Virus record (IMG/VR): IMGVR_UViG_3300027878_000003
Location: 1-64,000 of that record
DNA length: 64,000 nucleotides
Direction: 5' to 3' (one strand)
From: a virus
Part shown: positions 1-64,000 of the stretch, piece after piece
How positions within the stretch are numbered: position 1 is the stretch's first letter
Layout of the letters: every line of letters starts with the position of its first letter
Translations under genes and position numbers: made by a program
The notes under the pieces: model-generated
Database searches by the model: none
Seen by the model: only the letters and a program-made list of their open reading frames with translations
What the model was told of the DNA's origin: nothing

Positions 1-127
1 TGAATATTCAAAGTGGCGTTGGGCATCGCGTCACTATAAAATGCTCCAGTCCGGTTCATCGTAGAACGACTTTCCGGTGGGAGAAGCCTACTCTGTATGC
101 GAAGCATCAGTGTAGGAGTATGTCACC
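1..127. repeat. 127-bp direct repeat, copy 1 (contig edge)
   Basis: These bases are identical to 42599-42725, in the same orientation. The right boundary is sharp: after GTATGTCACC the two copies continue with different sequence. The left boundary is not visible because the window starts here. Near the right end the sequence folds into a hairpin (CTAC.CTG.ATGC / GCAT.CAG.GTAG) followed by GAGTATGTCACC, which resembles the right end of cyanobacterial IS200/IS605 elements. Its last bases supply the stop codon of the tape measure gene. A length of exactly 127 also equals a common assembler k-mer, so this is probably where a longer repeat broke the assembly. Confidence 0.85.
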
Positions 128-3100
128 GCGACTGGCGAATCTTCGTAGCCACGTCGTACAAGGCATTCAGAACTCGATCTGTTTCTCTTGCTGGCGTTGC
201 GCCAGAACGACCAAAGTTATTGTTGATTTCATTCGACTGCGAGAAGTTGATCTTCCCAAATGCTTCGACGGCTGTTTTCAGCCCAGTCATTACCGTGACT
301 AGCTTTTCATTACTGGCAGTCACCGCAGAGAAGTCGGGCGATCGCCCTTGTGCTGTTAGGTTCACGGGGGGCAGCAGGGTGCGGGGTGCGTAGGGTGTTC
401 CAGGCGTGCTGGGTGTAGGCAAAGCAGGAGTTCGGGGTGCAGCAGGAGCAGATGGGGGTCTTGGAGCCTCATACCTCTCATTAAAAGATCTTCTTGGTGC
501 TGGTGCTGGGGGCACAGCTTGATCTTCAGCCCTCTCGTCAAACCTAGTTCTTCTGGGTGCCGCACGAGTCGGGATACGTCCGTTAGGCGTTTCAAACCTG
601 AAATTACCAGGGGTGCGCTCATTAGCCCGTCCATCGCCTAAGCCAAGAGCACTATTCAAAGTTTGGCTAGTCAGTGACTGAGCCGCCGCCCTCACGCCGC
701 CTGAACCATCGCCCAACCCTAGATCTCCTAGAATTTGCCGCTGCAATGCTTGGGTTGCAGCCCGTCGTTGACCTCCACTCAAAGTTTCGACCAGCGCCCC
801 ACGAGCAGAGATGTCCTCGCCCCTCTGCCTCATTCGCATTGCGGCTAGTTCATTGCGGTTTAAGCCCGATTGCATTGCCTGCTGATCGCCTACCAGCATT
901 CCGGCTTCCCGCAAGGCACTGCCCGTTTGCAGCGAAGCTTGTAGGTCTAACTGAGCCGCCTGCCGCTCTTCGGCTGAGGCGTTGGGATTAAGGGCAAGTT
1001 TTTGTAAGTTAACGGTTTTCTGGGCAACTTCTGCCTGGTTCTTGATCTGGGCGATGCGATTTTCAATCTCTTCGCGCTTGAGAGCATTGGCTGTTTGTTC
1101 CTGCTGCAACTTAAGTGCTGCCAGCTCGCCCCGCTGCTTGATGTCTAGAACCCGAATCTCGATCGAAGCCTTTAACTTGGCAATGTCTTTCTGTTCAGCA
1201 CCCGACTTTGTAAGCTTGGACAAAACATCCAGCTCAGTTGTTATCAGATTACTTCGAGCCTCCAGGTAAGACTTGCCTGAATCTAGGATCTTGTTCTGAA
1301 GTTCTAGGCTGCGATTGATATTCTCAATTTCAGTAGATTGAGCAGACCAGGCTTGAGCTTGCCCCTCAGCGTCATTGGCAATCCGCTGAGCCTGTTTATC
1401 CAACGCCTTCTCTTGCTGGGCACGAATCTTTTCCTGTCGGGCGTACTCGTTTTCTGCCACCTGCAACGTCAGCTCGTGGGTGCGTTGGCGACTGGCACGA
1501 ATCTGCTGCTGACGTTCGTCCTCTGCTTCTGGGTCGGAGTAGGACGGCATCGACGATAGTTCAGCCAGCTTCTGCTCTTCTAATCGCAGCTCTTCTTGAA
1601 TCCGTTTCTCAGTGGCATTCAGTTTTAAAGACTCAGCCTCTTCCTGCTTAATGGCTCCAGAATTGAGCAGTCCTTGGATTTGGATTTGAGACTCAGTTTC
1701 CGCTTCAGTTGCCGCATCCAAGAGCTTCTGCCGCGCTCTCTCCGAAACGGCGAGCTGCTTTTGGTAGAAATTCTTAGTGGCTTCTAGTCGTCGCTTCTGG
1801 ATATCACCTTCCTGGGCAGCGATCGCTTCCTGCCCTTCCTCATCGCCTGCTTTCAGTTCACTCCTCTTCTTCTCCAGCAGGGCTTGCTCTTTGTCTAATG
1901 CTTCTGTCGCCAAATCAAATGACTGCTGGTTGTAGTCTTTCTCTGAGATTAATCCTGCTACTTTTTGACCTTCTAGAATAGCGGTGCGCTCTTCGGCATC
2001 CTTCTTCGCCGCCGTGATCATCTGCTCATAGAAGGTATTGCGAGAGTCGGCAATTTGCTTCTGAATGGCAGCTTCCTTTGCCGCAATTTTCTGCAACCCT
2101 TCCTCGTCTTTGGGGTCAAGCAGTTTCTTTTGCTCTGCCAAGAGCACTAGCTCCGCCTCCAGGCGCTTGCGAGTAATGTCCAGTGAGCCTTGAGCAAACT
2201 CCTCGTCAGTTTTTAGCCCCTCAGCCTTCAACCCTTCTAGGGCAGTGATCTCTTCCTGGGCATCATCTTGAGCTGCCTGCGACATCTTGTCGTAGTAATC
2301 ACCGCGAGAGTCTGCCATTTTTTTGCGAACCTCAGCCTCCTTCGTTGCCAGCGCTTCTAAACCCTCTTTGTCATTTGGATCAAGTTTTTCCCGCTGTTCG
2401 GCAATCTGCTTGAGTTCTTCAGCAAAGCGAGAATCATTATTTTTCTTGGACTCCTCCGCAAACTCCTCGTCTGTTTTTAGCCCCTGAGCCTTCAGCCCAT
2501 CCAGAGCGGCTTGAGCCTCCTCAAAGTTCTTTAGCTTTTCGGCGTTGGCTTGTTTCAGCGTTTCAGCTTCATTCTTCGCCAGGTCTGTCGTGATTTTCTG
2601 CGACTCGTTCGTATACTTGGTGTTGGCAAAATCCCTAGCCTTGTTGTAATTCCCTTCTAAATCTAGTTTTTTCTGGTTCGCAGCGTCGATCGCATCAGTT
2701 TGCTCTCTCTTATCCTTCGGCTTCATATTTGGAGTCTTTAGCTTCCCCTGCGCGGCTGCAATTAGATCATTCTGAGTCGATAAATCTGTTTGCAGGTTTT
2801 GGTAGCGAATCTCCTGTTCTTTATCTTTGGAAGTCTTGAGATCTTCTAGACGAGTTTCTAATTCTTTCTTCTTCTCTGCGGTCAATCGACGTTCGCCCTC
2901 AGCTTCGCCAAGTACACCCCGAGCGATCAAAGCCTCGATCTCAGATTGGTGGCGTTGCACTTCTGCAACTCGCTCATCACCTTCAGTTTTGTATGCCTCA
3001 GTGATAGCCTGTTGCGCTTTGATTTGCAGGTCTGCATCAATCTTGGTGCTGGTTGCCAGCATTCGATAGCGGGCGATCGCTTCATCCGAGGTGATCAGTC

Positions 3101-6100
3101 CCATCTGCTGCTGCTGCGCCGTAAAGTCTAAAACTTCCTGCGCCTTTAATCTGAGTTGGTCTGCCGCGCCGCTGTTTTCAGACAGCATTTTCTGGACAGA
3201 AGTAGCAGCAGAACTCGCCTTACTAGCGATTTGGTCGTAAGCGCTGCCCAACTCCGCCAGATCAGGGGGCTTAATAGTGGCATTATCTTCCCACGATCGC
3301 TTCAGCTCTTTTGCCTGTTCAATCAGTTGGGATTGAGCAATTTTATGAGCTTCTGTCGGAGCCTTTTGCGCTTCTAGCCCCGCAATAACGGCATCGGCTT
3401 CAGCCTTACGGGCATCAATAATTTCCTTGGTTTTATCAATATCTTTTTGGATCGCAGCCACTGCGGCATCATCGCCCTTAGCACGAGCTGCCGCCTGGGC
3501 ATTATTCAGTTCCATTAACTTCTTCCGCTCAGCCGTGACTTCAGTCGTAGACTTCGCCATCTGAGCAAGCTTAGTCTGAGCATCTTCCATTGTTTTGGTG
3601 TAGCCTTCAATCTCACCATTGAGTTGAGATTCTGCTGCACTTTGGGTGAACTGGGGCGGCTGGGAGAGGAAGTCCCAGACTGTTTTAACACCTTCACCAA
3701 ACCGACCGAGCAAGTCTAGGACAGGCTGGAAAAAAGCCTTAACTGGGGCAAGCGCTTGCCCCATCGCATTGCCCAATCCCTCGATCCCTTGGATTAGATT
3801 GCCAATGACTGGCATACTTTTCAACCCATTCCACACAGATGAAAGCGCCGAACCAAACTGCTCTGCCGCAGTTCTCACCCAGATGAAAGGATTGATGAGC
3901 GAAGCGATTGTTTTAGCAACGAAGTTCAAGGAATTTCGCAGAAATTCCATAAACCCACCAATCATTCCCTGTTCTTTTTTAATTTCTCCTAATCGTTCCT
4001 CAGCACGGTCTTTACCCGTGTCGATCGCTGATGCCTTTTGCTGCGATGCCAGCAGTAAATTAAGTTTGTCTGTAGCTTCCTGGGTTGCTGCTGCAAAGTC
4101 CTGTGAACTCTTGGTAGAAGCGTCCATCAGTGTGGTGTAGGTGCCTACAGCTTGGGTGACCGCAAAGATCGCTCCCACCATCAGAATCATCGGACCAATA
4201 TCAGCCATGATGGTTTTGAACGAACCGACCAGATTGGCTTTAAGAGCAGTTCCTGCCGCGATCGCCCCAGTCTTAACAGAGCCAAGTCCATCCACCATGC
4301 CGCTCCAGCTCATGCTTTTAGCGCTGGTTTTGAGCGCTTCAAAGCTGCCAACGGTCTTAGTTTTAATCGTGTCCCCCAGATCGGAGAAACGTTGCCCGAC
4401 CGTAGGGGGTGGACCCATATTGGCAAGCTCAACATCCATGTCAGCTAGTTTCTTCACATGGGTTTGGCGCGACTCGACCATTTCATCCATGTCTGCCTGA
4501 ATCGCTTGCTTTTGCGCCTCTAGGTCGAAATCTGAATCGCTTGAAAGGAATGGATTGCCTCTATCTGGCTCCGGCTCCAATCGTGCCTTTGCCTCCATTT
4601 CAGCCAATGTTTTAATTTGAGCCTGCCGTTCAGCAACCATCTCATCTAGCTCAACCTGAGCTGCCTTCTGCTGCTCTATCAGCTCATGAACATTGGAATC
4701 TGAGGCTGGGGACGGGTCTGACATCGACTCATCGAAGGCAACTGCAACCTGATCTGACAGAGATTGAATTTGTTGCTTACGTTCAAGGATTGCTGCTTGG
4801 TAGGCTCCAGACTGCTCTGCAAGGTTGCTTTTAAGGTCCGCCGTCCGTTGCTTTTCCTGTCGCTTCTCATCTCGGTCGTCAATTTGCTGACTCAGTTGCT
4901 CAATTTGAGCAGTTCGTTGCTCGATCGCCTGGTCGTATAGTTCAGCTTGATCTGCCAAATGAGATCTCAAAGCTGCCGCTGCTTTAGGCAGCTCTTTCTG
5001 GTAAGACTTCGCCTCCATTTCAGACAATGTTTGAAATTGAGCCTGTCGTTCAGCAACTATCTCATCTAGCTCAACTTGAGCTGCCTTCTGCTGCTCTATC
5101 AGCTCATGAAGATTGGAATCTGAAGCTGGGGACGGGTCTGACATCGACTCATCGAAGGCAACTGCAACCTGATCTGACAGAGATTGAATTTGTTGCTTGC
5201 GTTCAAGGATTGCCGCTTCGTAGGCTTCAGACTGTTCTTCAAGGCTTTTTCTAAGTACCTCTGTCTGCCTCTTCTCTCCCATATCAACCATATCAAGAAA
5301 CGACGAGAAGGTTACTGATGTTGACTTAATCCCCTCGGAAAACGAACTGACCCCGGCTGTCGCGGTTGCCCAAAAACTAGCGATCGCTGCGGTTGCAGTT
5401 CCAGCAAAAGCCTGAGCCATTGCCAAGACTTGAGGAATTAGCCCAGCTTTAATCGCTACTCCTAGTCCAGCTAAGACACCCGTTGCCACCACAAAAGGGT
5501 TAGTCAGGAATGTCCAGATGGCAGCGCCAACATTCTGAAGGATTTTCCCCATCTCCTCCAAGGTTCTCATGAAGTTTTTGTTATTCAGGATGAACTTATC
5601 TAGAACAAAAAACAATGCAAAGATAGAGGCTCCTATCAAGCCAAAGGCGAGCATTTGTTTTCTTGTTGCTAATGCGACTTGTTTAGAAACCTCTGCAAAT
5701 TTTTCATTAAAGAAAGTAGCGTTTTTTATGTTCTCAATATAGGGTTTTACAGAGTCCGACGCATCTCTCATGCCTTGAGCCAAAGGCTTGAAGATGCCGC
5801 CCATAAAATTAGAATTTTCAACCACGTCCGCGAGGCTATTGATGCTGCCGTGAGTTTTTTTAGCAAATTCCACAACCGCCTCTCCAGCAGGGGCAAAGTT
5901 CTTGCTGAAGGCAACAGTCTGCATCGCCACGCCAGCGATCTTAGGAAGAAATTGTTGAATCAGAGGAGCCAAACTGCCAAATCTTCTTTCCAGAAGTCTG
6001 GCAATACCCGGAATCATCTCCATGTTTTTTCCCAATGACAGGAAAGCCGCAGCGCCAGGACCAATCTGCTTGGACAAAGAGAAGAATCCCTTAACCAAAT

Positions 6101-7862
6101 TGGCGGTTCTGCCTTGCATCAGGAACAAAACTTCTCCCACCCCTGGCAGGATTTTCAACACCGAACCAAAGCCGTAGCTCATCCCAGAGATTGCAGCTTG
6201 CAGGACTTTTGCCTGAATTGCAAGCTTGAAGAGCGGTCCTCCCATGACGGAGACATGTTTGATGATTTGACCCAAGACGTTAATCGCTGACTGAAGGATA
6301 GGCAGCAAGCCTTGAATCGAATCAGCTATCTGTGTGACAAGGCTGGCAATTGAATCAACCAGGTAAGTCGGAACTTGGCTGAGAATAGGAATTATGGCTT
6401 GATACACAGCCATGAACGCAGCCAGCATAGATTCTCCGGCTGTGAAAAGCGTTTGAACAATCTTTGAGATCTCATCAGACAACACCTGCATGTTCTCTTT
6501 GAGATAGTTATAGAAATTGTTGAGATGCGCGACGATCGGTTCTAGCAAAGGCTCTCCAGCTTTGCGCCCAATCTCATCAAAAATTTCCTGAATGTTTGAG
6601 GTCACACCAGAAATAGTTTGCGCTGCCAGGGCGTTACCTGCTTTGAACGCCTCCATCCTTTTTGTTAGCTGTGCGAACGTCGTTCCGCTTGCCTTCCAGC
6701 TCGTCACCATCGCGTTGGTAATGCCCAGCGATTTTGCCAGGACGCTGTTCATGTCGATTGTGCCGGACGCAATACTGGTAATTTCCTGTCTCGCCTGATT
6801 TAAAGGCAAATTCATCGTTCCCATCGTCGCAGCGAACGAAAGAGTTAAGTCACTGGCTTGGGATAAAGAAATACCAATTTGAGATGCCTGTCCTGCAACA
6901 ATCTGGAACGTATCAACGAGCTGTCCGCTGGTGACTCCTACCAACTCCAAAGAACCTTTTCTAATCCGGGCGATCGCGTCATTAACCGAACCGCTTAAGG
7001 CTTGAATTGCGGTGGTCGGATCTTTAATCTGCTGCCCTTCCAGGAAGATTTTATTAGTTGACACCAGGCTGGACTGAGTAGCCAGCAATTGCTCTCGCAG
7101 CCTCACGTTCTGCCCGATCAGCATATCAAAGGGACCGCCCAAGACTGCGCCCTTTAGCGTCTCAAAGACAGACGACAAAACAGTGAATCGACCGAGCGTA
7201 TTGTTAATAGAGTCTACGACTCCAGTGGTGGCATTTTGGATGTCGCTGAAAATACTCAAAGGCTCACCTATGCCTGCAAGTCCTCCAGCAAGGTTGCCTA
7301 CAGAGCCAACCGCATTACCAATTACTGCAACCTTCCCAGACTTGGCGATCGCTTTTTCAACAAATCCGTCAAAGGCATCTAGAGAAGAAGACAATTGCGT
7401 CTTAAATGAGGCTGTCAATCCTTCTCCCAACACCTGTCCAAGACCTGAGCCGATCTTTGCCGACTTGCCCTCTAGTCCTACGAATGTTTCTAACGCAGGG
7501 GTCAGTGCTTTCGCTGTGTTTTTTAGCCCTTCGCTTAAAGACGTTGTGGCATACAGGGCATCATTTGCATTATTTTCGATCGCTGTGAATAATGCGACCC
7601 CAGCATCAGATCTCACCAAGCCTTGAACGAAGTCAATAGCCTGAGCAATGTTATTAATTCTGCCAAGAACAGCATCTAGCGTTGAGGTTGTAGATTTAGA
7701 GATAGAGGCAGAGAAATCAGAGAATGACTTTGACAAGTCAGAAACTTTATCGCCTAAATCTTGGACAAGCTTTTCAGCATTTTTGAAGACATCAGCAGAT
7801 TTGTCGGTTGCCTTGATAATAATATTGACGGAGCTTTCGGCGTTTCCAGGACTGGAGTACAT
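123..7862 (-). CDS. Phage tail tape measure protein
   Basis: The 2579-aa product is a tail tape measure protein, which sets tail length and helps form the DNA channel. Evidence is its extreme length, alternating hydrophobic segments in the first half (for example around GASIFALFFVLDKFIL and MILMVGAIFAVTQAV), and very long Glu/Lys/Gln-rich coiled coils in the second half with repeated GLKTDEEFA blocks. A near-identical duplication of about 200 bp lies at 4640-4840 and 5047-5250. The tail ends in a Pro/Arg-rich stretch. Its ATG overlaps the upstream stop by one base (TAATG), so the two are translationally coupled. The stop TGA lies inside the 127-bp repeat, so the C-terminus may have been altered by insertion of that repeat. 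Confidence 0.85.
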   Translation of the reverse strand: MYSSPGNAESSVNIIIKATDKSADVFKNAEKLVQDLGDKVSDLSKSFSDFSASISKSTTSTLDAVLGRINNIAQAIDFVQGLVRSDAGVALFTAIENNANDALYATTSLSEGLKNTAKALTPALETFVGLEGKSAKIGSGLGQVLGEGLTASFKTQLSSSLDAFDGFVEKAIAKSGKVAVIGNAVGSVGNLAGGLAGIGEPLSIFSDIQNATTGVVDSINNTLGRFTVLSSVFETLKGAVLGGPFDMLIGQNVRLREQLLATQSSLVSTNKIFLEGQQIKDPTTAIQALSGSVNDAIARIRKGSLELVGVTSGQLVDTFQIVAGQASQIGISLSQASDLTLSFAATMGTMNLPLNQARQEITSIASGTIDMNSVLAKSLGITNAMVTSWKASGTTFAQLTKRMEAFKAGNALAAQTISGVTSNIQEIFDEIGRKAGEPLLEPIVAHLNNFYNYLKENMQVLSDEISKIVQTLFTAGESMLAAFMAVYQAIIPILSQVPTYLVDSIASLVTQIADSIQGLLPILQSAINVLGQIIKHVSVMGGPLFKLAIQAKVLQAAISGMSYGFGSVLKILPGVGEVLFLMQGRTANLVKGFFSLSKQIGPGAAAFLSLGKNMEMIPGIARLLERRFGSLAPLIQQFLPKIAGVAMQTVAFSKNFAPAGEAVVEFAKKTHGSINSLADVVENSNFMGGIFKPLAQGMRDASDSVKPYIENIKNATFFNEKFAEVSKQVALATRKQMLAFGLIGASIFALFFVLDKFILNNKNFMRTLEEMGKILQNVGAAIWTFLTNPFVVATGVLAGLGVAIKAGLIPQVLAMAQAFAGTATAAIASFWATATAGVSSFSEGIKSTSVTFSSFLDMVDMGEKRQTEVLRKSLEEQSEAYEAAILERKQQIQSLSDQVAVAFDESMSDPSPASDSNLHELIEQQKAAQVELDEIVAERQAQFQTLSEMEAKSYQKELPKAAAALRSHLADQAELYDQAIEQRTAQIEQLSQQIDDRDEKRQEKQRTADLKSNLAEQSGAYQAAILERKQQIQSLSDQVAVAFDESMSDPSPASDSNVHELIEQQKAAQVELDEMVAERQAQIKTLAEMEAKARLEPEPDRGNPFLSSDSDFDLEAQKQAIQADMDEMVESRQTHVKKLADMDVELANMGPPPTVGQRFSDLGDTIKTKTVGSFEALKTSAKSMSWSGMVDGLGSVKTGAIAAGTALKANLVGSFKTIMADIGPMILMVGAIFAVTQAVGTYTTLMDASTKSSQDFAAATQEATDKLNLLLASQQKASAIDTGKDRAEERLGEIKKEQGMIGGFMEFLRNSLNFVAKTIASLINPFIWVRTAAEQFGSALSSVWNGLKSMPVIGNLIQGIEGLGNAMGQALAPVKAFFQPVLDLLGRFGEGVKTVWDFLSQPPQFTQSAAESQLNGEIEGYTKTMEDAQTKLAQMAKSTTEVTAERKKLMELNNAQAAARAKGDDAAVAAIQKDIDKTKEIIDARKAEADAVIAGLEAQKAPTEAHKIAQSQLIEQAKELKRSWEDNATIKPPDLAELGSAYDQIASKASSAATSVQKMLSENSGAADQLRLKAQEVLDFTAQQQQMGLITSDEAIARYRMLATSTKIDADLQIKAQQAITEAYKTEGDERVAEVQRHQSEIEALIARGVLGEAEGERRLTAEKKKELETRLEDLKTSKDKEQEIRYQNLQTDLSTQNDLIAAAQGKLKTPNMKPKDKREQTDAIDAANQKKLDLEGNYNKARDFANTKYTNESQKITTDLAKNEAETLKQANAEKLKNFEEAQAALDGLKAQGLKTDEEFAEESKKNNDSRFAEELKQIAEQREKLDPNDKEGLEALATKEAEVRKKMADSRGDYYDKMSQAAQDDAQEEITALEGLKAEGLKTDEEFAQGSLDITRKRLEAELVLLAEQKKLLDPKDEEGLQKIAAKEAAIQKQIADSRNTFYEQMITAAKKDAEERTAILEGQKVAGLISEKDYNQQSFDLATEALDKEQALLEKKRSELKAGDEEGQEAIAAQEGDIQKRRLEATKNFYQKQLAVSERARQKLLDAATEAETESQIQIQGLLNSGAIKQEEAESLKLNATEKRIQEELRLEEQKLAELSSMPSYSDPEAEDERQQQIRASRQRTHELTLQVAENEYARQEKIRAQQEKALDKQAQRIANDAEGQAQAWSAQSTEIENINRSLELQNKILDSGKSYLEARSNLITTELDVLSKLTKSGAEQKDIAKLKASIEIRVLDIKQRGELAALKLQQEQTANALKREEIENRIAQIKNQAEVAQKTVNLQKLALNPNASAEERQAAQLDLQASLQTGSALREAGMLVGDQQAMQSGLNRNELAAMRMRQRGEDISARGALVETLSGGQRRAATQALQRQILGDLGLGDGSGGVRAAAQSLTSQTLNSALGLGDGRANERTPGNFRFETPNGRIPTRAAPRRTRFDERAEDQAVPPAPAPRRSFNERYEAPRPPSAPAAPRTPALPTPSTPGTPYAPRTLLPPVNLTAQGRSPDFSAVTASNEKLVTVMTGLKTAVEAFGKINFSQSNEINNNFGRSGATPARETDRVLNALYDVATKIRQSR

Positions 7863-9793
7863 TACTGATCTCCTTCAGGATTCTTCTTCTTACGAGCCTT
7901 TTTAGGTTTGACTTCTGGCTCTGCCCAAGGATCGTCGTCGTCTGTAGCTGGGTCGGGGTTTTTCGGTTCCGCCGCTTTGCGAGCTTTTCTAGGTGGAGCG
8001 GTGTATAGCCCAGTTGGCTCCGGCTTAGGTTTTGAGGCTCTTGGAGTGGTTGCTTTTGGTTTAGCCTTTGAGGCTGTCAATCTAGGCTCATAATTCTCTT
8101 CCTCTTCCTCTGGCTCCACGACAGGCTTAGCCCTAGATCGAGTTGCTTTGGGCTTTGGCTCCGCTGCGGATTCCTGTTTCTTGGTTTTGCGCCCCAACAG
8201 ACTGGAGTCGTAATACCCAAACGATTCCCGAATATGCCGCCGTGCTTCAGGGTCACTGAGATAATCCTCAACCTCTCCCCCCTTGACCGTAGAAATCCAC
8301 TTGGGGCGATACTTAGGAAGAATTGAGAAGGGATCTTTGGAAGACGTAATGGTTGAGATATTCTGATTCATTCTCTTAGTCGTCCGAGTCTTACCCTTCT
8401 CGTCCACTCCGGGCTTTGTGATGCCAAAATCGGGGGTGCCCATCATGACGACGTTAATGCGAGAAGAAATATCGCTGCCTTTAATGCCGCTTCCATCTGG
8501 AGGTCGCATCCGCTCCAGAATTTCCAGGGCTTCATTCGTCACGTTGCCGCCCGCTCCGTGAGCCAGGATGTTGAGAGGTTTGTCCTTATAGGCAGAGCCA
8601 TGAGCATATAGCTGAGCCGCCAAATCAACAGCAGCCTGGTTTCTACCTTTTTTGGTATTACTTAAATACTTTCCGAACTGACCTTTAACATGATCAAGTA
8701 GGTATCTTGGGTTGTAATTCCCGGCTGCATCCCGCTTCTGATGTGGCGATAGCGGTACATCAAAATCAGCACTCTTCAAGGGAATAACGTGATTATGTTG
8801 TGTCAGCCAATCTTCTTCACTATCGTCTTCTAGCGGGGCTAAGTGGCTTTTAATATCTGCCCATTTAGCGACTGGAGCTTGAGAGAATCCATCCACCGTG
8901 AACATGATGTTATCTTTTTCAACCTCTTCAACAGGAAGTCTTCTCGCCTGCTGAACTGCCATCCGAGCTGACTCTTGAAAGCCATCTCGATACCTGTCTT
9001 GACCTTTCCTGTATTCGGAAACTCCCTGGTTGATCAAGAATGCTCCAACGGTTAAAGCCGCGATTTGCGGAGTTGCACCGCCCAGCATTCGGGTGATCTT
9101 CTGGAGCTGCCCCCAGGTCGTCAGTGGGTTGCCAGGGATTGTGGCACTGGCGCTGCCTAGATAAGCATCCCGCTCTCGTCTGGCGCTTTGCTGTTTGTCC
9201 AGCGTCTTTCTCAAGCGATTCTGACTTTCAGGATCTTTCTCTACAGCCTGCAAGGTACTCACCAACTCAGCCTTGCTCATGTGATTGGCGCGATAGACAC
9301 CCCGCTGCCGAGCCTCCTCCTGCAACTGTCGAATTGTCTTTTGGTCACGAGATTGTGCAGCTCCTTTAATCGCAGCCATTTGACCGGGGGTGGCAAATTC
9401 ATCGCCTTCTAGCTCACAGGTATCGCCTGGTTCAATGCACGCATCGCCACAGCTCACACCCTTGACGCACTTATCAGCCTTGTCAGTCCTCGTTTCAGAT
9501 GGGGCTAACGGCAGAATAGCGATTCGCGCCGACAGCTCCTCATCTAGATCCCCCAGCATTTTTTTAGCAATCTCAGGAGTAACGAGCTTGTAAGAAAGCT
9601 TGTTCTTGTTCCAGTTCAGTTCAAAGACAAGGCAGTCAGACCTCTGAAGGAAGATGCCTTTCAAGCCACTTTCGCCCTGCGGATAGAACCGAACAATCCG
9701 CACACCACTCCCCGCCACCCCCTCTAGAACGCTGGTGAGCATTTTGCGGAGCCGAAGGTCGGAGCTGGCACTGACAGGAGCGGCAGTAGGCAT
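7862..9793 (-). CDS. Virion-associated Cys-motif protein with lipase-like domain
   Basis: 643 aa. Residues about 15-80 (start LRKMLTSVLEGVAGSG) resemble a domain present twice in the 31488-37415 protein. A motif CVKGVSCGDACIEPGDTC at about 109-126 follows, again as in that protein. Next come a charged helical stretch, a hydrophobic segment (about 238-257) and a region resembling alpha/beta hydrolases around NILAHGAGG (about 408-416). The position of the usual nucleophile Ser is Gly, so catalysis is doubtful. The C-terminus is a Lys/Pro/Ala-rich tail with mixed charge. It sits directly upstream of the tape measure gene, so it is probably expressed late. The role is unknown; a virion-carried effector or internal protein is an inference from shared modules. 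Confidence 0.6.
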   Translation of the reverse strand: MPTAAPVSASSDLRLRKMLTSVLEGVAGSGVRIVRFYPQGESGLKGIFLQRSDCLVFELNWNKNKLSYKLVTPEIAKKMLGDLDEELSARIAILPLAPSETRTDKADKCVKGVSCGDACIEPGDTCELEGDEFATPGQMAAIKGAAQSRDQKTIRQLQEEARQRGVYRANHMSKAELVSTLQAVEKDPESQNRLRKTLDKQQSARRERDAYLGSASATIPGNPLTTWGQLQKITRMLGGATPQIAALTVGAFLINQGVSEYRKGQDRYRDGFQESARMAVQQARRLPVEEVEKDNIMFTVDGFSQAPVAKWADIKSHLAPLEDDSEEDWLTQHNHVIPLKSADFDVPLSPHQKRDAAGNYNPRYLLDHVKGQFGKYLSNTKKGRNQAAVDLAAQLYAHGSAYKDKPLNILAHGAGGNVTNEALEILERMRPPDGSGIKGSDISSRINVVMMGTPDFGITKPGVDEKGKTRTTKRMNQNISTITSSKDPFSILPKYRPKWISTVKGGEVEDYLSDPEARRHIRESFGYYDSSLLGRKTKKQESAAEPKPKATRSRAKPVVEPEEEEENYEPRLTASKAKPKATTPRASKPKPEPTGLYTAPPRKARKAAEPKNPDPATDDDDPWAEPEVKPKKARKKKNPEGDQ

Positions 9794-9874
9794 AGGGACT
9801 AAGGGATAGACTTTTGCCTAGAGTTCCCGATCGCCTAAGAGTGGGCACGGAGCCAGACCCCTACAACCCAAGAG

Positions 9875-9910
9875 TTTTAATCTGCTGGCGTATACGCCAG
9901 CAGATTAAAA
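9875..9910. terminator. 36-nt perfect palindrome at gene end
   Basis: A perfect 36-nt palindrome is flanked by TTTTAA and TTAAAA with core CTGGCGTATACGCCAG. It overlaps the stop codon of the 9905-10603 gene and would work as a terminator in either direction. The same core recurs at 18136-18157, 45454-45479 and 61005-61026, twice inside coding sequence, so it is also a member of a dispersed palindrome family. Confidence 0.7.
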
Positions 9911-10603
9911 AGCGCCAGCACCAAGGCTTGCCACCATAATCCCCGCATTCTCGTAAAACCCCCCCCGCTGCTCGATCGCATAACCACCCAGCAACAGCGC
10001 CAGCCATACCTTCACCAATGGCATCCCCAACTGCTGCTGCAACTCCAGCAGTGACAACGAATCATGTCCCAAAAACACTGCCCCGATCGCCCCCAACCAC
10101 TGCGATACATCTTCATCGTGGGACACCCCGATCGCCAGATCAAACGCCTCCGCCTCACTCAGCTCAGGATGTTGCTCCAGGCGTTGATCTAACTCTGCCA
10201 AAAGTGCAGCTTTGTCCAACAGACCCACTACCGTACCTGTTGGAGTAGCGCGAGGTTGGCGATCGCTCGGATATTGCACTGGCTCTGGATCTTCAAACAG
10301 ATCGCCCAGATGTAGAGACTGCGATTGGACAAACAAATCGCTCTCTTCCTCCAGATTGACCAAAGGCTCTTGGGGATTATGCTGCTGCTCCCAGCCAGCC
10401 ATCAGCAGTTCAGCTTTAGCCGCGTACACCTCCGAAATTTGCCGCAGCGATTCTCCGGCAATCTCCAACTGCGCCTGCACCGAGCGATCGCGGATCTCCC
10501 CCTCCAGCGCATCACACAGATGTTGCATGTCCGCCGTTTGAGGATATTGAATTGCCGCTTCTAGCGATTGAAACAAGTCCAGCTCTAGCTGTTGCAGCTC
10601 CAT
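9905..10603 (-). CDS. Hypothetical protein
   Basis: 232 aa starting MELQQLELD. The ATG overlaps the upstream TGA (TGATG), which decides this start over one 14 codons further up. The N-terminal half is helical (about 1-80), followed by an acidic linker; the C-terminal half is rich in Leu/Ala helices ending in ALLLGGYAIEQRGGFYENAG. I do not recognise a family. Coupling to the upstream Cys-rich protein suggests a shared function. The gene ends inside a strong palindrome. Confidence 0.6.
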   Translation of the reverse strand: MELQQLELDLFQSLEAAIQYPQTADMQHLCDALEGEIRDRSVQAQLEIAGESLRQISEVYAAKAELLMAGWEQQHNPQEPLVNLEEESDLFVQSQSLHLGDLFEDPEPVQYPSDRQPRATPTGTVVGLLDKAALLAELDQRLEQHPELSEAEAFDLAIGVSHDEDVSQWLGAIGAVFLGHDSLSLLELQQQLGMPLVKVWLALLLGGYAIEQRGGFYENAGIMVASLGAGAF

Positions 10604-11112
10604 CAATTCTCCCCTGGATGCAGAGGGCAAGGGCGAATGGGGCACAGGATCGGCTTCAGCTCAACAGCATCCCGAAAACGCTCAACCTTAACGCCCGCGC
10701 TGTTAGAGAATCCATCCAGGATGCGAACCAACAGAGTCCTAATCTGCAACTCCGACAGTCCCAACGTATGGACAGGCTCAATCATTGCCTTGCGCTTGCC
10801 ATCTAGCCACAGTTCCGCACTCAACGCATGGAGCGGTGAATCTTTCGTCTCACGATACCAATGAACCACAGCCGCAGAACCAGACGGCACCTCAACTTTC
10901 AGCAGCTCAACCCGACTCCCAGATCTTCCATTACCCCGACGCTTCAGCCGTCGCTTCTCGTTGAGAACACCACGACGACGGTAGTGCGAGCGGCGATCGT
11001 AGCACCGCGCTGGGTTCCAGCAGTTGTCCTTCTCTTTCCCGTGGGCTAATTGAGCATCGATGCTTGATAGCTTGGAGCAAAGGCGGCACTTCTCGTTGAT
11101 CTGTTGTGGCAT
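10603..11112 (-). CDS. Hypothetical Cys-rich basic protein
   Basis: 169 aa from the ATG at 11112 (MPQQINEKCRLC). A longer reading to 11283 is possible but would cross the probable divergent promoter. The N-terminus carries CRLC and CWNPARC spacings that could bind zinc, followed by a strongly basic RRSHYRRRG / RRLKRRGNGR stretch, then an alpha/beta-looking domain (VELLKVEVPSGSAAVVHWYRETKDSPLHALSAELW has alternating strands). A nucleic-acid-binding role is an inference from the Cys and basic clusters. Confidence 0.6.
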   Translation of the reverse strand: MPQQINEKCRLCSKLSSIDAQLAHGKEKDNCWNPARCYDRRSHYRRRGVLNEKRRLKRRGNGRSGSRVELLKVEVPSGSAAVVHWYRETKDSPLHALSAELWLDGKRKAMIEPVHTLGLSELQIRTLLVRILDGFSNSAGVKVERFRDAVELKPILCPIRPCPLHPGEN

Positions 11113-11297
11113 GGGTTCCTGGCTTCCAGACGGCTTATTATACCTGATGTAGTCCGGGATTAGTCCTAGTAAAGATAATAGATATTTATTTGCACTACAG
11201 GGCAGTTTTCTGATAAGGTACAGACGTGCCAAATGCCTTTTTTGGACACTCGATCGCAGATAGCTTTGATTTCTGTACACCAATCAATCGGGAGAAT

Positions 11298-11909
11298 ATG
11301 AGACAGAACGATTACATTCAGGTTGGGTCTGGGTTGACCATTGCCAAGACATCAGTTGCGGCAGTTGGACCTCCCGTGTATCACGGGCTTTACGATAGGG
11401 CAGTGTATGTAGTCTATTTACATTCAGGGAAAGAGTTCGAGATATTCGAGACACCCGAGATATCCGAGACATCAGAGACTAGCCATTCGACCCCAAACCC
11501 AATCCCCGCAATGCCTCGTGTGGATTTCCTTTTCCAGCTCTACGATGTCATCGTAGACAAGGAGCAAACCAGGATGCTCTGGAAGTATTTCCGGGCGGCA
11601 GACATGGAGTCCGAAACTGAGGCGATTCCAGTGGAAGATCAGGTGGCAGCGCAAGAAGTTGTAGGGAGCACGGACGCTAAGCAGCAATTTGAGAGAAGCC
11701 TCGTCGAAGCAGAAGATCACATCAATATTTATAAGGATGGCGACCAGTGGTGTGCCTTACATGGCGTAAATCTTCAGGAGGGGACGGCGGGCTTTGGCGA
11801 CACACCTGGCAAAGCGTTGCAACCTGTGAGTGAGGCACTGACATCAGCCTTCTTGGAATTTCGAGCCGCAGCGGAGAGGTTAGGTAATTCAGCAGAGGAG
11901 AAGTCATGA
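11298..11909 (+). CDS. Hypothetical protein
   Basis: 203 aa starting MRQNDYIQVGSG, chosen because GGGAGAAT lies just upstream. A Glu/Thr/Ser-rich stretch (EIFETPEISETSETS) near residues 50-65 arises from short internal DNA repeats. The C-terminal third (INIYKDGDQWCALHGVNLQEGTAGFG) resembles small phage or plasmid beta proteins. It is coupled to the next gene by an ATGA overlap. Function unknown. Confidence 0.6.
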   Translation: MRQNDYIQVGSGLTIAKTSVAAVGPPVYHGLYDRAVYVVYLHSGKEFEIFETPEISETSETSHSTPNPIPAMPRVDFLFQLYDVIVDKEQTRMLWKYFRAADMESETEAIPVEDQVAAQEVVGSTDAKQQFERSLVEAEDHINIYKDGDQWCALHGVNLQEGTAGFGDTPGKALQPVSEALTSAFLEFRAAAERLGNSAEEKS

Positions 11910-12262
11910 GATCATTATTTGCTGCTGGCTACACAGAGCACAAGGCTCCTGATAACGAGCTGTGGATGGAGCTAGATCTCCAGATCTTAACCCCAGTTAA
12001 GCTCTACTCCATGAAGCGGACTGTGCGTATGCCACTCTTAGAGTGGAAGGCTTTAGATTTAACGGAAGAATGGCTGTCCAACTGGGGCGTAAGATACGAC
12101 CCAGGGGCAGAGGCGATCGCAAAACGTTCCGCGGACTTTGACAGGGTTCGAGTAAACGAGGGTATGTCTGAAGCGGTACAAGTCGTTGAGGACAGGAAGG
12201 TTTCTTGGGATTCTCTGACATCAATGGCTATTAGAGATATCGCCAGCGCAATCCGCAAATAA
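11906..12262 (+). CDS. Hypothetical protein
   Basis: 118 aa. The start overlaps the previous stop as ATGA. The sequence is soluble and mixed alpha/beta (ELWMELDLQILTPVKLYSMKRTVRMPLLEW). No family recognised. It lies 15 bp upstream of the integrase gene and may be co-transcribed with it. Confidence 0.6.
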   Translation: MRSLFAAGYTEHKAPDNELWMELDLQILTPVKLYSMKRTVRMPLLEWKALDLTEEWLSNWGVRYDPGAEAIAKRSADFDRVRVNEGMSEAVQVVEDRKVSWDSLTSMAIRDIASAIRK

Positions 12263-12277
12263 ATTCCCTTTTAACCT

Positions 12278-13285
12278 ATGTCCCATCCATCACCCCTCCC
12301 CACTATCAAAGTCGTCGGGCTACCATCCCCCACGATCGCCCGTCGTCAACGTCCACAGCAGACCGTTGACCTGCGTTGGCTCAAGGTCGAGGAATTCCTA
12401 AACTCTAGTTCCTTGTCTGTCAACTCGCGCAAGGTCTACTTTCGGGAGCTGACAAGGTTTGCCGAATGGCTACCGCTGAACTGGAGTGAGATCAAGAGTC
12501 GCCATATTGCCAGCTACAAGCTCTTCCTTAAAGAAGAAGTTCAGACTCGCTCTGGCACCCCTCTCTCTCAAAGCAGCATCAACTGCGCGATCGCCTCCGT
12601 CAAATCATTCTTTTCCTGGCTGATGCAGTCCTACCCCGAACTGGTCACCCATGACCCATGCCTCGGCGTGCGGTTCGAGAAGATCCCCCTTCCTCCAGCT
12701 CAGAATCTAAACGCGCAACAGGTCGAACAAGTCTGGGGTGTTCTCCCCCAGCTCGGTGAAACTCAGTTGCGCGATACTGCGCTGATTCACATTCTCTTTC
12801 ACGGTCTACGGGCTGGAGAAGTCGTGTCGCTGAACCTAGCAGCTTTTGACCAGAACATCTTGTTCCTGGCAGACACCAAGAACAATGAGCCACGGTTGGT
12901 GCCTCTACTCAAGGCGGCGGCGGCGGCAATTCAAGCCTACCTGAACAGCCGGGAAGAGTTGGGTGAAGAAATGACTGGCGATCGCCCTCTACTCCTATCC
13001 CACCACCATGGGCATCGTAGCGAGCGGTTGACCTACTTTGGGCTGAGTTATGCGATCGGGAAGATTGGGGACTTGGCGGGAGTGCCCGACCTGCATCCGC
13101 ACCAGTTCCGGCATACCTATGCCACAGAGCTGTTGCTGAAGGGAGTTGATCCGACTCATGCCAGAAGATTGACGGGACATAGGAGCGATCAGTCGTTCAG
13201 GCGGTACACCCTGGCTGGAGAACAGCAGGCTGCAATGGATGCCTTTTACCGTGCCTACGAACCAGAGCGAGTTCATAGCGACTAA
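12278..13285 (+). CDS. Tyrosine recombinase / integrase
   Basis: 335 aa with the two-domain layout of XerC/D-type and phage integrases. A SAM-like core-binding domain covers about 35-125. The catalytic domain has Arg178 (HGLRAGE), the HQFRH box (His275, Arg278), His301 (LTGHRS) and the nucleophile Tyr310 (FRRYT). It catalyses site-specific strand exchange, either integration/excision or dimer resolution. Terminator-like inverted repeats follow at 13311-13405. I could not identify an att site. The family includes both phage integrases and plasmid resolvases. Confidence 0.88.
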   Translation: MSHPSPLPTIKVVGLPSPTIARRQRPQQTVDLRWLKVEEFLNSSSLSVNSRKVYFRELTRFAEWLPLNWSEIKSRHIASYKLFLKEEVQTRSGTPLSQSSINCAIASVKSFFSWLMQSYPELVTHDPCLGVRFEKIPLPPAQNLNAQQVEQVWGVLPQLGETQLRDTALIHILFHGLRAGEVVSLNLAAFDQNILFLADTKNNEPRLVPLLKAAAAAIQAYLNSREELGEEMTGDRPLLLSHHHGHRSERLTYFGLSYAIGKIGDLAGVPDLHPHQFRHTYATELLLKGVDPTHARRLTGHRSDQSFRRYTLAGEQQAAMDAFYRAYEPERVHSD

Positions 13286-13310
13286 GGCTCCAAACAGCCG
13301 CTATTCCCCC

Positions 13311-13405
13311 GCTCTGCCCGACAGAACCCCCAAGCTCATCGGGCAGGGCATCAAATTTTGCCACTCTAATGCCGTGCTCAGGATGCCCAATTTCCTGGGC
13401 ATCCT
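13311..13405 (+). terminator. Two hairpins after the integrase gene
   Basis: Hairpin 1 pairs GCTCTGCCCGA (13311-13321) with TCGGGCAGGGC (13339-13349). Hairpin 2 pairs AGGATGCCCA (13380-13389) with TGGGCATCCT (13396-13405) and is followed by TAAAAAGCTTTATT. Together they probably stop transcription between the integrase and the next gene. Confidence 0.65.
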
Positions 13406-13433
13406 TAAAAAGCTTTATTAGAACCCCACTCCC

Positions 13434-14252
13434 ATGTCACAAAAACTATCCGAAATCCAAATCACGATCAAAGGGCAGACGTTTACCTGTCCCAGGCTAT
13501 CAAACGAAAACTCCCTGTATTTTGGTTCGTTGCTCATGAACAGGGACGAGCTGCGGGTCTTTATCGAGGAAGAACAGCCTGAGCTTGCGATGGATATGAT
13601 GCAAGCGCGTTTGATTGAATCCAGCGAACAAATGTCCAAATTGTTCGCTCAGAAGGATCTTTCATCAGAAGCGATCGCAGAGCAAATCAACAATGAACAA
13701 GTTCATGCGATCGTTCAGCGGTTTATCGTCCGCGTCAACCAAAACCAGGTGCCAGGGGATTACATTCCAAACGTTCGGTATCAAGTTGCAAAGAGACTTA
13801 TAGAAGTCTTTCCCCAATTTGAATCAAATGGGTGGGTGACTGCCACATCCATCAACATGGACCTTGAAGACTTAATCACAGCACTCGCCATTCCCCTCTT
13901 TGGCACCATGTCATCCGCAGCAGAGAAAGCAGCAGAGACTCAGCCAGAAGCCAAGAAGCCAAAGTCTGAAAAGCCGAAGGGCTTCAAAGCCGAAGTGCAG
14001 AAAGCTACCAAGGGGTCAGAAGCGCAAGGCAGTGACCCTAACGTCGGAGACAAAGAAGAGCGTTTTGACGAACTTCTGGCAAGCCGGAACGAACTGCAAG
14101 CGCGGTTCGATAGCCTGCAAGCCCAGCTTGCAGGCAGCGCAGCGATCGACGTTACCGTGGTCGAAGACGATGCCCGCAAGGGACGAATTCTCAACCTTGA
14201 GAAGGAGCTTGAGGCATTGAAAGCCTCAGCCGAAACGTCTAAGATTAGCTAG
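13434..14252 (+). CDS. Hypothetical protein
   Basis: 272 aa. The N-terminal 150 residues look folded (ITIKGQTFTCPRLSNENSLYFGSLLMNRDELRVF), a Lys/Ala/Glu-rich linker covers about 160-205, and the C-terminus is a coiled coil (RNELQARFDSLQAQL, LNLEKELEALKA). No family recognised. It converges with the RHH-like gene on the other strand, with a 4-bp overlap of the two ends. Confidence 0.6.
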   Translation: MSQKLSEIQITIKGQTFTCPRLSNENSLYFGSLLMNRDELRVFIEEEQPELAMDMMQARLIESSEQMSKLFAQKDLSSEAIAEQINNEQVHAIVQRFIVRVNQNQVPGDYIPNVRYQVAKRLIEVFPQFESNGWVTATSINMDLEDLITALAIPLFGTMSSAAEKAAETQPEAKKPKSEKPKGFKAEVQKATKGSEAQGSDPNVGDKEERFDELLASRNELQARFDSLQAQLAGSAAIDVTVVEDDARKGRILNLEKELEALKASAETSKIS

Positions 14253-14449
14253 AGGTCAGAGATCTTCCGCTTGCGAGCGCGAGCACGGATACGTCGCGGG
14301 ACGGGGATGTTGCCCCCAGCTCCGGGTAGCGATCGGATAAGCTGCCGCATAACGTCCGTCATAGTTCGATTCGCATCCTTAGCAAAGCTTTTCAGCCTTT
14401 CCATCTCCTCTTCAGACACTCTGAAGTGCAGTTGTACCTCGGGTCCCAT
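14249..14449 (-). CDS. Ribbon-helix-helix-like DNA-binding protein
   Basis: 66 aa from MGPEVQLHF; nine further codons upstream are possible. A short strand (VQLHFRVS) followed by two helices (EEEMERLKSFAKD and TMTDVMRQLIRSL) matches the Arc/CopG ribbon-helix-helix pattern, with a basic tail (RRIRARARKRK). Such proteins repress promoters or bind centromere-like sites. It sits 370 bp from a tandem-repeat array and a primase gene, so copy-number or origin control is a reasonable inference. Confidence 0.55.
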   Translation of the reverse strand: MGPEVQLHFRVSEEEMERLKSFAKDANRTMTDVMRQLIRSLPGAGGNIPVPRRIRARARKRKISDL

Positions 14450-14638
14450 ATTTGTGTACCAGTGTGGTAATATCATATTAATCTAAAAAGATCGAATAAA
14501 TCGTTCTAGATAGAATATGCTGGTTTTCTGCCCTTAAATCCTTAGCTCTGAATCCTGATCTCAGGAGAGGAGTCCCCCAAAAATTGCCGTGACTTTAAAT
14601 CCCCACATCCGCACATTTACAAGCCTGCCTCCACGTAA

Positions 14639-14671
14639 AAAAGAGGCTCCGCATTTGCGTGAGCCTCTTTT
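14639..14671. terminator. Bidirectional terminator hairpin
   Basis: AAAAGAGGCTC (14639-14649) pairs perfectly with GAGCCTCTTTT (14661-14671) around an 11-nt loop, with A and T runs on both sides. It would terminate in either direction. The rest of 14450-14826 holds the RHH promoter area (TATGAT near 14471) and nothing else I can support. Confidence 0.8.
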
Positions 14672-14826
14672 ATAAGGTATTTTGCGATCCCCCCCACTCA
14701 ACTGCCAAGAAGACAAAGGGGAAAGCGATTTAAGGCACTCACTATAACTCTCACGTTTCAAGGCTCTAGAAAAGCCTGATAGATGCTTAGGGCTGATGAA
14801 CCCCTCAACGGATCACAACTAAATGT

Positions 14827-15196
14827 TTCAAAAAAACAAACCTAATCGGTCACTGACATGACCTTTCAGGGCTTCAAACTAAACAACTTACTGGGTCAAT
14901 TAAGACCCTTCAGAGATTCAAACTAAACAACTTACTGGGTCAATTAAGACCTTTCAGGGTTTCAAACTAAACAACTTACTGGGTCACTCACATGACTTTT
15001 CAGCTCATTCAAACTAAACAACTTACTGGGTCACTCACATGACTTTTCAGCTCATTCAAACTAAACAACTTACTGGGTCACTCACATGACTTTTCAGCTC
15101 ATTCAAACTAAACAACTTACTGGGTCACTCACATGACTTTTCAGCTCATTCAAACTAAACAACTTACTGGGTCACTCACATGACTTTTCAGCTATT
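14827..15196 (+). repeat. Tandem 44/47-bp repeat array, candidate replication origin iterons
   Basis: A degenerate copy at about 14827 is followed by seven copies of the core TTCAAACTAAACAACTTACT-GGGTCA, starting at 14873, 14917, 14961, 15008, 15055, 15102 and 15149. Spacing is 44, 44, then 47 bp five times. In the 47-bp units the core is followed by CTCACATGACTTTTCAGCTCA. Each 47-bp unit holds a short inverted repeat (GGTCA/TGACT) and one micro-ORF MTFQLIQTKQLTGSLT whose TGA overlaps the next ATG. The array lies directly upstream of the primase gene, the usual place for iterons of a replication origin. Confidence 0.85.
14992..15183 (+). other. Chain of four overlapping 16-aa micro-ORFs
   Basis: Four identical ORFs, 14992-15042, 15039-15089, 15086-15136 and 15133-15183, each encode MTFQLIQTKQLTGSLT. 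Each stop overlaps the next start as ATGA. The last one couples to the 82-aa ORF at 15180, which couples by ATGA to the primase. No clear Shine-Dalgarno precedes the micro-ORFs. They may be a by-product of the DNA repeats rather than expressed peptides. Confidence 0.4.
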
Positions 15197-15428
15197 ACAG
15201 TCCATTCAGAATAGCACGATCGGATCAGTAAATTCACCGCTACAAAACAGGAATTTCCCTGGGGTAGCCGGAATCACTTACCTAGAAAAAAAGATTCCTG
15301 TAACAAACCAGGTGCGAACTGATTTGTTACAGCTCTTCAAATCTTTGTGCAATTCACCTTTAATTATCTCACAAATTAGCCCCTTCGTCACCAGAAATCA
15401 CCTTTTTCTGAGAGGAAGGAATTTATGA
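15180..15428 (+). CDS. Small protein coupled to the primase
   Basis: 82 aa, MTFQLLQSIQNSTIGS at the N-terminus, so its first codons resemble the upstream 16-aa micro-ORFs. It ends as ATGA with the primase start. The remainder has a Leu-rich segment (RTDLLQLFKSLCNSPLIISQISPF). It could be a leader peptide controlling primase translation or a small replication protein. No family recognised. Confidence 0.45.
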   Translation: MTFQLLQSIQNSTIGSVNSPLQNRNFPGVAGITYLEKKIPVTNQVRTDLLQLFKSLCNSPLIISQISPFVTRNHLFLRGRNL

Positions 15429-17344
15429 GATTCAACTCAGTTGTGCAACGTGGGCTTTTTACCGAGATATTCCCCCATCGGTTTGACTATATCTATGCTA
15501 ATCATGTGCATCCAGGCGATCGCCCCGACTGGCAGACCGAATCGCGTCACCCCCTCAACGATCGCCTCATCGAACAAGGTGCTCTTCTATACGGTGTCCG
15601 TTTCGGCGCACAGACTTCTTATGTCATGCTGGACATTGACGCTGGCAGTCCCTATCACCCCAGTCGCTGCAAAGAGGCAACAGCGAGGATGCTGGAATCG
15701 CTGGAACCGTTGGGGCTTGTCAGTTGTGTGACAATCAGCAGCTCTTTCAGTGGAGGATTGCACCTTTACTTCCCGTTCAGAGAGAAACAGAGTTCTTATG
15801 ACATCGCGGTAGTGGTTGCCACTACCTTAGAGAACGCAGGCTTTCCTTTGAAGGGCGGGCAGGTAGAGCTTTTCCCAGACCCCAAACCCTATACGGCTGA
15901 GGGCACCCGATCGCTATTCAACGCCCATCGGTTGCCGATGCAGGATGGATCGTTTCTCCTCGATGAGGATTTCCAGCCGACTAGCGCTTTCAAAGAAACA
16001 TTCCAAGAGCGGTGGGAGTGGGCTAAGGACAGGAATACTGACGTGAAGCGATCGGTGCTCCGGCGCAGGCTAAAGCAGGTGAAGCGCTGGAGATATCACG
16101 TCTCTGGTAAGGCAGACAAATTTCTCAACGACCTCAACGCTGAGATCGAGCTGGGTTGGACTGGTCCAGGGGAAACAAATTATCTCCTCGGTCGCATCAC
16201 TATGCGGTGCTTCATTTTCCACCATGTCTTAGCAGGTGGCTCACCTTTATCTGGGAAGCCTCTTGTAGATGCAATAGTGTCTATTGCTCGGGATCTACCT
16301 GGGTACAAAGAATTTTGCGGGCATCAGCACGACATTGAACATCGCGCCCAAGAGTGGGCACATTGCATTGAGGGCAGCAAGTATTTCCCCTACGGCACTG
16401 CTAAAGGAAAATACAAACCTAAAGCCTCAGACTCAACTACTACGTCCGAAGCGTCCCCAACCTGGAATCAACAACAAACCAGTAAAGCCAGGGATCGAAT
16501 TGCTAGGGCGATCGCGGTGATGCTCGATTCTGGTTCCTTGCCCAGTAGCCCCACCAGTCGATGCAAAAAGTTAGTAGCTGCCGGGATCGGTATGGCAACC
16601 CTCTACCGACACCGGGATTTATGGCACCCCGCTCACTTTATTGAGCTGGAGCCAGATTCGTCCGAAAACCCCGTCAAATATGAGGTTGGACAGTCAGACC
16701 GCGCTGAGGGCGCATCTGACTGTCACAGTCCTACAAGCTTATTTACAGCAACAGGCAGTAATCCTATGCCAGAACAGGCTTTCAGCGATCGTGACACCCC
16801 CCTAAGCCTGGTTTCAGGCAGTAATAGCCAGAACCCTTTACCAGATGAGTTTTCAGGCTTAAGTGCTCAGGATTGTGCTGCGGCGATGAGAGCTGCCTCT
16901 CAAGAGGCTCTGAGAATGGCTACTCAAATTAAAATTCAGTCGGTTGATCAGGCATATCTAGCCCGAATGCAGAGCTATCTGGACTCCAATGACCCGATTC
17001 TGATGGCAGAGGCGATCGCTTGGCAGGCTGTTGCCCGAAATAGTAGTCCGGCTGAGCCTGAACCTATAGTTCCCAACGCCATCCTTGTCCCTCTACCGCC
17101 CACTCCTCCTCCTATGCCACCACCCATTACCCAGTTAGTCCAATTCGAGGTTGCCGAGACGGGCGATCTATCCCATCTCCTGATGTCAATTGACCTCCAG
17201 CAGCGATGGCTGGACTGGAGTAAGGAACGAATTGTAATGGAGATGACTTCGCAGTTCGGGAAGGCAAAGCGATCGCTGTTAACTCCCTCAGAACTGGGGC
17301 AATGGCTCGCCTATTTAATGCCGGGAGGTCAGTTCAATGCATGA
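15425..17344 (+). CDS. Archaeo-eukaryotic-type primase / replication protein
   Basis: 639 aa. The N-terminal 220 residues fit the archaeo-eukaryotic primase fold: YVMLDIDAG with Asp70 and Asp72, the SGGLHL element with His113, and the strand GGQVELFPDP. A primase or primase-polymerase role in replication initiation is expected. The C-terminal half has a small-HTH-like region (about 355-400), then a long Pro/Ser-rich linker with HIP1 insertions and a final helical domain. AGGAAGGA precedes the ATG, and the tandem repeats upstream suggest it acts at an origin there. The family occurs on cyanobacterial plasmids and phages. Confidence 0.72.
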   Translation: MRFNSVVQRGLFTEIFPHRFDYIYANHVHPGDRPDWQTESRHPLNDRLIEQGALLYGVRFGAQTSYVMLDIDAGSPYHPSRCKEATARMLESLEPLGLVSCVTISSSFSGGLHLYFPFREKQSSYDIAVVVATTLENAGFPLKGGQVELFPDPKPYTAEGTRSLFNAHRLPMQDGSFLLDEDFQPTSAFKETFQERWEWAKDRNTDVKRSVLRRRLKQVKRWRYHVSGKADKFLNDLNAEIELGWTGPGETNYLLGRITMRCFIFHHVLAGGSPLSGKPLVDAIVSIARDLPGYKEFCGHQHDIEHRAQEWAHCIEGSKYFPYGTAKGKYKPKASDSTTTSEASPTWNQQQTSKARDRIARAIAVMLDSGSLPSSPTSRCKKLVAAGIGMATLYRHRDLWHPAHFIELEPDSSENPVKYEVGQSDRAEGASDCHSPTSLFTATGSNPMPEQAFSDRDTPLSLVSGSNSQNPLPDEFSGLSAQDCAAAMRAASQEALRMATQIKIQSVDQAYLARMQSYLDSNDPILMAEAIAWQAVARNSSPAEPEPIVPNAILVPLPPTPPPMPPPITQLVQFEVAETGDLSHLLMSIDLQQRWLDWSKERIVMEMTSQFGKAKRSLLTPSELGQWLAYLMPGGQFNA

Positions 17345-18473
17345 GTTAAAGTCTGATTACAATGTCCACCCCATCCGTCCGCTCAGCAGTTTGGTTCTTT
17401 GTGGCTCTAGGGTTGACCCCTATAAGCCCGCTTCAATTGAACGGCTCAATGCTTCTTACCTCACAGAGCAAACTGCCAGAGTCGATCGGGGGCAGACATC
17501 TTCTCTCTATCCAGGGTTGAGCAATTTCAATAAGCCTAAGTTCAATGTGCCGCTGCGAGAAGCATTCTTCCTGCCCGTTGATGCTGCCAAACAGGAACAT
17601 GCCTGGGCACAACTCCAGGGGCTACATCAAGATTTGAGTGTCAGCCTGAACGCGATCGCCCTGAAGCTGCAAAGCATGGGGCGCTATGCCGAACGGCTAG
17701 AGCAGGCAGGTGACGATGCCCCCAATCCTCTGAACGCTGAAGTTGTCATTGCTGAAGATCCCCACGATATTCGGTGGGGAACTGAATGCTTGGGAGAATG
17801 GCATCCCTCAGCCATTAGCAAGGTGGCAGTTTTGCGCCATACACCCAGGAAGATAGAGCTGGCAACAGGTGGAATGAAACTTCAGTCGGGCAAGTTCTGC
17901 TGCCAGGGCAATGACTGGGAGGAATTGCAGCAGTTGCAAAGGCTGGCAGATGCCAGAGCCGATGCGATCGCCGCATTCTTCAAAGCTCCGACCTCATGGA
18001 AGGAACCTGCACAGGAAATTGCCCTCACCGAGCAGCAAATTAAAACTGCTGCCCTGGCGCTGCCCGAAGATCGCCGTCAGCGTTTAGTCATGGCGCTGCT
18101 GCAAAGTCTCCCACCAGACATTGATTCAATCGAATCTGCTGGCGTATGCGCCAGCAAGAACTTTACAGGATGGCTTGAGGAACAGCGAGAAGGGAAAGAA
18201 GCCTACTTCCGCTATCGCGTGGGTGGCTCGCGCAAGAGCAAGAAACTCAAGAGCAAGGCGGAGATCCTATTGGTGCAGAAGCTTAAGCATCACCGTCACC
18301 CTTGGGAGAAAACGCTGGCAGCTCTGGGCAATTTTCTAGGCGATGCCCAGGCGACGGTAGACCGACTGCACGAGTCCGGGTTCCTAACAGCGATCGAGTC
18401 CGCAGAAATTATTTCCTTCCATGGAATGGAGAAGAAAAAAGTTGACATCCTCACCGTCCTGAAGGAGCGGTGA
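17337..18473 (+). CDS. Hypothetical protein, replication operon
   Basis: 378 aa, overlapping the primase by 8 bp, so part of the same operon. The middle has a long helical stretch (about 85-125) and a basic region GGSRKSKKLKSKAEILLVQKLKHHRHPW near 300-320. A copy of the dispersed palindrome at 18136-18157 is read in frame as SAGVCAS. A DNA-binding replication accessory is possible but not shown. Confidence 0.6.
   Translation: MHELKSDYNVHPIRPLSSLVLCGSRVDPYKPASIERLNASYLTEQTARVDRGQTSSLYPGLSNFNKPKFNVPLREAFFLPVDAAKQEHAWAQLQGLHQDLSVSLNAIALKLQSMGRYAERLEQAGDDAPNPLNAEVVIAEDPHDIRWGTECLGEWHPSAISKVAVLRHTPRKIELATGGMKLQSGKFCCQGNDWEELQQLQRLADARADAIAAFFKAPTSWKEPAQEIALTEQQIKTAALALPEDRRQRLVMALLQSLPPDIDSIESAGVCASKNFTGWLEEQREGKEAYFRYRVGGSRKSKKLKSKAEILLVQKLKHHRHPWEKTLAALGNFLGDAQATVDRLHESGFLTAIESAEIISFHGMEKKKVDILTVLKER
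18136..18157. repeat. Dispersed palindrome inside a gene
   Basis: CTGGCGTATGCGCCAG with flanking CTG/CAA is one mismatch from the palindrome at 9875-9910. It is read in frame as SAGVCAS, so the element is tolerated within protein coding sequence. Confidence 0.65.
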
Positions 18474-18845
18474 TTCCAAGAATCACTTCTTGGGTTTTCT
18501 GCTTCATAGCAACTGCCTCGACCCTCTAGGAGTTTTGGTCTTATGTTCGCTCCACAGACTAACCCCGCAAGCCCTGCGGTTTTTCAACAAACAGTCAAAA
18601 ACTGGTTTGATTTGTGTCTTTCAAGGATGTTGCCATTGCCTCTCAAGCTTTTCCCGGTCTACCAACTTTTCTGCGCCGCCGTCTGCGGGTGCAAACGAAC
18701 TTTGGTGTTAGGCTCTATGTCTCCGTTGTCGCGGGTGGGTCAGCAACCACAACCATTATACCACATACGTTTGGAGGTTTTCGCGGCATTGAGCCGCTCA
18801 ACCTCCGCTCCTATCCATCCCCGCCCTAGAACGGCAGGGTTTCTC
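18474..18845 (-). ncRNA. Solo IS605-like element / structured RNA locus without tnpB
   Basis: This 370-bp gap has no credible gene. Read on the minus strand it has a hairpin (GGCAGGG/CCCCGCC, 18819-18842), a perfect stem GGAGGTT/AACCTCC (18773-18806) enclosing GCGGC/GCCGC, then ATGTGGTATAAT with a good -10 box near 18755, about 250 nt of structured sequence, and a terminal hairpin CCAAGAA/TTCTTGG followed by AATCACC at about 18474-18500. This order resembles cyanobacterial IS200/IS605 elements with the tnpB gene missing. It could encode a guide-type RNA. Identity is inference. Confidence 0.4.
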
Positions 18846-18856
18846 GGAGAATCTCG

Positions 18857-19363
18857 ATGAAGCCGCAGTTATCCATGATCTGGACCAGTAAGCTGCCGAT
18901 TACGTCGGATGGCAGTTCATACCTTGAGATTGTTCCAGTCACGGGCAATCAAGGAAACTTCATACTGAACTTAGGAGGCGATCGCAGAGAAGACGATCGC
19001 TATTTCCCCCGCTATTTCTGGGACAGAACAGACGCTCAGAGGGAGGCTGAGGCGTATCTGATTAGGCAGGCTATTGATGTGCGTGGCAAGTCTTTTGGTC
19101 AAAGCCCTCGCGCCATCATTCAGTTTGGAGAATCTTTAAACGAAATCGTCGGGGATTATTGCACTGCCACCATTCAGCCCATTCTGCTTTTTGGCGGGCA
19201 GCGCTGCGCTGTGGGCAACTATGCAGCAATAGTGCATGTCCATGAGGGGAAGGAAGATGTGTTCGTTGCTGACGATTTAGATTTACTCCCACGCCTATAT
19301 TTTGAGTTGGCGATCGCCATGACGGAAACCTGGAGCTGGATGAGAGCGAGAGAGCAGGTTTAG
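18857..19363 (+). CDS. Hypothetical protein
   Basis: 168 aa, soluble, with alternating strands and helices (SYLEIVPVTGNQGNFILNLGGDRRED, CAVGNYAAIVHVHEGKEDVFVADD). No catalytic motif recognised. It lies 17 bp upstream of the next gene and is probably co-transcribed with it and the TnpB-like gene. Confidence 0.6.
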   Translation: MKPQLSMIWTSKLPITSDGSSYLEIVPVTGNQGNFILNLGGDRREDDRYFPRYFWDRTDAQREAEAYLIRQAIDVRGKSFGQSPRAIIQFGESLNEIVGDYCTATIQPILLFGGQRCAVGNYAAIVHVHEGKEDVFVADDLDLLPRLYFELAIAMTETWSWMRAREQV

Positions 19364-19380
19364 CAATTAAGAGGTTAATT

Positions 19381-19749
19381 ATGTTGCCTGAAAAAATCAA
19401 TGAATGGGTTTTACTAATCATGTCTAAACGGATTCGAGTCCCCGTCATCCAAGTTCCCAACTTCTTGATAACCGATGACTGCGACCCTGTAGACCTTGAA
19501 GAAGACCATCCAGCTAATCCCTTATCCCCTCACTACAGATTGGAGGCTAGGCTGTCTTGGCTGGAAGAGCAACATCCAGACCATCCCTTGAACCGCCGCG
19601 AAAGACATACCGATCGCCCCGTAGTCTGTGATGGATGTCGCAATTATTATGGTCTGTCGCATGGCGGAAACAGATTAATATGCGGGATGCATCCGTATGG
19701 TGTTGCTGGAGAAATTTGTAGTGATTGGGGATGCAAAGATGCAGAGTAG
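19381..19749 (+). CDS. Small Cys/His-rich protein upstream of TnpB-like gene
   Basis: 122 aa; AAGAGG precedes the ATG. The C-terminal part has CDGCRNYYG, CGMHPYG and CSDWGC, enough Cys and His for one zinc site. The last 11 bp overlap the start of the TnpB-like gene, indicating coupling. A partner or regulator of that protein is a guess based on position only. Confidence 0.6.
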   Translation: MLPEKINEWVLLIMSKRIRVPVIQVPNFLITDDCDPVDLEEDHPANPLSPHYRLEARLSWLEEQHPDHPLNRRERHTDRPVVCDGCRNYYGLSHGGNRLICGMHPYGVAGEICSDWGCKDAE

Positions 19750-21427
19750 TTCCATCCAGACAACAGAGTTCCTGATTCCAGGGGGAGTTCCCTCTGAGTG
19801 GTTCGATACGCTAACAACGGTGTGGAATCAATCGTTGTTTTATCTGTTCTGGTTGCAGCATTGGAAGCGGGGAAATAAGGCTCAATCCTTCGAGCTTTCC
19901 CCAGAAATCTACGAAGCTGTTGAAAGTGAATTCTGGGGTATCCGTCTAGGCTACGACCTGATTCCCCCAGTCGAGGTCAAGATTCGCAAACAAGGCGATG
20001 ACTGGGTTCATTGCTGCGACATCGCCCGCACTGTGCGCCTGGACAGAACAAAATCCTGGGATTCGTCCAACACAGAGGAGCGGGCGTGCTGCCCGATTTA
20101 CTGCCCTAGAAGTGTTGTTCCCGCCCACGCCCAACCCGTGGGACAAAAGCAATTCTGGATGGAGACTCCACCCATTTCTAATTACAGCGCGATCGACCTA
20201 CGTAAACCGTTCGCAGCAAAGCGTTGCGACTGGATTAAAGAAGCGACAATCCCCTCTGTGTACATCAATGACTTTATTAGTTTGGTCGTGATGCCTGCCT
20301 GGGAGTCCTATCAAAAGGGCAAGCGAGGGAAGCCCAGATTCAAGGGCAAATCCAACCCAGTCACGACGATCGCCTGTGAATCATTCCGGGCACAGTGCCA
20401 CTCCAAAGGAGACGATCGCCTCAAACTGCCTGGAGCGATCGCCCATGTGCCAGGGTTAGAGCGGCGGTTACTGACCCCGATCGCTCGGTTGATCAAGCAA
20501 ATGAAAGCGAACCCCAGCCAGTTTCCGGCGCTGGAGAAGAAAGTAGAAAAGCTACGGACAGAGGCGCTTCGCAAAGTCGCCAAAGCAGAGAATCTGGTCA
20601 TTAAAGATTTGAGCGCAGAAGCGTTGGCAGCACTGAAGCAACGGATCAACGAAGACGAGATTAAAAATAAGGCGATCGAATATTTTGAGAAGCCTGGGAG
20701 CTTCAGAATTCTCCGCAGAGACGGTGCAGCGTATCTGCAAATCACAGCAGAAATGCCCGTCAAGGTTACCCCTACAAGCAAGATTGTCGTGGTGGACACG
20801 GGCATCAACTATCTTGTAGTCGGCTCTAATGGGATGGTTGTAAAGCACCCGAACTTTTCCAAAGAAGAAGTACGACTTAAAAGTCTGCAAAGAGTCCTGG
20901 CGGAGAAGAAGCCAGGTAGCCTCAACTTTGAAAGAAACAGAGCAAAACTTAAAAAAGTCGAGGGGCGGATCAGGCGCTCCAAGCGCAAGCGTCAAACCTA
21001 CGTTGCGGCGTGGCTCGCAGACGTGAATAGAGAAATTAGAGTAAAGCTGCTCAAGATCCCAGAGGCGATCGCCACACCCAACCCTATCCCCGACAAAGAG
21101 GGCGAGAGATATATTCCCAACGGCGCTGGGGATGCTGCTATTGTCAATCGCCTTACTCTTGATGCGGCTCTGGGGCAATTCGTTAATTTGGTAGAGCAGC
21201 AGGCAGCTAAAAAGAACCGCACCTTTACCAAAATCGACATTGAGCCAGAAGCCAATGTTGAAGACATGGAGCAACAGATTCAGACCGCAGAGACTACGAC
21301 TGAAAGTAACGGTCAAGCGATCGCCCGTGAACCAGACAGGAAGAAGAAACCAAAGTCTACTGGTACGCCAGGGACAACAGCCGTAGCTAAGAAGCGGAAC
21401 CGTAAGAGAGAAGAGGCGATCGGTTAA
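19739..21427 (+). CDS. TnpB/Cas12-like protein lacking zinc finger and RuvC-III
   Basis: 562 aa from the ATG inside the upstream gene (a start at 19697 is possible). The N-terminal and middle parts look like TnpB: WNQSLFYL (about 29-36), KGKRGKPRFKGKSNP (about 193-207), and SFRILRRDGAAYLQITAEMP before the RuvC-I strand KIVVVDTGINYL with Asp353. A RuvC-bridge-like helical region follows (LKSLQRVLAEKKPGSLNFERNRAKLKK). A segment DAALGQFVNLVEQQAAKKNRTF (about 475-496) aligns with the TnpB strand before the zinc finger, but the CxxC pairs and the DRDxNAA RuvC-III motif are absent. A basic disordered tail replaces them. It is likely nuclease-deficient, as in exapted TnpB-derived repressors. Confidence 0.6.
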   Translation: MQSSSIQTTEFLIPGGVPSEWFDTLTTVWNQSLFYLFWLQHWKRGNKAQSFELSPEIYEAVESEFWGIRLGYDLIPPVEVKIRKQGDDWVHCCDIARTVRLDRTKSWDSSNTEERACCPIYCPRSVVPAHAQPVGQKQFWMETPPISNYSAIDLRKPFAAKRCDWIKEATIPSVYINDFISLVVMPAWESYQKGKRGKPRFKGKSNPVTTIACESFRAQCHSKGDDRLKLPGAIAHVPGLERRLLTPIARLIKQMKANPSQFPALEKKVEKLRTEALRKVAKAENLVIKDLSAEALAALKQRINEDEIKNKAIEYFEKPGSFRILRRDGAAYLQITAEMPVKVTPTSKIVVVDTGINYLVVGSNGMVVKHPNFSKEEVRLKSLQRVLAEKKPGSLNFERNRAKLKKVEGRIRRSKRKRQTYVAAWLADVNREIRVKLLKIPEAIATPNPIPDKEGERYIPNGAGDAAIVNRLTLDAALGQFVNLVEQQAAKKNRTFTKIDIEPEANVEDMEQQIQTAETTTESNGQAIAREPDRKKKPKSTGTPGTTAVAKKRNRKREEAIG

Positions 21428-21846
21428 CCCACCAACACCATCATTCCACTTTCATCTAAGGTGAATGGCAAGTTGCAAGCCGCCGCTAGTTGCCGCAGGG
21501 TGCCTGTGGTTTCAGCATCGGGGTGGGCGATCGCCACCATTGCGTTCCACAAGTAAATAATGTTGGGCAAAACCGCTTCATTTGCGCCCACTTGCCCCAT
21601 GAGAACCACGAAAACACTACTGATGGCAGCGGTTTGGGAATTAAAGCCAATCACGGGTAAAGAGGCGATCGTTCCCACTGCCTGAAACGTTGCCCAATCA
21701 CGAACAGGCGGTGGGGATGGGTTTAAATAATCCACCACCCTCGGATCATCGTCAGCCACCTCAAACCACAATTCAGCCTCAGCACTCGGAGGGGCGATCG
21801 AAGCGTAGCCGATGGTTTTGCCGTTTTCTTGCCTGATGTACACCAC
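21424..21846 (-). CDS. Tail fibre accessory protein (putative)
   Basis: 140 aa, last gene of the virion operon, following two fibre genes with overlapping ends. The N-terminal YIRQENGKTIGYASIAPPSAEAELWFEV and the helical C-terminus resemble small phage tail-fibre assembly proteins that assist folding or trimerisation. Its 3' end overlaps the convergent TnpB-like gene by 4 bp. Confidence 0.45.
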   Translation of the reverse strand: MVYIRQENGKTIGYASIAPPSAEAELWFEVADDDPRVVDYLNPSPPPVRDWATFQAVGTIASLPVIGFNSQTAAISSVFVVLMGQVGANEAVLPNIIYLWNAMVAIAHPDAETTGTLRQLAAACNLPFTLDESGMMVLVG

Positions 21847-22589
21847 TAAGAAGCTCCCCTAGGATGATAAAAACCGCGAACAACGATATTACTAACGGCA
21901 CTTGCAACAGTGACATAATGCTTGATCTGCCCCGCTCCATTAGTGGGAATTTCAAAAGATGCGGCTGTGTTGATGGTCGTAATAAATATATCGGCATTGA
22001 CACTAGGCGACGAAGCGAAGACGAAAGTAGAAGTGGTATCCAGGAAAAAACGTCCGATCGCCCTCACAACAAGCCCTGCTGGAACTGCAAGTGTTACCAA
22101 GTTGGTTGTTATTGTTGGCGTAACGCCATTAAACGATACGACTGGATCAACCCAATCAAAGCGATCGCCCGTCTGTACAAAGTTGCGAATATTGCTAGAT
22201 CCATCCGTCATGATTGACCCGATGATCCGCCCAACCCAACCGCTCGGAATATTGGCACCTGACACAGACAAATCAAAACCCGCATCTACCGCGCCTGTTG
22301 TTGTATTGCGAATAACGAATACGTGCCAAGTTTGGTTAGCCGCGATTGTTCCCGCGAATCTTCCGCCTGCGTTGCTTCCCGCAGCCCAGACAGAAACAGG
22401 TGTTAAAAATTTGGGTAGGGAGCTACCCAACACCGCGATCGCTCGGCTCCCAGATCCAGCGATTACAGCCCGACCCGATGCAATAGTAATTAGAGAGCCA
22501 ACACCCAAAGTCAGAGTCATTCCTTCCGGCGATCCGATTGGCGCACTGAGAGCTACAGCGTTAACAGCGTTATTTCTGGCAATTGGCAT
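21846..22589 (-). CDS. Tail fibre / receptor-binding protein (putative)
   Basis: 247 aa, Gly/Ala/Thr/Asn-rich with strand-rich, low-charge sequence (ALSAPIGSPEGMTLTLGVGSLITIASGRAVIAGS) typical of tail-fibre and baseplate decoration proteins. Position at the end of the tail/fibre block supports this. No enzymatic motif. Confidence 0.55.
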   Translation of the reverse strand: MPIARNNAVNAVALSAPIGSPEGMTLTLGVGSLITIASGRAVIAGSGSRAIAVLGSSLPKFLTPVSVWAAGSNAGGRFAGTIAANQTWHVFVIRNTTTGAVDAGFDLSVSGANIPSGWVGRIIGSIMTDGSSNIRNFVQTGDRFDWVDPVVSFNGVTPTITTNLVTLAVPAGLVVRAIGRFFLDTTSTFVFASSPSVNADIFITTINTAASFEIPTNGAGQIKHYVTVASAVSNIVVRGFYHPRGAS

Positions 22590-22594
22590 AATTA

Positions 22595-23677
22595 TTAAAC
22601 GTTGATATCAAGGTTTCCAACAGAGCTTTGAACGACCCAAGTGGTATTCGCAACAACACAAACTAACGTGATGCAATCCCGCGCATGGGATGAAGCAAGA
22701 TATCCTGTAACCCCGGTAATTGAAACCTGATCGCCAAAGTGAACAAGTTGATTCGCATTCTGAGAAATACGCCATCCACCTGCACCTAGACCGACGATTT
22801 GAATCTGTGTCCCCTGTGTGGCGACGGCTGGTAAAGTCAGGTCGCAAAGACCAGCAGCTCTATTGGCGATACAAATACCGGAAACTAGAGCACCTGTAGT
22901 ACCCGTGAATTCAGTGATGGTCGCGTCGGGTGAGGGAGTGGCGTATGAACCATCTCCTCGAAGGAAGTTTGTGGCGTTGGCACCCGCACCTAAACGCGCT
23001 GGAGCCATAATTCCAGTCTGAATATCACCAGCATCGATCGCCGTATCACCAATCGAAACCCAGTTTGAGTTGGTGGATATGGGTAGAGCCTGAAGAATAT
23101 AGGTGATACCTGAATCTAGCTCTTTGGCGTATGCCCCGACAATCTTACCTGTTAATGCCAACCGAGCAGCTTGATTGGCAACCAAATCAAAACTACTAAT
23201 TTGCAGAGATGGGATAATCGCAGGATCGAGCTTGCCACCAACCTGCACCAAGGCGACATCGCCAGCAGCAATACCTGTGTTGAGTACAGCAGCCGTACCC
23301 AGACCAAACAGCGTCCGACCTTGCGCGCCCGTTAGCTCTTCTACCGTCCCCGTGTCAGCCGTAACCCGACCGAGAAACCGCGCTGTAGTGATGTTTTGAA
23401 TCTTGGCATAGGTAACCGCTTGATTGGCGATCACCGGATTAGGATAGTTACTACCTGCTAGATCACCACTGACGATCGCTCCACTAGGAGTATTAGTCGC
23501 AGTCCAGCCCGGAACACCCCCCGCAACAGCAAAATAAGTTCCGTTAGCGCCGATAGCCAAACGGGTCAGAATGCCGCCCACTAAATAATAAATATCACCA
23601 TCGGTATCGCTACCCAGAGCAACTTTAGTCCCGGCTGTAATGGTTTTATTTGATTGGTTTTGCTTAACGATCGCCAT
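22595..23677 (-). CDS. Tail fibre protein (putative)
   Basis: 360 aa. The middle carries fibre-like elements: TITAGTKVALGSDTDGDIYYLVGG, GQGRTLF-type repeats, LGAGANATNFLRGDGSYATPSP (a phage fibre repeat), and a C-terminal domain similar to that of the 23691-24122 protein (DLTLPAV..GTQIQIVGLGAGGWRISQNANQ..VVQSSVGNLDIN). The shared C-terminal domain may be a beta-sandwich that binds receptor or glycan. Confidence 0.65.
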   Translation of the reverse strand: MAIVKQNQSNKTITAGTKVALGSDTDGDIYYLVGGILTRLAIGANGTYFAVAGGVPGWTATNTPSGAIVSGDLAGSNYPNPVIANQAVTYAKIQNITTARFLGRVTADTGTVEELTGAQGRTLFGLGTAAVLNTGIAAGDVALVQVGGKLDPAIIPSLQISSFDLVANQAARLALTGKIVGAYAKELDSGITYILQALPISTNSNWVSIGDTAIDAGDIQTGIMAPARLGAGANATNFLRGDGSYATPSPDATITEFTGTTGALVSGICIANRAAGLCDLTLPAVATQGTQIQIVGLGAGGWRISQNANQLVHFGDQVSITGVTGYLASSHARDCITLVCVVANTTWVVQSSVGNLDINV

Positions 23678-23690
23678 TTTTCCTCACCGC

Positions 23691-24122
23691 TCAATAGTTG
23701 GCATTAACATCAAAATTGCCCTGAGAATTAATCACCTTCCACCTGGTATTAGCTTCAAGGCAGACTAATTCGAGAACGTCCGAAGGATCGGTGCTAGAGA
23801 TACCGCCAGTCACACCTAGAGCGGTTTCAAGGTCGCCAAAGACAATGGATTGCCCCGCTGCTTGCGATAGGCTCCAATTAGCAGAACCTGCCGCCGAAAG
23901 CATAATCCGATCGCCTACAGCGCTGGTTTCTGGTAAGACCACACTCTCTAGGGAATTAGAGTTAATCACCGTGAACCGCTTCGCCATCAAAACATTGCTA
24001 ACGACTAGATCAGCATTCGTTTTGAAGACAATCGGAAACCCAGCGCCGATAGCAGCAATGAAGTCTGCTTCTGGAACTAGAATCTCCTTGCCTTCTACAA
24101 CTCGAATGATGAAACTAGGCAT
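23691..24122 (-). CDS. Fibre-related protein sharing C-terminal domain with neighbour
   Basis: 143 aa. The second half (SVVLPETSAVGDRIMLSAAGSANWSLSQAAGQSIVFGD, ending RWKVINSQGNFDVNANY) parallels the C-terminus of the 22595-23677 fibre, so the two share a domain that has been duplicated. Probably a virion surface protein. Confidence 0.55.
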   Translation of the reverse strand: MPSFIIRVVEGKEILVPEADFIAAIGAGFPIVFKTNADLVVSNVLMAKRFTVINSNSLESVVLPETSAVGDRIMLSAAGSANWSLSQAAGQSIVFGDLETALGVTGGISSTDPSDVLELVCLEANTRWKVINSQGNFDVNANY

Positions 24123-24537
24123 ACAACCAGGGATTCCCCATCTCTATGTTGATTTTTGTCTGATTCATCACGGTCGCAAAAGGCATCAGAAATCCAATTG
24201 CGGGAGGAACTGATGTAAGCTGCCCTGCCTCTCCTAAAAACAGAAGATCCAAGCCCAGCCCCCAGTTCCAGACGGGGTTGGAGAAAATGCCTTGCCGCTG
24301 AATGCGGGGTGAGCGTCCTGATACCGTCGATTCCTCTAGAATTCCCAAGACGCTATAGGCGTGTTCGATAATTCGATGGTCGGCGTACACTAGCTCCTCG
24401 CCAGCCAGTGCCACAACCCGCCCAACATCCAGCCCCTCTGGGGCTAAAAGCCCTGGTGGAGTCTCCCCGCCAATCTCTCCCCGGCTAACGCGACGAACGA
24501 CGATCGCTGGAGGTGGAGAGACGAAATCAATTTCCAT
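24115..24537 (-). CDS. Tail protein, shortened paralogue of neighbour
   Basis: 140 aa from MEIDFVSPPP; a start seven codons upstream is possible. The pattern VVALAGEELVYADHRIIEHAYSVLGIL..GIFSNPVWNWGLGLDLLFLGEAGQLTSVPPAIGFLMPFATVM closely follows the C-terminal third of the 24527-25414 protein, so it is a duplicated domain. Likely a fibre-attachment or baseplate part. Confidence 0.55.
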   Translation of the reverse strand: MEIDFVSPPPAIVVRRVSRGEIGGETPPGLLAPEGLDVGRVVALAGEELVYADHRIIEHAYSVLGILEESTVSGRSPRIQRQGIFSNPVWNWGLGLDLLFLGEAGQLTSVPPAIGFLMPFATVMNQTKINIEMGNPWLYA

Positions 24538-25414
24538 AAATCTGGGTGACCCCAACATTAAATTGAATCCGATCGCTCAGTAATGCTGCACCCACAGGCA
24601 ATAAGAACGCTACCAATGGTGGCTCTGGAGCTGTTTGGGTAAGCTGCCCTTGAGCACCCAGGTAAATCGGTTGTCCAGCAATCCAATTCCAGGATGAGTC
24701 AGAGACGATGCCCTCTTGTAAGGCTTGAGCCTCCATGCCAGCGGCGATCGGCTCTAGAACTAAGCCCACTACGGCGTAGGCATGGGCAATGTTGCTGCTA
24801 TCGGCATAGACCAGCAGGTCATTGATCAGCGCCACCACTCGCAGCGCCGCTAAATTGTTCCCCGATACTAGAGGCGGAGCGTAGAACAAGTCTTCTTCGT
24901 CAACAAAAACAGAAGCAGCCGGATCAAACGGAGTCATCAGGGTCGAAGTCACTGTGAAATCTTCTATCTCTACTTCAAAACTGGGTGAAACCGAGATCTT
25001 GTAGACCAAGAGCCAATCGTTATTCTCGGTTTCCACCACAATAATGCTGCCGCTGGCCTCAATCTCTCGAAAGTCTGCCCCCAGGCACTCAGGCTGAATC
25101 CGCAGACGGGCAATCATCCCCATCAGCAAGGTTTCAGCATCCTTTTTGGGCAAATCCTCATATTCGTAGACCGCATCAAATCGGAACATGATTGTGAACG
25201 ATAATCGCATCGTGCCGATTACCGGAGTCTCGCCGCCCAGTCCAGGGAATGAACCCTTAGTGCTAATGTCGTTGGTCGTCGGCTCCTCACGGGCGATCGA
25301 CGGCGGTACATTCGGATCTTCTGTATTCCTGGGAAAGTTTAGCCCCCATTCATCAATCCTCAGATTCCGCTCTAGATACGATCGCAGTGCCATGCGAACA
25401 GTTTTTGGATTCAT
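24527..25414 (-). CDS. Tail/baseplate protein (putative)
   Basis: 295 aa. An N-terminal strand-rich part (RLSFTIMFRFDAVYEYEDLP, SIIVVETENNDWLLVYKISVS) is followed by the domain duplicated in the next gene (VVALINDLLVYADSSNIAHAYAVVGLV..WNWIAGQPIYLGAQGQLTQ). The gene lies between the lysin and the fibres. No known family name can be given with confidence. Confidence 0.5.
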   Translation of the reverse strand: MNPKTVRMALRSYLERNLRIDEWGLNFPRNTEDPNVPPSIAREEPTTNDISTKGSFPGLGGETPVIGTMRLSFTIMFRFDAVYEYEDLPKKDAETLLMGMIARLRIQPECLGADFREIEASGSIIVVETENNDWLLVYKISVSPSFEVEIEDFTVTSTLMTPFDPAASVFVDEEDLFYAPPLVSGNNLAALRVVALINDLLVYADSSNIAHAYAVVGLVLEPIAAGMEAQALQEGIVSDSSWNWIAGQPIYLGAQGQLTQTAPEPPLVAFLLPVGAALLSDRIQFNVGVTQIYGN

Positions 25415-25419
25415 GATGA

Positions 25420-26124
25420 TTACAAAGTTTTCAGGAACCCCAGCCCCAAATTGCAGTGAAGCAGCTTTGGCTTAGCTTTAGCTGACATCCATTGGACGTA
25501 TCGAAGGATATCTTTCGGGTCAAACGGGCAGATACAGCCTGCGCTGCCCGGAGAATAGCTGGCATTATTATCAAGATGAATGCCAAAGTCGCCGCGACTA
25601 TTCACCTTAGACTTACCGATCGCATCAATACTGCTCCAGTAGCGTCCAAGCGCATCGCCCCAAGACGCTGAACCCTGAGTCGTCGAATCCTCGACTGCAC
25701 CCAGTTGATAAATTCCTTCCGGCAAGCAGCGCAAAGAACCTGAATAGTCTTTACTGGGATGCACAAAATCTTCGCGCTGAGTGAAGCCAGCGCCGGAGAG
25801 CGCGGCAATCTGATCAACACAGCGATCGCCATTCATCAGCGCGAGCCGGAATATTCTAAACCCAGAGGCATGGTACTTCCCAGTCCAATTTAGCTCTAGG
25901 CGAATCTCGCCTGAAGCAGGATTGACAGCCGGAGCTGCGACAGGAGCAGAGGGAGTCACCTCAAGCATGGCGGGATCAGCTCGAAAGATCAGTCCAAATT
26001 GCTCGCGTTGCTCATCTGTTAGCGACCGATCTAGCCAATTGACTGCTTCAACCTGCTGAGGTAATCCTTTCCAATAGCGGATGACATTAGCTAATTTGAT
26101 ATCGGCACTAACTACGTTAACCAT
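25420..26124 (-). CDS. L,D-transpeptidase-like endolysin or peptidoglycan-active enzyme
   Basis: 234 aa. The C-terminal domain has GDFGIHLDNNASYSPGSAGCICP, matching the HxxxN..GSAGCI active-site layout (catalytic Cys with an upstream His) of L,D-transpeptidase-like and Tlde1-like enzymes. The N-terminal 75 residues form a separate domain (RSLTDEQREQFGLIFRADP). It follows a holin-like membrane gene with an 8-bp overlap, so a lysis role is likely. A tail-associated wall-piercing role is the alternative. Confidence 0.6.
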   Translation of the reverse strand: MVNVVSADIKLANVIRYWKGLPQQVEAVNWLDRSLTDEQREQFGLIFRADPAMLEVTPSAPVAAPAVNPASGEIRLELNWTGKYHASGFRIFRLALMNGDRCVDQIAALSGAGFTQREDFVHPSKDYSGSLRCLPEGIYQLGAVEDSTTQGSASWGDALGRYWSSIDAIGKSKVNSRGDFGIHLDNNASYSPGSAGCICPFDPKDILRYVQWMSAKAKPKLLHCNLGLGFLKTL

Positions 26125-26569
26125 CGCTTAAAGCCTCGTTTGCATCTTGAACAACAATGATGGGAGCTGGAGAAAATGGAGGGGGAAAGGTAGTCTGCTG
26201 AGGCTCTGGCTGGCTGATAGCGGCTTCAAGCTGCAACTCTGGCTGCAAATCTGCCTGGTCTGGACCTGGCATCCAATTAGGGGTATAAACACCACCCGCG
26301 CCCACTCGTCCTGCGATCGTTTGACCTGTGGCATAAACTCCGACCATGGCGCAGATCGTTCGCAGTGAGTTAGCTATCTCAGCCAGCTCGCTTTTATGAG
26401 CGGGATACTTGTTCCCAAAATGGTCTGCCAATGGTGTTGATGCGGTTGATAAAATCGAAACAAGGAATCCCAACAGCGCCCAACGAATGGTGTTGGATTG
26501 GATTAAAGACTTAGGCTGGGTTGAGCTTGCGTCGGTATCAGCGATTGTTTCTCGTGAATATCTGGGCAT
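26117..26569 (-). CDS. Holin-like membrane protein (putative)
   Basis: 150 aa. A membrane segment RWALLGFLVSILSTASTPLA (about 29-48) and a second hydrophobic stretch (LRTICAMVGVYATGQTIAGRVGAGGV) are followed by a Pro/Gln-rich tail. This is the layout of several small phage holins, and the next gene is a wall-active enzyme. No specific holin family could be assigned. Confidence 0.5.
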   Translation of the reverse strand: MPRYSRETIADTDASSTQPKSLIQSNTIRWALLGFLVSILSTASTPLADHFGNKYPAHKSELAEIANSLRTICAMVGVYATGQTIAGRVGAGGVYTPNWMPGPDQADLQPELQLEAAISQPEPQQTTFPPPFSPAPIIVVQDANEALSDG

Positions 26570-26586
26570 TGGAAGGAAGACTCCTA

Positions 26587-27021
26587 TTAGCGGTGGTCAG
26601 GCTTACGCCGAAGAACTAATTTCCAGCAAAGCGTGTCTTGAGTAATCGAAATAAAGTCACACTCAATTCCTGAAAGAATCTGAGTTCCGTCTGGCGATAG
26701 CACGCCATCAACGAAGTAGCTCAGCCCTGTATCAACTAGATCGTTGCGGGCATAAACACAGCTCACTCCACTCACCTGAAAGTCATCCATCTCCAACGTG
26801 ATGTTGGCAGCTTGGAATGCACCCGCTAACCTGGGACCGACAAAATCGATCGCCGGAGTCGGCGTAATCTCAACAAAACTTGTCGCAACCTGAGTTTGCC
26901 CAGGCAGCTTGACCCGCCTGCGAATCACTAATGCTCTAATGGTCGGAACGCCAAAATCCTGGGCGAGCACCGCTGTTAGATCTCGGACTCCCTGCATTTG
27001 CTCAATGAATGAGAACGTCAT
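26587..27021 (-). CDS. Head-tail connector protein (putative)
   Basis: 144 aa, overlapping the DUF4054-like gene by 4 bp. It is strand-rich (RALVIRRRVKLPGQTQVATSFVEITPTPAIDF) and placed between capsid-linked genes and the lysis genes, where head completion or tail-terminator proteins sit in related phages. Assignment is from position. Confidence 0.45.
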   Translation of the reverse strand: MTFSFIEQMQGVRDLTAVLAQDFGVPTIRALVIRRRVKLPGQTQVATSFVEITPTPAIDFVGPRLAGAFQAANITLEMDDFQVSGVSCVYARNDLVDTGLSYFVDGVLSPDGTQILSGIECDFISITQDTLCWKLVLRRKPDHR

Positions 27022-27350
27022 ATCACAAACCCAGTTGTGCTAGTGAGGCGATCGCGCAACTGGGTAAATTCCTGTCCGTAGACGGTTTTCTCCAGGTGGG
27101 TGCCTGTCAAGAATGCATTGCCTGATTGTCCCCTAGCAATCGCCGTCGTTGCCCCAGCCATCTGAGCCATCTGCCCCCACTCCAGCTCCAGTAGGTGCTG
27201 CGTGTAGAGAAAAATGCCTTCATCTCGATCGTCGCCCCATACCAGCTCTGGACACTCCCTAGCGCCCTTGTCGATCGCCCTTTGAATCGCCAAAGGTGCA
27301 ACCTTGGAGTATTTAGGGTACATCGCAATCAACGTTTCAGGAGTTAGCAT
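27018..27350 (-). CDS. DUF4054-like head-tail adaptor
   Basis: 110 aa. The pattern YPKYSKVAPLAIQRAIDKGARECPELVWGDDRDEGIFLYTQHLLELEW, then a Gly/Ala/Thr-rich stretch and a YGQEFTQLRDRL end, matches the small helical DUF4054 proteins that form the adaptor ring between portal and tail. It follows the capsid protein in a head-gene order typical of this phage type. Confidence 0.65.
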   Translation of the reverse strand: MLTPETLIAMYPKYSKVAPLAIQRAIDKGARECPELVWGDDRDEGIFLYTQHLLELEWGQMAQMAGATTAIARGQSGNAFLTGTHLEKTVYGQEFTQLRDRLTSTTGFVI

Positions 27351-27510
27351 CAGACTTCAGTCTTAGTCGTTTTACTTGCTTTAGCGGTAGCCAGACCTTG
27401 ATCACCGCTTCCAATTCCTTGATTTTTGTTTCTAAAACCTGAACTCGGGCTTCAAGAGGATCTACCTCTTGAGCCTCTGCCACCAATCGTTCTGCGTTTG
27501 GTAAAACCAT
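27337..27510 (-). CDS. 57-aa coiled-coil protein
   Basis: A short gene with sequence MVLPNAERLVAEAQEVDPLE at its start and a heptad-rich helix (ARVQVLETKIKELEAVIK). The ATG overlaps the previous stop (TAATG), and its end overlaps the DUF4054 start by 14 bp, so it sits tightly in the operon. Function unknown; a small head accessory is likely. Confidence 0.6.
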   Translation of the reverse strand: MVLPNAERLVAEAQEVDPLEARVQVLETKIKELEAVIKVWLPLKQVKRLRLKSDANS

Positions 27511-28052
27511 TACTGTCCTTGCGTTTGAATCATTGCTTCAATATCTGCAACCCGCACTTGGCAAGCTTCGACAATGCCATCCCGGTCATCCCGGTTCAGC
27601 GATCGCCCTAGCCAATCTGCATCGGTCGATTGCTCAATAATCTGGAAGGCATCATCCAAGGAGTAGTCCAGCGTAGTGTTGGTTGCCTTTGTACCCGCAT
27701 GAACTTTGGGATAGACCACTTGGATCGCCCCGGCTCTAAGCTGCTTGGCGAAGTGGGGGTTAGTTTGCATGAGCGCAAACGCCTCCAGTGAAAAGCTGTT
27801 AGAGGAGCCTGGAGCAATGAAGTTTCCATTCACCTCAACTCCATGCCCACCCTCACCCTGGACAATAGAAGGAAAGCGCACAGGACCCAAACGCTTAATG
27901 CCTTTAATCAACACTTCCTTTTCAGGGGCAGCGATGATCACCACAAAGCCTTCTGGCTTGGGAACATCGATCGCCGTGCTGGTGATTGGGGTAGAGCCGA
28001 CTGGTGAAGTTATAACGGGAATATCTATAGCGGGAATATCTTTTGTTGCCAT
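27510..28052 (-). CDS. Hypothetical head protein
   Basis: 180 aa from MATKDIPAID; a GTG start at 28082 would lie in a hairpin and is less likely. The sequence has a conserved-looking core GFVVIIAAPEKEVLIKGIKRLGPVRFPSIVQGEGGHGVEVNGNFIAPGSSNSF. The gene directly follows the capsid gene, so a capsid-associated or connector role is plausible. No family recognised. Confidence 0.5.
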   Translation of the reverse strand: MATKDIPAIDIPVITSPVGSTPITSTAIDVPKPEGFVVIIAAPEKEVLIKGIKRLGPVRFPSIVQGEGGHGVEVNGNFIAPGSSNSFSLEAFALMQTNPHFAKQLRAGAIQVVYPKVHAGTKATNTTLDYSLDDAFQIIEQSTDADWLGRSLNRDDRDGIVEACQVRVADIEAMIQTQGQ

Positions 28053-28074
28053 GTGTTTGGGGAGGGGTGGGAGT

Positions 28075-28096
28075 CTGGGCACAACGTTGCGCCCAG
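28075..28096 (-). terminator. Hairpin between capsid gene and next gene
   Basis: CTGGGC (28075-28080) pairs with GCCCAG (28091-28096), and the inner CAACGTTG is self-complementary. There is no T-run, so it is more likely an attenuator or mRNA-stabilising hairpin that keeps capsid transcripts high. Confidence 0.5.
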
Positions 28097-28108
28097 GTGG
28101 TTAATGAA

Positions 28109-29050
28109 CTAGATGCCGCCAACAAGGTGGATCGACATCGGACGACGGCAGGAGATGCCAGCGTACTTAAACTTAGCGGGGCGTTCGTAGCCCATGCCTT
28201 TGCGCTGTAGGTCTTTCCAGGTCATGGGGTACATGATCTTGGCTTTGACCTTTGCAGGTTTGCGGCAGTAGAAGATAGCGATGTCAGTGCCATCAACGCC
28301 AGCGCCAGCAAGTTCGTTCAATGGCTCTACATTTTTGATGTAAGGGCTGTTCTCTAGGAACTGCTTGAGGATTGACCAGCCTATGTTGCCCCCAATGCCG
28401 TTGCTATCTTTCGTAGTCGTCAAATAGTTGTATTGGCGAACAGGTAGCAGTAAGGTGTCAGGCTTCTCGATTTGCTGAGTCGCTTCCACGATCGCGGTCG
28501 AGCCGTCGTTGAGAATTGCTAGGCAAGTCTCGGCGGGGGTGCCTGCCATCAAACGGGCAGGGCTGAAGGAGTACATCGCATAGGGGTTGTTGACGAAACC
28601 CGTCATACCCAAGGAGCGATCGCCAAAGGCAATCAGTTCGTTGAGCTGTTGGTGAGCTGCCTCAGCAACGCCCTGAACGTCTTCCGCTTCAATCGAAATA
28701 TCGCCAGCGTGCAAGGATGCGGCAATATCGTCATCGCTCAAGAAGTAGCCACCAATCCAGGAATAGATCCGTTGGGTGAACTCTTCAGAGAGCAGGTTAA
28801 TCATGGGAATGTCAGTGGCATAAGTCCGCATTAAGCGGAAAGCGCCAACTTTGGTAATCCGACGATAGGTGGTTGTTAGCGCCCACTCTTTGTTCTGGAT
28901 ATCCAAGGGGACAATGCGACCATCGGCAAAGGGAAGATCCGCCAGGTCTTCCCGGTCAATGTTAGATTCAATGTCTTCAAGCTGCCGCTGAAACGCACCG
29001 ATCGATGCTGCATCTAAGCGGATTTGGTCTTCTTCTAAGCCTGCGGGCAT
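28109..29050 (-). CDS. Major capsid protein, DUF2184-like
   Basis: 313 aa with the features of the DUF2184 HK97-fold capsid family: an N-terminal helix (IGAFQRQLEDIESNI), REDLADLPFADGRIVPLDIQNKEWALTTTYRRITKVGAFRLM, a mid FGDRSLGMTGFVNNP segment, and RKPAKVKAKIMYPMTWKDLQRKGMGYERPAKFKYAGI near the end. It follows the DUF2213-like and cement-like genes as in related phages. The structured hairpin after it fits high expression. Confidence 0.8.
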   Translation of the reverse strand: MPAGLEEDQIRLDAASIGAFQRQLEDIESNIDREDLADLPFADGRIVPLDIQNKEWALTTTYRRITKVGAFRLMRTYATDIPMINLLSEEFTQRIYSWIGGYFLSDDDIAASLHAGDISIEAEDVQGVAEAAHQQLNELIAFGDRSLGMTGFVNNPYAMYSFSPARLMAGTPAETCLAILNDGSTAIVEATQQIEKPDTLLLPVRQYNYLTTTKDSNGIGGNIGWSILKQFLENSPYIKNVEPLNELAGAGVDGTDIAIFYCRKPAKVKAKIMYPMTWKDLQRKGMGYERPAKFKYAGISCRRPMSIHLVGGI

Positions 29051-29101
29051 GGTCGTATCTCCGATAAATAATGAGTGGATGAGTGAAAGTCGAAACTGCG
29101 C

Positions 29102-29920
29102 TTAACCCAGCGCCACCAAAGCAATCCGGTCCCCGTTGGGATCAACCTCGACATTGCTGGCGAAGACTGCACCAGGGAGAGCCGTAACAGCAGTGCCCGC
29201 AGAGATTGAAGCAGCGCCTTCAGTGCCCGCATCAACGCATTGAAAGACGGCAGTGTCTGCAATGTTGGTTGTGCCAGTGGGTCCTGAGTAGCGAGTCCAA
29301 ATGCCTTCCAGCGCTAGGGTGCGAGTCACGACATCCATAACTTCCAACGGCTGAATTCCCGAAACCGCAGTAGGACCAATCCCAACTTTCTCGGAGGCGT
29401 GAGTCGCCATGACAACGCCAATTCCAGCAACGGTGCTTCGGGTGATCCGACCTGCCGCAATCTCGTTGCTTCCCCGGACTATCGTGTTATCAATCGCAAT
29501 GATTGAGCCGAAAGGAATCAGAGTTGAGATTGAAGCCGTTACAGTCTTCGTGGGTGACAGGTTCGTTCCTGTGATCACCATTGCCACACCCAAGAGCTTC
29601 CGCTCCAATACAATCCTGCGTAGCAGCGCGTTCAGAGTGACGTTCACAGAATCGTAAATTTCGCTTTGGCGAATTGCCGACAACAGACCAGCTTCTAGCT
29701 CTGTCTGTGTTGGCGTTCCGTCAGTGGTGAAAGAAACAGTTCGACCGTCTACAACTAAGGTGTAGGTTGTACTGGCAACTGGACTAGCGGGAATGGGCAC
29801 TTCCCAAACTTCCGCCTTCGCATCCGCAGTGTTCTCTACAGAACGAACTCGGGGTAAGCCGATACCGGATGGCATTCCGGCATAGGCGATTGAAAATTTT
29901 CTACGATAAGTTCTTTGCAC
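29102..29920 (-). CDS. Head decoration / structural cement protein (putative)
   Basis: 272 aa from a GTG start (MQRTYRRKF). Strand-rich and low in charge, with TTYTLVVDGRTVSFTTDGTPTQTELEAGLL and GSNEIAAGRITRSTVAGIGVV. The location between the protease/scaffold gene and the capsid gene is that of cement or decoration proteins in DUF2184-type phages. A start at residue 16 is possible. Confidence 0.55.
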   Translation of the reverse strand: MQRTYRRKFSIAYAGMPSGIGLPRVRSVENTADAKAEVWEVPIPASPVASTTYTLVVDGRTVSFTTDGTPTQTELEAGLLSAIRQSEIYDSVNVTLNALLRRIVLERKLLGVAMVITGTNLSPTKTVTASISTLIPFGSIIAIDNTIVRGSNEIAAGRITRSTVAGIGVVMATHASEKVGIGPTAVSGIQPLEVMDVVTRTLALEGIWTRYSGPTGTTNIADTAVFQCVDAGTEGAASISAGTAVTALPGAVFASNVEVDPNGDRIALVALG

Positions 29921-29978
29921 AGCGATCGCCTCCTAGCGTCTAACTGAAAAATCAAAATCAAAATCAAATAAAGCTGAA

Positions 29979-31352
29979 CTACCTGCCCTTGCTCATCGCT
30001 AGAGGCGCTTTGCAGTTATCCATGCGCTTTTGGTCGCGCTCGGATGCCTCTTCCTTCTTGCTAGAACCCTTGCCTTTGCCGCTCTTGGGTTCGGTTGAGT
30101 TCACCGCGCCCTCTAGCATGTCAGCGTGGAATTTGCTCACGGCATCCGTGCGCGTCTTCCCAGTGCTGGCAGCTCGGTAAAGCCCCGGCACTTCGTCATC
30201 GGCAATGTCTTCGCCAGGATGAAGGGCAGTCACTAGCGATCGCTTGATTTCCATGGGGCTAGAGCCAGAGTCGAAGCGAACTTCAACGTTGATTCCCTGT
30301 TCCTTCAGACCTGCAATTACCTGGTAGGCATTGTTCAACGCATCTACGCGAATCGCGGCTTCTTTAGAAACCCGTTCTTCTATTGCTGCTTCGTCAACAC
30401 CGCTATCGGTGCGAGCTTCAGAGAGTTCAGCGATCGTGTCCTTAGCCTCTTCAAGCTGGACTTCAAAGCCGTAAGCAATGCCTGCTTGCCGATCCTTTTC
30501 TTCAGTCATGGCATCCAGGCGCTCAACCAGCCCTTCAACCTGATCAGCAGCGTCAAAGCGTGCAGACGCTTCTGCGTCTAGAGAATCCATTCGTTCTTTC
30601 TGAGCCGTCAGTTTCTGGGAAACGACTCCAGCTAATGCTTCTGGGCATTCATAGCTGGCTCCGTCAATGGTGATTGTTGCCATAGGTCTACCTGGTTCTT
30701 TGCCTGTGTCTGAGAGTGGGTCAACTGAATCGTTGTGTTCAGTGTTCACAAATTGAGAAATCCATTTACATTCGTCTGCGTCCGCGTCTAAACCCGTGTC
30801 CATCTGCATCCCCACGTCAAGAACATCGCCGCTGTCCATCCGCAATCTGGTGCCCACGCCAGCGCGAGGATTGTCGGTCAAAGCAATGTGGTTGTAGCGA
30901 ATATTGGTTTGGCGGTGAGTGTAGGACGTGCCGTCGTACTCGCCCGCTTCTTCAGCGCAGTCGCAGCGATAGCCCGCAGAGAGATAGCGTTTCCTGCCAG
31001 CCTTAATTGTCTCAACTGCATCCTCTCGCTGGATGGCAAATACAACTTCAATTAAGCCGCCGTCGAGCACATCAACGCGGTGACCGCTGATCCCAACAGC
31101 GTCACTGCCCCAACTCCTGGGGCTAACCAGCGATCGGGGATGTTCCAAGCACACAGGCTTGGTGCCTAATGTTTTGAGGCTATCGGTTCTGAGTACATCT
31201 TCGGGATGTCGCAGCTCATACTGCATGGAGCCGTCAGAATTTTGATAGGGGAACACGCCACAGCGAGTGGGCACCCCCTTTACAGTGAGGAATCCTTCTT
31301 CTGATTCCTCCACTTGATTGACAATACCAATGTCGTATCTAAGAACTTCCAT
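29979..31352 (-). CDS. DUF2213-like prohead protease/scaffold
   Basis: 457 aa. The N-terminal ~190 residues match DUF2213 head-maturation proteases: VEESEEGFLTVKGVPTRCGVFPYQ, GRKRYLSAGYRCDC (possible catalytic Ser) and NIRYNHIALTDNPRAG (His). A long coiled-coil scaffold region follows (about 235-330), then a charged C-terminus. RxDS peptides recur (LRTDSL, RMDSGD, RFDSGS, RTDSGV), as in other virion proteins here. It probably drives capsid assembly and cleaves head proteins. Confidence 0.7.
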   Translation of the reverse strand: MEVLRYDIGIVNQVEESEEGFLTVKGVPTRCGVFPYQNSDGSMQYELRHPEDVLRTDSLKTLGTKPVCLEHPRSLVSPRSWGSDAVGISGHRVDVLDGGLIEVVFAIQREDAVETIKAGRKRYLSAGYRCDCAEEAGEYDGTSYTHRQTNIRYNHIALTDNPRAGVGTRLRMDSGDVLDVGMQMDTGLDADADECKWISQFVNTEHNDSVDPLSDTGKEPGRPMATITIDGASYECPEALAGVVSQKLTAQKERMDSLDAEASARFDAADQVEGLVERLDAMTEEKDRQAGIAYGFEVQLEEAKDTIAELSEARTDSGVDEAAIEERVSKEAAIRVDALNNAYQVIAGLKEQGINVEVRFDSGSSPMEIKRSLVTALHPGEDIADDEVPGLYRAASTGKTRTDAVSKFHADMLEGAVNSTEPKSGKGKGSSKKEEASERDQKRMDNCKAPLAMSKGR

Positions 31353-31487
31353 GAGCGATCGCTTAAGGTTGCTCTTAGATTTCCCGATTCAGGTTGGGCG
31401 TTTGCGTTTGAGAATAGGCATAAAAAAGCGCTCAAGGGTAATTAAGCCCTGAGCGCTACGAAATAAACAACTTGCCTCCAACTTACC

Positions 31488-34400
31488 CTATTCAGTACGT
31501 TTTTGACCCAGGAATGCTTTGTCTAATGGATGCTCTTGGGATACACGGGCAACCGCTTCATCTATCTCCTTCTGCATGGCTCGGTTGAGCATTGTCATTG
31601 CTTGGTCAGCTTTTTTTACCAACAAGTCGGAATGACCGCCCTTACTCCGAACCTCGGCATGAAACACTCTCAGAAGTCGCTGATGATTCTCCTGACTTTT
31701 AGCCTTAATCTCATCAACAGCGATCGCCAGTGACTTCTCTCGATTACCCTGAGCAATCAAAGCGTGTTCCATCGCCTGCCACTTTTTCTGAGAGCCGCGA
31801 GTGGGCATCTCTCTGATTTCCTTGGCTCGTTCCTTAAAGGGTTGAGACAGTCCAGATAACTCTTCGCTATATCGATCTTGAGCCAGCTTGCCGACAGCCT
31901 TTGTTACTCGTTGCTCCAAATTAGCGGGAGTCACAACTGATAGATCTAGTCCGCGACGAACAGAGGTAGCGAACGCCACACCCTCTTTGGAATTTGAAGC
32001 TAAAGCCCCTTTGACCGTCGAGCCAGCAGCCATTTTGTCACGCTCCGCTTGAATCTGTTCCTGTGTGCTCTTCACAGCTTCTTGTCGTTGGACTTCAATT
32101 CGCTGCAACGCATTACGCTCGATAACCGAAGCCGCTTCTCCCGTTCTCCGGGCTACCTCCTCTTCACCCTTCACCTTTAGATCATTAGCTTTTGCCTCAA
32201 AGTCCTTCTCCATCTGAGCAGTGCGACTTTTGTAGGTAGTCATGAACTCTTTTTTAATCTCTTTCCTAGTGGCAGCGATCGCTTTTGCTTGCCCCTGTTC
32301 CATATCTACGATGCGTTTTTTCGCCTCTTCGTGGTCAGACTCTAGCTGCTTTAACTTAGCAGCCTGCTCTGGGTTTGATTCGCCAGAGAGAATATCCTTT
32401 TTCTGCGTCTCAAATTCATCAGATAGTTTCTGAGTTGTTTCCGCTGTTGCGGTATCTACAGCTTTTTTGGTTTTAGCCTCTTCCTCTTTGCGAATCCGCG
32501 ACTCCTGTCTGGTCAACTCTTCTTCGCTTTCGGCTTTCGCTTTCGCTGTAGTGGCGGAGATCTTGTTGTCAGCCCACCACTTGCCAGCCAAGGCTCCACC
32601 GACTCCGGCGACTCCAATGGCTCCACCAATTCCGATCGCTGCGGCAATAGCTCCCCCAGAGGATGACTGACGCTTAATAGTCTCTGCGATCGCCCCGTTC
32701 AGGCGTTGATTCCCAGGCGTTGAACCGGAATCATCGCCGTCATCCTTTTTGGGGCGATTAGGATCAAGTTTTCTCAGGTAGCGTCCACCCTTGACTCGCC
32801 TGTCGTTGACCCAGGTGTGACCTGGAGGAGCACCGTCTGTAGAGTCAACTCTCTTGTTAAGGCGATCGACTTTTGATTTCAACTTTCTCAGGTATTTTCC
32901 ACCTTTCACCCGTGCATCAAGAACCCAGACATGTCCAGCAGGGGCAGCGTCTTTAGAATCGGTTCTGTTCGCCTTGTCATGAGCATTTTTGGCTAATAGT
33001 GCAGTAGCTCCCAACACCCCGACAGAGAACAACCCAGCCCCTACGGCTACCCTGCGTCGTCGCCGTGATTCTTCCGCTGGAGTTTCGCCATACTCATCCT
33101 CCCACTCCGCCTCTTCTTGTTTTTGAAGTTCACGCCCTTTTGCCGCATTCCACGATTTATCGCCTTTGCCCTGCACCCCACCATTAGACTTTCTCAAGTA
33201 TTTCCCACCTTTCACCCGTGAGTCATGAACCCAGACATATCCAGCCGGGGCAGCGTCTTTAGAGTCAACTCTTTTTGACTTTACCTCTATGGTTTCACCC
33301 TTTACTGCTTCATCGTGCTCCAAGTTCACTGAAGCCTTAGCAGCAGCATTTGGAGGGGTTTGAGGCGATCGCGCCTTTGACCTGATCTCTTTGTCCGCAT
33401 CTATTTTGCCAGCAAGAATGGCTCTAGCTCCCACTGCCGCACCAAGCACCCCACCAGTAACGATACCGCCCCCAATCAAGCCCGCCACTTTCAGCGCCGT
33501 TCCGCCTCGCTTCTTCCGCAAATAACGCCCACCTTCAACCCTGCTATCTTTAACCCAGACATGTCCAGCCGGGGCACTGTCTTTAGAATCAACCCGTTTT
33601 GACTTTACATCTATGGTCTTATCCTTTGAGTTGCTGTCATTCTCCAAGTTCACCCTACTGGTAGCCTCAGTAGCAGCCTTTGGGCGGGTTCCAGACGATC
33701 GCGCTGACGGAGGCTTCTTGGACGTTTCTTCCTCTGAGGGGTCATTCTTGGCGGCTGAAGCCGCATCATGTTGCTTCTGAAACTCTTTTTTAGACTCGCT
33801 CCGTAGATGATTAGAAATCAAAATTCCCTTTGCCGCACCGCCGATAACCGCCGCACTGCCGATAACCGCCGCACCTGCAACAATTGCTTTGCTGTGTGAC
33901 TTCTTCCGCAAATAACGCCCACCTTCAACCCTACTGTCTTGAACCCAGGTAAATCCTGGGGGCGCTCCATCAGCGGCATCTGTTCTAAGATTTATGGCTC
34001 CAGCAATAAAGGCATCTGGGCGGTCTGCCAATACTAGATCCAAAATCATCTGCGCCTGCGCTTCGCCAGAATCCTTTCGCTCCGTCTTCATCGGCTTATC
34101 CATTGACTCAGGTGTGGGCAATTCAGGCGACTTTGACGCTAGGGTCGTCATTAGAACCATCAAATAGTTTTTATACATCCCTACCCGGATCGAATCGGCT
34201 AACGACGGATATAAGACGGCAAATTCTTCAGCCAGAGCGCCGTAATCTTCGGGCGATCGCAGTTCCTGGGTAGCTGGGTCAATCGTTGCATTGAACGCTT
34301 CAGATCGAGAAACCGAATCACTAACGCGATCGGCAGAATCGACTCGATCTTTAGGCTTGGGAGGATTTTTCTTTAGATGTTCTACAGCCTGGGCAGCAGT

Positions 34401-37400
34401 CATCCGATCTTTTGCATAGACCTGGTAGTCAGAATGTCTGATGCGGAAAGGACCGACCCGAACAATTCGATCTTTCTCTTTTGAATCGTCTGCTTTTGCA
34501 TTAGTATCGACCTTAAATCTCAGCCCAGTGTCAATGACTGCCTTTGAGATTGTCTGTGTAAACGCAGTAACCTTATCTCTTTGAGTGGAGTAATCTTTGC
34601 CCTCGACAATGCCTCTTGCTACGGACTCGCAGTTGGAGTCGAAACCCTGATAGGTAAAAGGAGTTCCAATGAGAGATTTTGCCCTAGCTACAACTTCTTC
34701 TCCGCTCATTTTGATAGTGCCATCTCTTTTATGCATCTCGCTGGGCGGCACTTTCCTGTAAGCCGTCGCGTTCTTGTTAGCGTCTTTTGTCAATGGCTGC
34801 ATCACAATCGTTGGAATTTTGTCGCTAATCTTTGGAGAACCCGTCGCGTGAACCAGCATGTGCTCCCCTGTCTCTGGATCTTTGCCAACATAAACCCCGT
34901 AGTGTTGGCGGGTTCCCCATCCTGGAGCAGTAAAAGTCTTGGTGATTAAATCTCCGGGTTCAAGCTTGTCATATTCAGCCAGCGTGTTTGCGTCAGGAAT
35001 ACCATCATTAGGGGGAATTTGAGATCGATCAATCTCTACCTGACTGCGCTTCAGATCAACTGCAATTCCGGCAACTCCAGCTCCGGCGATCGCCAATGTA
35101 GTTACGCCTGCTAATGTGCCAATAGTCCGAAGGTTTTTCCTCTTAGCTTCTTGATTTATCAGGACTGACGGATCAAGATCTGAGCTTTCCACCTGTTTTA
35201 CGGGTTCCTTCTGCTCCTTAATCATTTCCGGGGCAGGATCGGCGGCGACGTTCCCGACATCACCCTTCAACCGCTGGCGAATTGTGGCTGTCGCTGCCTT
35301 TGCTTTTGGATCTGTAATTTTGATTCGGCAAGTCTTACCTTCTGCAATGCAAGCATCACCGCAAGCCTTGCCCTTGACACACTGGTCACCTTTGTCAGTC
35401 CGAGTTGATGCCACAACCGTTCTAAAGCCCATAACAAAAGCATCATTTCTAACATCCTCAGACTCGTTAAACTCTAGAACGTCATCACTTCCAATCGAGT
35501 AATCATAGGATTGAGAGCTAGTGACAAATTTCCCAACGATCGCATCATTCTTCCCTAGCGCAAAGGATGCAACGTTGACAGGACTACGAATCCCTTCCTC
35601 TAGAATGGCAGCGATCGCTTTACGTATTGCTGATTGAGGGGCAGCGGCAGCGCTATCGGCGGCATCGGTTCTAGGCTGTTCTTTTTTAGCCGTGGTTGAC
35701 GCTTCTCCCTCGACAGGTCCGCCCGACATGGCTGACAAGAGCACCATCAAATATTTTTTGTACATCTCCTTGCGAACTAATGGAGCCGAGCCAGGGAACT
35801 TCTTGGCTATTTGCTCAACTAGATCAGAGAATTCTTCAGGCGATCGCAGTCCCTCAGTTTTGGGGTCAATTACAGCATCCCAACTCGCGCTCAGCAAGTC
35901 GTCATTGGATGGCTTCGCTACGTCAGCCGCATCCTTTCTTTCCTTGGAATCAGCCTTAGCAGAAGTCTCCATTTTTTTGAGAGCTTCTACCATCTCTTGA
36001 GCAGTCATCGCTTTTTTGTTTTTTCTATCTTCCTTATAGCCACTCCAATGCAGGCGTTTGTTACCAATCTTGACGATGGTACGCTTGTCATTCTGCTTGT
36101 CAGTGCCATCATCAAGCCCAAACTTAAGAGCAGTATCAGTGAAGATCTCCGATGCTGTTCTGGTAAAGTTTGTGATGTGTTTGCCTTGAACATCATAGGC
36201 TTCACCCTCAACCATGCCCCGAGCGAAAACTTCGCAGCTTGAGGTGAATCCTTTGTAAGTAAAAGGTTTGTCAACCATTGCCAAAGACCGTTTGACAATT
36301 TCTTCTCTAGAATAAATCTTGCCCTTGCCCTTCAATTCTTCTTCTGGCACCTTCGCATAGTCGCTATGCCCCTTTTCCGCCTCTTTGGTTAGCGGGTTAA
36401 TTTGCACATCAACTCGGCTCTTGTCATCCTTGCCAAAGTTAGTCTCAACCATCATGTGTTCACCCGTCTTCGGGTCTTTACCCATATAGACTGAGTAGTG
36501 CTCAACCCGAAGCCCACCGAACCCTTTACCACCCCCTACACCGATAGACTTGCGGATCAGATCCCCAGGCTTAAAAGTGTCATAGGTCTTCAACGTTTCT
36601 TCGTCAGGCTTCCCATCTTCCGTTACCCGAAAGTTGTACTGTCCGTAGTCTGTACCCGCTTTTTTGACATCATTGGCAATGACACCAACGGCGGCTGTTG
36701 CCAATACTGCTGCCGTCACACCTGCACCAATGCCACCGACTGTAAGAGCCTTTGACCACTGGCTTTTGCCAATAGGAGTCTGAGGCGATTTCTCTGCTGA
36801 TTGCTCATCAGCCTTGGCTGGGGTGTCGCTTGTTTTCGCCTTTACTGGAGTCTCCTTCTTTGGAGCCTCTTTAGCTGGGGCACTGGCTGGAGCAATCTTC
36901 TCTGAGGTTGGTTTAGCAGGCGTAGCGGTTGCTGTTTGTCCTCCCTCTTGTTGAATCGCCGATCGCACTTTGCCAAACTTATCGGCAAGCTCTTTGGGCA
37001 TGGCAACTTTGCACTCTAGTCCTTCGGCAATGCAGGCTGCACCGCAAGCCTTACCCTTGACACAGCGATCGCCATCAAAGCGGAACGTTACGCCTGCGCT
37101 CCGAACACCTGCGCTCCGAACGCCTGCTAGGAAGGCATCGGCTCTAACGTCTTTAGACTCGTTGTATCGAATCTCGTTTTTGGTATTAATTTCGTAGTCA
37201 AAGACTTGACCTGACGTGGAGAACCGACCCAAAATGTTGCCTTGCGGATCAGCCCTATAAGAAATGATGCGAACAGGCTCACGAATTCCCGCCTCAATCG
37301 TGACAGCAAGAGCCTTGTTGATAGCCTGCTTGGATGTAGGGGGGCGGCTCTGCCCAGCAGGTGGCTGAGTAGATTGCTGTGCGGGTTTTGCCGATGCCGG

Positions 37401-37415
37401 AGCGGTTGTCACCAT
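31488..37415 (-). CDS. Giant modular virion protein with two LRAT-like domains
   Basis: 1975 aa. Two tandem units of about 580 aa each (about 30-565 and 595-1093) contain, in order, an N-terminal domain, a CVKGKACGxACIAEG motif (118-132, 679-693), a hydrophobic helix (223-247, 765-787), an LRAT/NlpC-P60-like domain with HYSVYMG and SCEVFARG (305-400) or HYGVYVG and NCESVARG (837-935), and a helical closing segment (SPEEFSDLVEQ..). Five WVxDxRVxGGxYLRK modules follow at about 1156, 1287, 1394, 1496 and 1534, most followed by a Gly/Ala-rich hydrophobic helix. The last ~380 residues are coiled coil. LRAT-type enzymes act as acyltransferases or phospholipases. Gene order suggests a capsid internal or ejected protein. 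Confidence 0.6.
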   Translation of the reverse strand: MVTTAPASAKPAQQSTQPPAGQSRPPTSKQAINKALAVTIEAGIREPVRIISYRADPQGNILGRFSTSGQVFDYEINTKNEIRYNESKDVRADAFLAGVRSAGVRSAGVTFRFDGDRCVKGKACGAACIAEGLECKVAMPKELADKFGKVRSAIQQEGGQTATATPAKPTSEKIAPASAPAKEAPKKETPVKAKTSDTPAKADEQSAEKSPQTPIGKSQWSKALTVGGIGAGVTAAVLATAAVGVIANDVKKAGTDYGQYNFRVTEDGKPDEETLKTYDTFKPGDLIRKSIGVGGGKGFGGLRVEHYSVYMGKDPKTGEHMMVETNFGKDDKSRVDVQINPLTKEAEKGHSDYAKVPEEELKGKGKIYSREEIVKRSLAMVDKPFTYKGFTSSCEVFARGMVEGEAYDVQGKHITNFTRTASEIFTDTALKFGLDDGTDKQNDKRTIVKIGNKRLHWSGYKEDRKNKKAMTAQEMVEALKKMETSAKADSKERKDAADVAKPSNDDLLSASWDAVIDPKTEGLRSPEEFSDLVEQIAKKFPGSAPLVRKEMYKKYLMVLLSAMSGGPVEGEASTTAKKEQPRTDAADSAAAAPQSAIRKAIAAILEEGIRSPVNVASFALGKNDAIVGKFVTSSQSYDYSIGSDDVLEFNESEDVRNDAFVMGFRTVVASTRTDKGDQCVKGKACGDACIAEGKTCRIKITDPKAKAATATIRQRLKGDVGNVAADPAPEMIKEQKEPVKQVESSDLDPSVLINQEAKRKNLRTIGTLAGVTTLAIAGAGVAGIAVDLKRSQVEIDRSQIPPNDGIPDANTLAEYDKLEPGDLITKTFTAPGWGTRQHYGVYVGKDPETGEHMLVHATGSPKISDKIPTIVMQPLTKDANKNATAYRKVPPSEMHKRDGTIKMSGEEVVARAKSLIGTPFTYQGFDSNCESVARGIVEGKDYSTQRDKVTAFTQTISKAVIDTGLRFKVDTNAKADDSKEKDRIVRVGPFRIRHSDYQVYAKDRMTAAQAVEHLKKNPPKPKDRVDSADRVSDSVSRSEAFNATIDPATQELRSPEDYGALAEEFAVLYPSLADSIRVGMYKNYLMVLMTTLASKSPELPTPESMDKPMKTERKDSGEAQAQMILDLVLADRPDAFIAGAINLRTDAADGAPPGFTWVQDSRVEGGRYLRKKSHSKAIVAGAAVIGSAAVIGGAAKGILISNHLRSESKKEFQKQHDAASAAKNDPSEEETSKKPPSARSSGTRPKAATEATSRVNLENDSNSKDKTIDVKSKRVDSKDSAPAGHVWVKDSRVEGGRYLRKKRGGTALKVAGLIGGGIVTGGVLGAAVGARAILAGKIDADKEIRSKARSPQTPPNAAAKASVNLEHDEAVKGETIEVKSKRVDSKDAAPAGYVWVHDSRVKGGKYLRKSNGGVQGKGDKSWNAAKGRELQKQEEAEWEDEYGETPAEESRRRRRVAVGAGLFSVGVLGATALLAKNAHDKANRTDSKDAAPAGHVWVLDARVKGGKYLRKLKSKVDRLNKRVDSTDGAPPGHTWVNDRRVKGGRYLRKLDPNRPKKDDGDDSGSTPGNQRLNGAIAETIKRQSSSGGAIAAAIGIGGAIGVAGVGGALAGKWWADNKISATTAKAKAESEEELTRQESRIRKEEEAKTKKAVDTATAETTQKLSDEFETQKKDILSGESNPEQAAKLKQLESDHEEAKKRIVDMEQGQAKAIAATRKEIKKEFMTTYKSRTAQMEKDFEAKANDLKVKGEEEVARRTGEAASVIERNALQRIEVQRQEAVKSTQEQIQAERDKMAAGSTVKGALASNSKEGVAFATSVRRGLDLSVVTPANLEQRVTKAVGKLAQDRYSEELSGLSQPFKERAKEIREMPTRGSQKKWQAMEHALIAQGNREKSLAIAVDEIKAKSQENHQRLLRVFHAEVRSKGGHSDLLVKKADQAMTMLNRAMQKEIDEAVARVSQEHPLDKAFLGQKRTE

Positions 37416-37417
37416 AA

Positions 37418-37840
37418 TTAGTTCTCTAAATCCAAAACGTGGTCTTGCAAAATCTCAACGATCGCCGTCTTCAACTTGATACCTACACCCATGAAGGGGC
37501 GGGTCTTTTGGTTCTTCTTGGCGTACTTAACATTGGTGCCCACCACCACGCGATCGTCGTCAGCCTGATAGCTAATGCTCGCTCGCATCCTGCCTGTGGA
37601 CTGGAGAATCTTCAGAATCCTACTGTTCTCCTTCTTCCAGTTGATGGTGGCTTGGCTCAATGGTGCCCAGGCGATGCCGTAGGGGTCTGTTTCCGTCTCA
37701 AAGCCCTCATCAAACTGGAGCAAAGCCTCTTCCCCAATATCCACAAAAGCAGAGCGCAACCGTCCAGCTTTGGACAATTTCGCTATGAGGCTCTGCACTT
37801 CAGAGCTATCAAATTCAGCAGAGATAATCGGCTCAGTCAT
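37418..37840 (-). CDS. Phage virion morphogenesis protein (tail completion-like)
   Basis: 140 aa from MTEPIISAEFD; the reading frame extends 56 codons upstream but without a better start. The core SSEVQSLIAKLSKAGRLRSAFVDIGEEALLQFDEGFETETDPYGIAWAPLSQATINWK and the GRMRASISYQADDDRVVVGTNVKYA segment match the phage virion morphogenesis/tail completion family (Mu gpG-like). It closes the tail-tube end or aids head completion. Confidence 0.75.
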   Translation of the reverse strand: MTEPIISAEFDSSEVQSLIAKLSKAGRLRSAFVDIGEEALLQFDEGFETETDPYGIAWAPLSQATINWKKENSRILKILQSTGRMRASISYQADDDRVVVGTNVKYAKKNQKTRPFMGVGIKLKTAIVEILQDHVLDLEN

Positions 37841-37940
37841 GGGCACAGCGAGAAATCTTCTCCCTAGAATGCCCAGACCAGTAGCGTCGGTAGAATTATG
37901 CCAATTCTCTCCGAATGGCCACATAAACGCGATCGCCCCT

Positions 37941-38168
37941 CTAGTTCTGTTTAACCACATAGCCACTGCCCATGCGATCGAGTGAAATAATGTTCCCAAC
38001 ATTCCCACAGGATTTCAAGGCGTACTCTTCTACCGTTCCGCCGTAGGTTGCTTTACGAGCAGCGTATTCCACGATAAATTCTGGGGCTTCTCCAGCGGTA
38101 ATGAGATCGCCCTCAACGGTGAAAGAATTGGTAACTTTGTGGTTTTCTAGAACGTTAAATGTCGTCAT
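37941..38168 (-). CDS. Small hypothetical virion-operon protein
   Basis: 75 aa, MTTFNVLENHK at the start, acidic, one predicted sandwich of strands and helices (EFIVEYAARKATYGGTVEEYALKSCG). It lies 9 bp downstream of the MuF-kinase gene. Size and position suit a small head accessory or an inhibitor/immunity partner of the neighbouring kinase domain; neither is shown. Confidence 0.5.
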   Translation of the reverse strand: MTTFNVLENHKVTNSFTVEGDLITAGEAPEFIVEYAARKATYGGTVEEYALKSCGNVGNIISLDRMGSGYVVKQN

Positions 38169-38177
38169 TTTTCTCCG

Positions 38178-39860
38178 TCAGTCCGTCAGTGGCTTGAGTA
38201 ACTTAATCAGATTCAGGCTTTTTTCATGATTGTATTTAATATTGCGCTCGTTGATGGTCTGTCTGTCCTGCATGTCAGCCTGAATCTTAGATGACTTGTC
38301 AAAGCCTCCAGAAGAAGCGGCATTGGCGTGGAGCTTTAGTCGATTGGAGATCGACTCTGGGCTATTCTCTTGAGTCAGCTTTTCCAAGGAAGAAACCAAA
38401 ACTTTTAAGTTCTTGGTTCTACCCATTATTAAAGCCTGCATCTCTGCTTCACCGCAGTCACGGAGGGCAAAGTCTATTTCCGCAGCAGTTGCGTCCTTAA
38501 ACGCAAACCCATGATCAATGCCGTGATATCCCTTCTTTGGATCGTAAAATAGGTTCCCTGAATGGCGATCGGAATTCCCCGTAAAGATATCCAAAGCCAT
38601 AATTTTTGCTAGGTCTGGGTGTTGTAAGGCTCGCCCAAAAGAATCCCTGTTTTGCGTTGGCGTACCCCCCAAGGAGAGGGACATTCTAGCGTTAGCCCCT
38701 TGATGAATTTTATTGCACTGAATCCCTGGAACCAGCTCATGAAGCGAAGCTCCCCTTCCTTTCAAATGGATTAGATTGGGCGCTTGTGGGACGATACGAA
38801 CTTGGTTGACCTTAGCTCCAATTGATGTCCCCATCTCAGCTACCAGCACTTCAGCCGCAGTCTGGTGGGGGGAACCAACCTTAAATACCCTTCGCTTCTG
38901 ATGTTGATCCTCCACATAGAACGATTTGTTGACTCCATTTGAATGGCGAGGATCATTAACCTTAGACATCCCAGACATCTCTTGCTTAGACACAAATGGC
39001 GATATCTTCTCAGGAGTCTTGGCATTCTTTTGACGGCGATAGTAGCCGCCATTTTCAACGGATCTGTCATCCACCCAGATCCGGCGATCGTCCGATCGCT
39101 CTGAGTCTTGCCGATCGCCCCCCATCAGCCCCTTATCCTTCATATCCTTCCTAACTTCCTCAGCCAGCTCTGGGGAAAGCCTGCTGATTCCTTGCTCTAA
39201 AACCTCTTGCCGTTCTGATTCAGGCGTTGTGCCAGGGGCGCGACGGAATCCTTTCTGTGCCACCGTACTTGGGTCAGGCGGCATCCCCACCGACAAACCT
39301 CTTGCCGCAAGATGGCGATCGCCAATACTAAATGCACGGCATTTGCAGCCATATCCGCAAGGTGGGTAAGCCATCTCCCAGAACGGATCATCAGCTCGAA
39401 ATACTTGATTGTGCAGCTCCAAGTGATGCATTCGAGGACTAGGGGAATCGCCATGCTTCCACATCCAATAGGGACGCTTGCTCAGAACGTCTGGGTCACG
39501 CATTTGTATCAGTCTGCCTGCACCGTAACTCCGGCGTATAGGCGTTTCAAAAATGATTCTCATCCGCCAGTCTGAGGGTCCGGCTGGTAATGGTTCAGGA
39601 GTCCAGCCCCGCCGCCGCACCAATCGTTTGAACTGCTTATTGAACGTCTCAAAGGAATACCCTTCCGCGATCGCCTGTTCAATCAACCATCGCATTGACT
39701 CTAATAAGTCAGCGCGAGTTAACCCCGCGATCGTGTAGGCAAAGTCATGCTGCGATGCATCAAACTGCTTCCAGTTCTCTGTAGGGACAGACAGCTTTTT
39801 GCGAAAATACTCAAGGGCTTCCTTGGGCAGCAGCTTTAGATAGTCAGGGGTGGGAGGCAT
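38178..39860 (-). CDS. MuF-like head protein fused to PI3K/HipA-like kinase domain
   Basis: 560 aa. Residues about 40-190 match the phage Mu gpF-like head morphogenesis domain, including WMWKHGDSPSPRMHHLELHNQVF and CGYGCKCRAF (168-176). Residues 262-278 carry the module WVDDRSVENGGYYRRQK. Residues about 320-560 look like a PI3K/actin-fragmin/HipA-type kinase: VFK (Lys327), AEVLVAEMG (Glu337/342), LDIFTGNSDRHSGN (429-436) and GIDHGFAF (Asp449). MuF proteins are packaged in capsids and are known carriers of C-terminal toxins, so the kinase may be delivered to the host. Activity not shown. Confidence 0.7.
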   Translation of the reverse strand: MPPTPDYLKLLPKEALEYFRKKLSVPTENWKQFDASQHDFAYTIAGLTRADLLESMRWLIEQAIAEGYSFETFNKQFKRLVRRRGWTPEPLPAGPSDWRMRIIFETPIRRSYGAGRLIQMRDPDVLSKRPYWMWKHGDSPSPRMHHLELHNQVFRADDPFWEMAYPPCGYGCKCRAFSIGDRHLAARGLSVGMPPDPSTVAQKGFRRAPGTTPESERQEVLEQGISRLSPELAEEVRKDMKDKGLMGGDRQDSERSDDRRIWVDDRSVENGGYYRRQKNAKTPEKISPFVSKQEMSGMSKVNDPRHSNGVNKSFYVEDQHQKRRVFKVGSPHQTAAEVLVAEMGTSIGAKVNQVRIVPQAPNLIHLKGRGASLHELVPGIQCNKIHQGANARMSLSLGGTPTQNRDSFGRALQHPDLAKIMALDIFTGNSDRHSGNLFYDPKKGYHGIDHGFAFKDATAAEIDFALRDCGEAEMQALIMGRTKNLKVLVSSLEKLTQENSPESISNRLKLHANAASSGGFDKSSKIQADMQDRQTINERNIKYNHEKSLNLIKLLKPLTD

Positions 39861-39889
39861 GGCAAACTATTTTCCTTACGATTCCCGCA

Positions 39890-40552
39890 TCATGGATCTT
39901 TGGCATCGGCTGGACGCTTAAACTTAATTCCCAGCGCCTCTTGATAGGCATCAGAGTTTTCTTCCTTCCATGCCGCAAAGTCTCCCGCCAGGTTCTCAGT
40001 CTGTCGCTCCTCTGGGTCACGGCGAAGTTCATTAACGTGTGCCTGGAATCGGTCTAATGATTCGGCATCCAACGTGTCTAAAATCTTAAATGCTTCGGTC
40101 ACGGTAAAAGCCACCGACAGCGAAGCCAAAACATCCATCTCTGGATTACCGCAGGATGGCACCATGCGATCGAGCGAGTCATCCGTCTGCTGCCAATTAG
40201 GTACAGGCAACGGCTCAAACTGTAGCAACTCGACTAACTGACAACACTTATATTGCTCTCCCTCAATCTGAAATAGAAACAACCGTTCAAGCTGTTCTAT
40301 ATCGCTGCGTATGGGTTCCAGGTCAAAGCCTTTTTGTCCTGGAATTTCATAGCGCGTCATCAGATTGGCGATCGCCTGGAACACAGACCAAGTGCCCTGG
40401 TCTGCCACCATTTTGCTAGTCTGCTGTTCTGCTGCTATCCATCGTTCCTGCAAAATCTGAAGCAAGGCTTCCAGTGCCCCCAAAGAGGAACGAGAAACCT
40501 TGCCGATTAACGCAATTTGACCATCTAAATAGTCAACCCGCAGATATTTCAT
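39890..40552 (-). CDS. Tail assembly chaperone-like protein (putative)
   Basis: 220 aa, mostly helical and acidic, with paired helices (SLGALEALLQILQERWIAAEQQT; LEQLERLFLFQIEGEQY). Its start overlaps the previous stop (ATGA). Placement after the major tail protein resembles tail assembly chaperones, although these usually precede the tape measure gene directly, which here is 30 kb away. Confidence 0.45.
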   Translation of the reverse strand: MKYLRVDYLDGQIALIGKVSRSSLGALEALLQILQERWIAAEQQTSKMVADQGTWSVFQAIANLMTRYEIPGQKGFDLEPIRSDIEQLERLFLFQIEGEQYKCCQLVELLQFEPLPVPNWQQTDDSLDRMVPSCGNPEMDVLASLSVAFTVTEAFKILDTLDAESLDRFQAHVNELRRDPEERQTENLAGDFAAWKEENSDAYQEALGIKFKRPADAKDP

Positions 40553-40770
40553 TGCCTAATCTGAATCCAGAACTTAACATAGGCATCAGGATTATCTGCT
40601 GCCACACCAAACGCGACACCGACTAGATCCTCAACGGGCACATCACCTTCGCTGGCAATCTGCACTACGCAACCCGGAATTACAAAATTACGAGTGTATT
40701 GAGTTTTGGTTTCAGCGATCGCCTCGGGTTTAGCTAATCGTCTGGGGTTTTGTCTCTTTGGAGTTGCCAT
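40549..40770 (-). CDS. Small hypothetical tail-operon protein
   Basis: 73 aa with a basic N-terminus (MATPKRQNPRRLAKP) and a strand-rich remainder (RNFVIPGCVVQIASEGDVPVEDLVGVAFG). ATGA coupling to the next gene indicates joint expression. No family recognised. Confidence 0.5.
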   Translation of the reverse strand: MATPKRQNPRRLAKPEAIAETKTQYTRNFVIPGCVVQIASEGDVPVEDLVGVAFGVAADNPDAYVKFWIQIRQ

Positions 40771-40806
40771 GTTGAGGGAGGTTAGTACAGTTCTAGTTCA
40801 ATTCAC

Positions 40807-41607
40807 CTAAACGCACTTACGTCGTTGAGCTTGACCCTTGTAGATGACCTTGTAAGGTAGGCAGTCAGAGCCATCATCTTGAACCCGGAAGGACAGAGAC
40901 ATCTTGGCATCGGCTGTGTTGATTTCTCCCTCATCCAATTTCACCGAGACGCTGGGGAATTCCCATTGCAGCAAGGTGCGATCGGTCATGATTGTCAGCA
41001 TTGTCAAACTGAAGCTGCTGAAGTCTTCTTCTGTGAGGACGATCGCACTAGCCAGTTGATGTGGGAAGGAGTAAGCAACGTAGGTGTTGATCAGGTTGGT
41101 TGACCACTTCTGCGCGTTGTTTGCGCCCTGAGCATAGGAGAAAGGAATAGCGGCATCAAAGGAGCCAAAGGGCTGACGAGTTAAGTTGCTGGTCAAGTCA
41201 TTGGAAAGCAGTGCTGTTGCTAATGAGTTGGTTTGGTCAGCAGGCATTCCGAACCCTTCATAGCCTGCCTGAGCCGGGGCGTATTCGCCCTTAGTAATGA
41301 GTAGACCATTGCTGACGACCTTAGTGTCAACATTGGCTTCTGACTGAAACTCCAAACCTAACTGCATCCCAATCAATTGCAGGCTGGTCTGGTTCCAATC
41401 TAATTTCACTTCAGGCTTACGAGCTTGGGTATAGGTGTCTAAAACCACCATCTCGCCTAAGCGAGAGTTACCTTCAATGACGATGACTTCTTGCCCAGGA
41501 GAGAACACTCCGCCCGATGCCGTGGGTAACACCAATAGGCTACCGCTAGGGGATTTCAGAACTGCGTCTGTCATCCCTTTGATTGTCTTGTATAACTGTT
41601 TTGCCAT
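40807..41607 (-). CDS. Major tail protein (putative)
   Basis: 266 aa. Strand-rich throughout, with no membrane or catalytic motif (LYKTIKGMTDAVLKSPSGSLLVLPTASGG; QPFGSFDAAIPFSYAQGANNAQKW). Size, position upstream of small tail-assembly genes and composition suit a tail tube protein. Assignment rests mainly on context. Confidence 0.5.
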   Translation of the reverse strand: MAKQLYKTIKGMTDAVLKSPSGSLLVLPTASGGVFSPGQEVIVIEGNSRLGEMVVLDTYTQARKPEVKLDWNQTSLQLIGMQLGLEFQSEANVDTKVVSNGLLITKGEYAPAQAGYEGFGMPADQTNSLATALLSNDLTSNLTRQPFGSFDAAIPFSYAQGANNAQKWSTNLINTYVAYSFPHQLASAIVLTEEDFSSFSLTMLTIMTDRTLLQWEFPSVSVKLDEGEINTADAKMSLSFRVQDDGSDCLPYKVIYKGQAQRRKCV

Positions 41608-41671
41608 GAATCTATCCTGCTAATACAAAGAATGTGGAATTGAAACAATCAAATAACCCAGCGATCGCTCG

Positions 41672-42259
41672 TTAGGCGCGGGGGATTCTTGCCGCTGTCA
41701 GCACCTGGTCAAAGTTGATAGCAAACGACATGGCTTGACCTGCAACGAGGGTGTTGCTATCAGCCACTACGTTGTCTTTGCCAGAACCATCAGCGTTATT
41801 AGCCTTAGAGCCATCAAATCCGTGAAGTTGAATCGAAACATTGACGACGCTGCTAGACGACGGCATGGTATGCGTTATGACCAACTCATAAAGCGCTAGG
41901 TCAATCAAGGGAGGCGTAACGGTCAATGCCGCAGAACCACTAGCACTAGCATTGGCACTGACTGTTGCGGCATGAGGCGTAACGGTCAAATTAATTGCTG
42001 TGATGGTGCCAGTGACTTGGGTGCTGGCGATCGCATCACCTAGCCGTAGCCTGGTTAGATCCGCAGCCGTGATTTGATTGGAGGCGTTAACCGCCGTCAC
42101 CGTCAGGGCAAATGGAGCCGGGGTAAGGTTTTCACGAGCCACGCGGAAGCGTAGGGTGTTGTCTGTGTCATTTTCAATAGCAGGCTCAGCAATCAACGCC
42201 ACGGGCAAAGCCTGAGCGGTTTGTTGCAGAGATCGTGATCCAGTCAGGTTTACGGGCAT
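41672..42259 (-). CDS. Strand-rich virion protein (putative)
   Basis: 195 aa from MPVNLTGSRSL; an upstream reading extends into the structured non-coding region and is rejected. Ala/Thr/Val/Ser-rich with Ig-like strand patterns (APFALTVTAVNASNQITAADL; ATVSANASASGSAALTVTPP). First gene of the long virion operon. It may be a tail or capsid decoration protein. Confidence 0.5.
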   Translation of the reverse strand: MPVNLTGSRSLQQTAQALPVALIAEPAIENDTDNTLRFRVARENLTPAPFALTVTAVNASNQITAADLTRLRLGDAIASTQVTGTITAINLTVTPHAATVSANASASGSAALTVTPPLIDLALYELVITHTMPSSSSVVNVSIQLHGFDGSKANNADGSGKDNVVADSNTLVAGQAMSFAINFDQVLTAARIPRA

Positions 42260-42299
42260 AGTGGATTCTGAGATACTTTCCTTCAGAATTCCCAAGCCC

Positions 42300-42725
42300 G
42301 TCGATTCATTTGAATTAGCTAAGAAGTGGGAAGCCTCACACCATAATCTTTGATTTGGTGTGAGATGAAAGCGTGTGAGTGAGGGTGCGTTGCCTGACCA
42401 ATGCGAAGCGAGGGAAGGCAACAGTGACCGAGCGAACAGTTATCTTCTGGGCTATAATAGAACGACAGCAACACTTCAACTGTTGCCTAGCAGGTTGATT
42501 TTCTTCCAGTGAAATGTCTGATAAGCCTCTGATTTGCGACATTGCGATCTCAAACAAGCGTCTCCGTTGCATCGCTCACGAATAGAATGAAAAACATTTG
42601 AATATTCAAAGTGGCGTTGGGCATCGCGTCACTATAAAATGCTCCAGTCCGGTTCATCGTAGAACGACTTTCCGGTGGGAGAAGCCTACTCTGTATGCGA
42701 AGCATCAGTGTAGGAGTATGTCACC
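42300..42725 (+). ncRNA. Structured non-coding element ending in the 127-bp repeat
   Basis: No plausible gene covers 42260-42781. Read on the plus strand it has a hairpin CTCACACCA/TGGTGTGAG (42333-42364), an interrupted pair GTTGCC/GGCAAC, a -10 box TATAAT (42453-42458) without a clear -35, a hairpin GCAACA/TGTTGC just after it, and ends with the hairpin and GAGTATGTCACC shared with positions 1-127. The right end resembles IS200/IS605 right ends, so the stretch may be a tnpB-less element or a guide-type RNA. No database comparison was possible. Confidence 0.4.
42599..42725. repeat. 127-bp direct repeat, copy 2
   Basis: Identical over 127 bp to window positions 1-127, same orientation. Flanks on the right differ (TTGATTTG here, GCGACTGG there), so the right boundary of the repeat is real. 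How far the repeat extends to the left cannot be judged from copy 1. Confidence 0.9.
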
Positions 42726-42732
42726 TTGATTT

Positions 42733-42775
42733 GTGCGACATTAATCTGGAACTGCGACATTAATCTGCGAACCTG
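42733..42775. repeat. Tandem GCGACATTAATCTG repeats, transposon-end-like
   Basis: GCGACATTAATCTG occurs twice (about 42735-42748 and 42754-42767), with a related GCGACATTGCGATC near 42537. Repeats of this form resemble the terminal TnsB-type binding sites of cyanobacterial Tn7/Mu-like transposons. No transposase of that class is present, so this would be a remnant end. Confidence 0.35.
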
Positions 42776-42781
42776 CGATCG

Positions 42782-43420
42782 CTAGACAATGTACTGGGAG
42801 CGTTCAGCCCAATAGCCGTTGTAAGCAGTCTCGATCACTAAGCACCAAAACTCGTCAGTTTCTTCCATCAGCCAATGCCCATGGATCTGCATTGTAAAGA
42901 AGGAAGCCAAGGCATTGTTGGCATAGATAGAGCAAGCATCAGCTTGCGCTTCTGACTCCATCTTCTTTATCTCCGCCTCCTTCTTACGTCCCAGGCGAAG
43001 GAATGTTCCGCCCCAGGTTCTTTGAGACGGATGGCTCAAGTCAACCTGAATACAAAACACCAGATGGCAAGGGCTAGTCGTACTATGACGTTTCTGCACC
43101 CACGCCCAAAACTGATGGGTGTTCGCTTTCTCCACTCGGAGCGCTGCCAGTGCGCCTGGAGTTTTCCGCAGATGCTCCGATCTAAGGACAACTCGGTAGA
43201 GAGGGTCTTTGGGCAAAACACCGAAAAACTCGGACGTGATGCACCCACTAATCTTCCCCACGAAGGGGAACCTTCGATCGGCACAAAGCGCCTGGTATTG
43301 TTGTGGGTGCGAGGGCGAGGGCGATCGCCGGGGAAGCCGCTTGATTGTGGGTTTGACTTCATTAGCATATAGAAAAAGAAATTCAGCAATCTTACTTGCC
43401 AAGTAGTTTGAGAGAGGCAT
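42782..43420 (-). CDS. Hypothetical protein
   Basis: 212 aa from MPLSNYLASKIAEFLF; the start overlaps the preceding gene. A basic Pro/Arg/Ser-rich stretch (IKRLPRRSPSPSHPQQ) is followed by a compact domain with CHLVFCIQVDL, GGTFLRLGRKKEAEIKKMESEAQADACSIYANNALASFF and a Trp-rich end. No family recognised. The stop lies directly next to the GCGACATTAATCTG repeats. Confidence 0.5.
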   Translation of the reverse strand: MPLSNYLASKIAEFLFLYANEVKPTIKRLPRRSPSPSHPQQYQALCADRRFPFVGKISGCITSEFFGVLPKDPLYRVVLRSEHLRKTPGALAALRVEKANTHQFWAWVQKRHSTTSPCHLVFCIQVDLSHPSQRTWGGTFLRLGRKKEAEIKKMESEAQADACSIYANNALASFFTMQIHGHWLMEETDEFWCLVIETAYNGYWAERSQYIV

Positions 43421-43676
43421 TGATTTTGTCCGTGGGACTAACGCGAATAATGGCAATGCCCCCTGCCGCCGTCGAAATCCATTGCAATGCTTGAAATGGC
43501 GTAAAGCTATCTTGAGCGGACTGTCGTGCTGCTGGAATCAACACCAGCAAAAGAACAGAAATTTGCAAGACAATTTCTATGGGAGCAATCCGAACTCCAA
43601 ACAAATAAACCCCATCAGAAGCACGGTTGGGACAAGAGGCAGGACAAATTGGATCGGATTTCGGCTCGTTTTCCAT
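43392..43676 (-). CDS. Small membrane protein
   Basis: 94 aa. One clear membrane helix (IEIVLQISVLLLVLIPAA, about 33-50) and a second weakly hydrophobic segment (QWISTAAGGIAIIRV). N-terminal CPASC may be a Cys pair. It lies divergent to the portal gene with a shared intergenic region of 93 bp. Could be a holin/antiholin or immunity-type membrane protein; nothing specific supports either. Confidence 0.45.
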   Translation of the reverse strand: MENEPKSDPICPASCPNRASDGVYLFGVRIAPIEIVLQISVLLLVLIPAARQSAQDSFTPFQALQWISTAAGGIAIIRVSPTDKINASLKLLGK

Positions 43677-43768
43677 GCATCAATATTTCCCAGAGCGATC
43701 GCCCCATTTGCAAATTCCTGATTTCTGCCAATCAGGGAACTCTACAAGAGAAATCATTGGCAAGGACT

Positions 43769-45760
43769 ATGACTGAAGAGTTTGGGGTGATGCGTACAGA
43801 CGGAGTGATAGAAAACCTGTCTACTGGGATGGGTGATCCAGCTTTTGACAAATCAGCGAATTACCAAGTCGTTCGGAACGATCGCCTCACCAAACTCGAT
43901 CTAGAGAACTTGTTTGAGGGCGCTTGGATACCCCAGGTCTGCGTCACAGCCTACCCCAAGGAAGCCGTTCGCAAGTGGCTAGAAATCAAGATGGGCGGCA
44001 AAACCTCAGACCGCACCAAAATCTCTGAGTTTGATAAGTACCAACAGAAGATTGGTGTTGCCGCCGCCTTTTCTAAGGCTGACACCTGGGCGCGGCTCTA
44101 TGGCGGTGCGGCGATCATCATCATTGCTGAAGATGGACAACCTTTCGATCGCCCCTTAAAAATCTCTACTCTAAAAAGCATTCGCGGGCTAAAGGTTCTA
44201 GACCGCCATCGCATCCGCCCCGTGATTGAATACAGTCTGATGGTGGAAGACCCAGAGTTCTATGAACTCATCCTGCCAGGGCAGATTGACGACAAGTTCA
44301 GGAAGATGTTAGGGCAGGAAGCTGGCACAGGCACCCGCGTCCACAAGAGTCGGGTTATTCGGTTTGATGGGGTAGAGATGCCGCCTGACATCATGCTCAG
44401 AAATGAGGGCTGGGGCACCTCCATTCTCAACCTGCTGTTTGATACATTTTCTCGATTTGAAGGCACCGATGCCAGTGTCACAACGCTGGTACAGGAATCC
44501 AGCCTCTTCGTCTATAAGATGAAGAACTTATCAGAAATGCTGGCAAAGGCAGATGAGAAGTCATTAGCTCAACTGCGGAACCGCCTCGCCGCATTCCGAT
44601 CCTCAAAGAGCAACTTCAAAATGCTCGTTGCCGACGCAGAAAAAGAAGATGTCTCGATCGTCACGCGCAATTTTGCCGGACTGCCAGACATCATGGACAG
44701 GCAACTCATCCGCATCGTCGGGGCGGCTCGCATCACCATGTCGGTGTTGTTTGGACAAGGACCCTCTGGGCTGGCAGCTCAGGGAGCTGGCGACACAGAA
44801 GCTAAAGTTTGGTCAAAGTTGGTGCAGCAACATCAGGTCGATGCCTACCAGGGCAAACTGCGATCGCCCGATGACGGTGGACTCTTTGACCTAATCTGGC
44901 AAGCCAAAGATAGCCCCACCAAAGGCAAGCTGCCAGAGGATTGGAGCTTTGATTGGATATCCCTGATTGAGGAAACCGAGGAAGAGCGAATCGCCAAACG
45001 CCTCAGTCAGAGCCAGGTCGATCGCGCCTACTTTGATATGAAGGTAGTCTTGCCAGAAGAGATCAGGTCATCCCGATTTGAGGGAGCTGAATACTCCACA
45101 GAGACAGTTCTAGATGCCAAGGCTTGGGCGAAGTCGCAAGAAGATCCGTTTGCTGAGCTGGGCGGTGAGGGGGGCGGTGAGGGGGGTGATCCCAATGCAG
45201 ACCCCAATGCAGACCCCTACGCAGATCTAAATGAAGACCCCAATGCCACCGGAGAGGAAGATCCTTTTGCCGCACTATCAGAAGAAGAAGCCCCACTGGA
45301 AGAAGCCCCACCGGAAGAGGAGAAACGAACTGACTCTGGCGATCGCCTTGAACAAACCGATTGCGATTGCGACAAGGAGTCAAAATCCAAGAAGAAGAAG
45401 GCAGTCAAGGGTAGACCGCTAGAAGATGTGGAGCAAGATATCGATCGAGAAGAGACTGCTGGCGTATACGCCAGCAGTCGAAAAGATGCCAAGGATGGCA
45501 AGGCTGATCCGGTTGACCTACTTGTCGATCGCTCAATGGAGAGCGCTTCAGGTCATGTCGTCGGCTGGGTTGACCAGATCTACGATTGGTTGGAAGGGCA
45601 TAGAACCGATGGTATGAGCCTGGAAGAGGTGGCTAATCGGTTGCCGGGATTATATGGGCAGCTAGACTCAGACGGGTTTGTGCAAAGCCTGGAAACTGGA
45701 ATGCAGTTTGGTGATTTGATTGGTCGGGGAGAGGTCTTAACAGAGATCGAAGAGGATTAG
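43769..45760 (+). CDS. Phage portal protein, DUF1073-like
   Basis: 663 aa from MTEEFGVMRTDG, preceded by AAGGA. The core matches the DUF1073 anti-CBASS/portal group: KYQQKIGVAAAFSKADTWARLYGGAAIIIIAEDG, GLKVLDRHRIRP, VHKSRVIRFDGVEMPP, WGTSILNLLFDTFSRFE and GAARITMSVLFGQGPSGLAAQGAGD. It forms the dodecameric DNA channel at the capsid vertex. The C-terminal 180 residues are an acidic, repeat-rich tail (DPNADPNADPYADLNEDPN) plus KRTDSGD, a Lys/Cys-rich patch and an in-frame palindrome (TAGVYASS). Unlike all other virion genes it is on the plus strand and apart from them. Confidence 0.8.
   Translation: MTEEFGVMRTDGVIENLSTGMGDPAFDKSANYQVVRNDRLTKLDLENLFEGAWIPQVCVTAYPKEAVRKWLEIKMGGKTSDRTKISEFDKYQQKIGVAAAFSKADTWARLYGGAAIIIIAEDGQPFDRPLKISTLKSIRGLKVLDRHRIRPVIEYSLMVEDPEFYELILPGQIDDKFRKMLGQEAGTGTRVHKSRVIRFDGVEMPPDIMLRNEGWGTSILNLLFDTFSRFEGTDASVTTLVQESSLFVYKMKNLSEMLAKADEKSLAQLRNRLAAFRSSKSNFKMLVADAEKEDVSIVTRNFAGLPDIMDRQLIRIVGAARITMSVLFGQGPSGLAAQGAGDTEAKVWSKLVQQHQVDAYQGKLRSPDDGGLFDLIWQAKDSPTKGKLPEDWSFDWISLIEETEEERIAKRLSQSQVDRAYFDMKVVLPEEIRSSRFEGAEYSTETVLDAKAWAKSQEDPFAELGGEGGGEGGDPNADPNADPYADLNEDPNATGEEDPFAALSEEEAPLEEAPPEEEKRTDSGDRLEQTDCDCDKESKSKKKKAVKGRPLEDVEQDIDREETAGVYASSRKDAKDGKADPVDLLVDRSMESASGHVVGWVDQIYDWLEGHRTDGMSLEEVANRLPGLYGQLDSDGFVQSLETGMQFGDLIGRGEVLTEIEED
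45454..45479. repeat. Dispersed palindrome inside the portal gene
   Basis: A perfect 26-nt palindrome around CTGGCGTATACGCCAG is read in frame as TAGVYASS within the C-terminal tail of the portal. Same family as 9875-9910, 18136-18157 and 61005-61026. Confidence 0.75.
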
Positions 45761-45909
45761 CGATCGATTGAAAGTTTGCTCTTTACCCAAGGCACGAACC
45801 AAAGCCAGAAAAAAGACGCGACCACGAATCCCCAGATAGCGCCCCTAATGTAGGGGTAGACCATGATAGAGCGATCGCCGTAGATATCCCAATCGGTAAA
45901 GAGTGTCAT
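45757..45909 (-). CDS. 50-aa membrane protein
   Basis: A short gene: MTLFTDWDIYGDRS, then a membrane helix (GAIWGFVVASFFWLWFVPWV) and a basic end. The ATG overlaps the upstream TGA (ATGA), and the stop overlaps the convergent portal stop. It is the last gene of the translocase operon and one of its several small membrane proteins. Confidence 0.6.
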   Translation of the reverse strand: MTLFTDWDIYGDRSIMVYPYIRGAIWGFVVASFFWLWFVPWVKSKLSIDR

Positions 45910-46205
45910 TGGCTGCGGCTATAGTAGAGGCGTTCAGTGAACTGTTCAGCGGCAATGATTTCCAAGAGGTAAGGCATGAGGCTTTTCTTGGTTAACACAT
46001 CCACGTCGTTGGGCATCCAATGGTTGTAGCAAAGCATCTTATCTTCGTTCTCTAGAGGTTGTAGTCTCCCAACGCGCACGGGGTAATTGACGCGATCGAT
46101 GAGTGCCAGCCTGCCGCAGGGGGAGACTCCCCGAATGTATGTTGCAAAGTCGCTGACACCTGAATAATCTAGCCAAACTACGCGATCGCCTAACTCCATA
46201 GCCAT
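45906..46205 (-). CDS. Hypothetical protein
   Basis: 99 aa from MAMELGDRVV, chosen because GAGG lies six bases upstream. The N-terminal RVVWLDYSGVSDFATYIRGVS and RVNYPVRVGRLQPL segments look like a small beta barrel. Coupled by ATGA to the 50-aa membrane protein. Function unknown. Confidence 0.55.
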   Translation of the reverse strand: MAMELGDRVVWLDYSGVSDFATYIRGVSPCGRLALIDRVNYPVRVGRLQPLENEDKMLCYNHWMPNDVDVLTKKSLMPYLLEIIAAEQFTERLYYSRSQ

Positions 46206-46235
46206 AGTCACCTCTACCTCTTCCCCTATTATCTA

Positions 46236-46871
46236 TTAGTCAACGCGGCTAGACCGCTCTACGAGTAGCGATTGGTCACTTTCGACGACGCTAAAATCTA
46301 ATCCCATGCCGCCGCGAATATAACAGTAAGCTGCCGCGATAATGGCATCTCTAATACTGGTGTATGAATATGCCTCATCTTCTGACGAGAAGCAGAGGTC
46401 ATATTGCCCGTCAACCGCTTCTTTGGTGGCTTTCAGGAAGCGATCGCTTCCTGAGCCAACGTTTCGCTCTACGCGGTAAACAGCGTACTCTGGAGCGATC
46501 GGGCGGCGAGGGAAGAATGCTATGGTCACCTTGTCCAGATGCGGCTCACTCTCGATATTAAATTCGTCCAGATGCGGCTCACTCTCGATATTAAATTCCG
46601 AACTTTGGGGCATCATCGCTTGCCAAGCCCGCCGAATCCCAGCGCTGGTCATGTAGATGTGATTTTGGAGAAGCCACAGAACAGATAGCGCCCCCAACAA
46701 ATAACTAATGAACACCAACAGAACGACCATGGTGTTCAGCATTATCCCGACGATCTGGATTAATGCCCAAGAGAATAAAATCATGGTGATTGTCAAAGCC
46801 CAAAGCCCGATCGTGTTGAGCCACTGACGTATCTCCTTCCTGTCCATCCTATCCATAGTTTTATTCCTCAT
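46236..46871 (-). CDS. Membrane protein of the translocase operon
   Basis: 211 aa. Two adjacent membrane helices (TIGLWALTITMILFSWALIQIVG and MVVLLVFISYLLGALSVLWLL, about 19-66) precede a cytosolic domain (ITIAFFPRRPIAPEYAVYRVERNVG..FSSEDEAYSYTSIRDAIIAAAYCYIRGG). A tandem 33-bp duplication at about 46524-46589 repeats EFNIESEPHLD. Start overlaps the upstream stop (TAATG). Role unknown; membrane partner of the translocase is a guess. Confidence 0.6.
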   Translation of the reverse strand: MRNKTMDRMDRKEIRQWLNTIGLWALTITMILFSWALIQIVGIMLNTMVVLLVFISYLLGALSVLWLLQNHIYMTSAGIRRAWQAMMPQSSEFNIESEPHLDEFNIESEPHLDKVTIAFFPRRPIAPEYAVYRVERNVGSGSDRFLKATKEAVDGQYDLCFSSEDEAYSYTSIRDAIIAAAYCYIRGGMGLDFSVVESDQSLLVERSSRVD

Positions 46872-48250
46872 TACCCCTCAAACGTCTCCATACTCAGCTT
46901 TCCCTTTAAGAATCCCCAAGCCCAGATAGCTGGATAGACGTAATAGTTAGCGTCCAGCCATCCTTCTAGATGCAGATGAGGACCAGTGCCCCCATCCCCT
47001 GTTGTCGCAAAGCGATCGCCCACCGCATATTCACCAGGCTGACAATCCTGGAGATGCATCAACGCAAAGGATGCACGAGGGTTAGACTTCAGCGTAAAAA
47101 CGGCGTACTTCCCCGCTCGCCCATAGTCGTTGGCACAAGCAACCGTTGCCGCAATGGGCGCAACCAGAGGTGTGCCCACGGGCGTACCAATATCAAACCC
47201 CTTGTGAGCGCGGCAAGGGGGCAGTGTTGGCTTTCCAGGATTACAGCCCGCGATCGCCAGTCCTGTTTCAGGGTTGCTTGTCCTAATTCTCAAAACATCA
47301 GTAACGGGGAAGCCCGCGATCGTATCCCCAACATGCATCGGCTGTAGGAGTGCAGCCGGAATTTTGGCTGATAGTTGTGGACTTGCAGCATTACTTTGCA
47401 GCCCCAGAGCTGAGGCTGAGCCAGGGATGATCTGAGCCTGCTGTTGCTCTAACAGAACCAGGTAACGATGCCAGGTTCTGTCCAAGCTGATCGCTTCCTG
47501 TCCACCGAAATCGGCTCCAATGCTAGAGCCATCCTCCTTGGGGAAAGATGCCCATTCAATTGCTGCTGCCCAGACAGCTTGATTAAACTCCCCTCGGTCG
47601 ATCGCAATCAACCCAACCTGGGTAACTGAAACGGATTTCATCAAATGCTTATAGCCACCGACAAGCGCAAAGTTAGCAGTGGCTACCAAATCTTGATTCA
47701 ACGGTGCCGCCTCGCCGATCGCCTTCTTTGTGTTTGGGTCTTGGGTGTACAGCTTCCCACCTGCTGCCACCAGGCGAGCGATCACCGAGTCCCAGGTTGT
47801 CGGCAGAAATTGGTACGCTCCAAATGCCGAAGTCTTTGTCGTTCGCCCAATGCAATCATCCGCAAACTTGCCCGTTGCAATCCAAAAGCATTGATCTGGG
47901 AATGTAACGAAATCACCTTTGTAGACGTTATGCCCATACCAAACCCGATAAGGGGAAACGCCTAACGAATTAGGATTTGTCCCCTCGTTTTGCTGGATTA
48001 ACAAGAGCATTGCCCGCATTGCGATCGTGCGAGCAGCCGCAGGGTATTTAACAAGATAGGGCTTCGCTTTATCGTCAGTTGGCGCAGGCGCAGAGGCAGG
48101 CGCGGCAGCATACGCAGCCTCCAGAGCTGTTCGATCGCCCAACCATTGCCCAATCGCTGCTGTTTCTCTATATCGATCGCACCCAAACATAAGGGCACAT
48201 GCACATACAGCGATCGCCATGAGGACAAATCGCCACCAATTATTCTTCAT
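46871..48250 (-). CDS. Lipoprotein with GH104-like lysozyme and M23 peptidase domains
   Basis: 459 aa. An N-terminal signal with a lipobox-like MFGC (Cys24) suggests export and lipid anchoring. Residues about 75-255 match lambda-endolysin-type (GH104) muramidases: LLIQQNEGTN (Glu89), YRVWYGH, SAFGAYQFLPTTWD. A C-terminal M23 peptidase domain has HKGFDIGTPVGTPL and HLHLEG. The protein would cut both glycan and peptide parts of peptidoglycan. Linked to an FtsK-like ATPase and small membrane proteins, it suits local wall opening for DNA transfer; phage lysis or entry is the alternative. Confidence 0.78.
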   Translation of the reverse strand: MKNNWWRFVLMAIAVCACALMFGCDRYRETAAIGQWLGDRTALEAAYAAAPASAPAPTDDKAKPYLVKYPAAARTIAMRAMLLLIQQNEGTNPNSLGVSPYRVWYGHNVYKGDFVTFPDQCFWIATGKFADDCIGRTTKTSAFGAYQFLPTTWDSVIARLVAAGGKLYTQDPNTKKAIGEAAPLNQDLVATANFALVGGYKHLMKSVSVTQVGLIAIDRGEFNQAVWAAAIEWASFPKEDGSSIGADFGGQEAISLDRTWHRYLVLLEQQQAQIIPGSASALGLQSNAASPQLSAKIPAALLQPMHVGDTIAGFPVTDVLRIRTSNPETGLAIAGCNPGKPTLPPCRAHKGFDIGTPVGTPLVAPIAATVACANDYGRAGKYAVFTLKSNPRASFALMHLQDCQPGEYAVGDRFATTGDGGTGPHLHLEGWLDANYYVYPAIWAWGFLKGKLSMETFEG

Positions 48251-50468
48251 GCTTGGGACCCCACACGCTAAAGGCTCCCTCGTAATGGGCGATCGCCTCC
48301 AGCAGTTGAGGTTTTAGCCTTTGAGACGAACCCCTATACTGGTCACCAAAGACGCGAATCCCCAGCTCTGTCTCCGTTAGCTTCTTGATAGATCCACCGT
48401 TTATCTCCTGAATTTTGTCTTTACGAACCTGAATAACTTTGTCGTAGATGCTCTCAAATTCAGGATCTACAGGGGCGATCGCTTCTGTGGGCGGCGGAGA
48501 GACGCTACGGCTTCTGGGAACAGGTTTGACCAGTGTGGCTGGAGCAACTGCTGGAAATGCTGCTGTTCTTTGGTTTGAGAATTGAGGGTTGGGGAGACTA
48601 CCAAATAAATTGTCGATTGGAGCGCCTTCCCGACTCATCAGTTGTTCATGAACCTGATTGATGGTTCGCATCGGTCTTTCGCCGTAAGACTGCATCACTT
48701 GCTGACTCAGTGAGTCAATGAGCCAGTGTGGTGTAAACAAAATTTGAACCCGCATAGGTTCAGGATTGTCAGGGGTAATGATGTAGGAATCGCCCATTTC
48801 GCCTAGTTCAGTGCCAATTTTATGGGTCTTGCCTAGCGCCATCTCGGATGTAGATTCGCCCATAACTTTTAAGCAAACGCGATACCCGAACTGCTCTCTC
48901 GTAGCAGAGTCATAAGGACCATAGCTATCAGCACTAGGGCGCTGCGTGCAGCCGAACAGATGCACGCCAAACTTACGCAACTCTTGAGAGATTTGCCGCA
49001 GCCATTGTGTAAATTGCTTTTTCCGACCGCCAAACAAATCTTTAGTGCCGGAGGCTTCATCCAGTAAGACAACAATGTGTTCCAGTATCGGTAAGTAGGG
49101 GCGCGGCTTCCCCTTCCGAGAACTTGCCGATGACTGTCTCCATTTTTGGAACTCAGCAGAATGTCGCCAGCGATCGAAATCAGGATCGACCGCCTTGTTG
49201 TAGGCATCGATCGTCAGACTTTTGATCACTGCGCCAGAATTCATCTGTTGATCGCGCCAGGACAAATAATCCTCATAGGCAACGCGATTATAGCTATCTA
49301 GATCGTTTGACCGAGCCACCAAAAATAAATCTTCCCGACGCTTGCATTCAATCTGCAAAAGCCCTGGAGTCGAATGAGGTTTGCTGTCGGAACTATCCCC
49401 TTCTTCAATGTCTTCAACAAAACGTAGAACAGTAGAGATATCGGCACTTTTCGATAGCACTCCCAGGTCTTTCCAAAACCAAGGCAGGAAAGATTCTAGA
49501 TGTTGTGCATTGACTTGCTGGATATCAATAATTACAAATTTGACGAACCAGGGCGATCGATGGCGAACAATCATGCCAACGACCAACGTGTTAATAAATG
49601 CCGTCTTACCTCCACCTGTCATGCCTGCTAATGACAGGTGACAGCCAGTAGGTTTGGAAAAATCGAATTCAACAGTTTCTCCTTCAGTATTAATTCCAAT
49701 CCATGCGGTTAGAGGAGAGCCTGGGATTGGCTCAGACCCTTGCTTGATTAACGAGTCAAGTAAAACTGGCTCCCATGTAGGATTGGGAACTTCAATAGCG
49801 ATATATCCCTCTCGTGGCACGATCGCCACCTTGCGATTGCCGCCAGACAGCCCCAGAACTTTGAAGTGTTCTGCTAGATCTTCAAAGCCCTTAGCCCCCC
49901 GAAAAATCGTAGTGCCGTTTACGTCAACCTGCTGCATTTTATAAACGGAGACACGAGGATTTCCCGTGGCAATGCCGACACAGCAAAATTTGTCAGGGCT
50001 AATGCCACGGCAGCGGCTTATGGCTTCAGCAAAGACATCACCACGTTCCTGTGGTGTTTTTGCCGCCAGCATCTTTGCCTGAAGGCTAATTGTTTTAACA
50101 ATGGGAGCCGCCGAAGTAGAGGGCGTTTGGGTATTGGGAGTTTGAAGAACTGGGGTTTGGGGAGTCTTGGCTTGAGGAGCTTGAGAACCAATCCAATGGT
50201 GATATTCGGGATTCTGAAGGTTCACCTCAACCTCTGTTATCGCCCTATCAATGGCAGTAGCCAGCACGTTCTTAGGAAAGTGCTGCGGATATCCCTCTGA
50301 TTGCAGCTTTTTAATGAATTGGGCGATCGCTTCTTTCTCACTTGTAGTCTGCTTTCTTGCCGTCAGAAAATGATCCGTCAACTCGGAGTGAAGGACAGCT
50401 AAAGCTGCTGACTCAACAGCGGGCGGCGGAGTAGGCATAGGACGGAAGCGACGGAATAAAGACAGCAT
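48240..50468 (-). CDS. FtsK/SpoIIIE-type DNA translocase
   Basis: 742 aa. An FtsK/SpoIIIE ATPase domain spans about 225-600 with Walker A GMTGGGKT (282-289) and Walker B VVLLDEA (466-472), plus LFGCTQRPSADSYG and SYIITPDNPEPMRVQILF. There is no N-terminal membrane region, unlike chromosomal FtsK. A C-terminal ~80 aa (FESIYDKVIQVRKDKIQEINGGSIKKLTETELGIRVFG) resembles a winged-helix DNA-recognition domain. These enzymes pump double-stranded DNA as hexamers. The operon of small membrane proteins and a wall hydrolase suggests a TraB-like transfer role. Confidence 0.75.
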   Translation of the reverse strand: MLSLFRRFRPMPTPPPAVESAALAVLHSELTDHFLTARKQTTSEKEAIAQFIKKLQSEGYPQHFPKNVLATAIDRAITEVEVNLQNPEYHHWIGSQAPQAKTPQTPVLQTPNTQTPSTSAAPIVKTISLQAKMLAAKTPQERGDVFAEAISRCRGISPDKFCCVGIATGNPRVSVYKMQQVDVNGTTIFRGAKGFEDLAEHFKVLGLSGGNRKVAIVPREGYIAIEVPNPTWEPVLLDSLIKQGSEPIPGSPLTAWIGINTEGETVEFDFSKPTGCHLSLAGMTGGGKTAFINTLVVGMIVRHRSPWFVKFVIIDIQQVNAQHLESFLPWFWKDLGVLSKSADISTVLRFVEDIEEGDSSDSKPHSTPGLLQIECKRREDLFLVARSNDLDSYNRVAYEDYLSWRDQQMNSGAVIKSLTIDAYNKAVDPDFDRWRHSAEFQKWRQSSASSRKGKPRPYLPILEHIVVLLDEASGTKDLFGGRKKQFTQWLRQISQELRKFGVHLFGCTQRPSADSYGPYDSATREQFGYRVCLKVMGESTSEMALGKTHKIGTELGEMGDSYIITPDNPEPMRVQILFTPHWLIDSLSQQVMQSYGERPMRTINQVHEQLMSREGAPIDNLFGSLPNPQFSNQRTAAFPAVAPATLVKPVPRSRSVSPPPTEAIAPVDPEFESIYDKVIQVRKDKIQEINGGSIKKLTETELGIRVFGDQYRGSSQRLKPQLLEAIAHYEGAFSVWGPKHEE

Positions 50469-50479
50469 TGAACTGAGAA

Positions 50480-50860
50480 TTAGGGCTTTTTAGATAGGGA
50501 ATGCAGCCACATGGCGATGTCCCAATAGAGCAAGCCGCCAGAAGCGGCGAAAAATATTTGAATCGCCATGCGTTTAAGCCAGGGCTTGCGCTTGAATTGG
50601 GCAAACAAAATCAACGCGATCGCCACCAGAAAAAGTGCGTTCAACACCGATCGCTCAATGTAAGGAGCACTAGGAAATGCCCCCCGAATCCATGCGATGA
50701 AGAACATGGAGGGAACCGCACCAACCACAACAAATCCAAGGCTAAATAATGATTCTGATCTTTCTGGCGATCGCTCTTGCTCTTGCTCTGTCTCAAACTC
50801 GTTCTGAGGTATTGTTCTCCAGGCTGAGGAGGACGTGGGTATCGCTGGCTGGCTAGTCAT
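50480..50860 (-). CDS. Small membrane protein of the translocase operon
   Basis: 126 aa from MTSQPAIPTSS, with GGAG upstream; a start at 50893 is possible. Three hydrophobic helices: FSLGFVVVGAVPSMFFIAWIRGAF, SVLNALFLVAIALILFAQF and RMAIQIFFAASGGLLYWDIAMWL. It lies 12 bp upstream of the FtsK-like gene. Likely a membrane anchor or partner for the ATPase. Confidence 0.6.
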   Translation of the reverse strand: MTSQPAIPTSSSAWRTIPQNEFETEQEQERSPERSESLFSLGFVVVGAVPSMFFIAWIRGAFPSAPYIERSVLNALFLVAIALILFAQFKRKPWLKRMAIQIFFAASGGLLYWDIAMWLHSLSKKP

Positions 50861-50959
50861 CGGAAATAATCTCCAAAGGAAGTTGGATGGCATACAGAAC
50901 CCCGTATGCCAGAGGGAATGGTAGGAGGAGGAGGAGGATAGCGTTAATTTGTTTTCTTC

Positions 50960-51031
50960 TTCGTTAGTTTTTTCGTTAGTTTTTTCGTTAGTTTTTTCGT
51001 TAGTTTTTTCGGTAGTTTTTTCGGTAGTTTT
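50960..51031. repeat. Six 12-bp tandem repeats
   Basis: TTCGTTAGTTTT is repeated exactly every 12 bp with CG at 50962, 50974, 50986, 50998, 51010 and 51022; the last two read CGGTAG. The array lies upstream of the 50860 gene in a 307-bp gap with no credible gene. It may be a regulator-binding or bending site. Confidence 0.7.
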
Positions 51032-51167
51032 GGCAAGACACCCAATTACTGGGCGGCGATCGCTTTATGCAGGGGACGAGTATTTAGCTACATCCAACTT
51101 GTCCGCATCGGGAAGAACCTAATCTTGGAAGTTTTAACCCCTAAGCCTTGCGCCTTGTGAACTGAAA

Positions 51168-51791
51168 CTATGGATCAACGGGAGCAACGGGAGCTGCTAA
51201 CTCTCCTAAGCTGTCGTTGATGGATGCGGGCGGTGAAGCCTGCACCTTTGGAGATGCAGATGGTGAAGAGCCAGTTGTTTTTCCCTGTGGAGTCACAAAA
51301 GATGAAAATACACCTCGAAGCGACGACGGCGGTGGCAGGAAACTAATGGCGATCGCCAACAAGCTGCAAAACGACAAAAACTTAAATAATCCACCCCAAG
51401 AAGTCCTCCTTTTAGATATTGGGGGGGGCTGAAAGCCTGAAGCCATCTGAATAGATCGAGGGATAGCAATAGGATCAGGGGATACGGATGGAACTGGATG
51501 TGAGGTAACAGGGCTAGAAACACTAGCCACGGTCACGGCACTTGGCAGTAGCGCCTGGGAAGTCATCTCTATCTGAGCTTTGAACAAAAGCCCAAAAGCA
51601 AAAGGAGACGACGGATCAGAAATTAGCCCTAGCAGTTGGGGAGAAACTACATGCTGAGGAATCTGCTGATTTTGCTGAGCAATGGCGATCGCCTGCTGTT
51701 GACTTAGGGCGATCGCAGCATAGAGCCGCATCGCTGCCTGGGCTTCCCCCAGTGCCAGGTTGGTGTCTGCAATGTCTCTGTAATTAGGCAT
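51168..51791 (-). CDS. Single-span membrane protein
   Basis: 207 aa. An N-terminal cytosolic helical region (LALGEAQAAMRLYAAIALSQQQ..), a Ser/Pro/Val-rich linker, one membrane helix (GLFKFLSFCSLLAIAISFLPP, about 135-155) and a Ser/Pro-rich outer tail. The layout suits a bitopic anchor. It follows two tandem hairpins and belongs to the translocase operon by position. Confidence 0.55.
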   Translation of the reverse strand: MPNYRDIADTNLALGEAQAAMRLYAAIALSQQQAIAIAQQNQQIPQHVVSPQLLGLISDPSSPFAFGLLFKAQIEMTSQALLPSAVTVASVSSPVTSHPVPSVSPDPIAIPRSIQMASGFQPPPISKRRTSWGGLFKFLSFCSLLAIAISFLPPPSSLRGVFSSFVTPQGKTTGSSPSASPKVQASPPASINDSLGELAAPVAPVDP

Positions 51792-51810
51792 GGCGTGAAT
51801 AACAGAATGA

Positions 51811-51891
51811 AAAGCACTTTAGAAAAGCACTTTTCTAAAGTGCTTTAGAGATGAAAAAGTGATTTGGAAAAGCACTTTTCAAAAGTGCTTT
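51811..51891 (-). terminator. Two tandem hairpins
   Basis: Hairpin 1 (51811-51846) pairs AAAGCACTTTAGAAAAG with CTTTTCTAAAGTGCTTT around CA, a perfect 17-bp stem. Hairpin 2 (51856-51891) is a degenerate copy with the same AAAAGCACTTTT centre. They lie after the 51890 stop and before the 51791 start. Transcriptional attenuator or mRNA stabiliser. Confidence 0.6.
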
Positions 51892-52147
51892 ATCCGACTG
51901 TCTGCACCAAAGAACTAGCGGTGCTGCTGGACTGAGGCATACCGATCGCCACCCCAAGCATCGTCATCACTACCGTCACTATCAAAACTCCCAACAATAG
52001 AAAGTCCTTCACCTGCTCCCGAAAAGATGTTGGGTGGGATTGTCGGGAGTTCTGGGTCGGGGGACTTGGATTGATTACCGCGATCGAGCGGTAGGACATT
52101 CGAGAACGGGCGTGGCATGGCTGGAGTTGCTGAACGGTGATTTTCAT
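51890..52147 (-). CDS. Membrane protein encoded out of frame in a longer gene (putative)
   Basis: 85 aa from MKITVQQLQ or 69 aa from MSYRSIAV. A strong membrane helix (VKDFLLLGVLIVTVVMTMLGVAIGM) lies in a different frame from the 51915-52559 gene and extends 25 bp beyond its stop. A clean hydrophobic helix arising by chance in an alternate frame is uncommon, and the operon is full of small membrane proteins. Confidence 0.4.
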   Translation of the reverse strand: MKITVQQLQPCHARSRMSYRSIAVINPSPPTQNSRQSHPTSFREQVKDFLLLGVLIVTVVMTMLGVAIGMPQSSSTASSLVQTVG

Positions 52148-52559
52148 GAGTCTGTGATGGTGGTATTTCGGGGGTCTGTTCTGGCTCTGGAGCAATTTCG
52201 GCAGGGGCGATCGCTGGTATGTCTCTAGGGAATCCCGCGATCGCCCGTCTGTTGTAAACCTCAGATATGACATCTTCTAAAAAGGCGGATGCTGTTGAGT
52301 CAACAGCATCCTGATAGTCAGGAGCATTCAATCTCCATGCCGTTGATTGCCGTTTCCCTCGCCCGTACTTGGTTTCGATCGCCAAACCTGCACCTGTCGC
52401 AGTGCCTACAACTATTGCCAGCGGATAGATCGCTGGTGGAAGCCGCTTAGGGCTAACCAACAGGGTGAAAAGTCCGCCAGCAATAGCCAGCGTCACACCT
52501 ACCATCCCTCCCAGGAAGGCTTGACGACAAATGTTGATATCGGACGGGGGATAGTTCAT
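51915..52559 (-). CDS. Membrane protein of the translocase operon
   Basis: 214 aa from MNYPPSDINICRQ, chosen because it overlaps the upstream stop as ATGA. Two membrane helices (AFLGGMVGVTLAIAGGLFTLLV and AIYPLAIVVGTATGAGLAI) precede a cytosolic domain with a Pro/Glu-rich tail. Similar two-helix small proteins accompany DNA-transfer ATPases. Its tail region also encodes a second protein in another frame. Confidence 0.6.
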   Translation of the reverse strand: MNYPPSDINICRQAFLGGMVGVTLAIAGGLFTLLVSPKRLPPAIYPLAIVVGTATGAGLAIETKYGRGKRQSTAWRLNAPDYQDAVDSTASAFLEDVISEVYNRRAIAGFPRDIPAIAPAEIAPEPEQTPEIPPSQTHENHRSATPAMPRPFSNVLPLDRGNQSKSPDPELPTIPPNIFSGAGEGLSIVGSFDSDGSDDDAWGGDRYASVQQHR

Positions 52560-53263
52560 GTCACGTTCAGGGGGGGTTGTTGTAACTCTGGTGACTCTTG
52601 AAGTTGGGGCACTGAGGCTGCTGGGGCGATCGCCAGTTGTGTAGGCGCTGATGCCAGCTCTTGGAAATACTCTGGTGGTATTTCCACTTGACTGAACACG
52701 AGCTGCTGGCAAGCATTTTCGCCTCCCAGGCAGTTTTCCCATGATAAAAAAGAGGACATCTGCTCTTCTACAGGAAGAGCTGCCCTTAGCGCGTTAAGCA
52801 GCGCTAATTCCTGATTGTTTCGAGGTTCAAGTGCTCCACTTAGGAGCTGAGGCAGCAGCTCTCTGCCACTTTGGAAAGCCAGCCTACTTTGAACTTCAAA
52901 AAGTAGTCCATTGGATTGCGATCGCGCCAGGTTTTGAAGCAAAGACTCCATTGTCTGGCTGGCTGTCAAATCAGCCCCAATCGTATGAGTGTCCGCCCTC
53001 ACGGTCTGCTGGGGAACTTCATCCGCAGGGGCGTTTGGGGTAGGGGCTTGCGTTTCCTGGTAAGAGGCGATCGCCCTAGCAATCGAGGTTGTTTTCAAGT
53101 CCTTCATGATCCGCTTGATGACGGTGCAGAGTTGCTGCAACTCATTCATGGAGGCGTGGGCGATCGCCGCACCAATTTGCTGCACGTCAGCAGGCAAAAG
53201 CCCTGTAGTGTTAGCGATCGATTGATTGGTGAGCGGTGCGGTCTTGGATGTGTTATTGGGCAT
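52556..53263 (-). CDS. Hypothetical protein
   Basis: 235 aa, helical and soluble, with ADVQQIGAAIAHASMNELQQLCTVIKRIMKDLK near 25-57 and a Pro/Gln-rich C-terminal tail. TAATG overlap with the upstream gene and ATGA with the next. No family recognised. Confidence 0.55.
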   Translation of the reverse strand: MPNNTSKTAPLTNQSIANTTGLLPADVQQIGAAIAHASMNELQQLCTVIKRIMKDLKTTSIARAIASYQETQAPTPNAPADEVPQQTVRADTHTIGADLTASQTMESLLQNLARSQSNGLLFEVQSRLAFQSGRELLPQLLSGALEPRNNQELALLNALRAALPVEEQMSSFLSWENCLGGENACQQLVFSQVEIPPEYFQELASAPTQLAIAPAASVPQLQESPELQQPPLNVT

Positions 53264-53631
53264 TAGAGTAGATCCTTTGCATTGATGGAGTAGATTCCCA
53301 GAAGCTCTAGGTGGGTATAGAAACTCTCAGTATCAACAGACTGATTAGTCCGTTGATACTGGGCTTTCAACCTGTTAAAGCTGACGTAACTGAAGTTCTT
53401 TCCAGGACGGGAACAGAACCTAACTCGGCAGTAAAGCTCGATAAAGTCTTCCTCATAGAGAATCTGCCCCTCAAAAAAACCCATAGCTTTTCGATGCTGG
53501 TTTTTTGTTGGTCGGGAGATGCCAAGCCTAGTTGCCGCATCTTCCCAAGTCATGGGGAAAACATTGGCATTAACAGCAACGGCAACGGCTGTCCTACTGG
53601 GCGCATCACAGACTTGGGTGATTGTTCTCAT
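53263..53631 (-). CDS. Hypothetical HTH-like protein, first gene of the operon
   Basis: 122 aa. MTWEDAATRLGISRPTKNQHRKAMGF (about 27-52) looks like a helix-turn-helix, so it may regulate the operon. Directly upstream of its start is an array of TTACG at exact 10-bp spacing, a possible operator. TAATG coupling to the next gene. Confidence 0.5.
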   Translation of the reverse strand: MRTITQVCDAPSRTAVAVAVNANVFPMTWEDAATRLGISRPTKNQHRKAMGFFEGQILYEEDFIELYCRVRFCSRPGKNFSYVSFNRLKAQYQRTNQSVDTESFYTHLELLGIYSINAKDLL

Positions 53632-53649
53632 GGAGTTGAACTTTATCCC

Positions 53650-53683
53650 TTACGTTCCTTTACGAAGCCTTACGACCCTTACA
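53650..53683. promoter_or_regulatory. 10-bp phased TTACG repeats in divergent promoter region
   Basis: TTACG starts at 53650, 53660 and 53670, with TTACA at 53679, one helical turn apart. Further right, GTCTTAG (53764) and CTAAGAC (53792) form an inverted repeat. The region lies between the divergent 53631 (minus) and 53887 (plus) genes and is a likely operator. Confidence 0.5.
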
Positions 53684-53886
53684 GTGCAAGAGTTGTAAGC
53701 GATCGTTAGGGCATGTCAGCAGTATAAGCATAGAGAATGAGAAGAGTCAATGCCTTATTTAGTGTCTTAGTAAAAGACATTGGAGAAGACACGTCCTAAG
53801 ACGTTGCATATCACGAATTTTTAAGATAGGTTTGAAGGCGATCCAGTTCTGCGGCAAAATAGACGCATTAAAAAGAAATAAAACGC

Positions 53887-54393
53887 ATGACTAACCGCAA
53901 GCCAACGACCGCAGATGAGTTGAAAGCCGATATCGAGAGCCATCCCGATCGCGGCACAATAGATGGTGTGGACGTTGTGCGGTTTGACCAAGATGAGATT
54001 AGGGGAAAAATCCCCAAGGAGCTGCACCGAGAACTTCTAATTTGGGCTGGATTGAACGGCAAGACCAAGGCTCAGGCGATCGAGTATGCAATTACCTTTA
54101 TGCTCAACGACGAAGGGCATCAAGCCTTAGTCGAAAGGCGGCTCAGGGAAAAAGCCGAGTTATTTAAAACCAGTCCAACCGAAATTCGCAATGCAATTCT
54201 GGGATACTTCAAACGTATTGCGCGTCAAAGTCGGGCAAAGCTGACAGGTGTAGAGCTAGACGAACCAACAGACGATCGCCTAGATGCAGCGATCGGTCAG
54301 GTTTTAGTTGTAGATTCGATGCCAATCGAGACTAAGAACTTAGGACTTAAAGACGATGGCAGAAGCACTAAACGAGAAAGGAAAGAACCATGA
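53887..54393 (+). CDS. Hypothetical protein
   Basis: 168 aa, strongly charged and helical. KELHRELLIWAGLNGKTKAQAIEYAITFMLND (about 43-74) suggests a ribbon-helix-helix or MobC-like DNA-binding region; RLREKAELFKTSPTEIRNAILGYFKRIARQSRAKL follows. First of four plus-strand genes. Accessory DNA-binding role is inferred only. Confidence 0.5.
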   Translation: MTNRKPTTADELKADIESHPDRGTIDGVDVVRFDQDEIRGKIPKELHRELLIWAGLNGKTKAQAIEYAITFMLNDEGHQALVERRLREKAELFKTSPTEIRNAILGYFKRIARQSRAKLTGVELDEPTDDRLDAAIGQVLVVDSMPIETKNLGLKDDGRSTKRERKEP

Positions 54394-54572
54394 GTAAGCC
54401 CCATATCGCGCCCGCCCTCCAAACTTACGTAACAATCCTAGAACAGGCGATCGCCCAGATAGTGGCATGTCACAAAGTCGTTAAAGCAGATGGCGGCTAC
54501 CCGCCAACGCCCGAAGCTGATGATTTAGATGAGGCGATCGCTGCCGCCAACGAGCTGTTGGAACATAATTGA
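54390..54572 (+). CDS. Small hypothetical protein
   Basis: 60 aa, ATGA overlap with the upstream gene. Acidic helical protein (TYVTILEQAIAQIVACHKVV..DDLDEAIAAANELLEHN). No family recognised. Confidence 0.5.
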   Translation: MSKPHIAPALQTYVTILEQAIAQIVACHKVVKADGGYPPTPEADDLDEAIAAANELLEHN

Positions 54573-54593
54573 GAAATTCAGAGGCGAGGCGAT

Positions 54594-55019
54594 ATGATTA
54601 CAACCGCTCCCCTTTCTGCCGAGGAGAAGCAAGTTCAGGAAAGACTTGGGTTGCTAGGCATCCCCTTGCCCTTTCCAGAGCCAGTGCCGGAGGGGGTTAG
54701 ATGTGTTAATGTCTACGCCATTGCACGGGCTTGGCGGATTCAGAAGAATCAGTTTCATGGGTTGTTCGTGCTGGGTGATGTTTCGATTAAAGACGATGGG
54801 CAGCTCTGGTATCACGTCAGCTTCTCGCGTAGCAAAGCCATTCCTAACTACGGGGACTGCATGTTTGTTAAACGTACATTTTTCGGAGCCGATCGCTGGG
54901 CAATTCAGATCTTTCCTGAAGACATCAACCACGTTAACCAGCATCCAAAATGCCTGCACCTTTGGCATTGCTTGGAGGGAAAGCCGTTTCCCGAATTTAG
55001 CAAGAACGGCATGATCTGA
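54594..55019 (+). CDS. Hypothetical protein
   Basis: 141 aa, GAGG upstream of the ATG. Includes LPFPEPVPEGVRCVNVYAIARAWRIQKNQFHGLFVLGDVSIKDDGQLWYHVSFSR, so a small folded domain. No family recognised. Confidence 0.5.
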   Translation: MITTAPLSAEEKQVQERLGLLGIPLPFPEPVPEGVRCVNVYAIARAWRIQKNQFHGLFVLGDVSIKDDGQLWYHVSFSRSKAIPNYGDCMFVKRTFFGADRWAIQIFPEDINHVNQHPKCLHLWHCLEGKPFPEFSKNGMI

Positions 55020-55165
55020 TTAGTTACTGCGATCGCCAGCAATGATGCTAGTATCTCAGTGCAAAGCCTAAGACGACGAGGCTTGTATCTTCATTGCTCA
55101 AACTGCTCTGGCTCCCTCTGGTCAGAGCTTTGTTTTGTCTACCGATCGCCCCATTCCAACCAGCT

Positions 55166-55384
55166 ATGTTAACCAAATTTAGCCAGTGCTATGACCGCAA
55201 TAGAGAGATCCTTGTAGGCGCTGCGGAATGGGAGAAGGATTTAATTGTGATTGAAGCTCCCACCCAGGCGCGAATAATCAAGTGTCGCGGCAGTGGAGAA
55301 GATGTTGAATGGTTAGTGGAAGTTGGAATTAGCGATCGCCCTGGAGATGTGGCGTTCCAGTGGCTTAAACCAAAGCACATTTAA
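55166..55384 (+). CDS. Small hypothetical protein
   Basis: 72 aa from MLTKFSQCYDRN; the 24 upstream codons look non-coding. Strand-rich (DLIVIEAPTQARIIKCRGSGEDVEWLVEVG). A terminator hairpin follows at 55440-55467. Confidence 0.5.
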   Translation: MLTKFSQCYDRNREILVGAAEWEKDLIVIEAPTQARIIKCRGSGEDVEWLVEVGISDRPGDVAFQWLKPKHI

Positions 55385-55439
55385 TCCGATCGCCCCACTA
55401 CAATAGGAGGGTAGATGAACTTTCCAACAGAAGTGATCC

Positions 55440-55467
55440 AGAAGACATTGCGACGGTCTTCTTTTTT
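55440..55467 (+). terminator. Rho-independent terminator
   Basis: AGAAGAC (55440-55446) pairs with GTCTTCT (55456-55462), followed by TTTTT. It ends the plus-strand group 53887-55384. Confidence 0.75.
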
Positions 55468-55487
55468 GTGCCCATGTGGTAATATTC

Positions 55488-55655
55488 TTCTGTCGGTAGC
55501 CTCGGTTGCCGAACCTGGCATGTGCTGTGCCTTGTAAGTCCCTAACAGGGATAGGAGGAAACTCCACACTGGCGGAAAGTTGAAAAGCGACTGCCAGCGA
55601 TCGACCTAATAGCGGGAAATCTGACACGGTTGTACAGTGCGTCTGTACAAAGGAC
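55488..55655 (+). ncRNA. Candidate structured RNA with six hairpins
   Basis: After a -10-like TGTGGTAATAT (55474-55484) the plus strand forms six successive hairpins: TCGG/CCGA (55493-55512), GGCA/TGCC (55517-55531), TCCCT/AGGGA (55539-55551), GGAG-GAAA-CTCC with a GNRA loop (55554-55565), CTGGCGG/CTGCCAG (55569-55597) and TTGTACAG/CTGTACAA (55630-55650). The GNRA loop favours this strand. No gene fits the 395-bp gap. RNase P, tmRNA and cobalamin riboswitch do not match. Confidence 0.45.
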
Positions 55656-55737
55656 ATATCCGCAGAACCTTGAAAATTTATCAATTAACTTCATCCCTTG
55701 GCTGTGGAAGTTGCTGGGGGATGGTGATGGGACACGG

Positions 55738-57068
55738 AGTTGACACTCCCCGGCGTGAACGCACGGGGATTCTTTAATCTAAGACATGACTTGCTCATGC
55801 AGGATTGCTCCAACTTGAGTAGAGATCTCATCTCCTAAAGCGTTACTTGCATCTAGTGCAAAGGTTCCGATATGCCCTACCGTACCCAATCCCCGACTGA
55901 GGATGTTTCTAGCTGCGTTGTGATCTCTATCTAGCACACAGCCGCACTTACAGATATGCGTTCTGGTACTCAAAGACTTCTTCACAATCTCACCACAGCT
56001 AGAGCATTCTTGGCTTGTGTATTGAGGATTCACAGCAATCGTGATCCGCCCAAACACCTTCCCAAAATATTCAATCCAGACTCGGAATTGAAACCAAGAT
56101 GCATCGTTAATCGACTTAGCTAGACAATGATTCTTCACCATATTTTTGATTCTCAAATCTTCGTAGGCGACTACATCGTTAGATGTGATTACGCACCGTG
56201 CAAGTTTGATTGCATGGTCTTTACGCTGCCTACTTATTTTGAGATGGCGCTTACCTAGAATCCGTCTGGCTTTTCGTCTGTTGATTGATCCTTTAACCTT
56301 GCGAGAAACGCGGCGCTGTGACCGTTTGAGAACGATTTCACCTTTACGGAGAAACTTAGGATTCTCAATCATCACACCATCAGAATCGGTGTAATACTCT
56401 TTCAAGCCCACATCCAACCCAACGGCATTTCCCGATGGCTCCAACACCTCTAAGCGATTCACATCAACGCAAAACTGAACGTAGACACCATCTGCACGTC
56501 TAACCAGTCTGACCCGTTTGATTTGGTCAGGCTGATAGAAACCTAGATCGCGTGTTCCTTTCAGCTTTAATCGCCCAATGTTCTTTTTATCGGTGAACGT
56601 GATGGATTTACGATCATCTGCCAGCTTCCATCCCGTCGTTTTGTATTCGACAGAACGGCAGTCTTTTTGGAACTGCGGAAACCCTTTTTTACCGGGGATA
56701 CCTTTTTTGCAGTTCTCAAAAAACCGCGAAATAGCAGACCATGCTCTTTCGGCGCTAGATTGCCTAGCTTGGGAGTTGAGTTCATTAGCAAACGGAAATT
56801 CTTTAGCCAGAACCGCGCAATATTTATTGAGGTCGTACTTGTTCACTTTTGGATTGTCGATCCAAAACCGAAGCGCTTTATTGCGAACGAATTGAGCAGT
56901 ACGAATTGATTCATCTACTGCGCTGAACTGGCTTGATTTCCCGTATGTTTTGAACTCTAGAACTAGCATTGCTTCAACTCGTTTTGATATTCTTATACTA
57001 ACATACTCAGCACAAGAATGGTGAATACCAAGAGAAAGCCGTCCTTAAAGGACGGGGTTTTCAACCCA
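55738..57068 (-). mobile_element. IS200/IS605-family element, TnpB only
   Basis: The tnpB gene lies between a left-end hairpin (CCGTCCTT/AAGGACGG, 57039-57055) and a right-end hairpin (CCCCG/CGGGG, 55748-55768) followed by AGTGTCAAC. No TnpA transposase is present, so mobility would need one in trans. It abuts the GCAC array, whose first copy lies at 57098, so it may have inserted at the edge of that array. The region after the stop likely encodes the omega RNA. Confidence 0.75.
55779..56969 (-). CDS. tnpB: TnpB RNA-guided nuclease
   Basis: 396 aa, a usual length. The HTH_OrfB N-terminal region (AVDESIRTAQFVRNKALRFW) and a central beta domain precede a complete RuvC nuclease: Asp186 in AVGLDVGLKEY, Glu270 in VVAYEDLRIKNM, zinc finger CSSCGE..CKCGC (322-342), and DRDHNAARN with Asp349. 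TnpB uses an omega RNA from the element's right end to cut DNA next to a transposon-adjacent motif. All catalytic residues are intact, unlike the TnpB-like protein at 19739-21427. Confidence 0.92.
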   Translation of the reverse strand: MLVLEFKTYGKSSQFSAVDESIRTAQFVRNKALRFWIDNPKVNKYDLNKYCAVLAKEFPFANELNSQARQSSAERAWSAISRFFENCKKGIPGKKGFPQFQKDCRSVEYKTTGWKLADDRKSITFTDKKNIGRLKLKGTRDLGFYQPDQIKRVRLVRRADGVYVQFCVDVNRLEVLEPSGNAVGLDVGLKEYYTDSDGVMIENPKFLRKGEIVLKRSQRRVSRKVKGSINRRKARRILGKRHLKISRQRKDHAIKLARCVITSNDVVAYEDLRIKNMVKNHCLAKSINDASWFQFRVWIEYFGKVFGRITIAVNPQYTSQECSSCGEIVKKSLSTRTHICKCGCVLDRDHNAARNILSRGLGTVGHIGTFALDASNALGDEISTQVGAILHEQVMS

Positions 57069-57097
57069 AATTTTCGATAAGACAGGAATTGCGAGGG

Positions 57098-58295
57098 CAC
57101 AAATAACAGGCTTAAAAGCGATCGGCATACGACTCAAGATAATCTACGGCACATAAATGCTGACGATTGGCACCGATCATGGCAGAAGAATCGGCACTCT
57201 GGAGTGACAAGATCGGCATGTGAAGTTGTAGCTTTGACTGGCGATCGCACGCGGAATGGAAGAATAGGCACTCCGAAGACAGTATCCACGATCGCACAGC
57301 AGGTCAATTTTGTCGGCACTGCGATCGCACTGGAGAGATGACTGAAGTCGGCACACAATCAGGATGTTGGAGGCTTCGGCACTACATTTGAGGGGGCGAT
57401 CGACACAAGAATATGATCTGCACCTAGAGAAATAGATAGCGATAGCACTAGGAGCAACCGAAGGCACATTTGATATGTTGCCATGGCGATTGCACGATGA
57501 ATACTCTTGATCTGCCGTTCAAAATTGGCACAAGTTGGGGTCAATACATCGGCACCTTACAGGCTAAAGATCCCGCACAAAAAATATGCTCTGCACAGGA
57601 TATGGGCGCGATCGCACGATTAAAACCCTGCGTTTGGCATTGGCGATCGGCACTACATCGGCACTGATAGCATTTCTTTGTCTTGGCTTTTCGGCACTCC
57701 GCGATCGCACCTGTAAAAGTTAAATACCCCACGCCTGCTTGAGCTTAAGCTTGTACAGCGTCTCTCTTTCCATCATGTGTTTAAAGAGATTAACGAGAGA
57801 TTTCTTGGTTTTAGCCTCGCTCCAATCTTTCGTTTGAAGCTCTACCGATTTGAGTTGAAACTGCTGCTCAATCGAGAGGGTGACAGTGATTTGGTCGCTC
57901 ATGACAGAACCTATTGCGTTCGGCGTATTGTACCCAGGCTAGGCGATCGCACAGCGGGGGAAATTGGTTGGCACAGCGGGGAAAGTTTGGTTGGCACAGC
58001 GGGGAAAGTTTGGTTGGCACAGCGGGGAAAGTTTGGTTGGCACATCAGGGAAAATTGGTTGGCACTAATCTGATTTGAACAAAGGGCGATTCGGATAGTT
58101 GGCACAATGAACTCTGCAAGCGATCGCACTATGTAAATGAGCATTGGCACGGAGACAGGACTCGCTCGGCATAACGTAGGTTTAGGGAAATCGGCACACC
58201 GTAGGCGATCGCACTTCTGTTTGGCATGAGATTGGTTAGCGATCGGCACTAATTGTACTATTTTGGGTTGGCACAAATATTTGATTTGATTGGCA
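57098..58295. repeat. GCAC motif array at about 23-bp spacing
   Basis: About 45 copies of GCAC (mostly TCGGCAC, TTGGCAC or GATCGCAC; some GCAT) fill this stretch, usually 21-25 bp apart. Examples start at 57149, 57170, 57194, 57247, 57268, 57294, 57316, 57552, 57575 and 57614. At 57949, 57971, 57994, 58017, 58040 and 58062 the surrounding unit becomes an almost exact 23-bp tandem repeat (GCACAGCGGGGAAAGTTTGG plus TTG). Only the small gene at 57720-57902 lacks the motif. The array runs from the IS element to the terL stop. It is probably a binding array for partition, transfer or packaging. Confidence 0.8.
57720..57902 (-). CDS. Small DNA-binding-like protein inside the GCAC array
   Basis: 60 aa: a strand-like N-terminus (QITVTLSIEQQFQL) and two helices (SVELQTKDWSEAKTKKSLVNLFKHMMERETLYKLKLKQ) that could form a ribbon-helix-helix. 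The gene is surrounded by the GCAC array but contains none of it, as expected for a selfish or centromere-binding regulator encoded beside its sites. AGG precedes the ATG. Confidence 0.5.
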   Translation of the reverse strand: MSDQITVTLSIEQQFQLKSVELQTKDWSEAKTKKSLVNLFKHMMERETLYKLKLKQAWGI

Positions 58296-58310
58296 AAGTG
58301 CAGAGTTTTT

Positions 58311-60017
58311 TTAGGCATTCGCCATCCAATCAAAGTCAGACTGCTCAATGCGAGGAGCAAAGGCATACATCAAGGCATCAAAGAAGTCAGGAGAAGAAAT
58401 GCCTCGCGTCTCCATCTCTGGCTTGCTCTCAATAATGATCTGCCCAATGTCGTTGAATCTATAGAGCGGCTGGCTCAGTTGCCCAATCAAATCAGCATGG
58501 TTAGGGATAGAGATCAACTCTGCGATCGGGTGTTCATGAAGACGATTGACGTATTCAAAGGTGCGTTCAAACCGCATTCGCACATTCCAGCACACCTCAG
58601 CTCTAAAGTTCTTGAAAACATCTTCTGCTTGGCGATCGAAACTAGGGTAAAACCGCTTGCTAGTACCCCCACCCCCCGCAATCCCCTGGAGTTCAAAGGG
58701 CAGATTGTCCATACTTCTCAATGTGCCGCCCGTACCTGCACCAACGCCCATACGGTCATAGTTGAGGTATCCAACCTTGAGGTCTTCGCAGATGTGCAGT
58801 GCTTTGTATGCCGTTTGGGTGGTGTTTCCTAGCCTCCACTCATGAATCCACTCGTCTTTAATGACGACACCATGCCGCATGATCAGAACGTTCCGATCGC
58901 CCCCTTCGTCCGAGATATCTAGACCTGCAACGCGATCGCCAAAGCATGGCAGCTTTAGCCCGACCGCCGCCATTACCCACTCGTTGGGGATGCACACACC
59001 CTCTTGGGATGCCGCATAGTCAATGTCAATCTCCTGAGCCAGGATGATTTTGTCAAGGGTTGCCTTACGCTTCTCGTACCAGGGATACTTCGCCCCCACG
59101 GGGGAATCGCGCCCATTGCCCTGTTTGACGATGATGCCTTCAGGGCTTTTGAGTTCCCAGTAGTTCTTTCTAGGGTCATCCTTCCAGTGGCTCTGGAATA
59201 CAGGGTACTGCCCTGAGAACCGCTTCTTGTAGAACGGGTTGCCAATGCCGTTGGGTGTGGAGACATAGATCCGCACCTCGGAGTTCTCTGATACCGCCGC
59301 ATCCACAATGTTGGGGTGGGCAATGAAGGCAAACTCATCTAGGAAGTACAGCCGCGATCGCCCCCCTCGCCCCATGTTGTCTCCGGCTTCCCCGGTGACG
59401 GATGAGCCGTTGCTGCGGTTGATTAACTTACCCTTGTTGTCATCGTATTTTGGTGGTCGCATCCATCCGGGCAAGTTGCGGAGAACGATGCGGATCTTCT
59501 CAAATAGACAGTCGGGGTTGCCCAGCTCGTCAACCAACATGGACTTGCGCGAACCAAAGGTAATCTTGACCCCTGGCACGAACACGAGCTGGTGTGCAGC
59601 AAAGCCGCAACAGAGGAAACTTAAGCCTGCATCTCTGGACTTTTCGACTACGCCCGATTCTTTACCCTTAACTCGATCTTGCAGCCATTGCAGGAATGCC
59701 GCCTGGATATCGAAGAGGTCAAACGGGATGGTGGAGGGCGATCGCCGGGGGTCATAGCTCCAGCCCCAGTTGTTGAAGAAATGCACAGGGTCTTTGCACC
59801 GTTGCATCTCCTCTTTGCGAAACTCCATGTCGGTGATGGCGCGGTTGAAGAGTTCCATCCGTCTGGCGATCGCCGCTACGAGCTTGGGTTCAGCGTCGGG
59901 TTCCTGGCAGGCTTCCCATGCCAACTGCACCCCAATGGGAATGGCAGTAGCTTTAGGTCTAGACTCTGCCCGTTCCCTGGCTTCCTCTAATTTCTTGCCA
60001 AGGGTTGCAATGCCCAT
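58311..60017 (-). CDS. terL: Terminase large subunit
   Basis: 568 aa. The ATPase has KSRDAGLS (126-133, Walker A-like) and LYFLDE (224-229, Walker B). The nuclease has Asp368 in AGLDISDEGGD and a late Asp in FFDALMYAF (about residue 550). It pumps and cuts DNA during packaging. The ATG overlaps the small subunit stop (TAATG). Downstream lies the GCAC array, close to where a pac or cos site can lie. Confidence 0.93.
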   Translation of the reverse strand: MGIATLGKKLEEARERAESRPKATAIPIGVQLAWEACQEPDAEPKLVAAIARRMELFNRAITDMEFRKEEMQRCKDPVHFFNNWGWSYDPRRSPSTIPFDLFDIQAAFLQWLQDRVKGKESGVVEKSRDAGLSFLCCGFAAHQLVFVPGVKITFGSRKSMLVDELGNPDCLFEKIRIVLRNLPGWMRPPKYDDNKGKLINRSNGSSVTGEAGDNMGRGGRSRLYFLDEFAFIAHPNIVDAAVSENSEVRIYVSTPNGIGNPFYKKRFSGQYPVFQSHWKDDPRKNYWELKSPEGIIVKQGNGRDSPVGAKYPWYEKRKATLDKIILAQEIDIDYAASQEGVCIPNEWVMAAVGLKLPCFGDRVAGLDISDEGGDRNVLIMRHGVVIKDEWIHEWRLGNTTQTAYKALHICEDLKVGYLNYDRMGVGAGTGGTLRSMDNLPFELQGIAGGGGTSKRFYPSFDRQAEDVFKNFRAEVCWNVRMRFERTFEYVNRLHEHPIAELISIPNHADLIGQLSQPLYRFNDIGQIIIESKPEMETRGISSPDFFDALMYAFAPRIEQSDFDWMANA

Positions 60018-60688
60018 TAGGTCTGCGCCTCGGGTAGTTCATCGGGAGTCAGGGCTGCGAACGCCGCCTGCATCTGGTCAATCATGGTTTGATAGCTGCT
60101 GCCCGCTGACTCTAGGAGGCTATCGGGTAGCATGTCGGCTTCGACCAAAGTCTCGATCGCCCGTAATACTTTGTCCTGTTGGGTTTCCTGATCCGTGGCA
60201 GAGCGAGATAACTTGTCGGCTAGTTCGAGGTAGGAGATGGCATCACGGGATGTCCACTTGGCAGGGGCGAAGATGATGGTCTTGCCGTCTTCAGACTCGG
60301 TGACCTTTTGGATTAAGGGGTAGTCCAACATCTCTCTGGCTCGCTCAATTAGGGTCAAGGAGAGATCCCAAGACTTGTCCCTAATCTCGGCACGACGGCG
60401 ATCGCCATCACGTTGCTTCTTCACCCAGCGCTTCTCAGACTGCTGTTGCGATCGCCCGTCCCAGGCTTCGGCTCTGGCTGTCCAGCTCCAGGTCTTTTGG
60501 GTCTTGCGCCAGTTGGGAGGGGTTGATCCGGTCTTAGGCTGTCCTCTTCGGGCACGGTCAGAGTTGTAGGCAGCTAGAAGCGATCGCCCGGAACCCAACA
60601 GCTTGAATAGGGTAAATCGGTCGTACCAATCGTTGGGTTCGTCGGGTTGCCGTTCCCAAATATCAGTGTTGGAGTCATTGCCTGTCAC
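60017..60688 (-). CDS. Terminase small subunit (putative)
   Basis: 223 aa directly upstream of and coupled to terL. An N-terminal region with FTLFKLLGSGRSLLAAYNSDRARRG looks like an HTH, and a central helical part (WDLSLTLIERAREMLDYPLIQKV) is typical of oligomerising terminase small subunits. It recognises the packaging site. Confidence 0.7.
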   Translation of the reverse strand: MTGNDSNTDIWERQPDEPNDWYDRFTLFKLLGSGRSLLAAYNSDRARRGQPKTGSTPPNWRKTQKTWSWTARAEAWDGRSQQQSEKRWVKKQRDGDRRRAEIRDKSWDLSLTLIERAREMLDYPLIQKVTESEDGKTIIFAPAKWTSRDAISYLELADKLSRSATDQETQQDKVLRAIETLVEADMLPDSLLESAGSSYQTMIDQMQAAFAALTPDELPEAQT

Positions 60689-61080
60689 TCATCAGACCAA
60701 TAGGGGTTTCCTGTCATATCAGTGGTTCTAGAGTTCCCTGGCATGATTGCTAGGGTTCAGATGATGCCCTGTCAGTCTGTAGCGGCTGATTGAGGACTGT
60801 TTGGGGACTGTTTGAGGTCTGATTCAGTCTTGAGGGCGACCAGGGGGGCGATCGAACCTTTAGGGCTGGAAGGTTCAGGGAATAAGGGATAGAGGGTAGA
60901 GTGACTGTATGGAGGAAGTCTGAGGCTGGACCAGTTTGGACTGGGGTTGGACTTAGACTTTCTCCAAGGACACATAGAGCTTTGGGGGGAAACCCCCTTC
61001 TTTGCTGCTGGTCTATACGCCAGCCGATTATCTTCGTCGTTGAGACGGGAAAGATAGATTACAAATATTTGGAGAAAGAC
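60689..61080. other. Non-coding gap with short repeats
   Basis: No credible gene. It has GACTGTTT twice (60795 and 60806), a hairpin GGGGGG/CCCCC (60984-60997) followed by TTCTTT, and a copy of the dispersed palindrome (61005-61026). Promoters for terS (left) and the 61081 gene (right) must lie here, but I could not place them. Confidence 0.5.
61005..61026. repeat. Dispersed palindrome, diverged copy
   Basis: CTGCTGGTCTATACGCCAGC has one change from the family core CTGGCGTATACGCCAG. It lies in the 5' region of the 61081 gene. Confidence 0.6.
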
Positions 61081-61467
61081 ATGGTAAGACCCAAGAAGGC
61101 TGTTGCGAAGCCAGAAGTTCCGATCGCATCGACCGTCGATGACTCTGATCTCAGTGAGCCGATCGTGGAGGAAAAGGCAGAGACGATATGCATTCAGGTT
61201 GCCGAACTCTCCGACTGGATGGCTTGGCGAAAGCTAGAGGAGTTACCTATGTCTGTGAACATAGAGAGGCGCAAGCAAAGTTGGGCTAATCCAGAAATCG
61301 TCTCTGTGACCTGCATTGAAACTTCAACGCTAACAGGCGACAAAGTGACTCGCATTTCAGCCACATCCAACGGCACCGAAGAGTTGACTTTTCTATTGTC
61401 GAAGCGGGTTGACGCAATTCTGATGGGCGATCGGGCTTTGGTTCGCACAGAGGGAGATTATTGTTGA
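61081..61467 (+). CDS. Hypothetical protein
   Basis: 128 aa, preceded by GGAG. An acidic N-terminal stretch precedes a small domain (ETICIQVAELSDWMAWRKLEELPMS..VSVTCIETSTLTGDKVTRIS). A copy of its last 50 bp recurs at 61696-61745. No family recognised. Confidence 0.55.
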   Translation: MVRPKKAVAKPEVPIASTVDDSDLSEPIVEEKAETICIQVAELSDWMAWRKLEELPMSVNIERRKQSWANPEIVSVTCIETSTLTGDKVTRISATSNGTEELTFLLSKRVDAILMGDRALVRTEGDYC

Positions 61468-61691
61468 ACGAATCCAAGCCTCAAAAATACTATCTCTGCG
61501 ATTATCAGCACAAAGGCAATCGCTGGTGTATTGAAATTCCAGCAGAATCATTGGAAGATGCAAAAGCCCGACTAGAAAGACTGGCTTACGGTAGGGTCGT
61601 AGGAGAAATTGAAGCCACTCTAAGAGTTCCTGTCCTATGGGTGCAGATCTGGTCATGGCTCAAAAGGCGGCTTCAACTACCTCAGATCTGA
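61461..61691 (+). CDS. Hypothetical protein
   Basis: 76 aa from a TTG start overlapping the previous stop by 7 bp. YYLCDYQHKGNRWCIEIPAESLEDAKARLERLAYG looks like a small alpha/beta protein resembling short phage proteins of unknown role. Followed directly by a partial duplicate of the previous gene's end. Confidence 0.45.
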   Translation: MLNESKPQKYYLCDYQHKGNRWCIEIPAESLEDAKARLERLAYGRVVGEIEATLRVPVLWVQIWSWLKRRLQLPQI

Positions 61692-61695
61692 GGTA

Positions 61696-61745
61696 GTTGA
61701 AGCAATTCTGATAGGCGATCGCGCCTTAGTTCGAGCAGAGCAGGG
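61696..61745 (+). pseudogene. Partial duplicate of the 61081-61467 gene end
   Basis: GAAGCAATTCTGATAGGCGATCG and the following codons read VEAILIGDRALVRAEQGEY, matching VDAILMGDRALVRTEGDY at the end of the 61081 gene. There is no start of its own, so it is a duplicated fragment. Confidence 0.6.
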
Positions 61746-61750
61746 TGAAT

Positions 61751-62455
61751 ATGGGCAGTTCGTATCAGGATGCAGATGAGCGGGGACAGCGGAAGATGGC
61801 GATCGCTCGTGCCATTGAAGAAGGAGCGGTGCAGCCGATTCCTCAGAATGGCTATCGGCTAGTGGTGGCTGATCCGCCTTGGACATACAATCTCAGAGAG
61901 CTTGACCGATCGCATCGAGGACGAACCAACTACCCGACGATGACGGACGACGATATCTTGAGCCTGATCAACGGGGTGGCATCAGAAGATGCTTATTTCT
62001 TGCTCTGGGTCACCAACAATCACATGGAGCTGGGGCTTGAATGTCTGGCGAACTGGGGATTTAAGCTGCGATCGATTCACACCTGGGTTAAGACCACCAA
62101 GCAGCTAGGAGCGAACAAGCTGCATATTGGCTTAGGACACTACGGGCGGAGCTGCACCGAGCATTTCTTGGTCGGCAGTCGGGGGAAGGTAAAGGCTTGG
62201 AGCACTATGGGACTGACCAATATTCCCAATGTAATTTTTGCGCCAAGGAGAGAGCACAGCCGCAAGCCGGAAGAATTCTTCGTCACGGCGGATCGATTAC
62301 GGCTGGCACTAGGAGGAGAGGCGATCGAACTATTTGCGCGGCAGCAGCGACCGGGATGGGATTGCTGGGGCGCTGAGGTTGAGACTTCTTTGGGGAAAGT
62401 GCAGCATAATCACAAGAAAGCGATCGCTATTCTTGATCGAAGCCTGCTGCTGTAG
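61751..62455 (+). CDS. MT-A70-family N6-adenine DNA methyltransferase
   Basis: 234 aa from MGSSYQDADERG; a GTG two codons upstream is possible. The catalytic DPPW (41-44) sits in GYRLVVADPPWTYN, and FLLWVTNNHMELGLECLANWGFKLRSIHTWVK and GRSCTEHFLVGSRG follow the MT-A70 pattern. It methylates adenine, probably in DNA. On phages it can protect against restriction or act on regulation. Confidence 0.85.
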   Translation: MGSSYQDADERGQRKMAIARAIEEGAVQPIPQNGYRLVVADPPWTYNLRELDRSHRGRTNYPTMTDDDILSLINGVASEDAYFLLWVTNNHMELGLECLANWGFKLRSIHTWVKTTKQLGANKLHIGLGHYGRSCTEHFLVGSRGKVKAWSTMGLTNIPNVIFAPRREHSRKPEEFFVTADRLRLALGGEAIELFARQQRPGWDCWGAEVETSLGKVQHNHKKAIAILDRSLLL

Positions 62456-62473
62456 AAAGGGAGAGACGGAACT

Positions 62474-62794
62474 ATGACTGATTCAAATAACAGCGTTATC
62501 GCTAGGGGTCTGAGCTTCGAGGGTATGGAGGAGATGGAATCTCAAATAAAGCCTGAGATCACACCAGCGCAATTCTGTTCCATGTTGCGTGTAGCGATGG
62601 ATATAGGCTTAATTCGCTGCTGTGCGCCCTACTGGGTTGACGAGGAAAAGAAATATCTAGTGAAAAATAATGGCAGCGGCAGCGTATTTATCATGAGCCG
62701 GGAAGCCGCTAGTTTTTATCTGCTGGGCATCCTCGAATCGCGGGGCGTTGACGGGTACTCTTTGCCTTTGATGCCAATATTTCGCGTGCTCTAG
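62474..62794 (+). CDS. Hypothetical protein
   Basis: 106 aa, AGAGACGG upstream. Helical (ITPAQFCSMLRVAMDIGLIRCCAPYWV). Its end overlaps the convergent gene by 4 bp. No family recognised. Confidence 0.5.
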   Translation: MTDSNNSVIARGLSFEGMEEMESQIKPEITPAQFCSMLRVAMDIGLIRCCAPYWVDEEKKYLVKNNGSGSVFIMSREAASFYLLGILESRGVDGYSLPLMPIFRVL

Positions 62795-63201
62795 GGCAAA
62801 GGCTGGGAGTGCCAGCCTTCAATAATTGAATGATCAGCCCCAATGAAGACGGGCAAGCAGGGCGCACCGTCTTCATCAAATGGCGATCGCTGCCAGCGGT
62901 TCCAAACTGCCTCGTGAGGTGGAAAATCAAGATGCTCTTTAGGAACGCGACCGTCAATGCAGAAGAGGATATCAGCATCTTCAACGCTAGAGAACCAGGC
63001 AGAGCCAAAGTTGCAAGCGCCTGTCCAGGTGAGCTGTTTCCGCATGACGAGGATTTCCCGGTCATCGTCATGGTCCGCCAGCTTGGTCAAGTGAAACCAA
63101 TAGTCGCGGGGCGATCGCTGCGCTTTGGCATTCCAACTTCGGGGATGACCAGTTTTGGGCAACTGATAAAGGTAGGCTTCAGGCATGGGTCTAAGCTGCA
63201 T
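62791..63201 (-). CDS. Hypothetical protein
   Basis: 136 aa from MQLRPMPEAYLYQ, with GGAG 13 bp upstream; starts at 63186 or 63258 are alternatives. It overlaps the EAL gene by 11 bp with this start. YQLPKTGHPRSWNAKAQRSPRDYWFHLTKLADHDDDREILVMRKQL and a Trp-rich end suggest a folded soluble protein. Function unknown. Confidence 0.45.
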   Translation of the reverse strand: MQLRPMPEAYLYQLPKTGHPRSWNAKAQRSPRDYWFHLTKLADHDDDREILVMRKQLTWTGACNFGSAWFSSVEDADILFCIDGRVPKEHLDFPPHEAVWNRWQRSPFDEDGAPCLPVFIGADHSIIEGWHSQPLP

Positions 63202-64000
63202 GGGGCAAAGCTTCTCCAGCCGGATCAAATAGGTGTCCTTGTCCCCAGAGGGAAACATCTGCTTGAATTGCTAGAGCTGTGATAATTCTAGATTGAGCTT
63301 CTGTCTCAATCCACTCCGCAACGATCTTTAATCCTCTACGACCTGCCAAGCTGAGGATGTCCAGGGCGATCGACTGGTAGGCTGGCTCTGCAATCCGTCG
63401 CATGATTGAGCCGTCAATCTTGATCCAGTCCAAGGGCAGGCAGAGCTGATGCAAGCCTGACTGACCTTGGGCAAAGTCGTCCAAAGCAATTTCGCACCCT
63501 AGCTCTGCCAGTCCACCTAGAGTCTGACAGGCTTGATTGAGATCGAACTCTTGATGCTCGGTGACTTCAAAGACGAGCTGATCCGAGGTAGCACCCGTCA
63601 GTATCAAGGTCTTTTCGACAAACGAGGGGAGTTGAGGGTCGGAGACGGATGCTGCTGAAAGATTGATAAAAACTTTTTGATTGGGATTGCCGCTAATGGC
63701 TTCCAAGGCATCCTTGACCACCCATTGATCTAGGTTCTTGCTGAGTTCTTCGCTAGGGAAAATATAAGGCAAAAAAGCCCCTGGAAATAGAACTTCACCA
63801 TCCAATACGTATCGAATTAAGAGTTCAGTCAGTGTCTTTTGCTCATGCACCTCGCCTGCGTTGTGAAGCGGCTGAATCGCTTCCTCGCAAAGGAAAAGGT
63901 AGTCTTTGCCCACAGAAGAAAATGCATCAAGCATTCGATATTTCCACTCCTCTTTTTTCCGAAACGCCTCTGCTGCGTCTACCAGGGTCTGGCGCAAGGA
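63191..64000 (-). CDS. EAL-domain protein (partial)
   Basis: At least 269 aa; a Met lies at 63997, so the true start may be inside or beyond the window. An EAL phosphodiesterase domain is visible: LTELLIRYVLDGEVLFPGAFLPY (EAL region), KVFINLSAAS, VFEVTEHQ, IALDDFAQGQSGL, DWIKIDGS and IVAEWIETEAQ. Such enzymes hydrolyse cyclic di-GMP, a regulator of biofilm and motility. The first motif is not a canonical EAL, so activity is uncertain. An upstream sensor or GGDEF part may lie outside. Confidence 0.75.
   Translation of the reverse strand, partial: SLRQTLVDAAEAFRKKEEWKYRMLDAFSSVGKDYLFLCEEAIQPLHNAGEVHEQKTLTELLIRYVLDGEVLFPGAFLPYIFPSEELSKNLDQWVVKDALEAISGNPNQKVFINLSAASVSDPQLPSFVEKTLILTGATSDQLVFEVTEHQEFDLNQACQTLGGLAELGCEIALDDFAQGQSGLHQLCLPLDWIKIDGSIMRRIAEPAYQSIALDILSLAGRRGLKIVAEWIETEAQSRIITALAIQADVSLWGQGHLFDPAGEALPHAA

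Follow-up and report, generated by a model that had tools for sequence, protein, structure and literature searches.

A one-way array of GCAC-type motifs next to the terminase gene of a phage as a candidate set of protein-docking sites

Genes and features around the array

The window analysed here, a stretch of 64 kb, belongs to a 66,991-base IMG/VR virus record and encodes the large and small terminase subunits (TerL and TerS), portal, major head protein, head protease and minor head proteins, along with tail-fibre-like proteins, an endolysin-like protein, a tyrosine integrase, and an FtsK-like ATPase. HIP1 octamers (GCGATCGC) occur 105 times across the 67-kb record. Given this number, and since the phage carries nblA and an IS605-type element with relatives in many cyanobacteria, we are almost certain that it infects a cyanobacterium.

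Between the IS605-type element and terL, the plus strand carries an array of short GCAC motifs that is split in two by nblA. The first half (57097–57710) extends from the IS605-type element to the nblA stop codon and contains 24 exact GCAC cores plus degenerate GCAT and ACAC copies, all of which, exact or degenerate, lie on the plus strand without exception. The second half (57946–58296, plus strand) extends from the nblA start to the terL stop, with 13 exact GCAC cores and the variants TCGGCAT, TTGGCAT, and TTGGCAA. To the left, the array is adjoined by the IS605-type element (55740–57080, minus strand; tnpB at 55779–56969), copies of which are found in many cyanobacteria with up to 76–77% DNA identity; homology to these genomic copies stops just short of the first motif. 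On its right, the array adjoins the 3′ end of terL (58311–60017, minus strand), which encodes a large terminase subunit of 568 aa, and terS (60017–60688, minus strand) follows at 1.7 kb from the array. The gene for the FtsK/SpoIIIE-like ATPase (742 aa), a candidate reader of polar sites, is located at 48240–50468 on the minus strand.

The gene enclosed by the array (57720–57902, minus strand) had been described in the first-pass annotation as a 60-aa ribbon-helix-helix (RHH)-like gene. Instead, we found that its product is the phycobilisome degradation protein NblA, matching Pfam PF04485 over residues 9–56 of 60 (E 6e-12, 46.3 bits versus a gathering cut-off of 25). Its identity to the chromosomal nblA genes that match best is 39–51%, and among 367 cyanobacterial genomes 100 carry a relative, whereas no match to it was found in the annotated phage collection. 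The array comes within 9 bp of the nblA stop and approximately 44 bp of its start. As the IS-element homology ends before the first motif and nblA lies inside, the array occupies all the non-coding DNA from the IS element to the terL stop, except for the ~44 bases ahead of the nblA start codon.

Several other features of the record were noted. The portal gene (43526–45760) is encoded on the strand opposite to terL and 12.5 kb apart from it, whereas phages of Acinetobacter, Vibrio, and Bordetella whose TerL is related have the order TerS-TerL-portal. An ORF at 123–7862 encodes 2,579 aa with no Pfam match, and its neighbour is a 643-aa protein partly similar to the related phage G389 described below. 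Near the right end of the record, an EAL-domain protein of the c-di-GMP phosphodiesterase family (63191–64000, with the ORF continuing to 64066 in the record) could be an auxiliary gene of the phage, or else belong to host DNA past the prophage edge. Finally, the cumulative skew reaches its minimum at 40.7 kb, away from the array, and a replication origin or terminus was therefore rejected as an explanation for it.

Motif, polarity, spacing, and spacers

On the plus strand of 57081–58310, GCAC occurs 37 times, compared with 8.3 ± 2.6 expected and a maximum of 16 in 1,000 dinucleotide shuffles, and GTGC occurs once in 57001–58320. The figure of about 45 GCAC motifs given earlier is reached only by including degenerate copies of the GGCAT kind. 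The variants named in that annotation do predominate, as 28 of the 37 exact copies read TCGGCAC (10), TTGGCAC (10), or ATCGCAC (8), the remainder being a few others. Alignment of the copies yielded the consensus WYSGCAC, present in ~41 one-way copies over 1.2 kb. Allowing up to one mismatch to the three main variants, we counted 41 sites on the plus strand and 6 on the minus strand; with 41 sites per ~41 slots of 23 bp, occupancy is nearly complete. Outside the array, the motif is neither avoided nor of clear polarity in the phage genome (50 occurrences versus 58 ± 8 expected; 30 forward and 20 reverse).

Spacing had been reported as mainly 21–25 bp. Among exact GCAC sites this is true of only about half of the gaps, the others including distances of 11–13, 28–36, and 40–53 bp, whereas with one mismatch allowed 25 of 39 neighbour gaps measure 20–26 bp (median 23). 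Random placement of the sites, with a minimum distance of 8 bp between them, produced 6.8 ± 2.3 such gaps and never more than 17 in 5,000 trials. The effect persisted when the near-exact tandem copies described below were left out (14 of 32 strict gaps at 20–26 bp versus 6.3 ± 2.2, P ~0.001). The GCAC count is thus well above that of shuffled sequence, and the 20–26-bp gaps are far above random placement. The register is local only, as no global register was seen in Fourier analysis, where peaks did not rise clearly above random placement. Altogether, the one-stranded, phased array described earlier is real, statistically strong, and unusual, with its site count, gap regularity, and gene identity now corrected.

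Beyond the 7-bp motif, the information content of the alignment columns is near zero, and spacers are as different from each other as shuffled ones (identity 0.257 versus 0.255 ± 0.005). This contrast between motif and spacer is partly circular, since the units were located by the motif, but occupancy and strand bias are independent of that. The one stretch that departs from this picture is a near-exact 23-bp tandem block (GCACAGCGGGGAAAGTTTGGTTG) on the plus strand, which had been placed near 57949–58062 and which we measured at 57949–58065 (5.2 copies, 92% matches); it is a recent local duplication and the only such block within the array. A decayed satellite was rejected as the origin of the array, because motif, orientation, and spacing are kept while the rest is not; a satellite that had drifted to random spacers should also have lost its motif. 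Of the 105 HIP1 octamers in the record, the seven inside the array all read GCGATCGCAC, and AC follows none of the remaining 98. Such a bias would be expected if it is GCAC that must be kept, with HIP1 sites forming around it.

No Rfam family matched the array at E values up to 1, and the folding energy of its first half is at the level of shuffled sequence on both strands (z 0.35 and 0.36). A structured RNA element is hence unlikely and was rejected. We also considered a transcribed guide array made of very short repeats and unique spacers of 14–18 nt, which would explain why the short conserved joints are separated by unique stretches of similar length and why a TnpB gene lies next door. However, that TnpB belongs to the IS element, whose homology to genomic copies does not continue into the array, no RNA structure was seen, and the 20 testable spacers had no match beyond chance to this phage or to G389. 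A guide array is unsupported by these data and was rejected; we regard it as barely credible.

Candidate readers and competing explanations

A protein-binding array fits the results best, since motif, orientation, and spacing are kept, the spacers are random, and RNA structure is absent. The sites (WYSGCAC, mostly TCGGCAC, TTGGCAC, or GATCGCAC) are about 23 bp, or two helical turns, apart. In iterons and centromeres, an asymmetric one-way site every two turns brings successive molecules onto approximately the same face of the DNA, where they can touch. By the same geometry, a sequence-specific protein may read WYSGCAC and place one molecule on each unit, all on roughly one side of the helix, and contacts between neighbouring molecules would generate a cooperative nucleoprotein stretch. 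Such a stretch might serve genome packaging, with the phage's own TerS as the first candidate reader. Cooperative binding on one face of the DNA was also the proposal of the first-pass annotation; its further argument, that a DNA-binding gene is embedded in the array, does not hold, the 60-aa gene being nblA. We tentatively place first, with somewhat more doubt than confidence, the reading of the locus as a one-way array of ~41 candidate binding sites used for cooperative docking in a phage DNA transaction, packaging being the first candidate. As to the transaction itself, packaging is slightly favoured, closely followed by segregation or loading of the FtsK-like motor.

The array lies where a pac site would be sought, close to the terminase genes, as the final exact copy of the motif stops at 58274, leaving 36 bases to the terL stop, in agreement with the earlier statement that it ends there. 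TerL is ~39% identical to Acinetobacter phage terminases. Searches with TerL, NblA, the FtsK-like protein, and a 266-aa tail-region protein identified a single close relative in IMG/VR, G389 (IMGVR_UViG_2917587430_000002, 52 kb), with TerL, major head protein, and portal 57%, 58%, and 56% identical, respectively. In this relative we found no array, nblA, FtsK-like gene, or tnpB element. The two TerS proteins share only their C-terminal 36 aa, and the rest of the G389 protein (locus L285, 5037–5792) matches HTH-type families that were not seen in TerS of this phage, so that the DNA-recognition module may possibly have been swapped between the two related phages. No relatives of TerS were found in the phage collection, and among 80 TerL-related IMG/VR loci only the C-terminal stretch of G389 was recovered; a generic scan of the same 80 loci for other phased one-strand motifs gave nothing comparable. 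We favour TerS as the putative reader because the array lies beside terL and because TerS has diverged together with it, while the 1.7 kb that separate the array from terS, the shorter length and few repeats of known pac sites, and the small part that pac repeats play in binding by the isolated SF6/SPP1 TerS domain speak against packaging. The docking reading as a whole is weakened by a motif that is neither avoided nor clearly polar in the rest of the genome and by the failure to find a second array in the collections searched. In this single comparison of two phages, the array, the N-terminal part of TerS, the FtsK-like gene, and nblA differ together. Both packaging and FtsK-directed translocation are compatible with this co-variation, which is proof of neither; with the FtsK-like gene, nblA, and the tnpB element missing from G389 as well, the joint absence cannot be pinned on TerS.

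Alternatively, the array could be a clt- or KOPS-like loading site from which the FtsK-like ATPase translocates phage DNA with polarity. The motif is asymmetric and strictly polar, like FtsK and TraB sites, and the phage encodes an FtsK-type motor that is missing, along with the array, from G389. This protein matches FtsK_SpoIIIE (PF01580, E 9e-10) and an FtsK chain (2ius, E 3e-15), but the similarity is confined to the motor, and no winged-helix domain could be demonstrated in AlphaFold models made without an alignment (mean pLDDT 50 for the C-terminal 88 aa and 38 for the full length). As the gene is also 6.6 kb from the array and the motif has no genome-wide polarity, we consider a loading site for this motor decidedly unlikely. 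It appears very unlikely that an RHH protein reads the array as the partition centromere of an extrachromosomal prophage. Centromeres read by RHH proteins are typically phased direct repeats, and the phage does encode a 75-aa RHH/NikA-like protein (14249–14476). Nevertheless, the adjacent RHH gene on which the centromere role had leaned is gone, the gene inside the array being nblA, and the absence of an adjacent centromere-binding gene weakens partition. The RHH gene is 43 kb off, beside a 47-bp tandem array of its own; no ParA, ParM, or TubZ match to Pfam or PHROGs was found in the subset of window ORFs scanned; and the tyrosine integrase suggests integration. That other array (14848–15193, 7.5 copies, 93% matches) is situated just upstream of genes at 15180–15428 and 15425–17344, the latter with a weak LigD prim-pol match, and is itself a candidate for replication iterons or a centromere.

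The position of nblA raises the question of whether the array regulates this gene or titrates a host transcription factor as a DNA decoy. It brackets nblA closely on both sides (9 bp from the stop and ~44 bp from the start), but no array was found beside nblA at the 30 best-matching chromosomal loci, and forty evenly spaced sites flanking one 60-aa gene exceed the needs of a promoter. To our knowledge, no known cyanobacterial regulator site matches WYSGCAC, and we regard a role of this kind as highly improbable.

A different explanation is that the array is a diverged HIP1-linked tandem repeat from the host, spread by slippage and HIP1 maintenance and without phage function. When 386 cyanobacterial genomes were scanned with a triple-motif pattern, matches were mostly coding or simple tandem repeats, but at least five genomes contained one-way intergenic arrays of (G)CGATCGCA[C/T]. 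The modal spacing in the seven chromosomal arrays measured is ~26 bp. Such arrays, the fresh 23-bp tandem block and seven HIP1 sites of the phage array, and an adjoining IS element common in cyanobacteria all favour this origin. On the other hand, spacers in the seven arrays are 41–87% identical versus 0.27 in the phage array for this comparison, and the commonest spacings in the phage array are 22–24 bp. All chromosomal sites but one are ATCGCA[C/T] and the GGCA type is absent, whereas 26 of 34 WYSGCAY sites in the phage array are of the GGCA type and 8 of 34 of the ATCGCA type; the GGCAC sites are beyond explanation by HIP1 maintenance. In 359 kb sampled from another cyanobacterial genome, the one with the best NblA match, no 400-bp stretch held more than 3 motifs, compared with 13 in the phage. 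The array may have started as a HIP1-AC-type repeat, although it is not an ordinary member now, and a functionless repeat of host origin seems on balance unlikely. As a separate observation, chromosomal GCGATCGCA[C/T] arrays are many (eight loci recorded), one-way, intergenic, and spaced at ~26 bp; they join a few recurrent cassettes, for instance TCCCAACATCCCCAAACA and ACAACCCCAATTTTAAA, and one genome (G157) holds at least five of them in 80 kb.

A second array of the phage kind was found neither among the matches listed in exact-pattern scans of the 386 cyanobacterial genomes nor among those listed for IMG/VR, which either arose by chance or were repeats in coding sequence, for example in collagen-like genes; in scans of this type a divergent array could go unnoticed. 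Matches listed in a genome-contig pattern scan were due to chance, in GC-rich genomes. The array DNA showed no similarity to annotated phages and plasmids. In the data searched, it is carried by one phage. Going beyond the preferred docking array, we would hold it doubtful that the locus represents an undescribed kind of phage DNA control strip, in which dozens of polar 7-bp sites two turns apart let a putative phage or host protein polymerise along 1.2 kb for packaging, segregation, or polar translocation.

More generally, non-coding arrays that keep a short motif and its polarity while their spacers are random indicate protein binding of a sort that escapes ordinary homology searches. Should the reader be TerS or the FtsK-like motor, the array would be a loading site of unusual length; should it be a host factor, the array would offer a handle on a cyanobacterial DNA-binding protein. 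One-way HIP1-AC arrays, for their part, are abundant in some cyanobacterial intergenic DNA, and our literature search found no description of them or of the phage motif.

Comparison with known repeat systems

The pac site of SPP1 spans the start of its terS gene, and known pac sites are far below 1.2 kb in length, with few repeats. The phage array resembles pac sites such as the SPP1 boxes in consisting of direct repeats in non-coding DNA close to the terminase genes, but it is 1.2 kb long and located at the 3′ end of terL, whereas known sites are short and lie at terS. When the DNA-binding domain of SF6/SPP1 TerS was studied in isolation, its binding depended very little on the pac repeats (PMC4737164). 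With Streptomyces clt and FtsK KOPS, the array shares a short, polar, asymmetric motif and an FtsK-type motor encoded in the same element. TraB of Streptomyces assembles at clt by recognising 8-bp repeats (PMC4170104); the known clt is a locus of 8-bp TRS repeats, unlike the ~41 sites over 1.2 kb and the different motif seen here. Plasmid centromeres read by RHH proteins are likewise direct repeats about two helical turns apart, but in the phage no RHH or partition NTPase gene is adjacent, and the embedded gene is nblA.

Phage-borne nblA has been reported for PaV-LD (PMC10343443) and, as cited in PMC7156551, for the Microcystis myovirus MaMV-DC. As an auxiliary gene carried by a cyanophage, the nblA described here is comparable to that of PaV-LD, and differs in being located inside an array. 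A CRISPR array was rejected, as its repeats would be of ~20 nt or longer and the conserved part here is 7 bp. Finally, the chromosomal HIP1-AC arrays, which are also one-way and intergenic and carry a GATCGCA[C/T] joint every ~26 bp, are conventional tandem repeats with nearly all joints of the ATCGCA type, whereas the phage array combines random spacers with mostly GGCAC joints.
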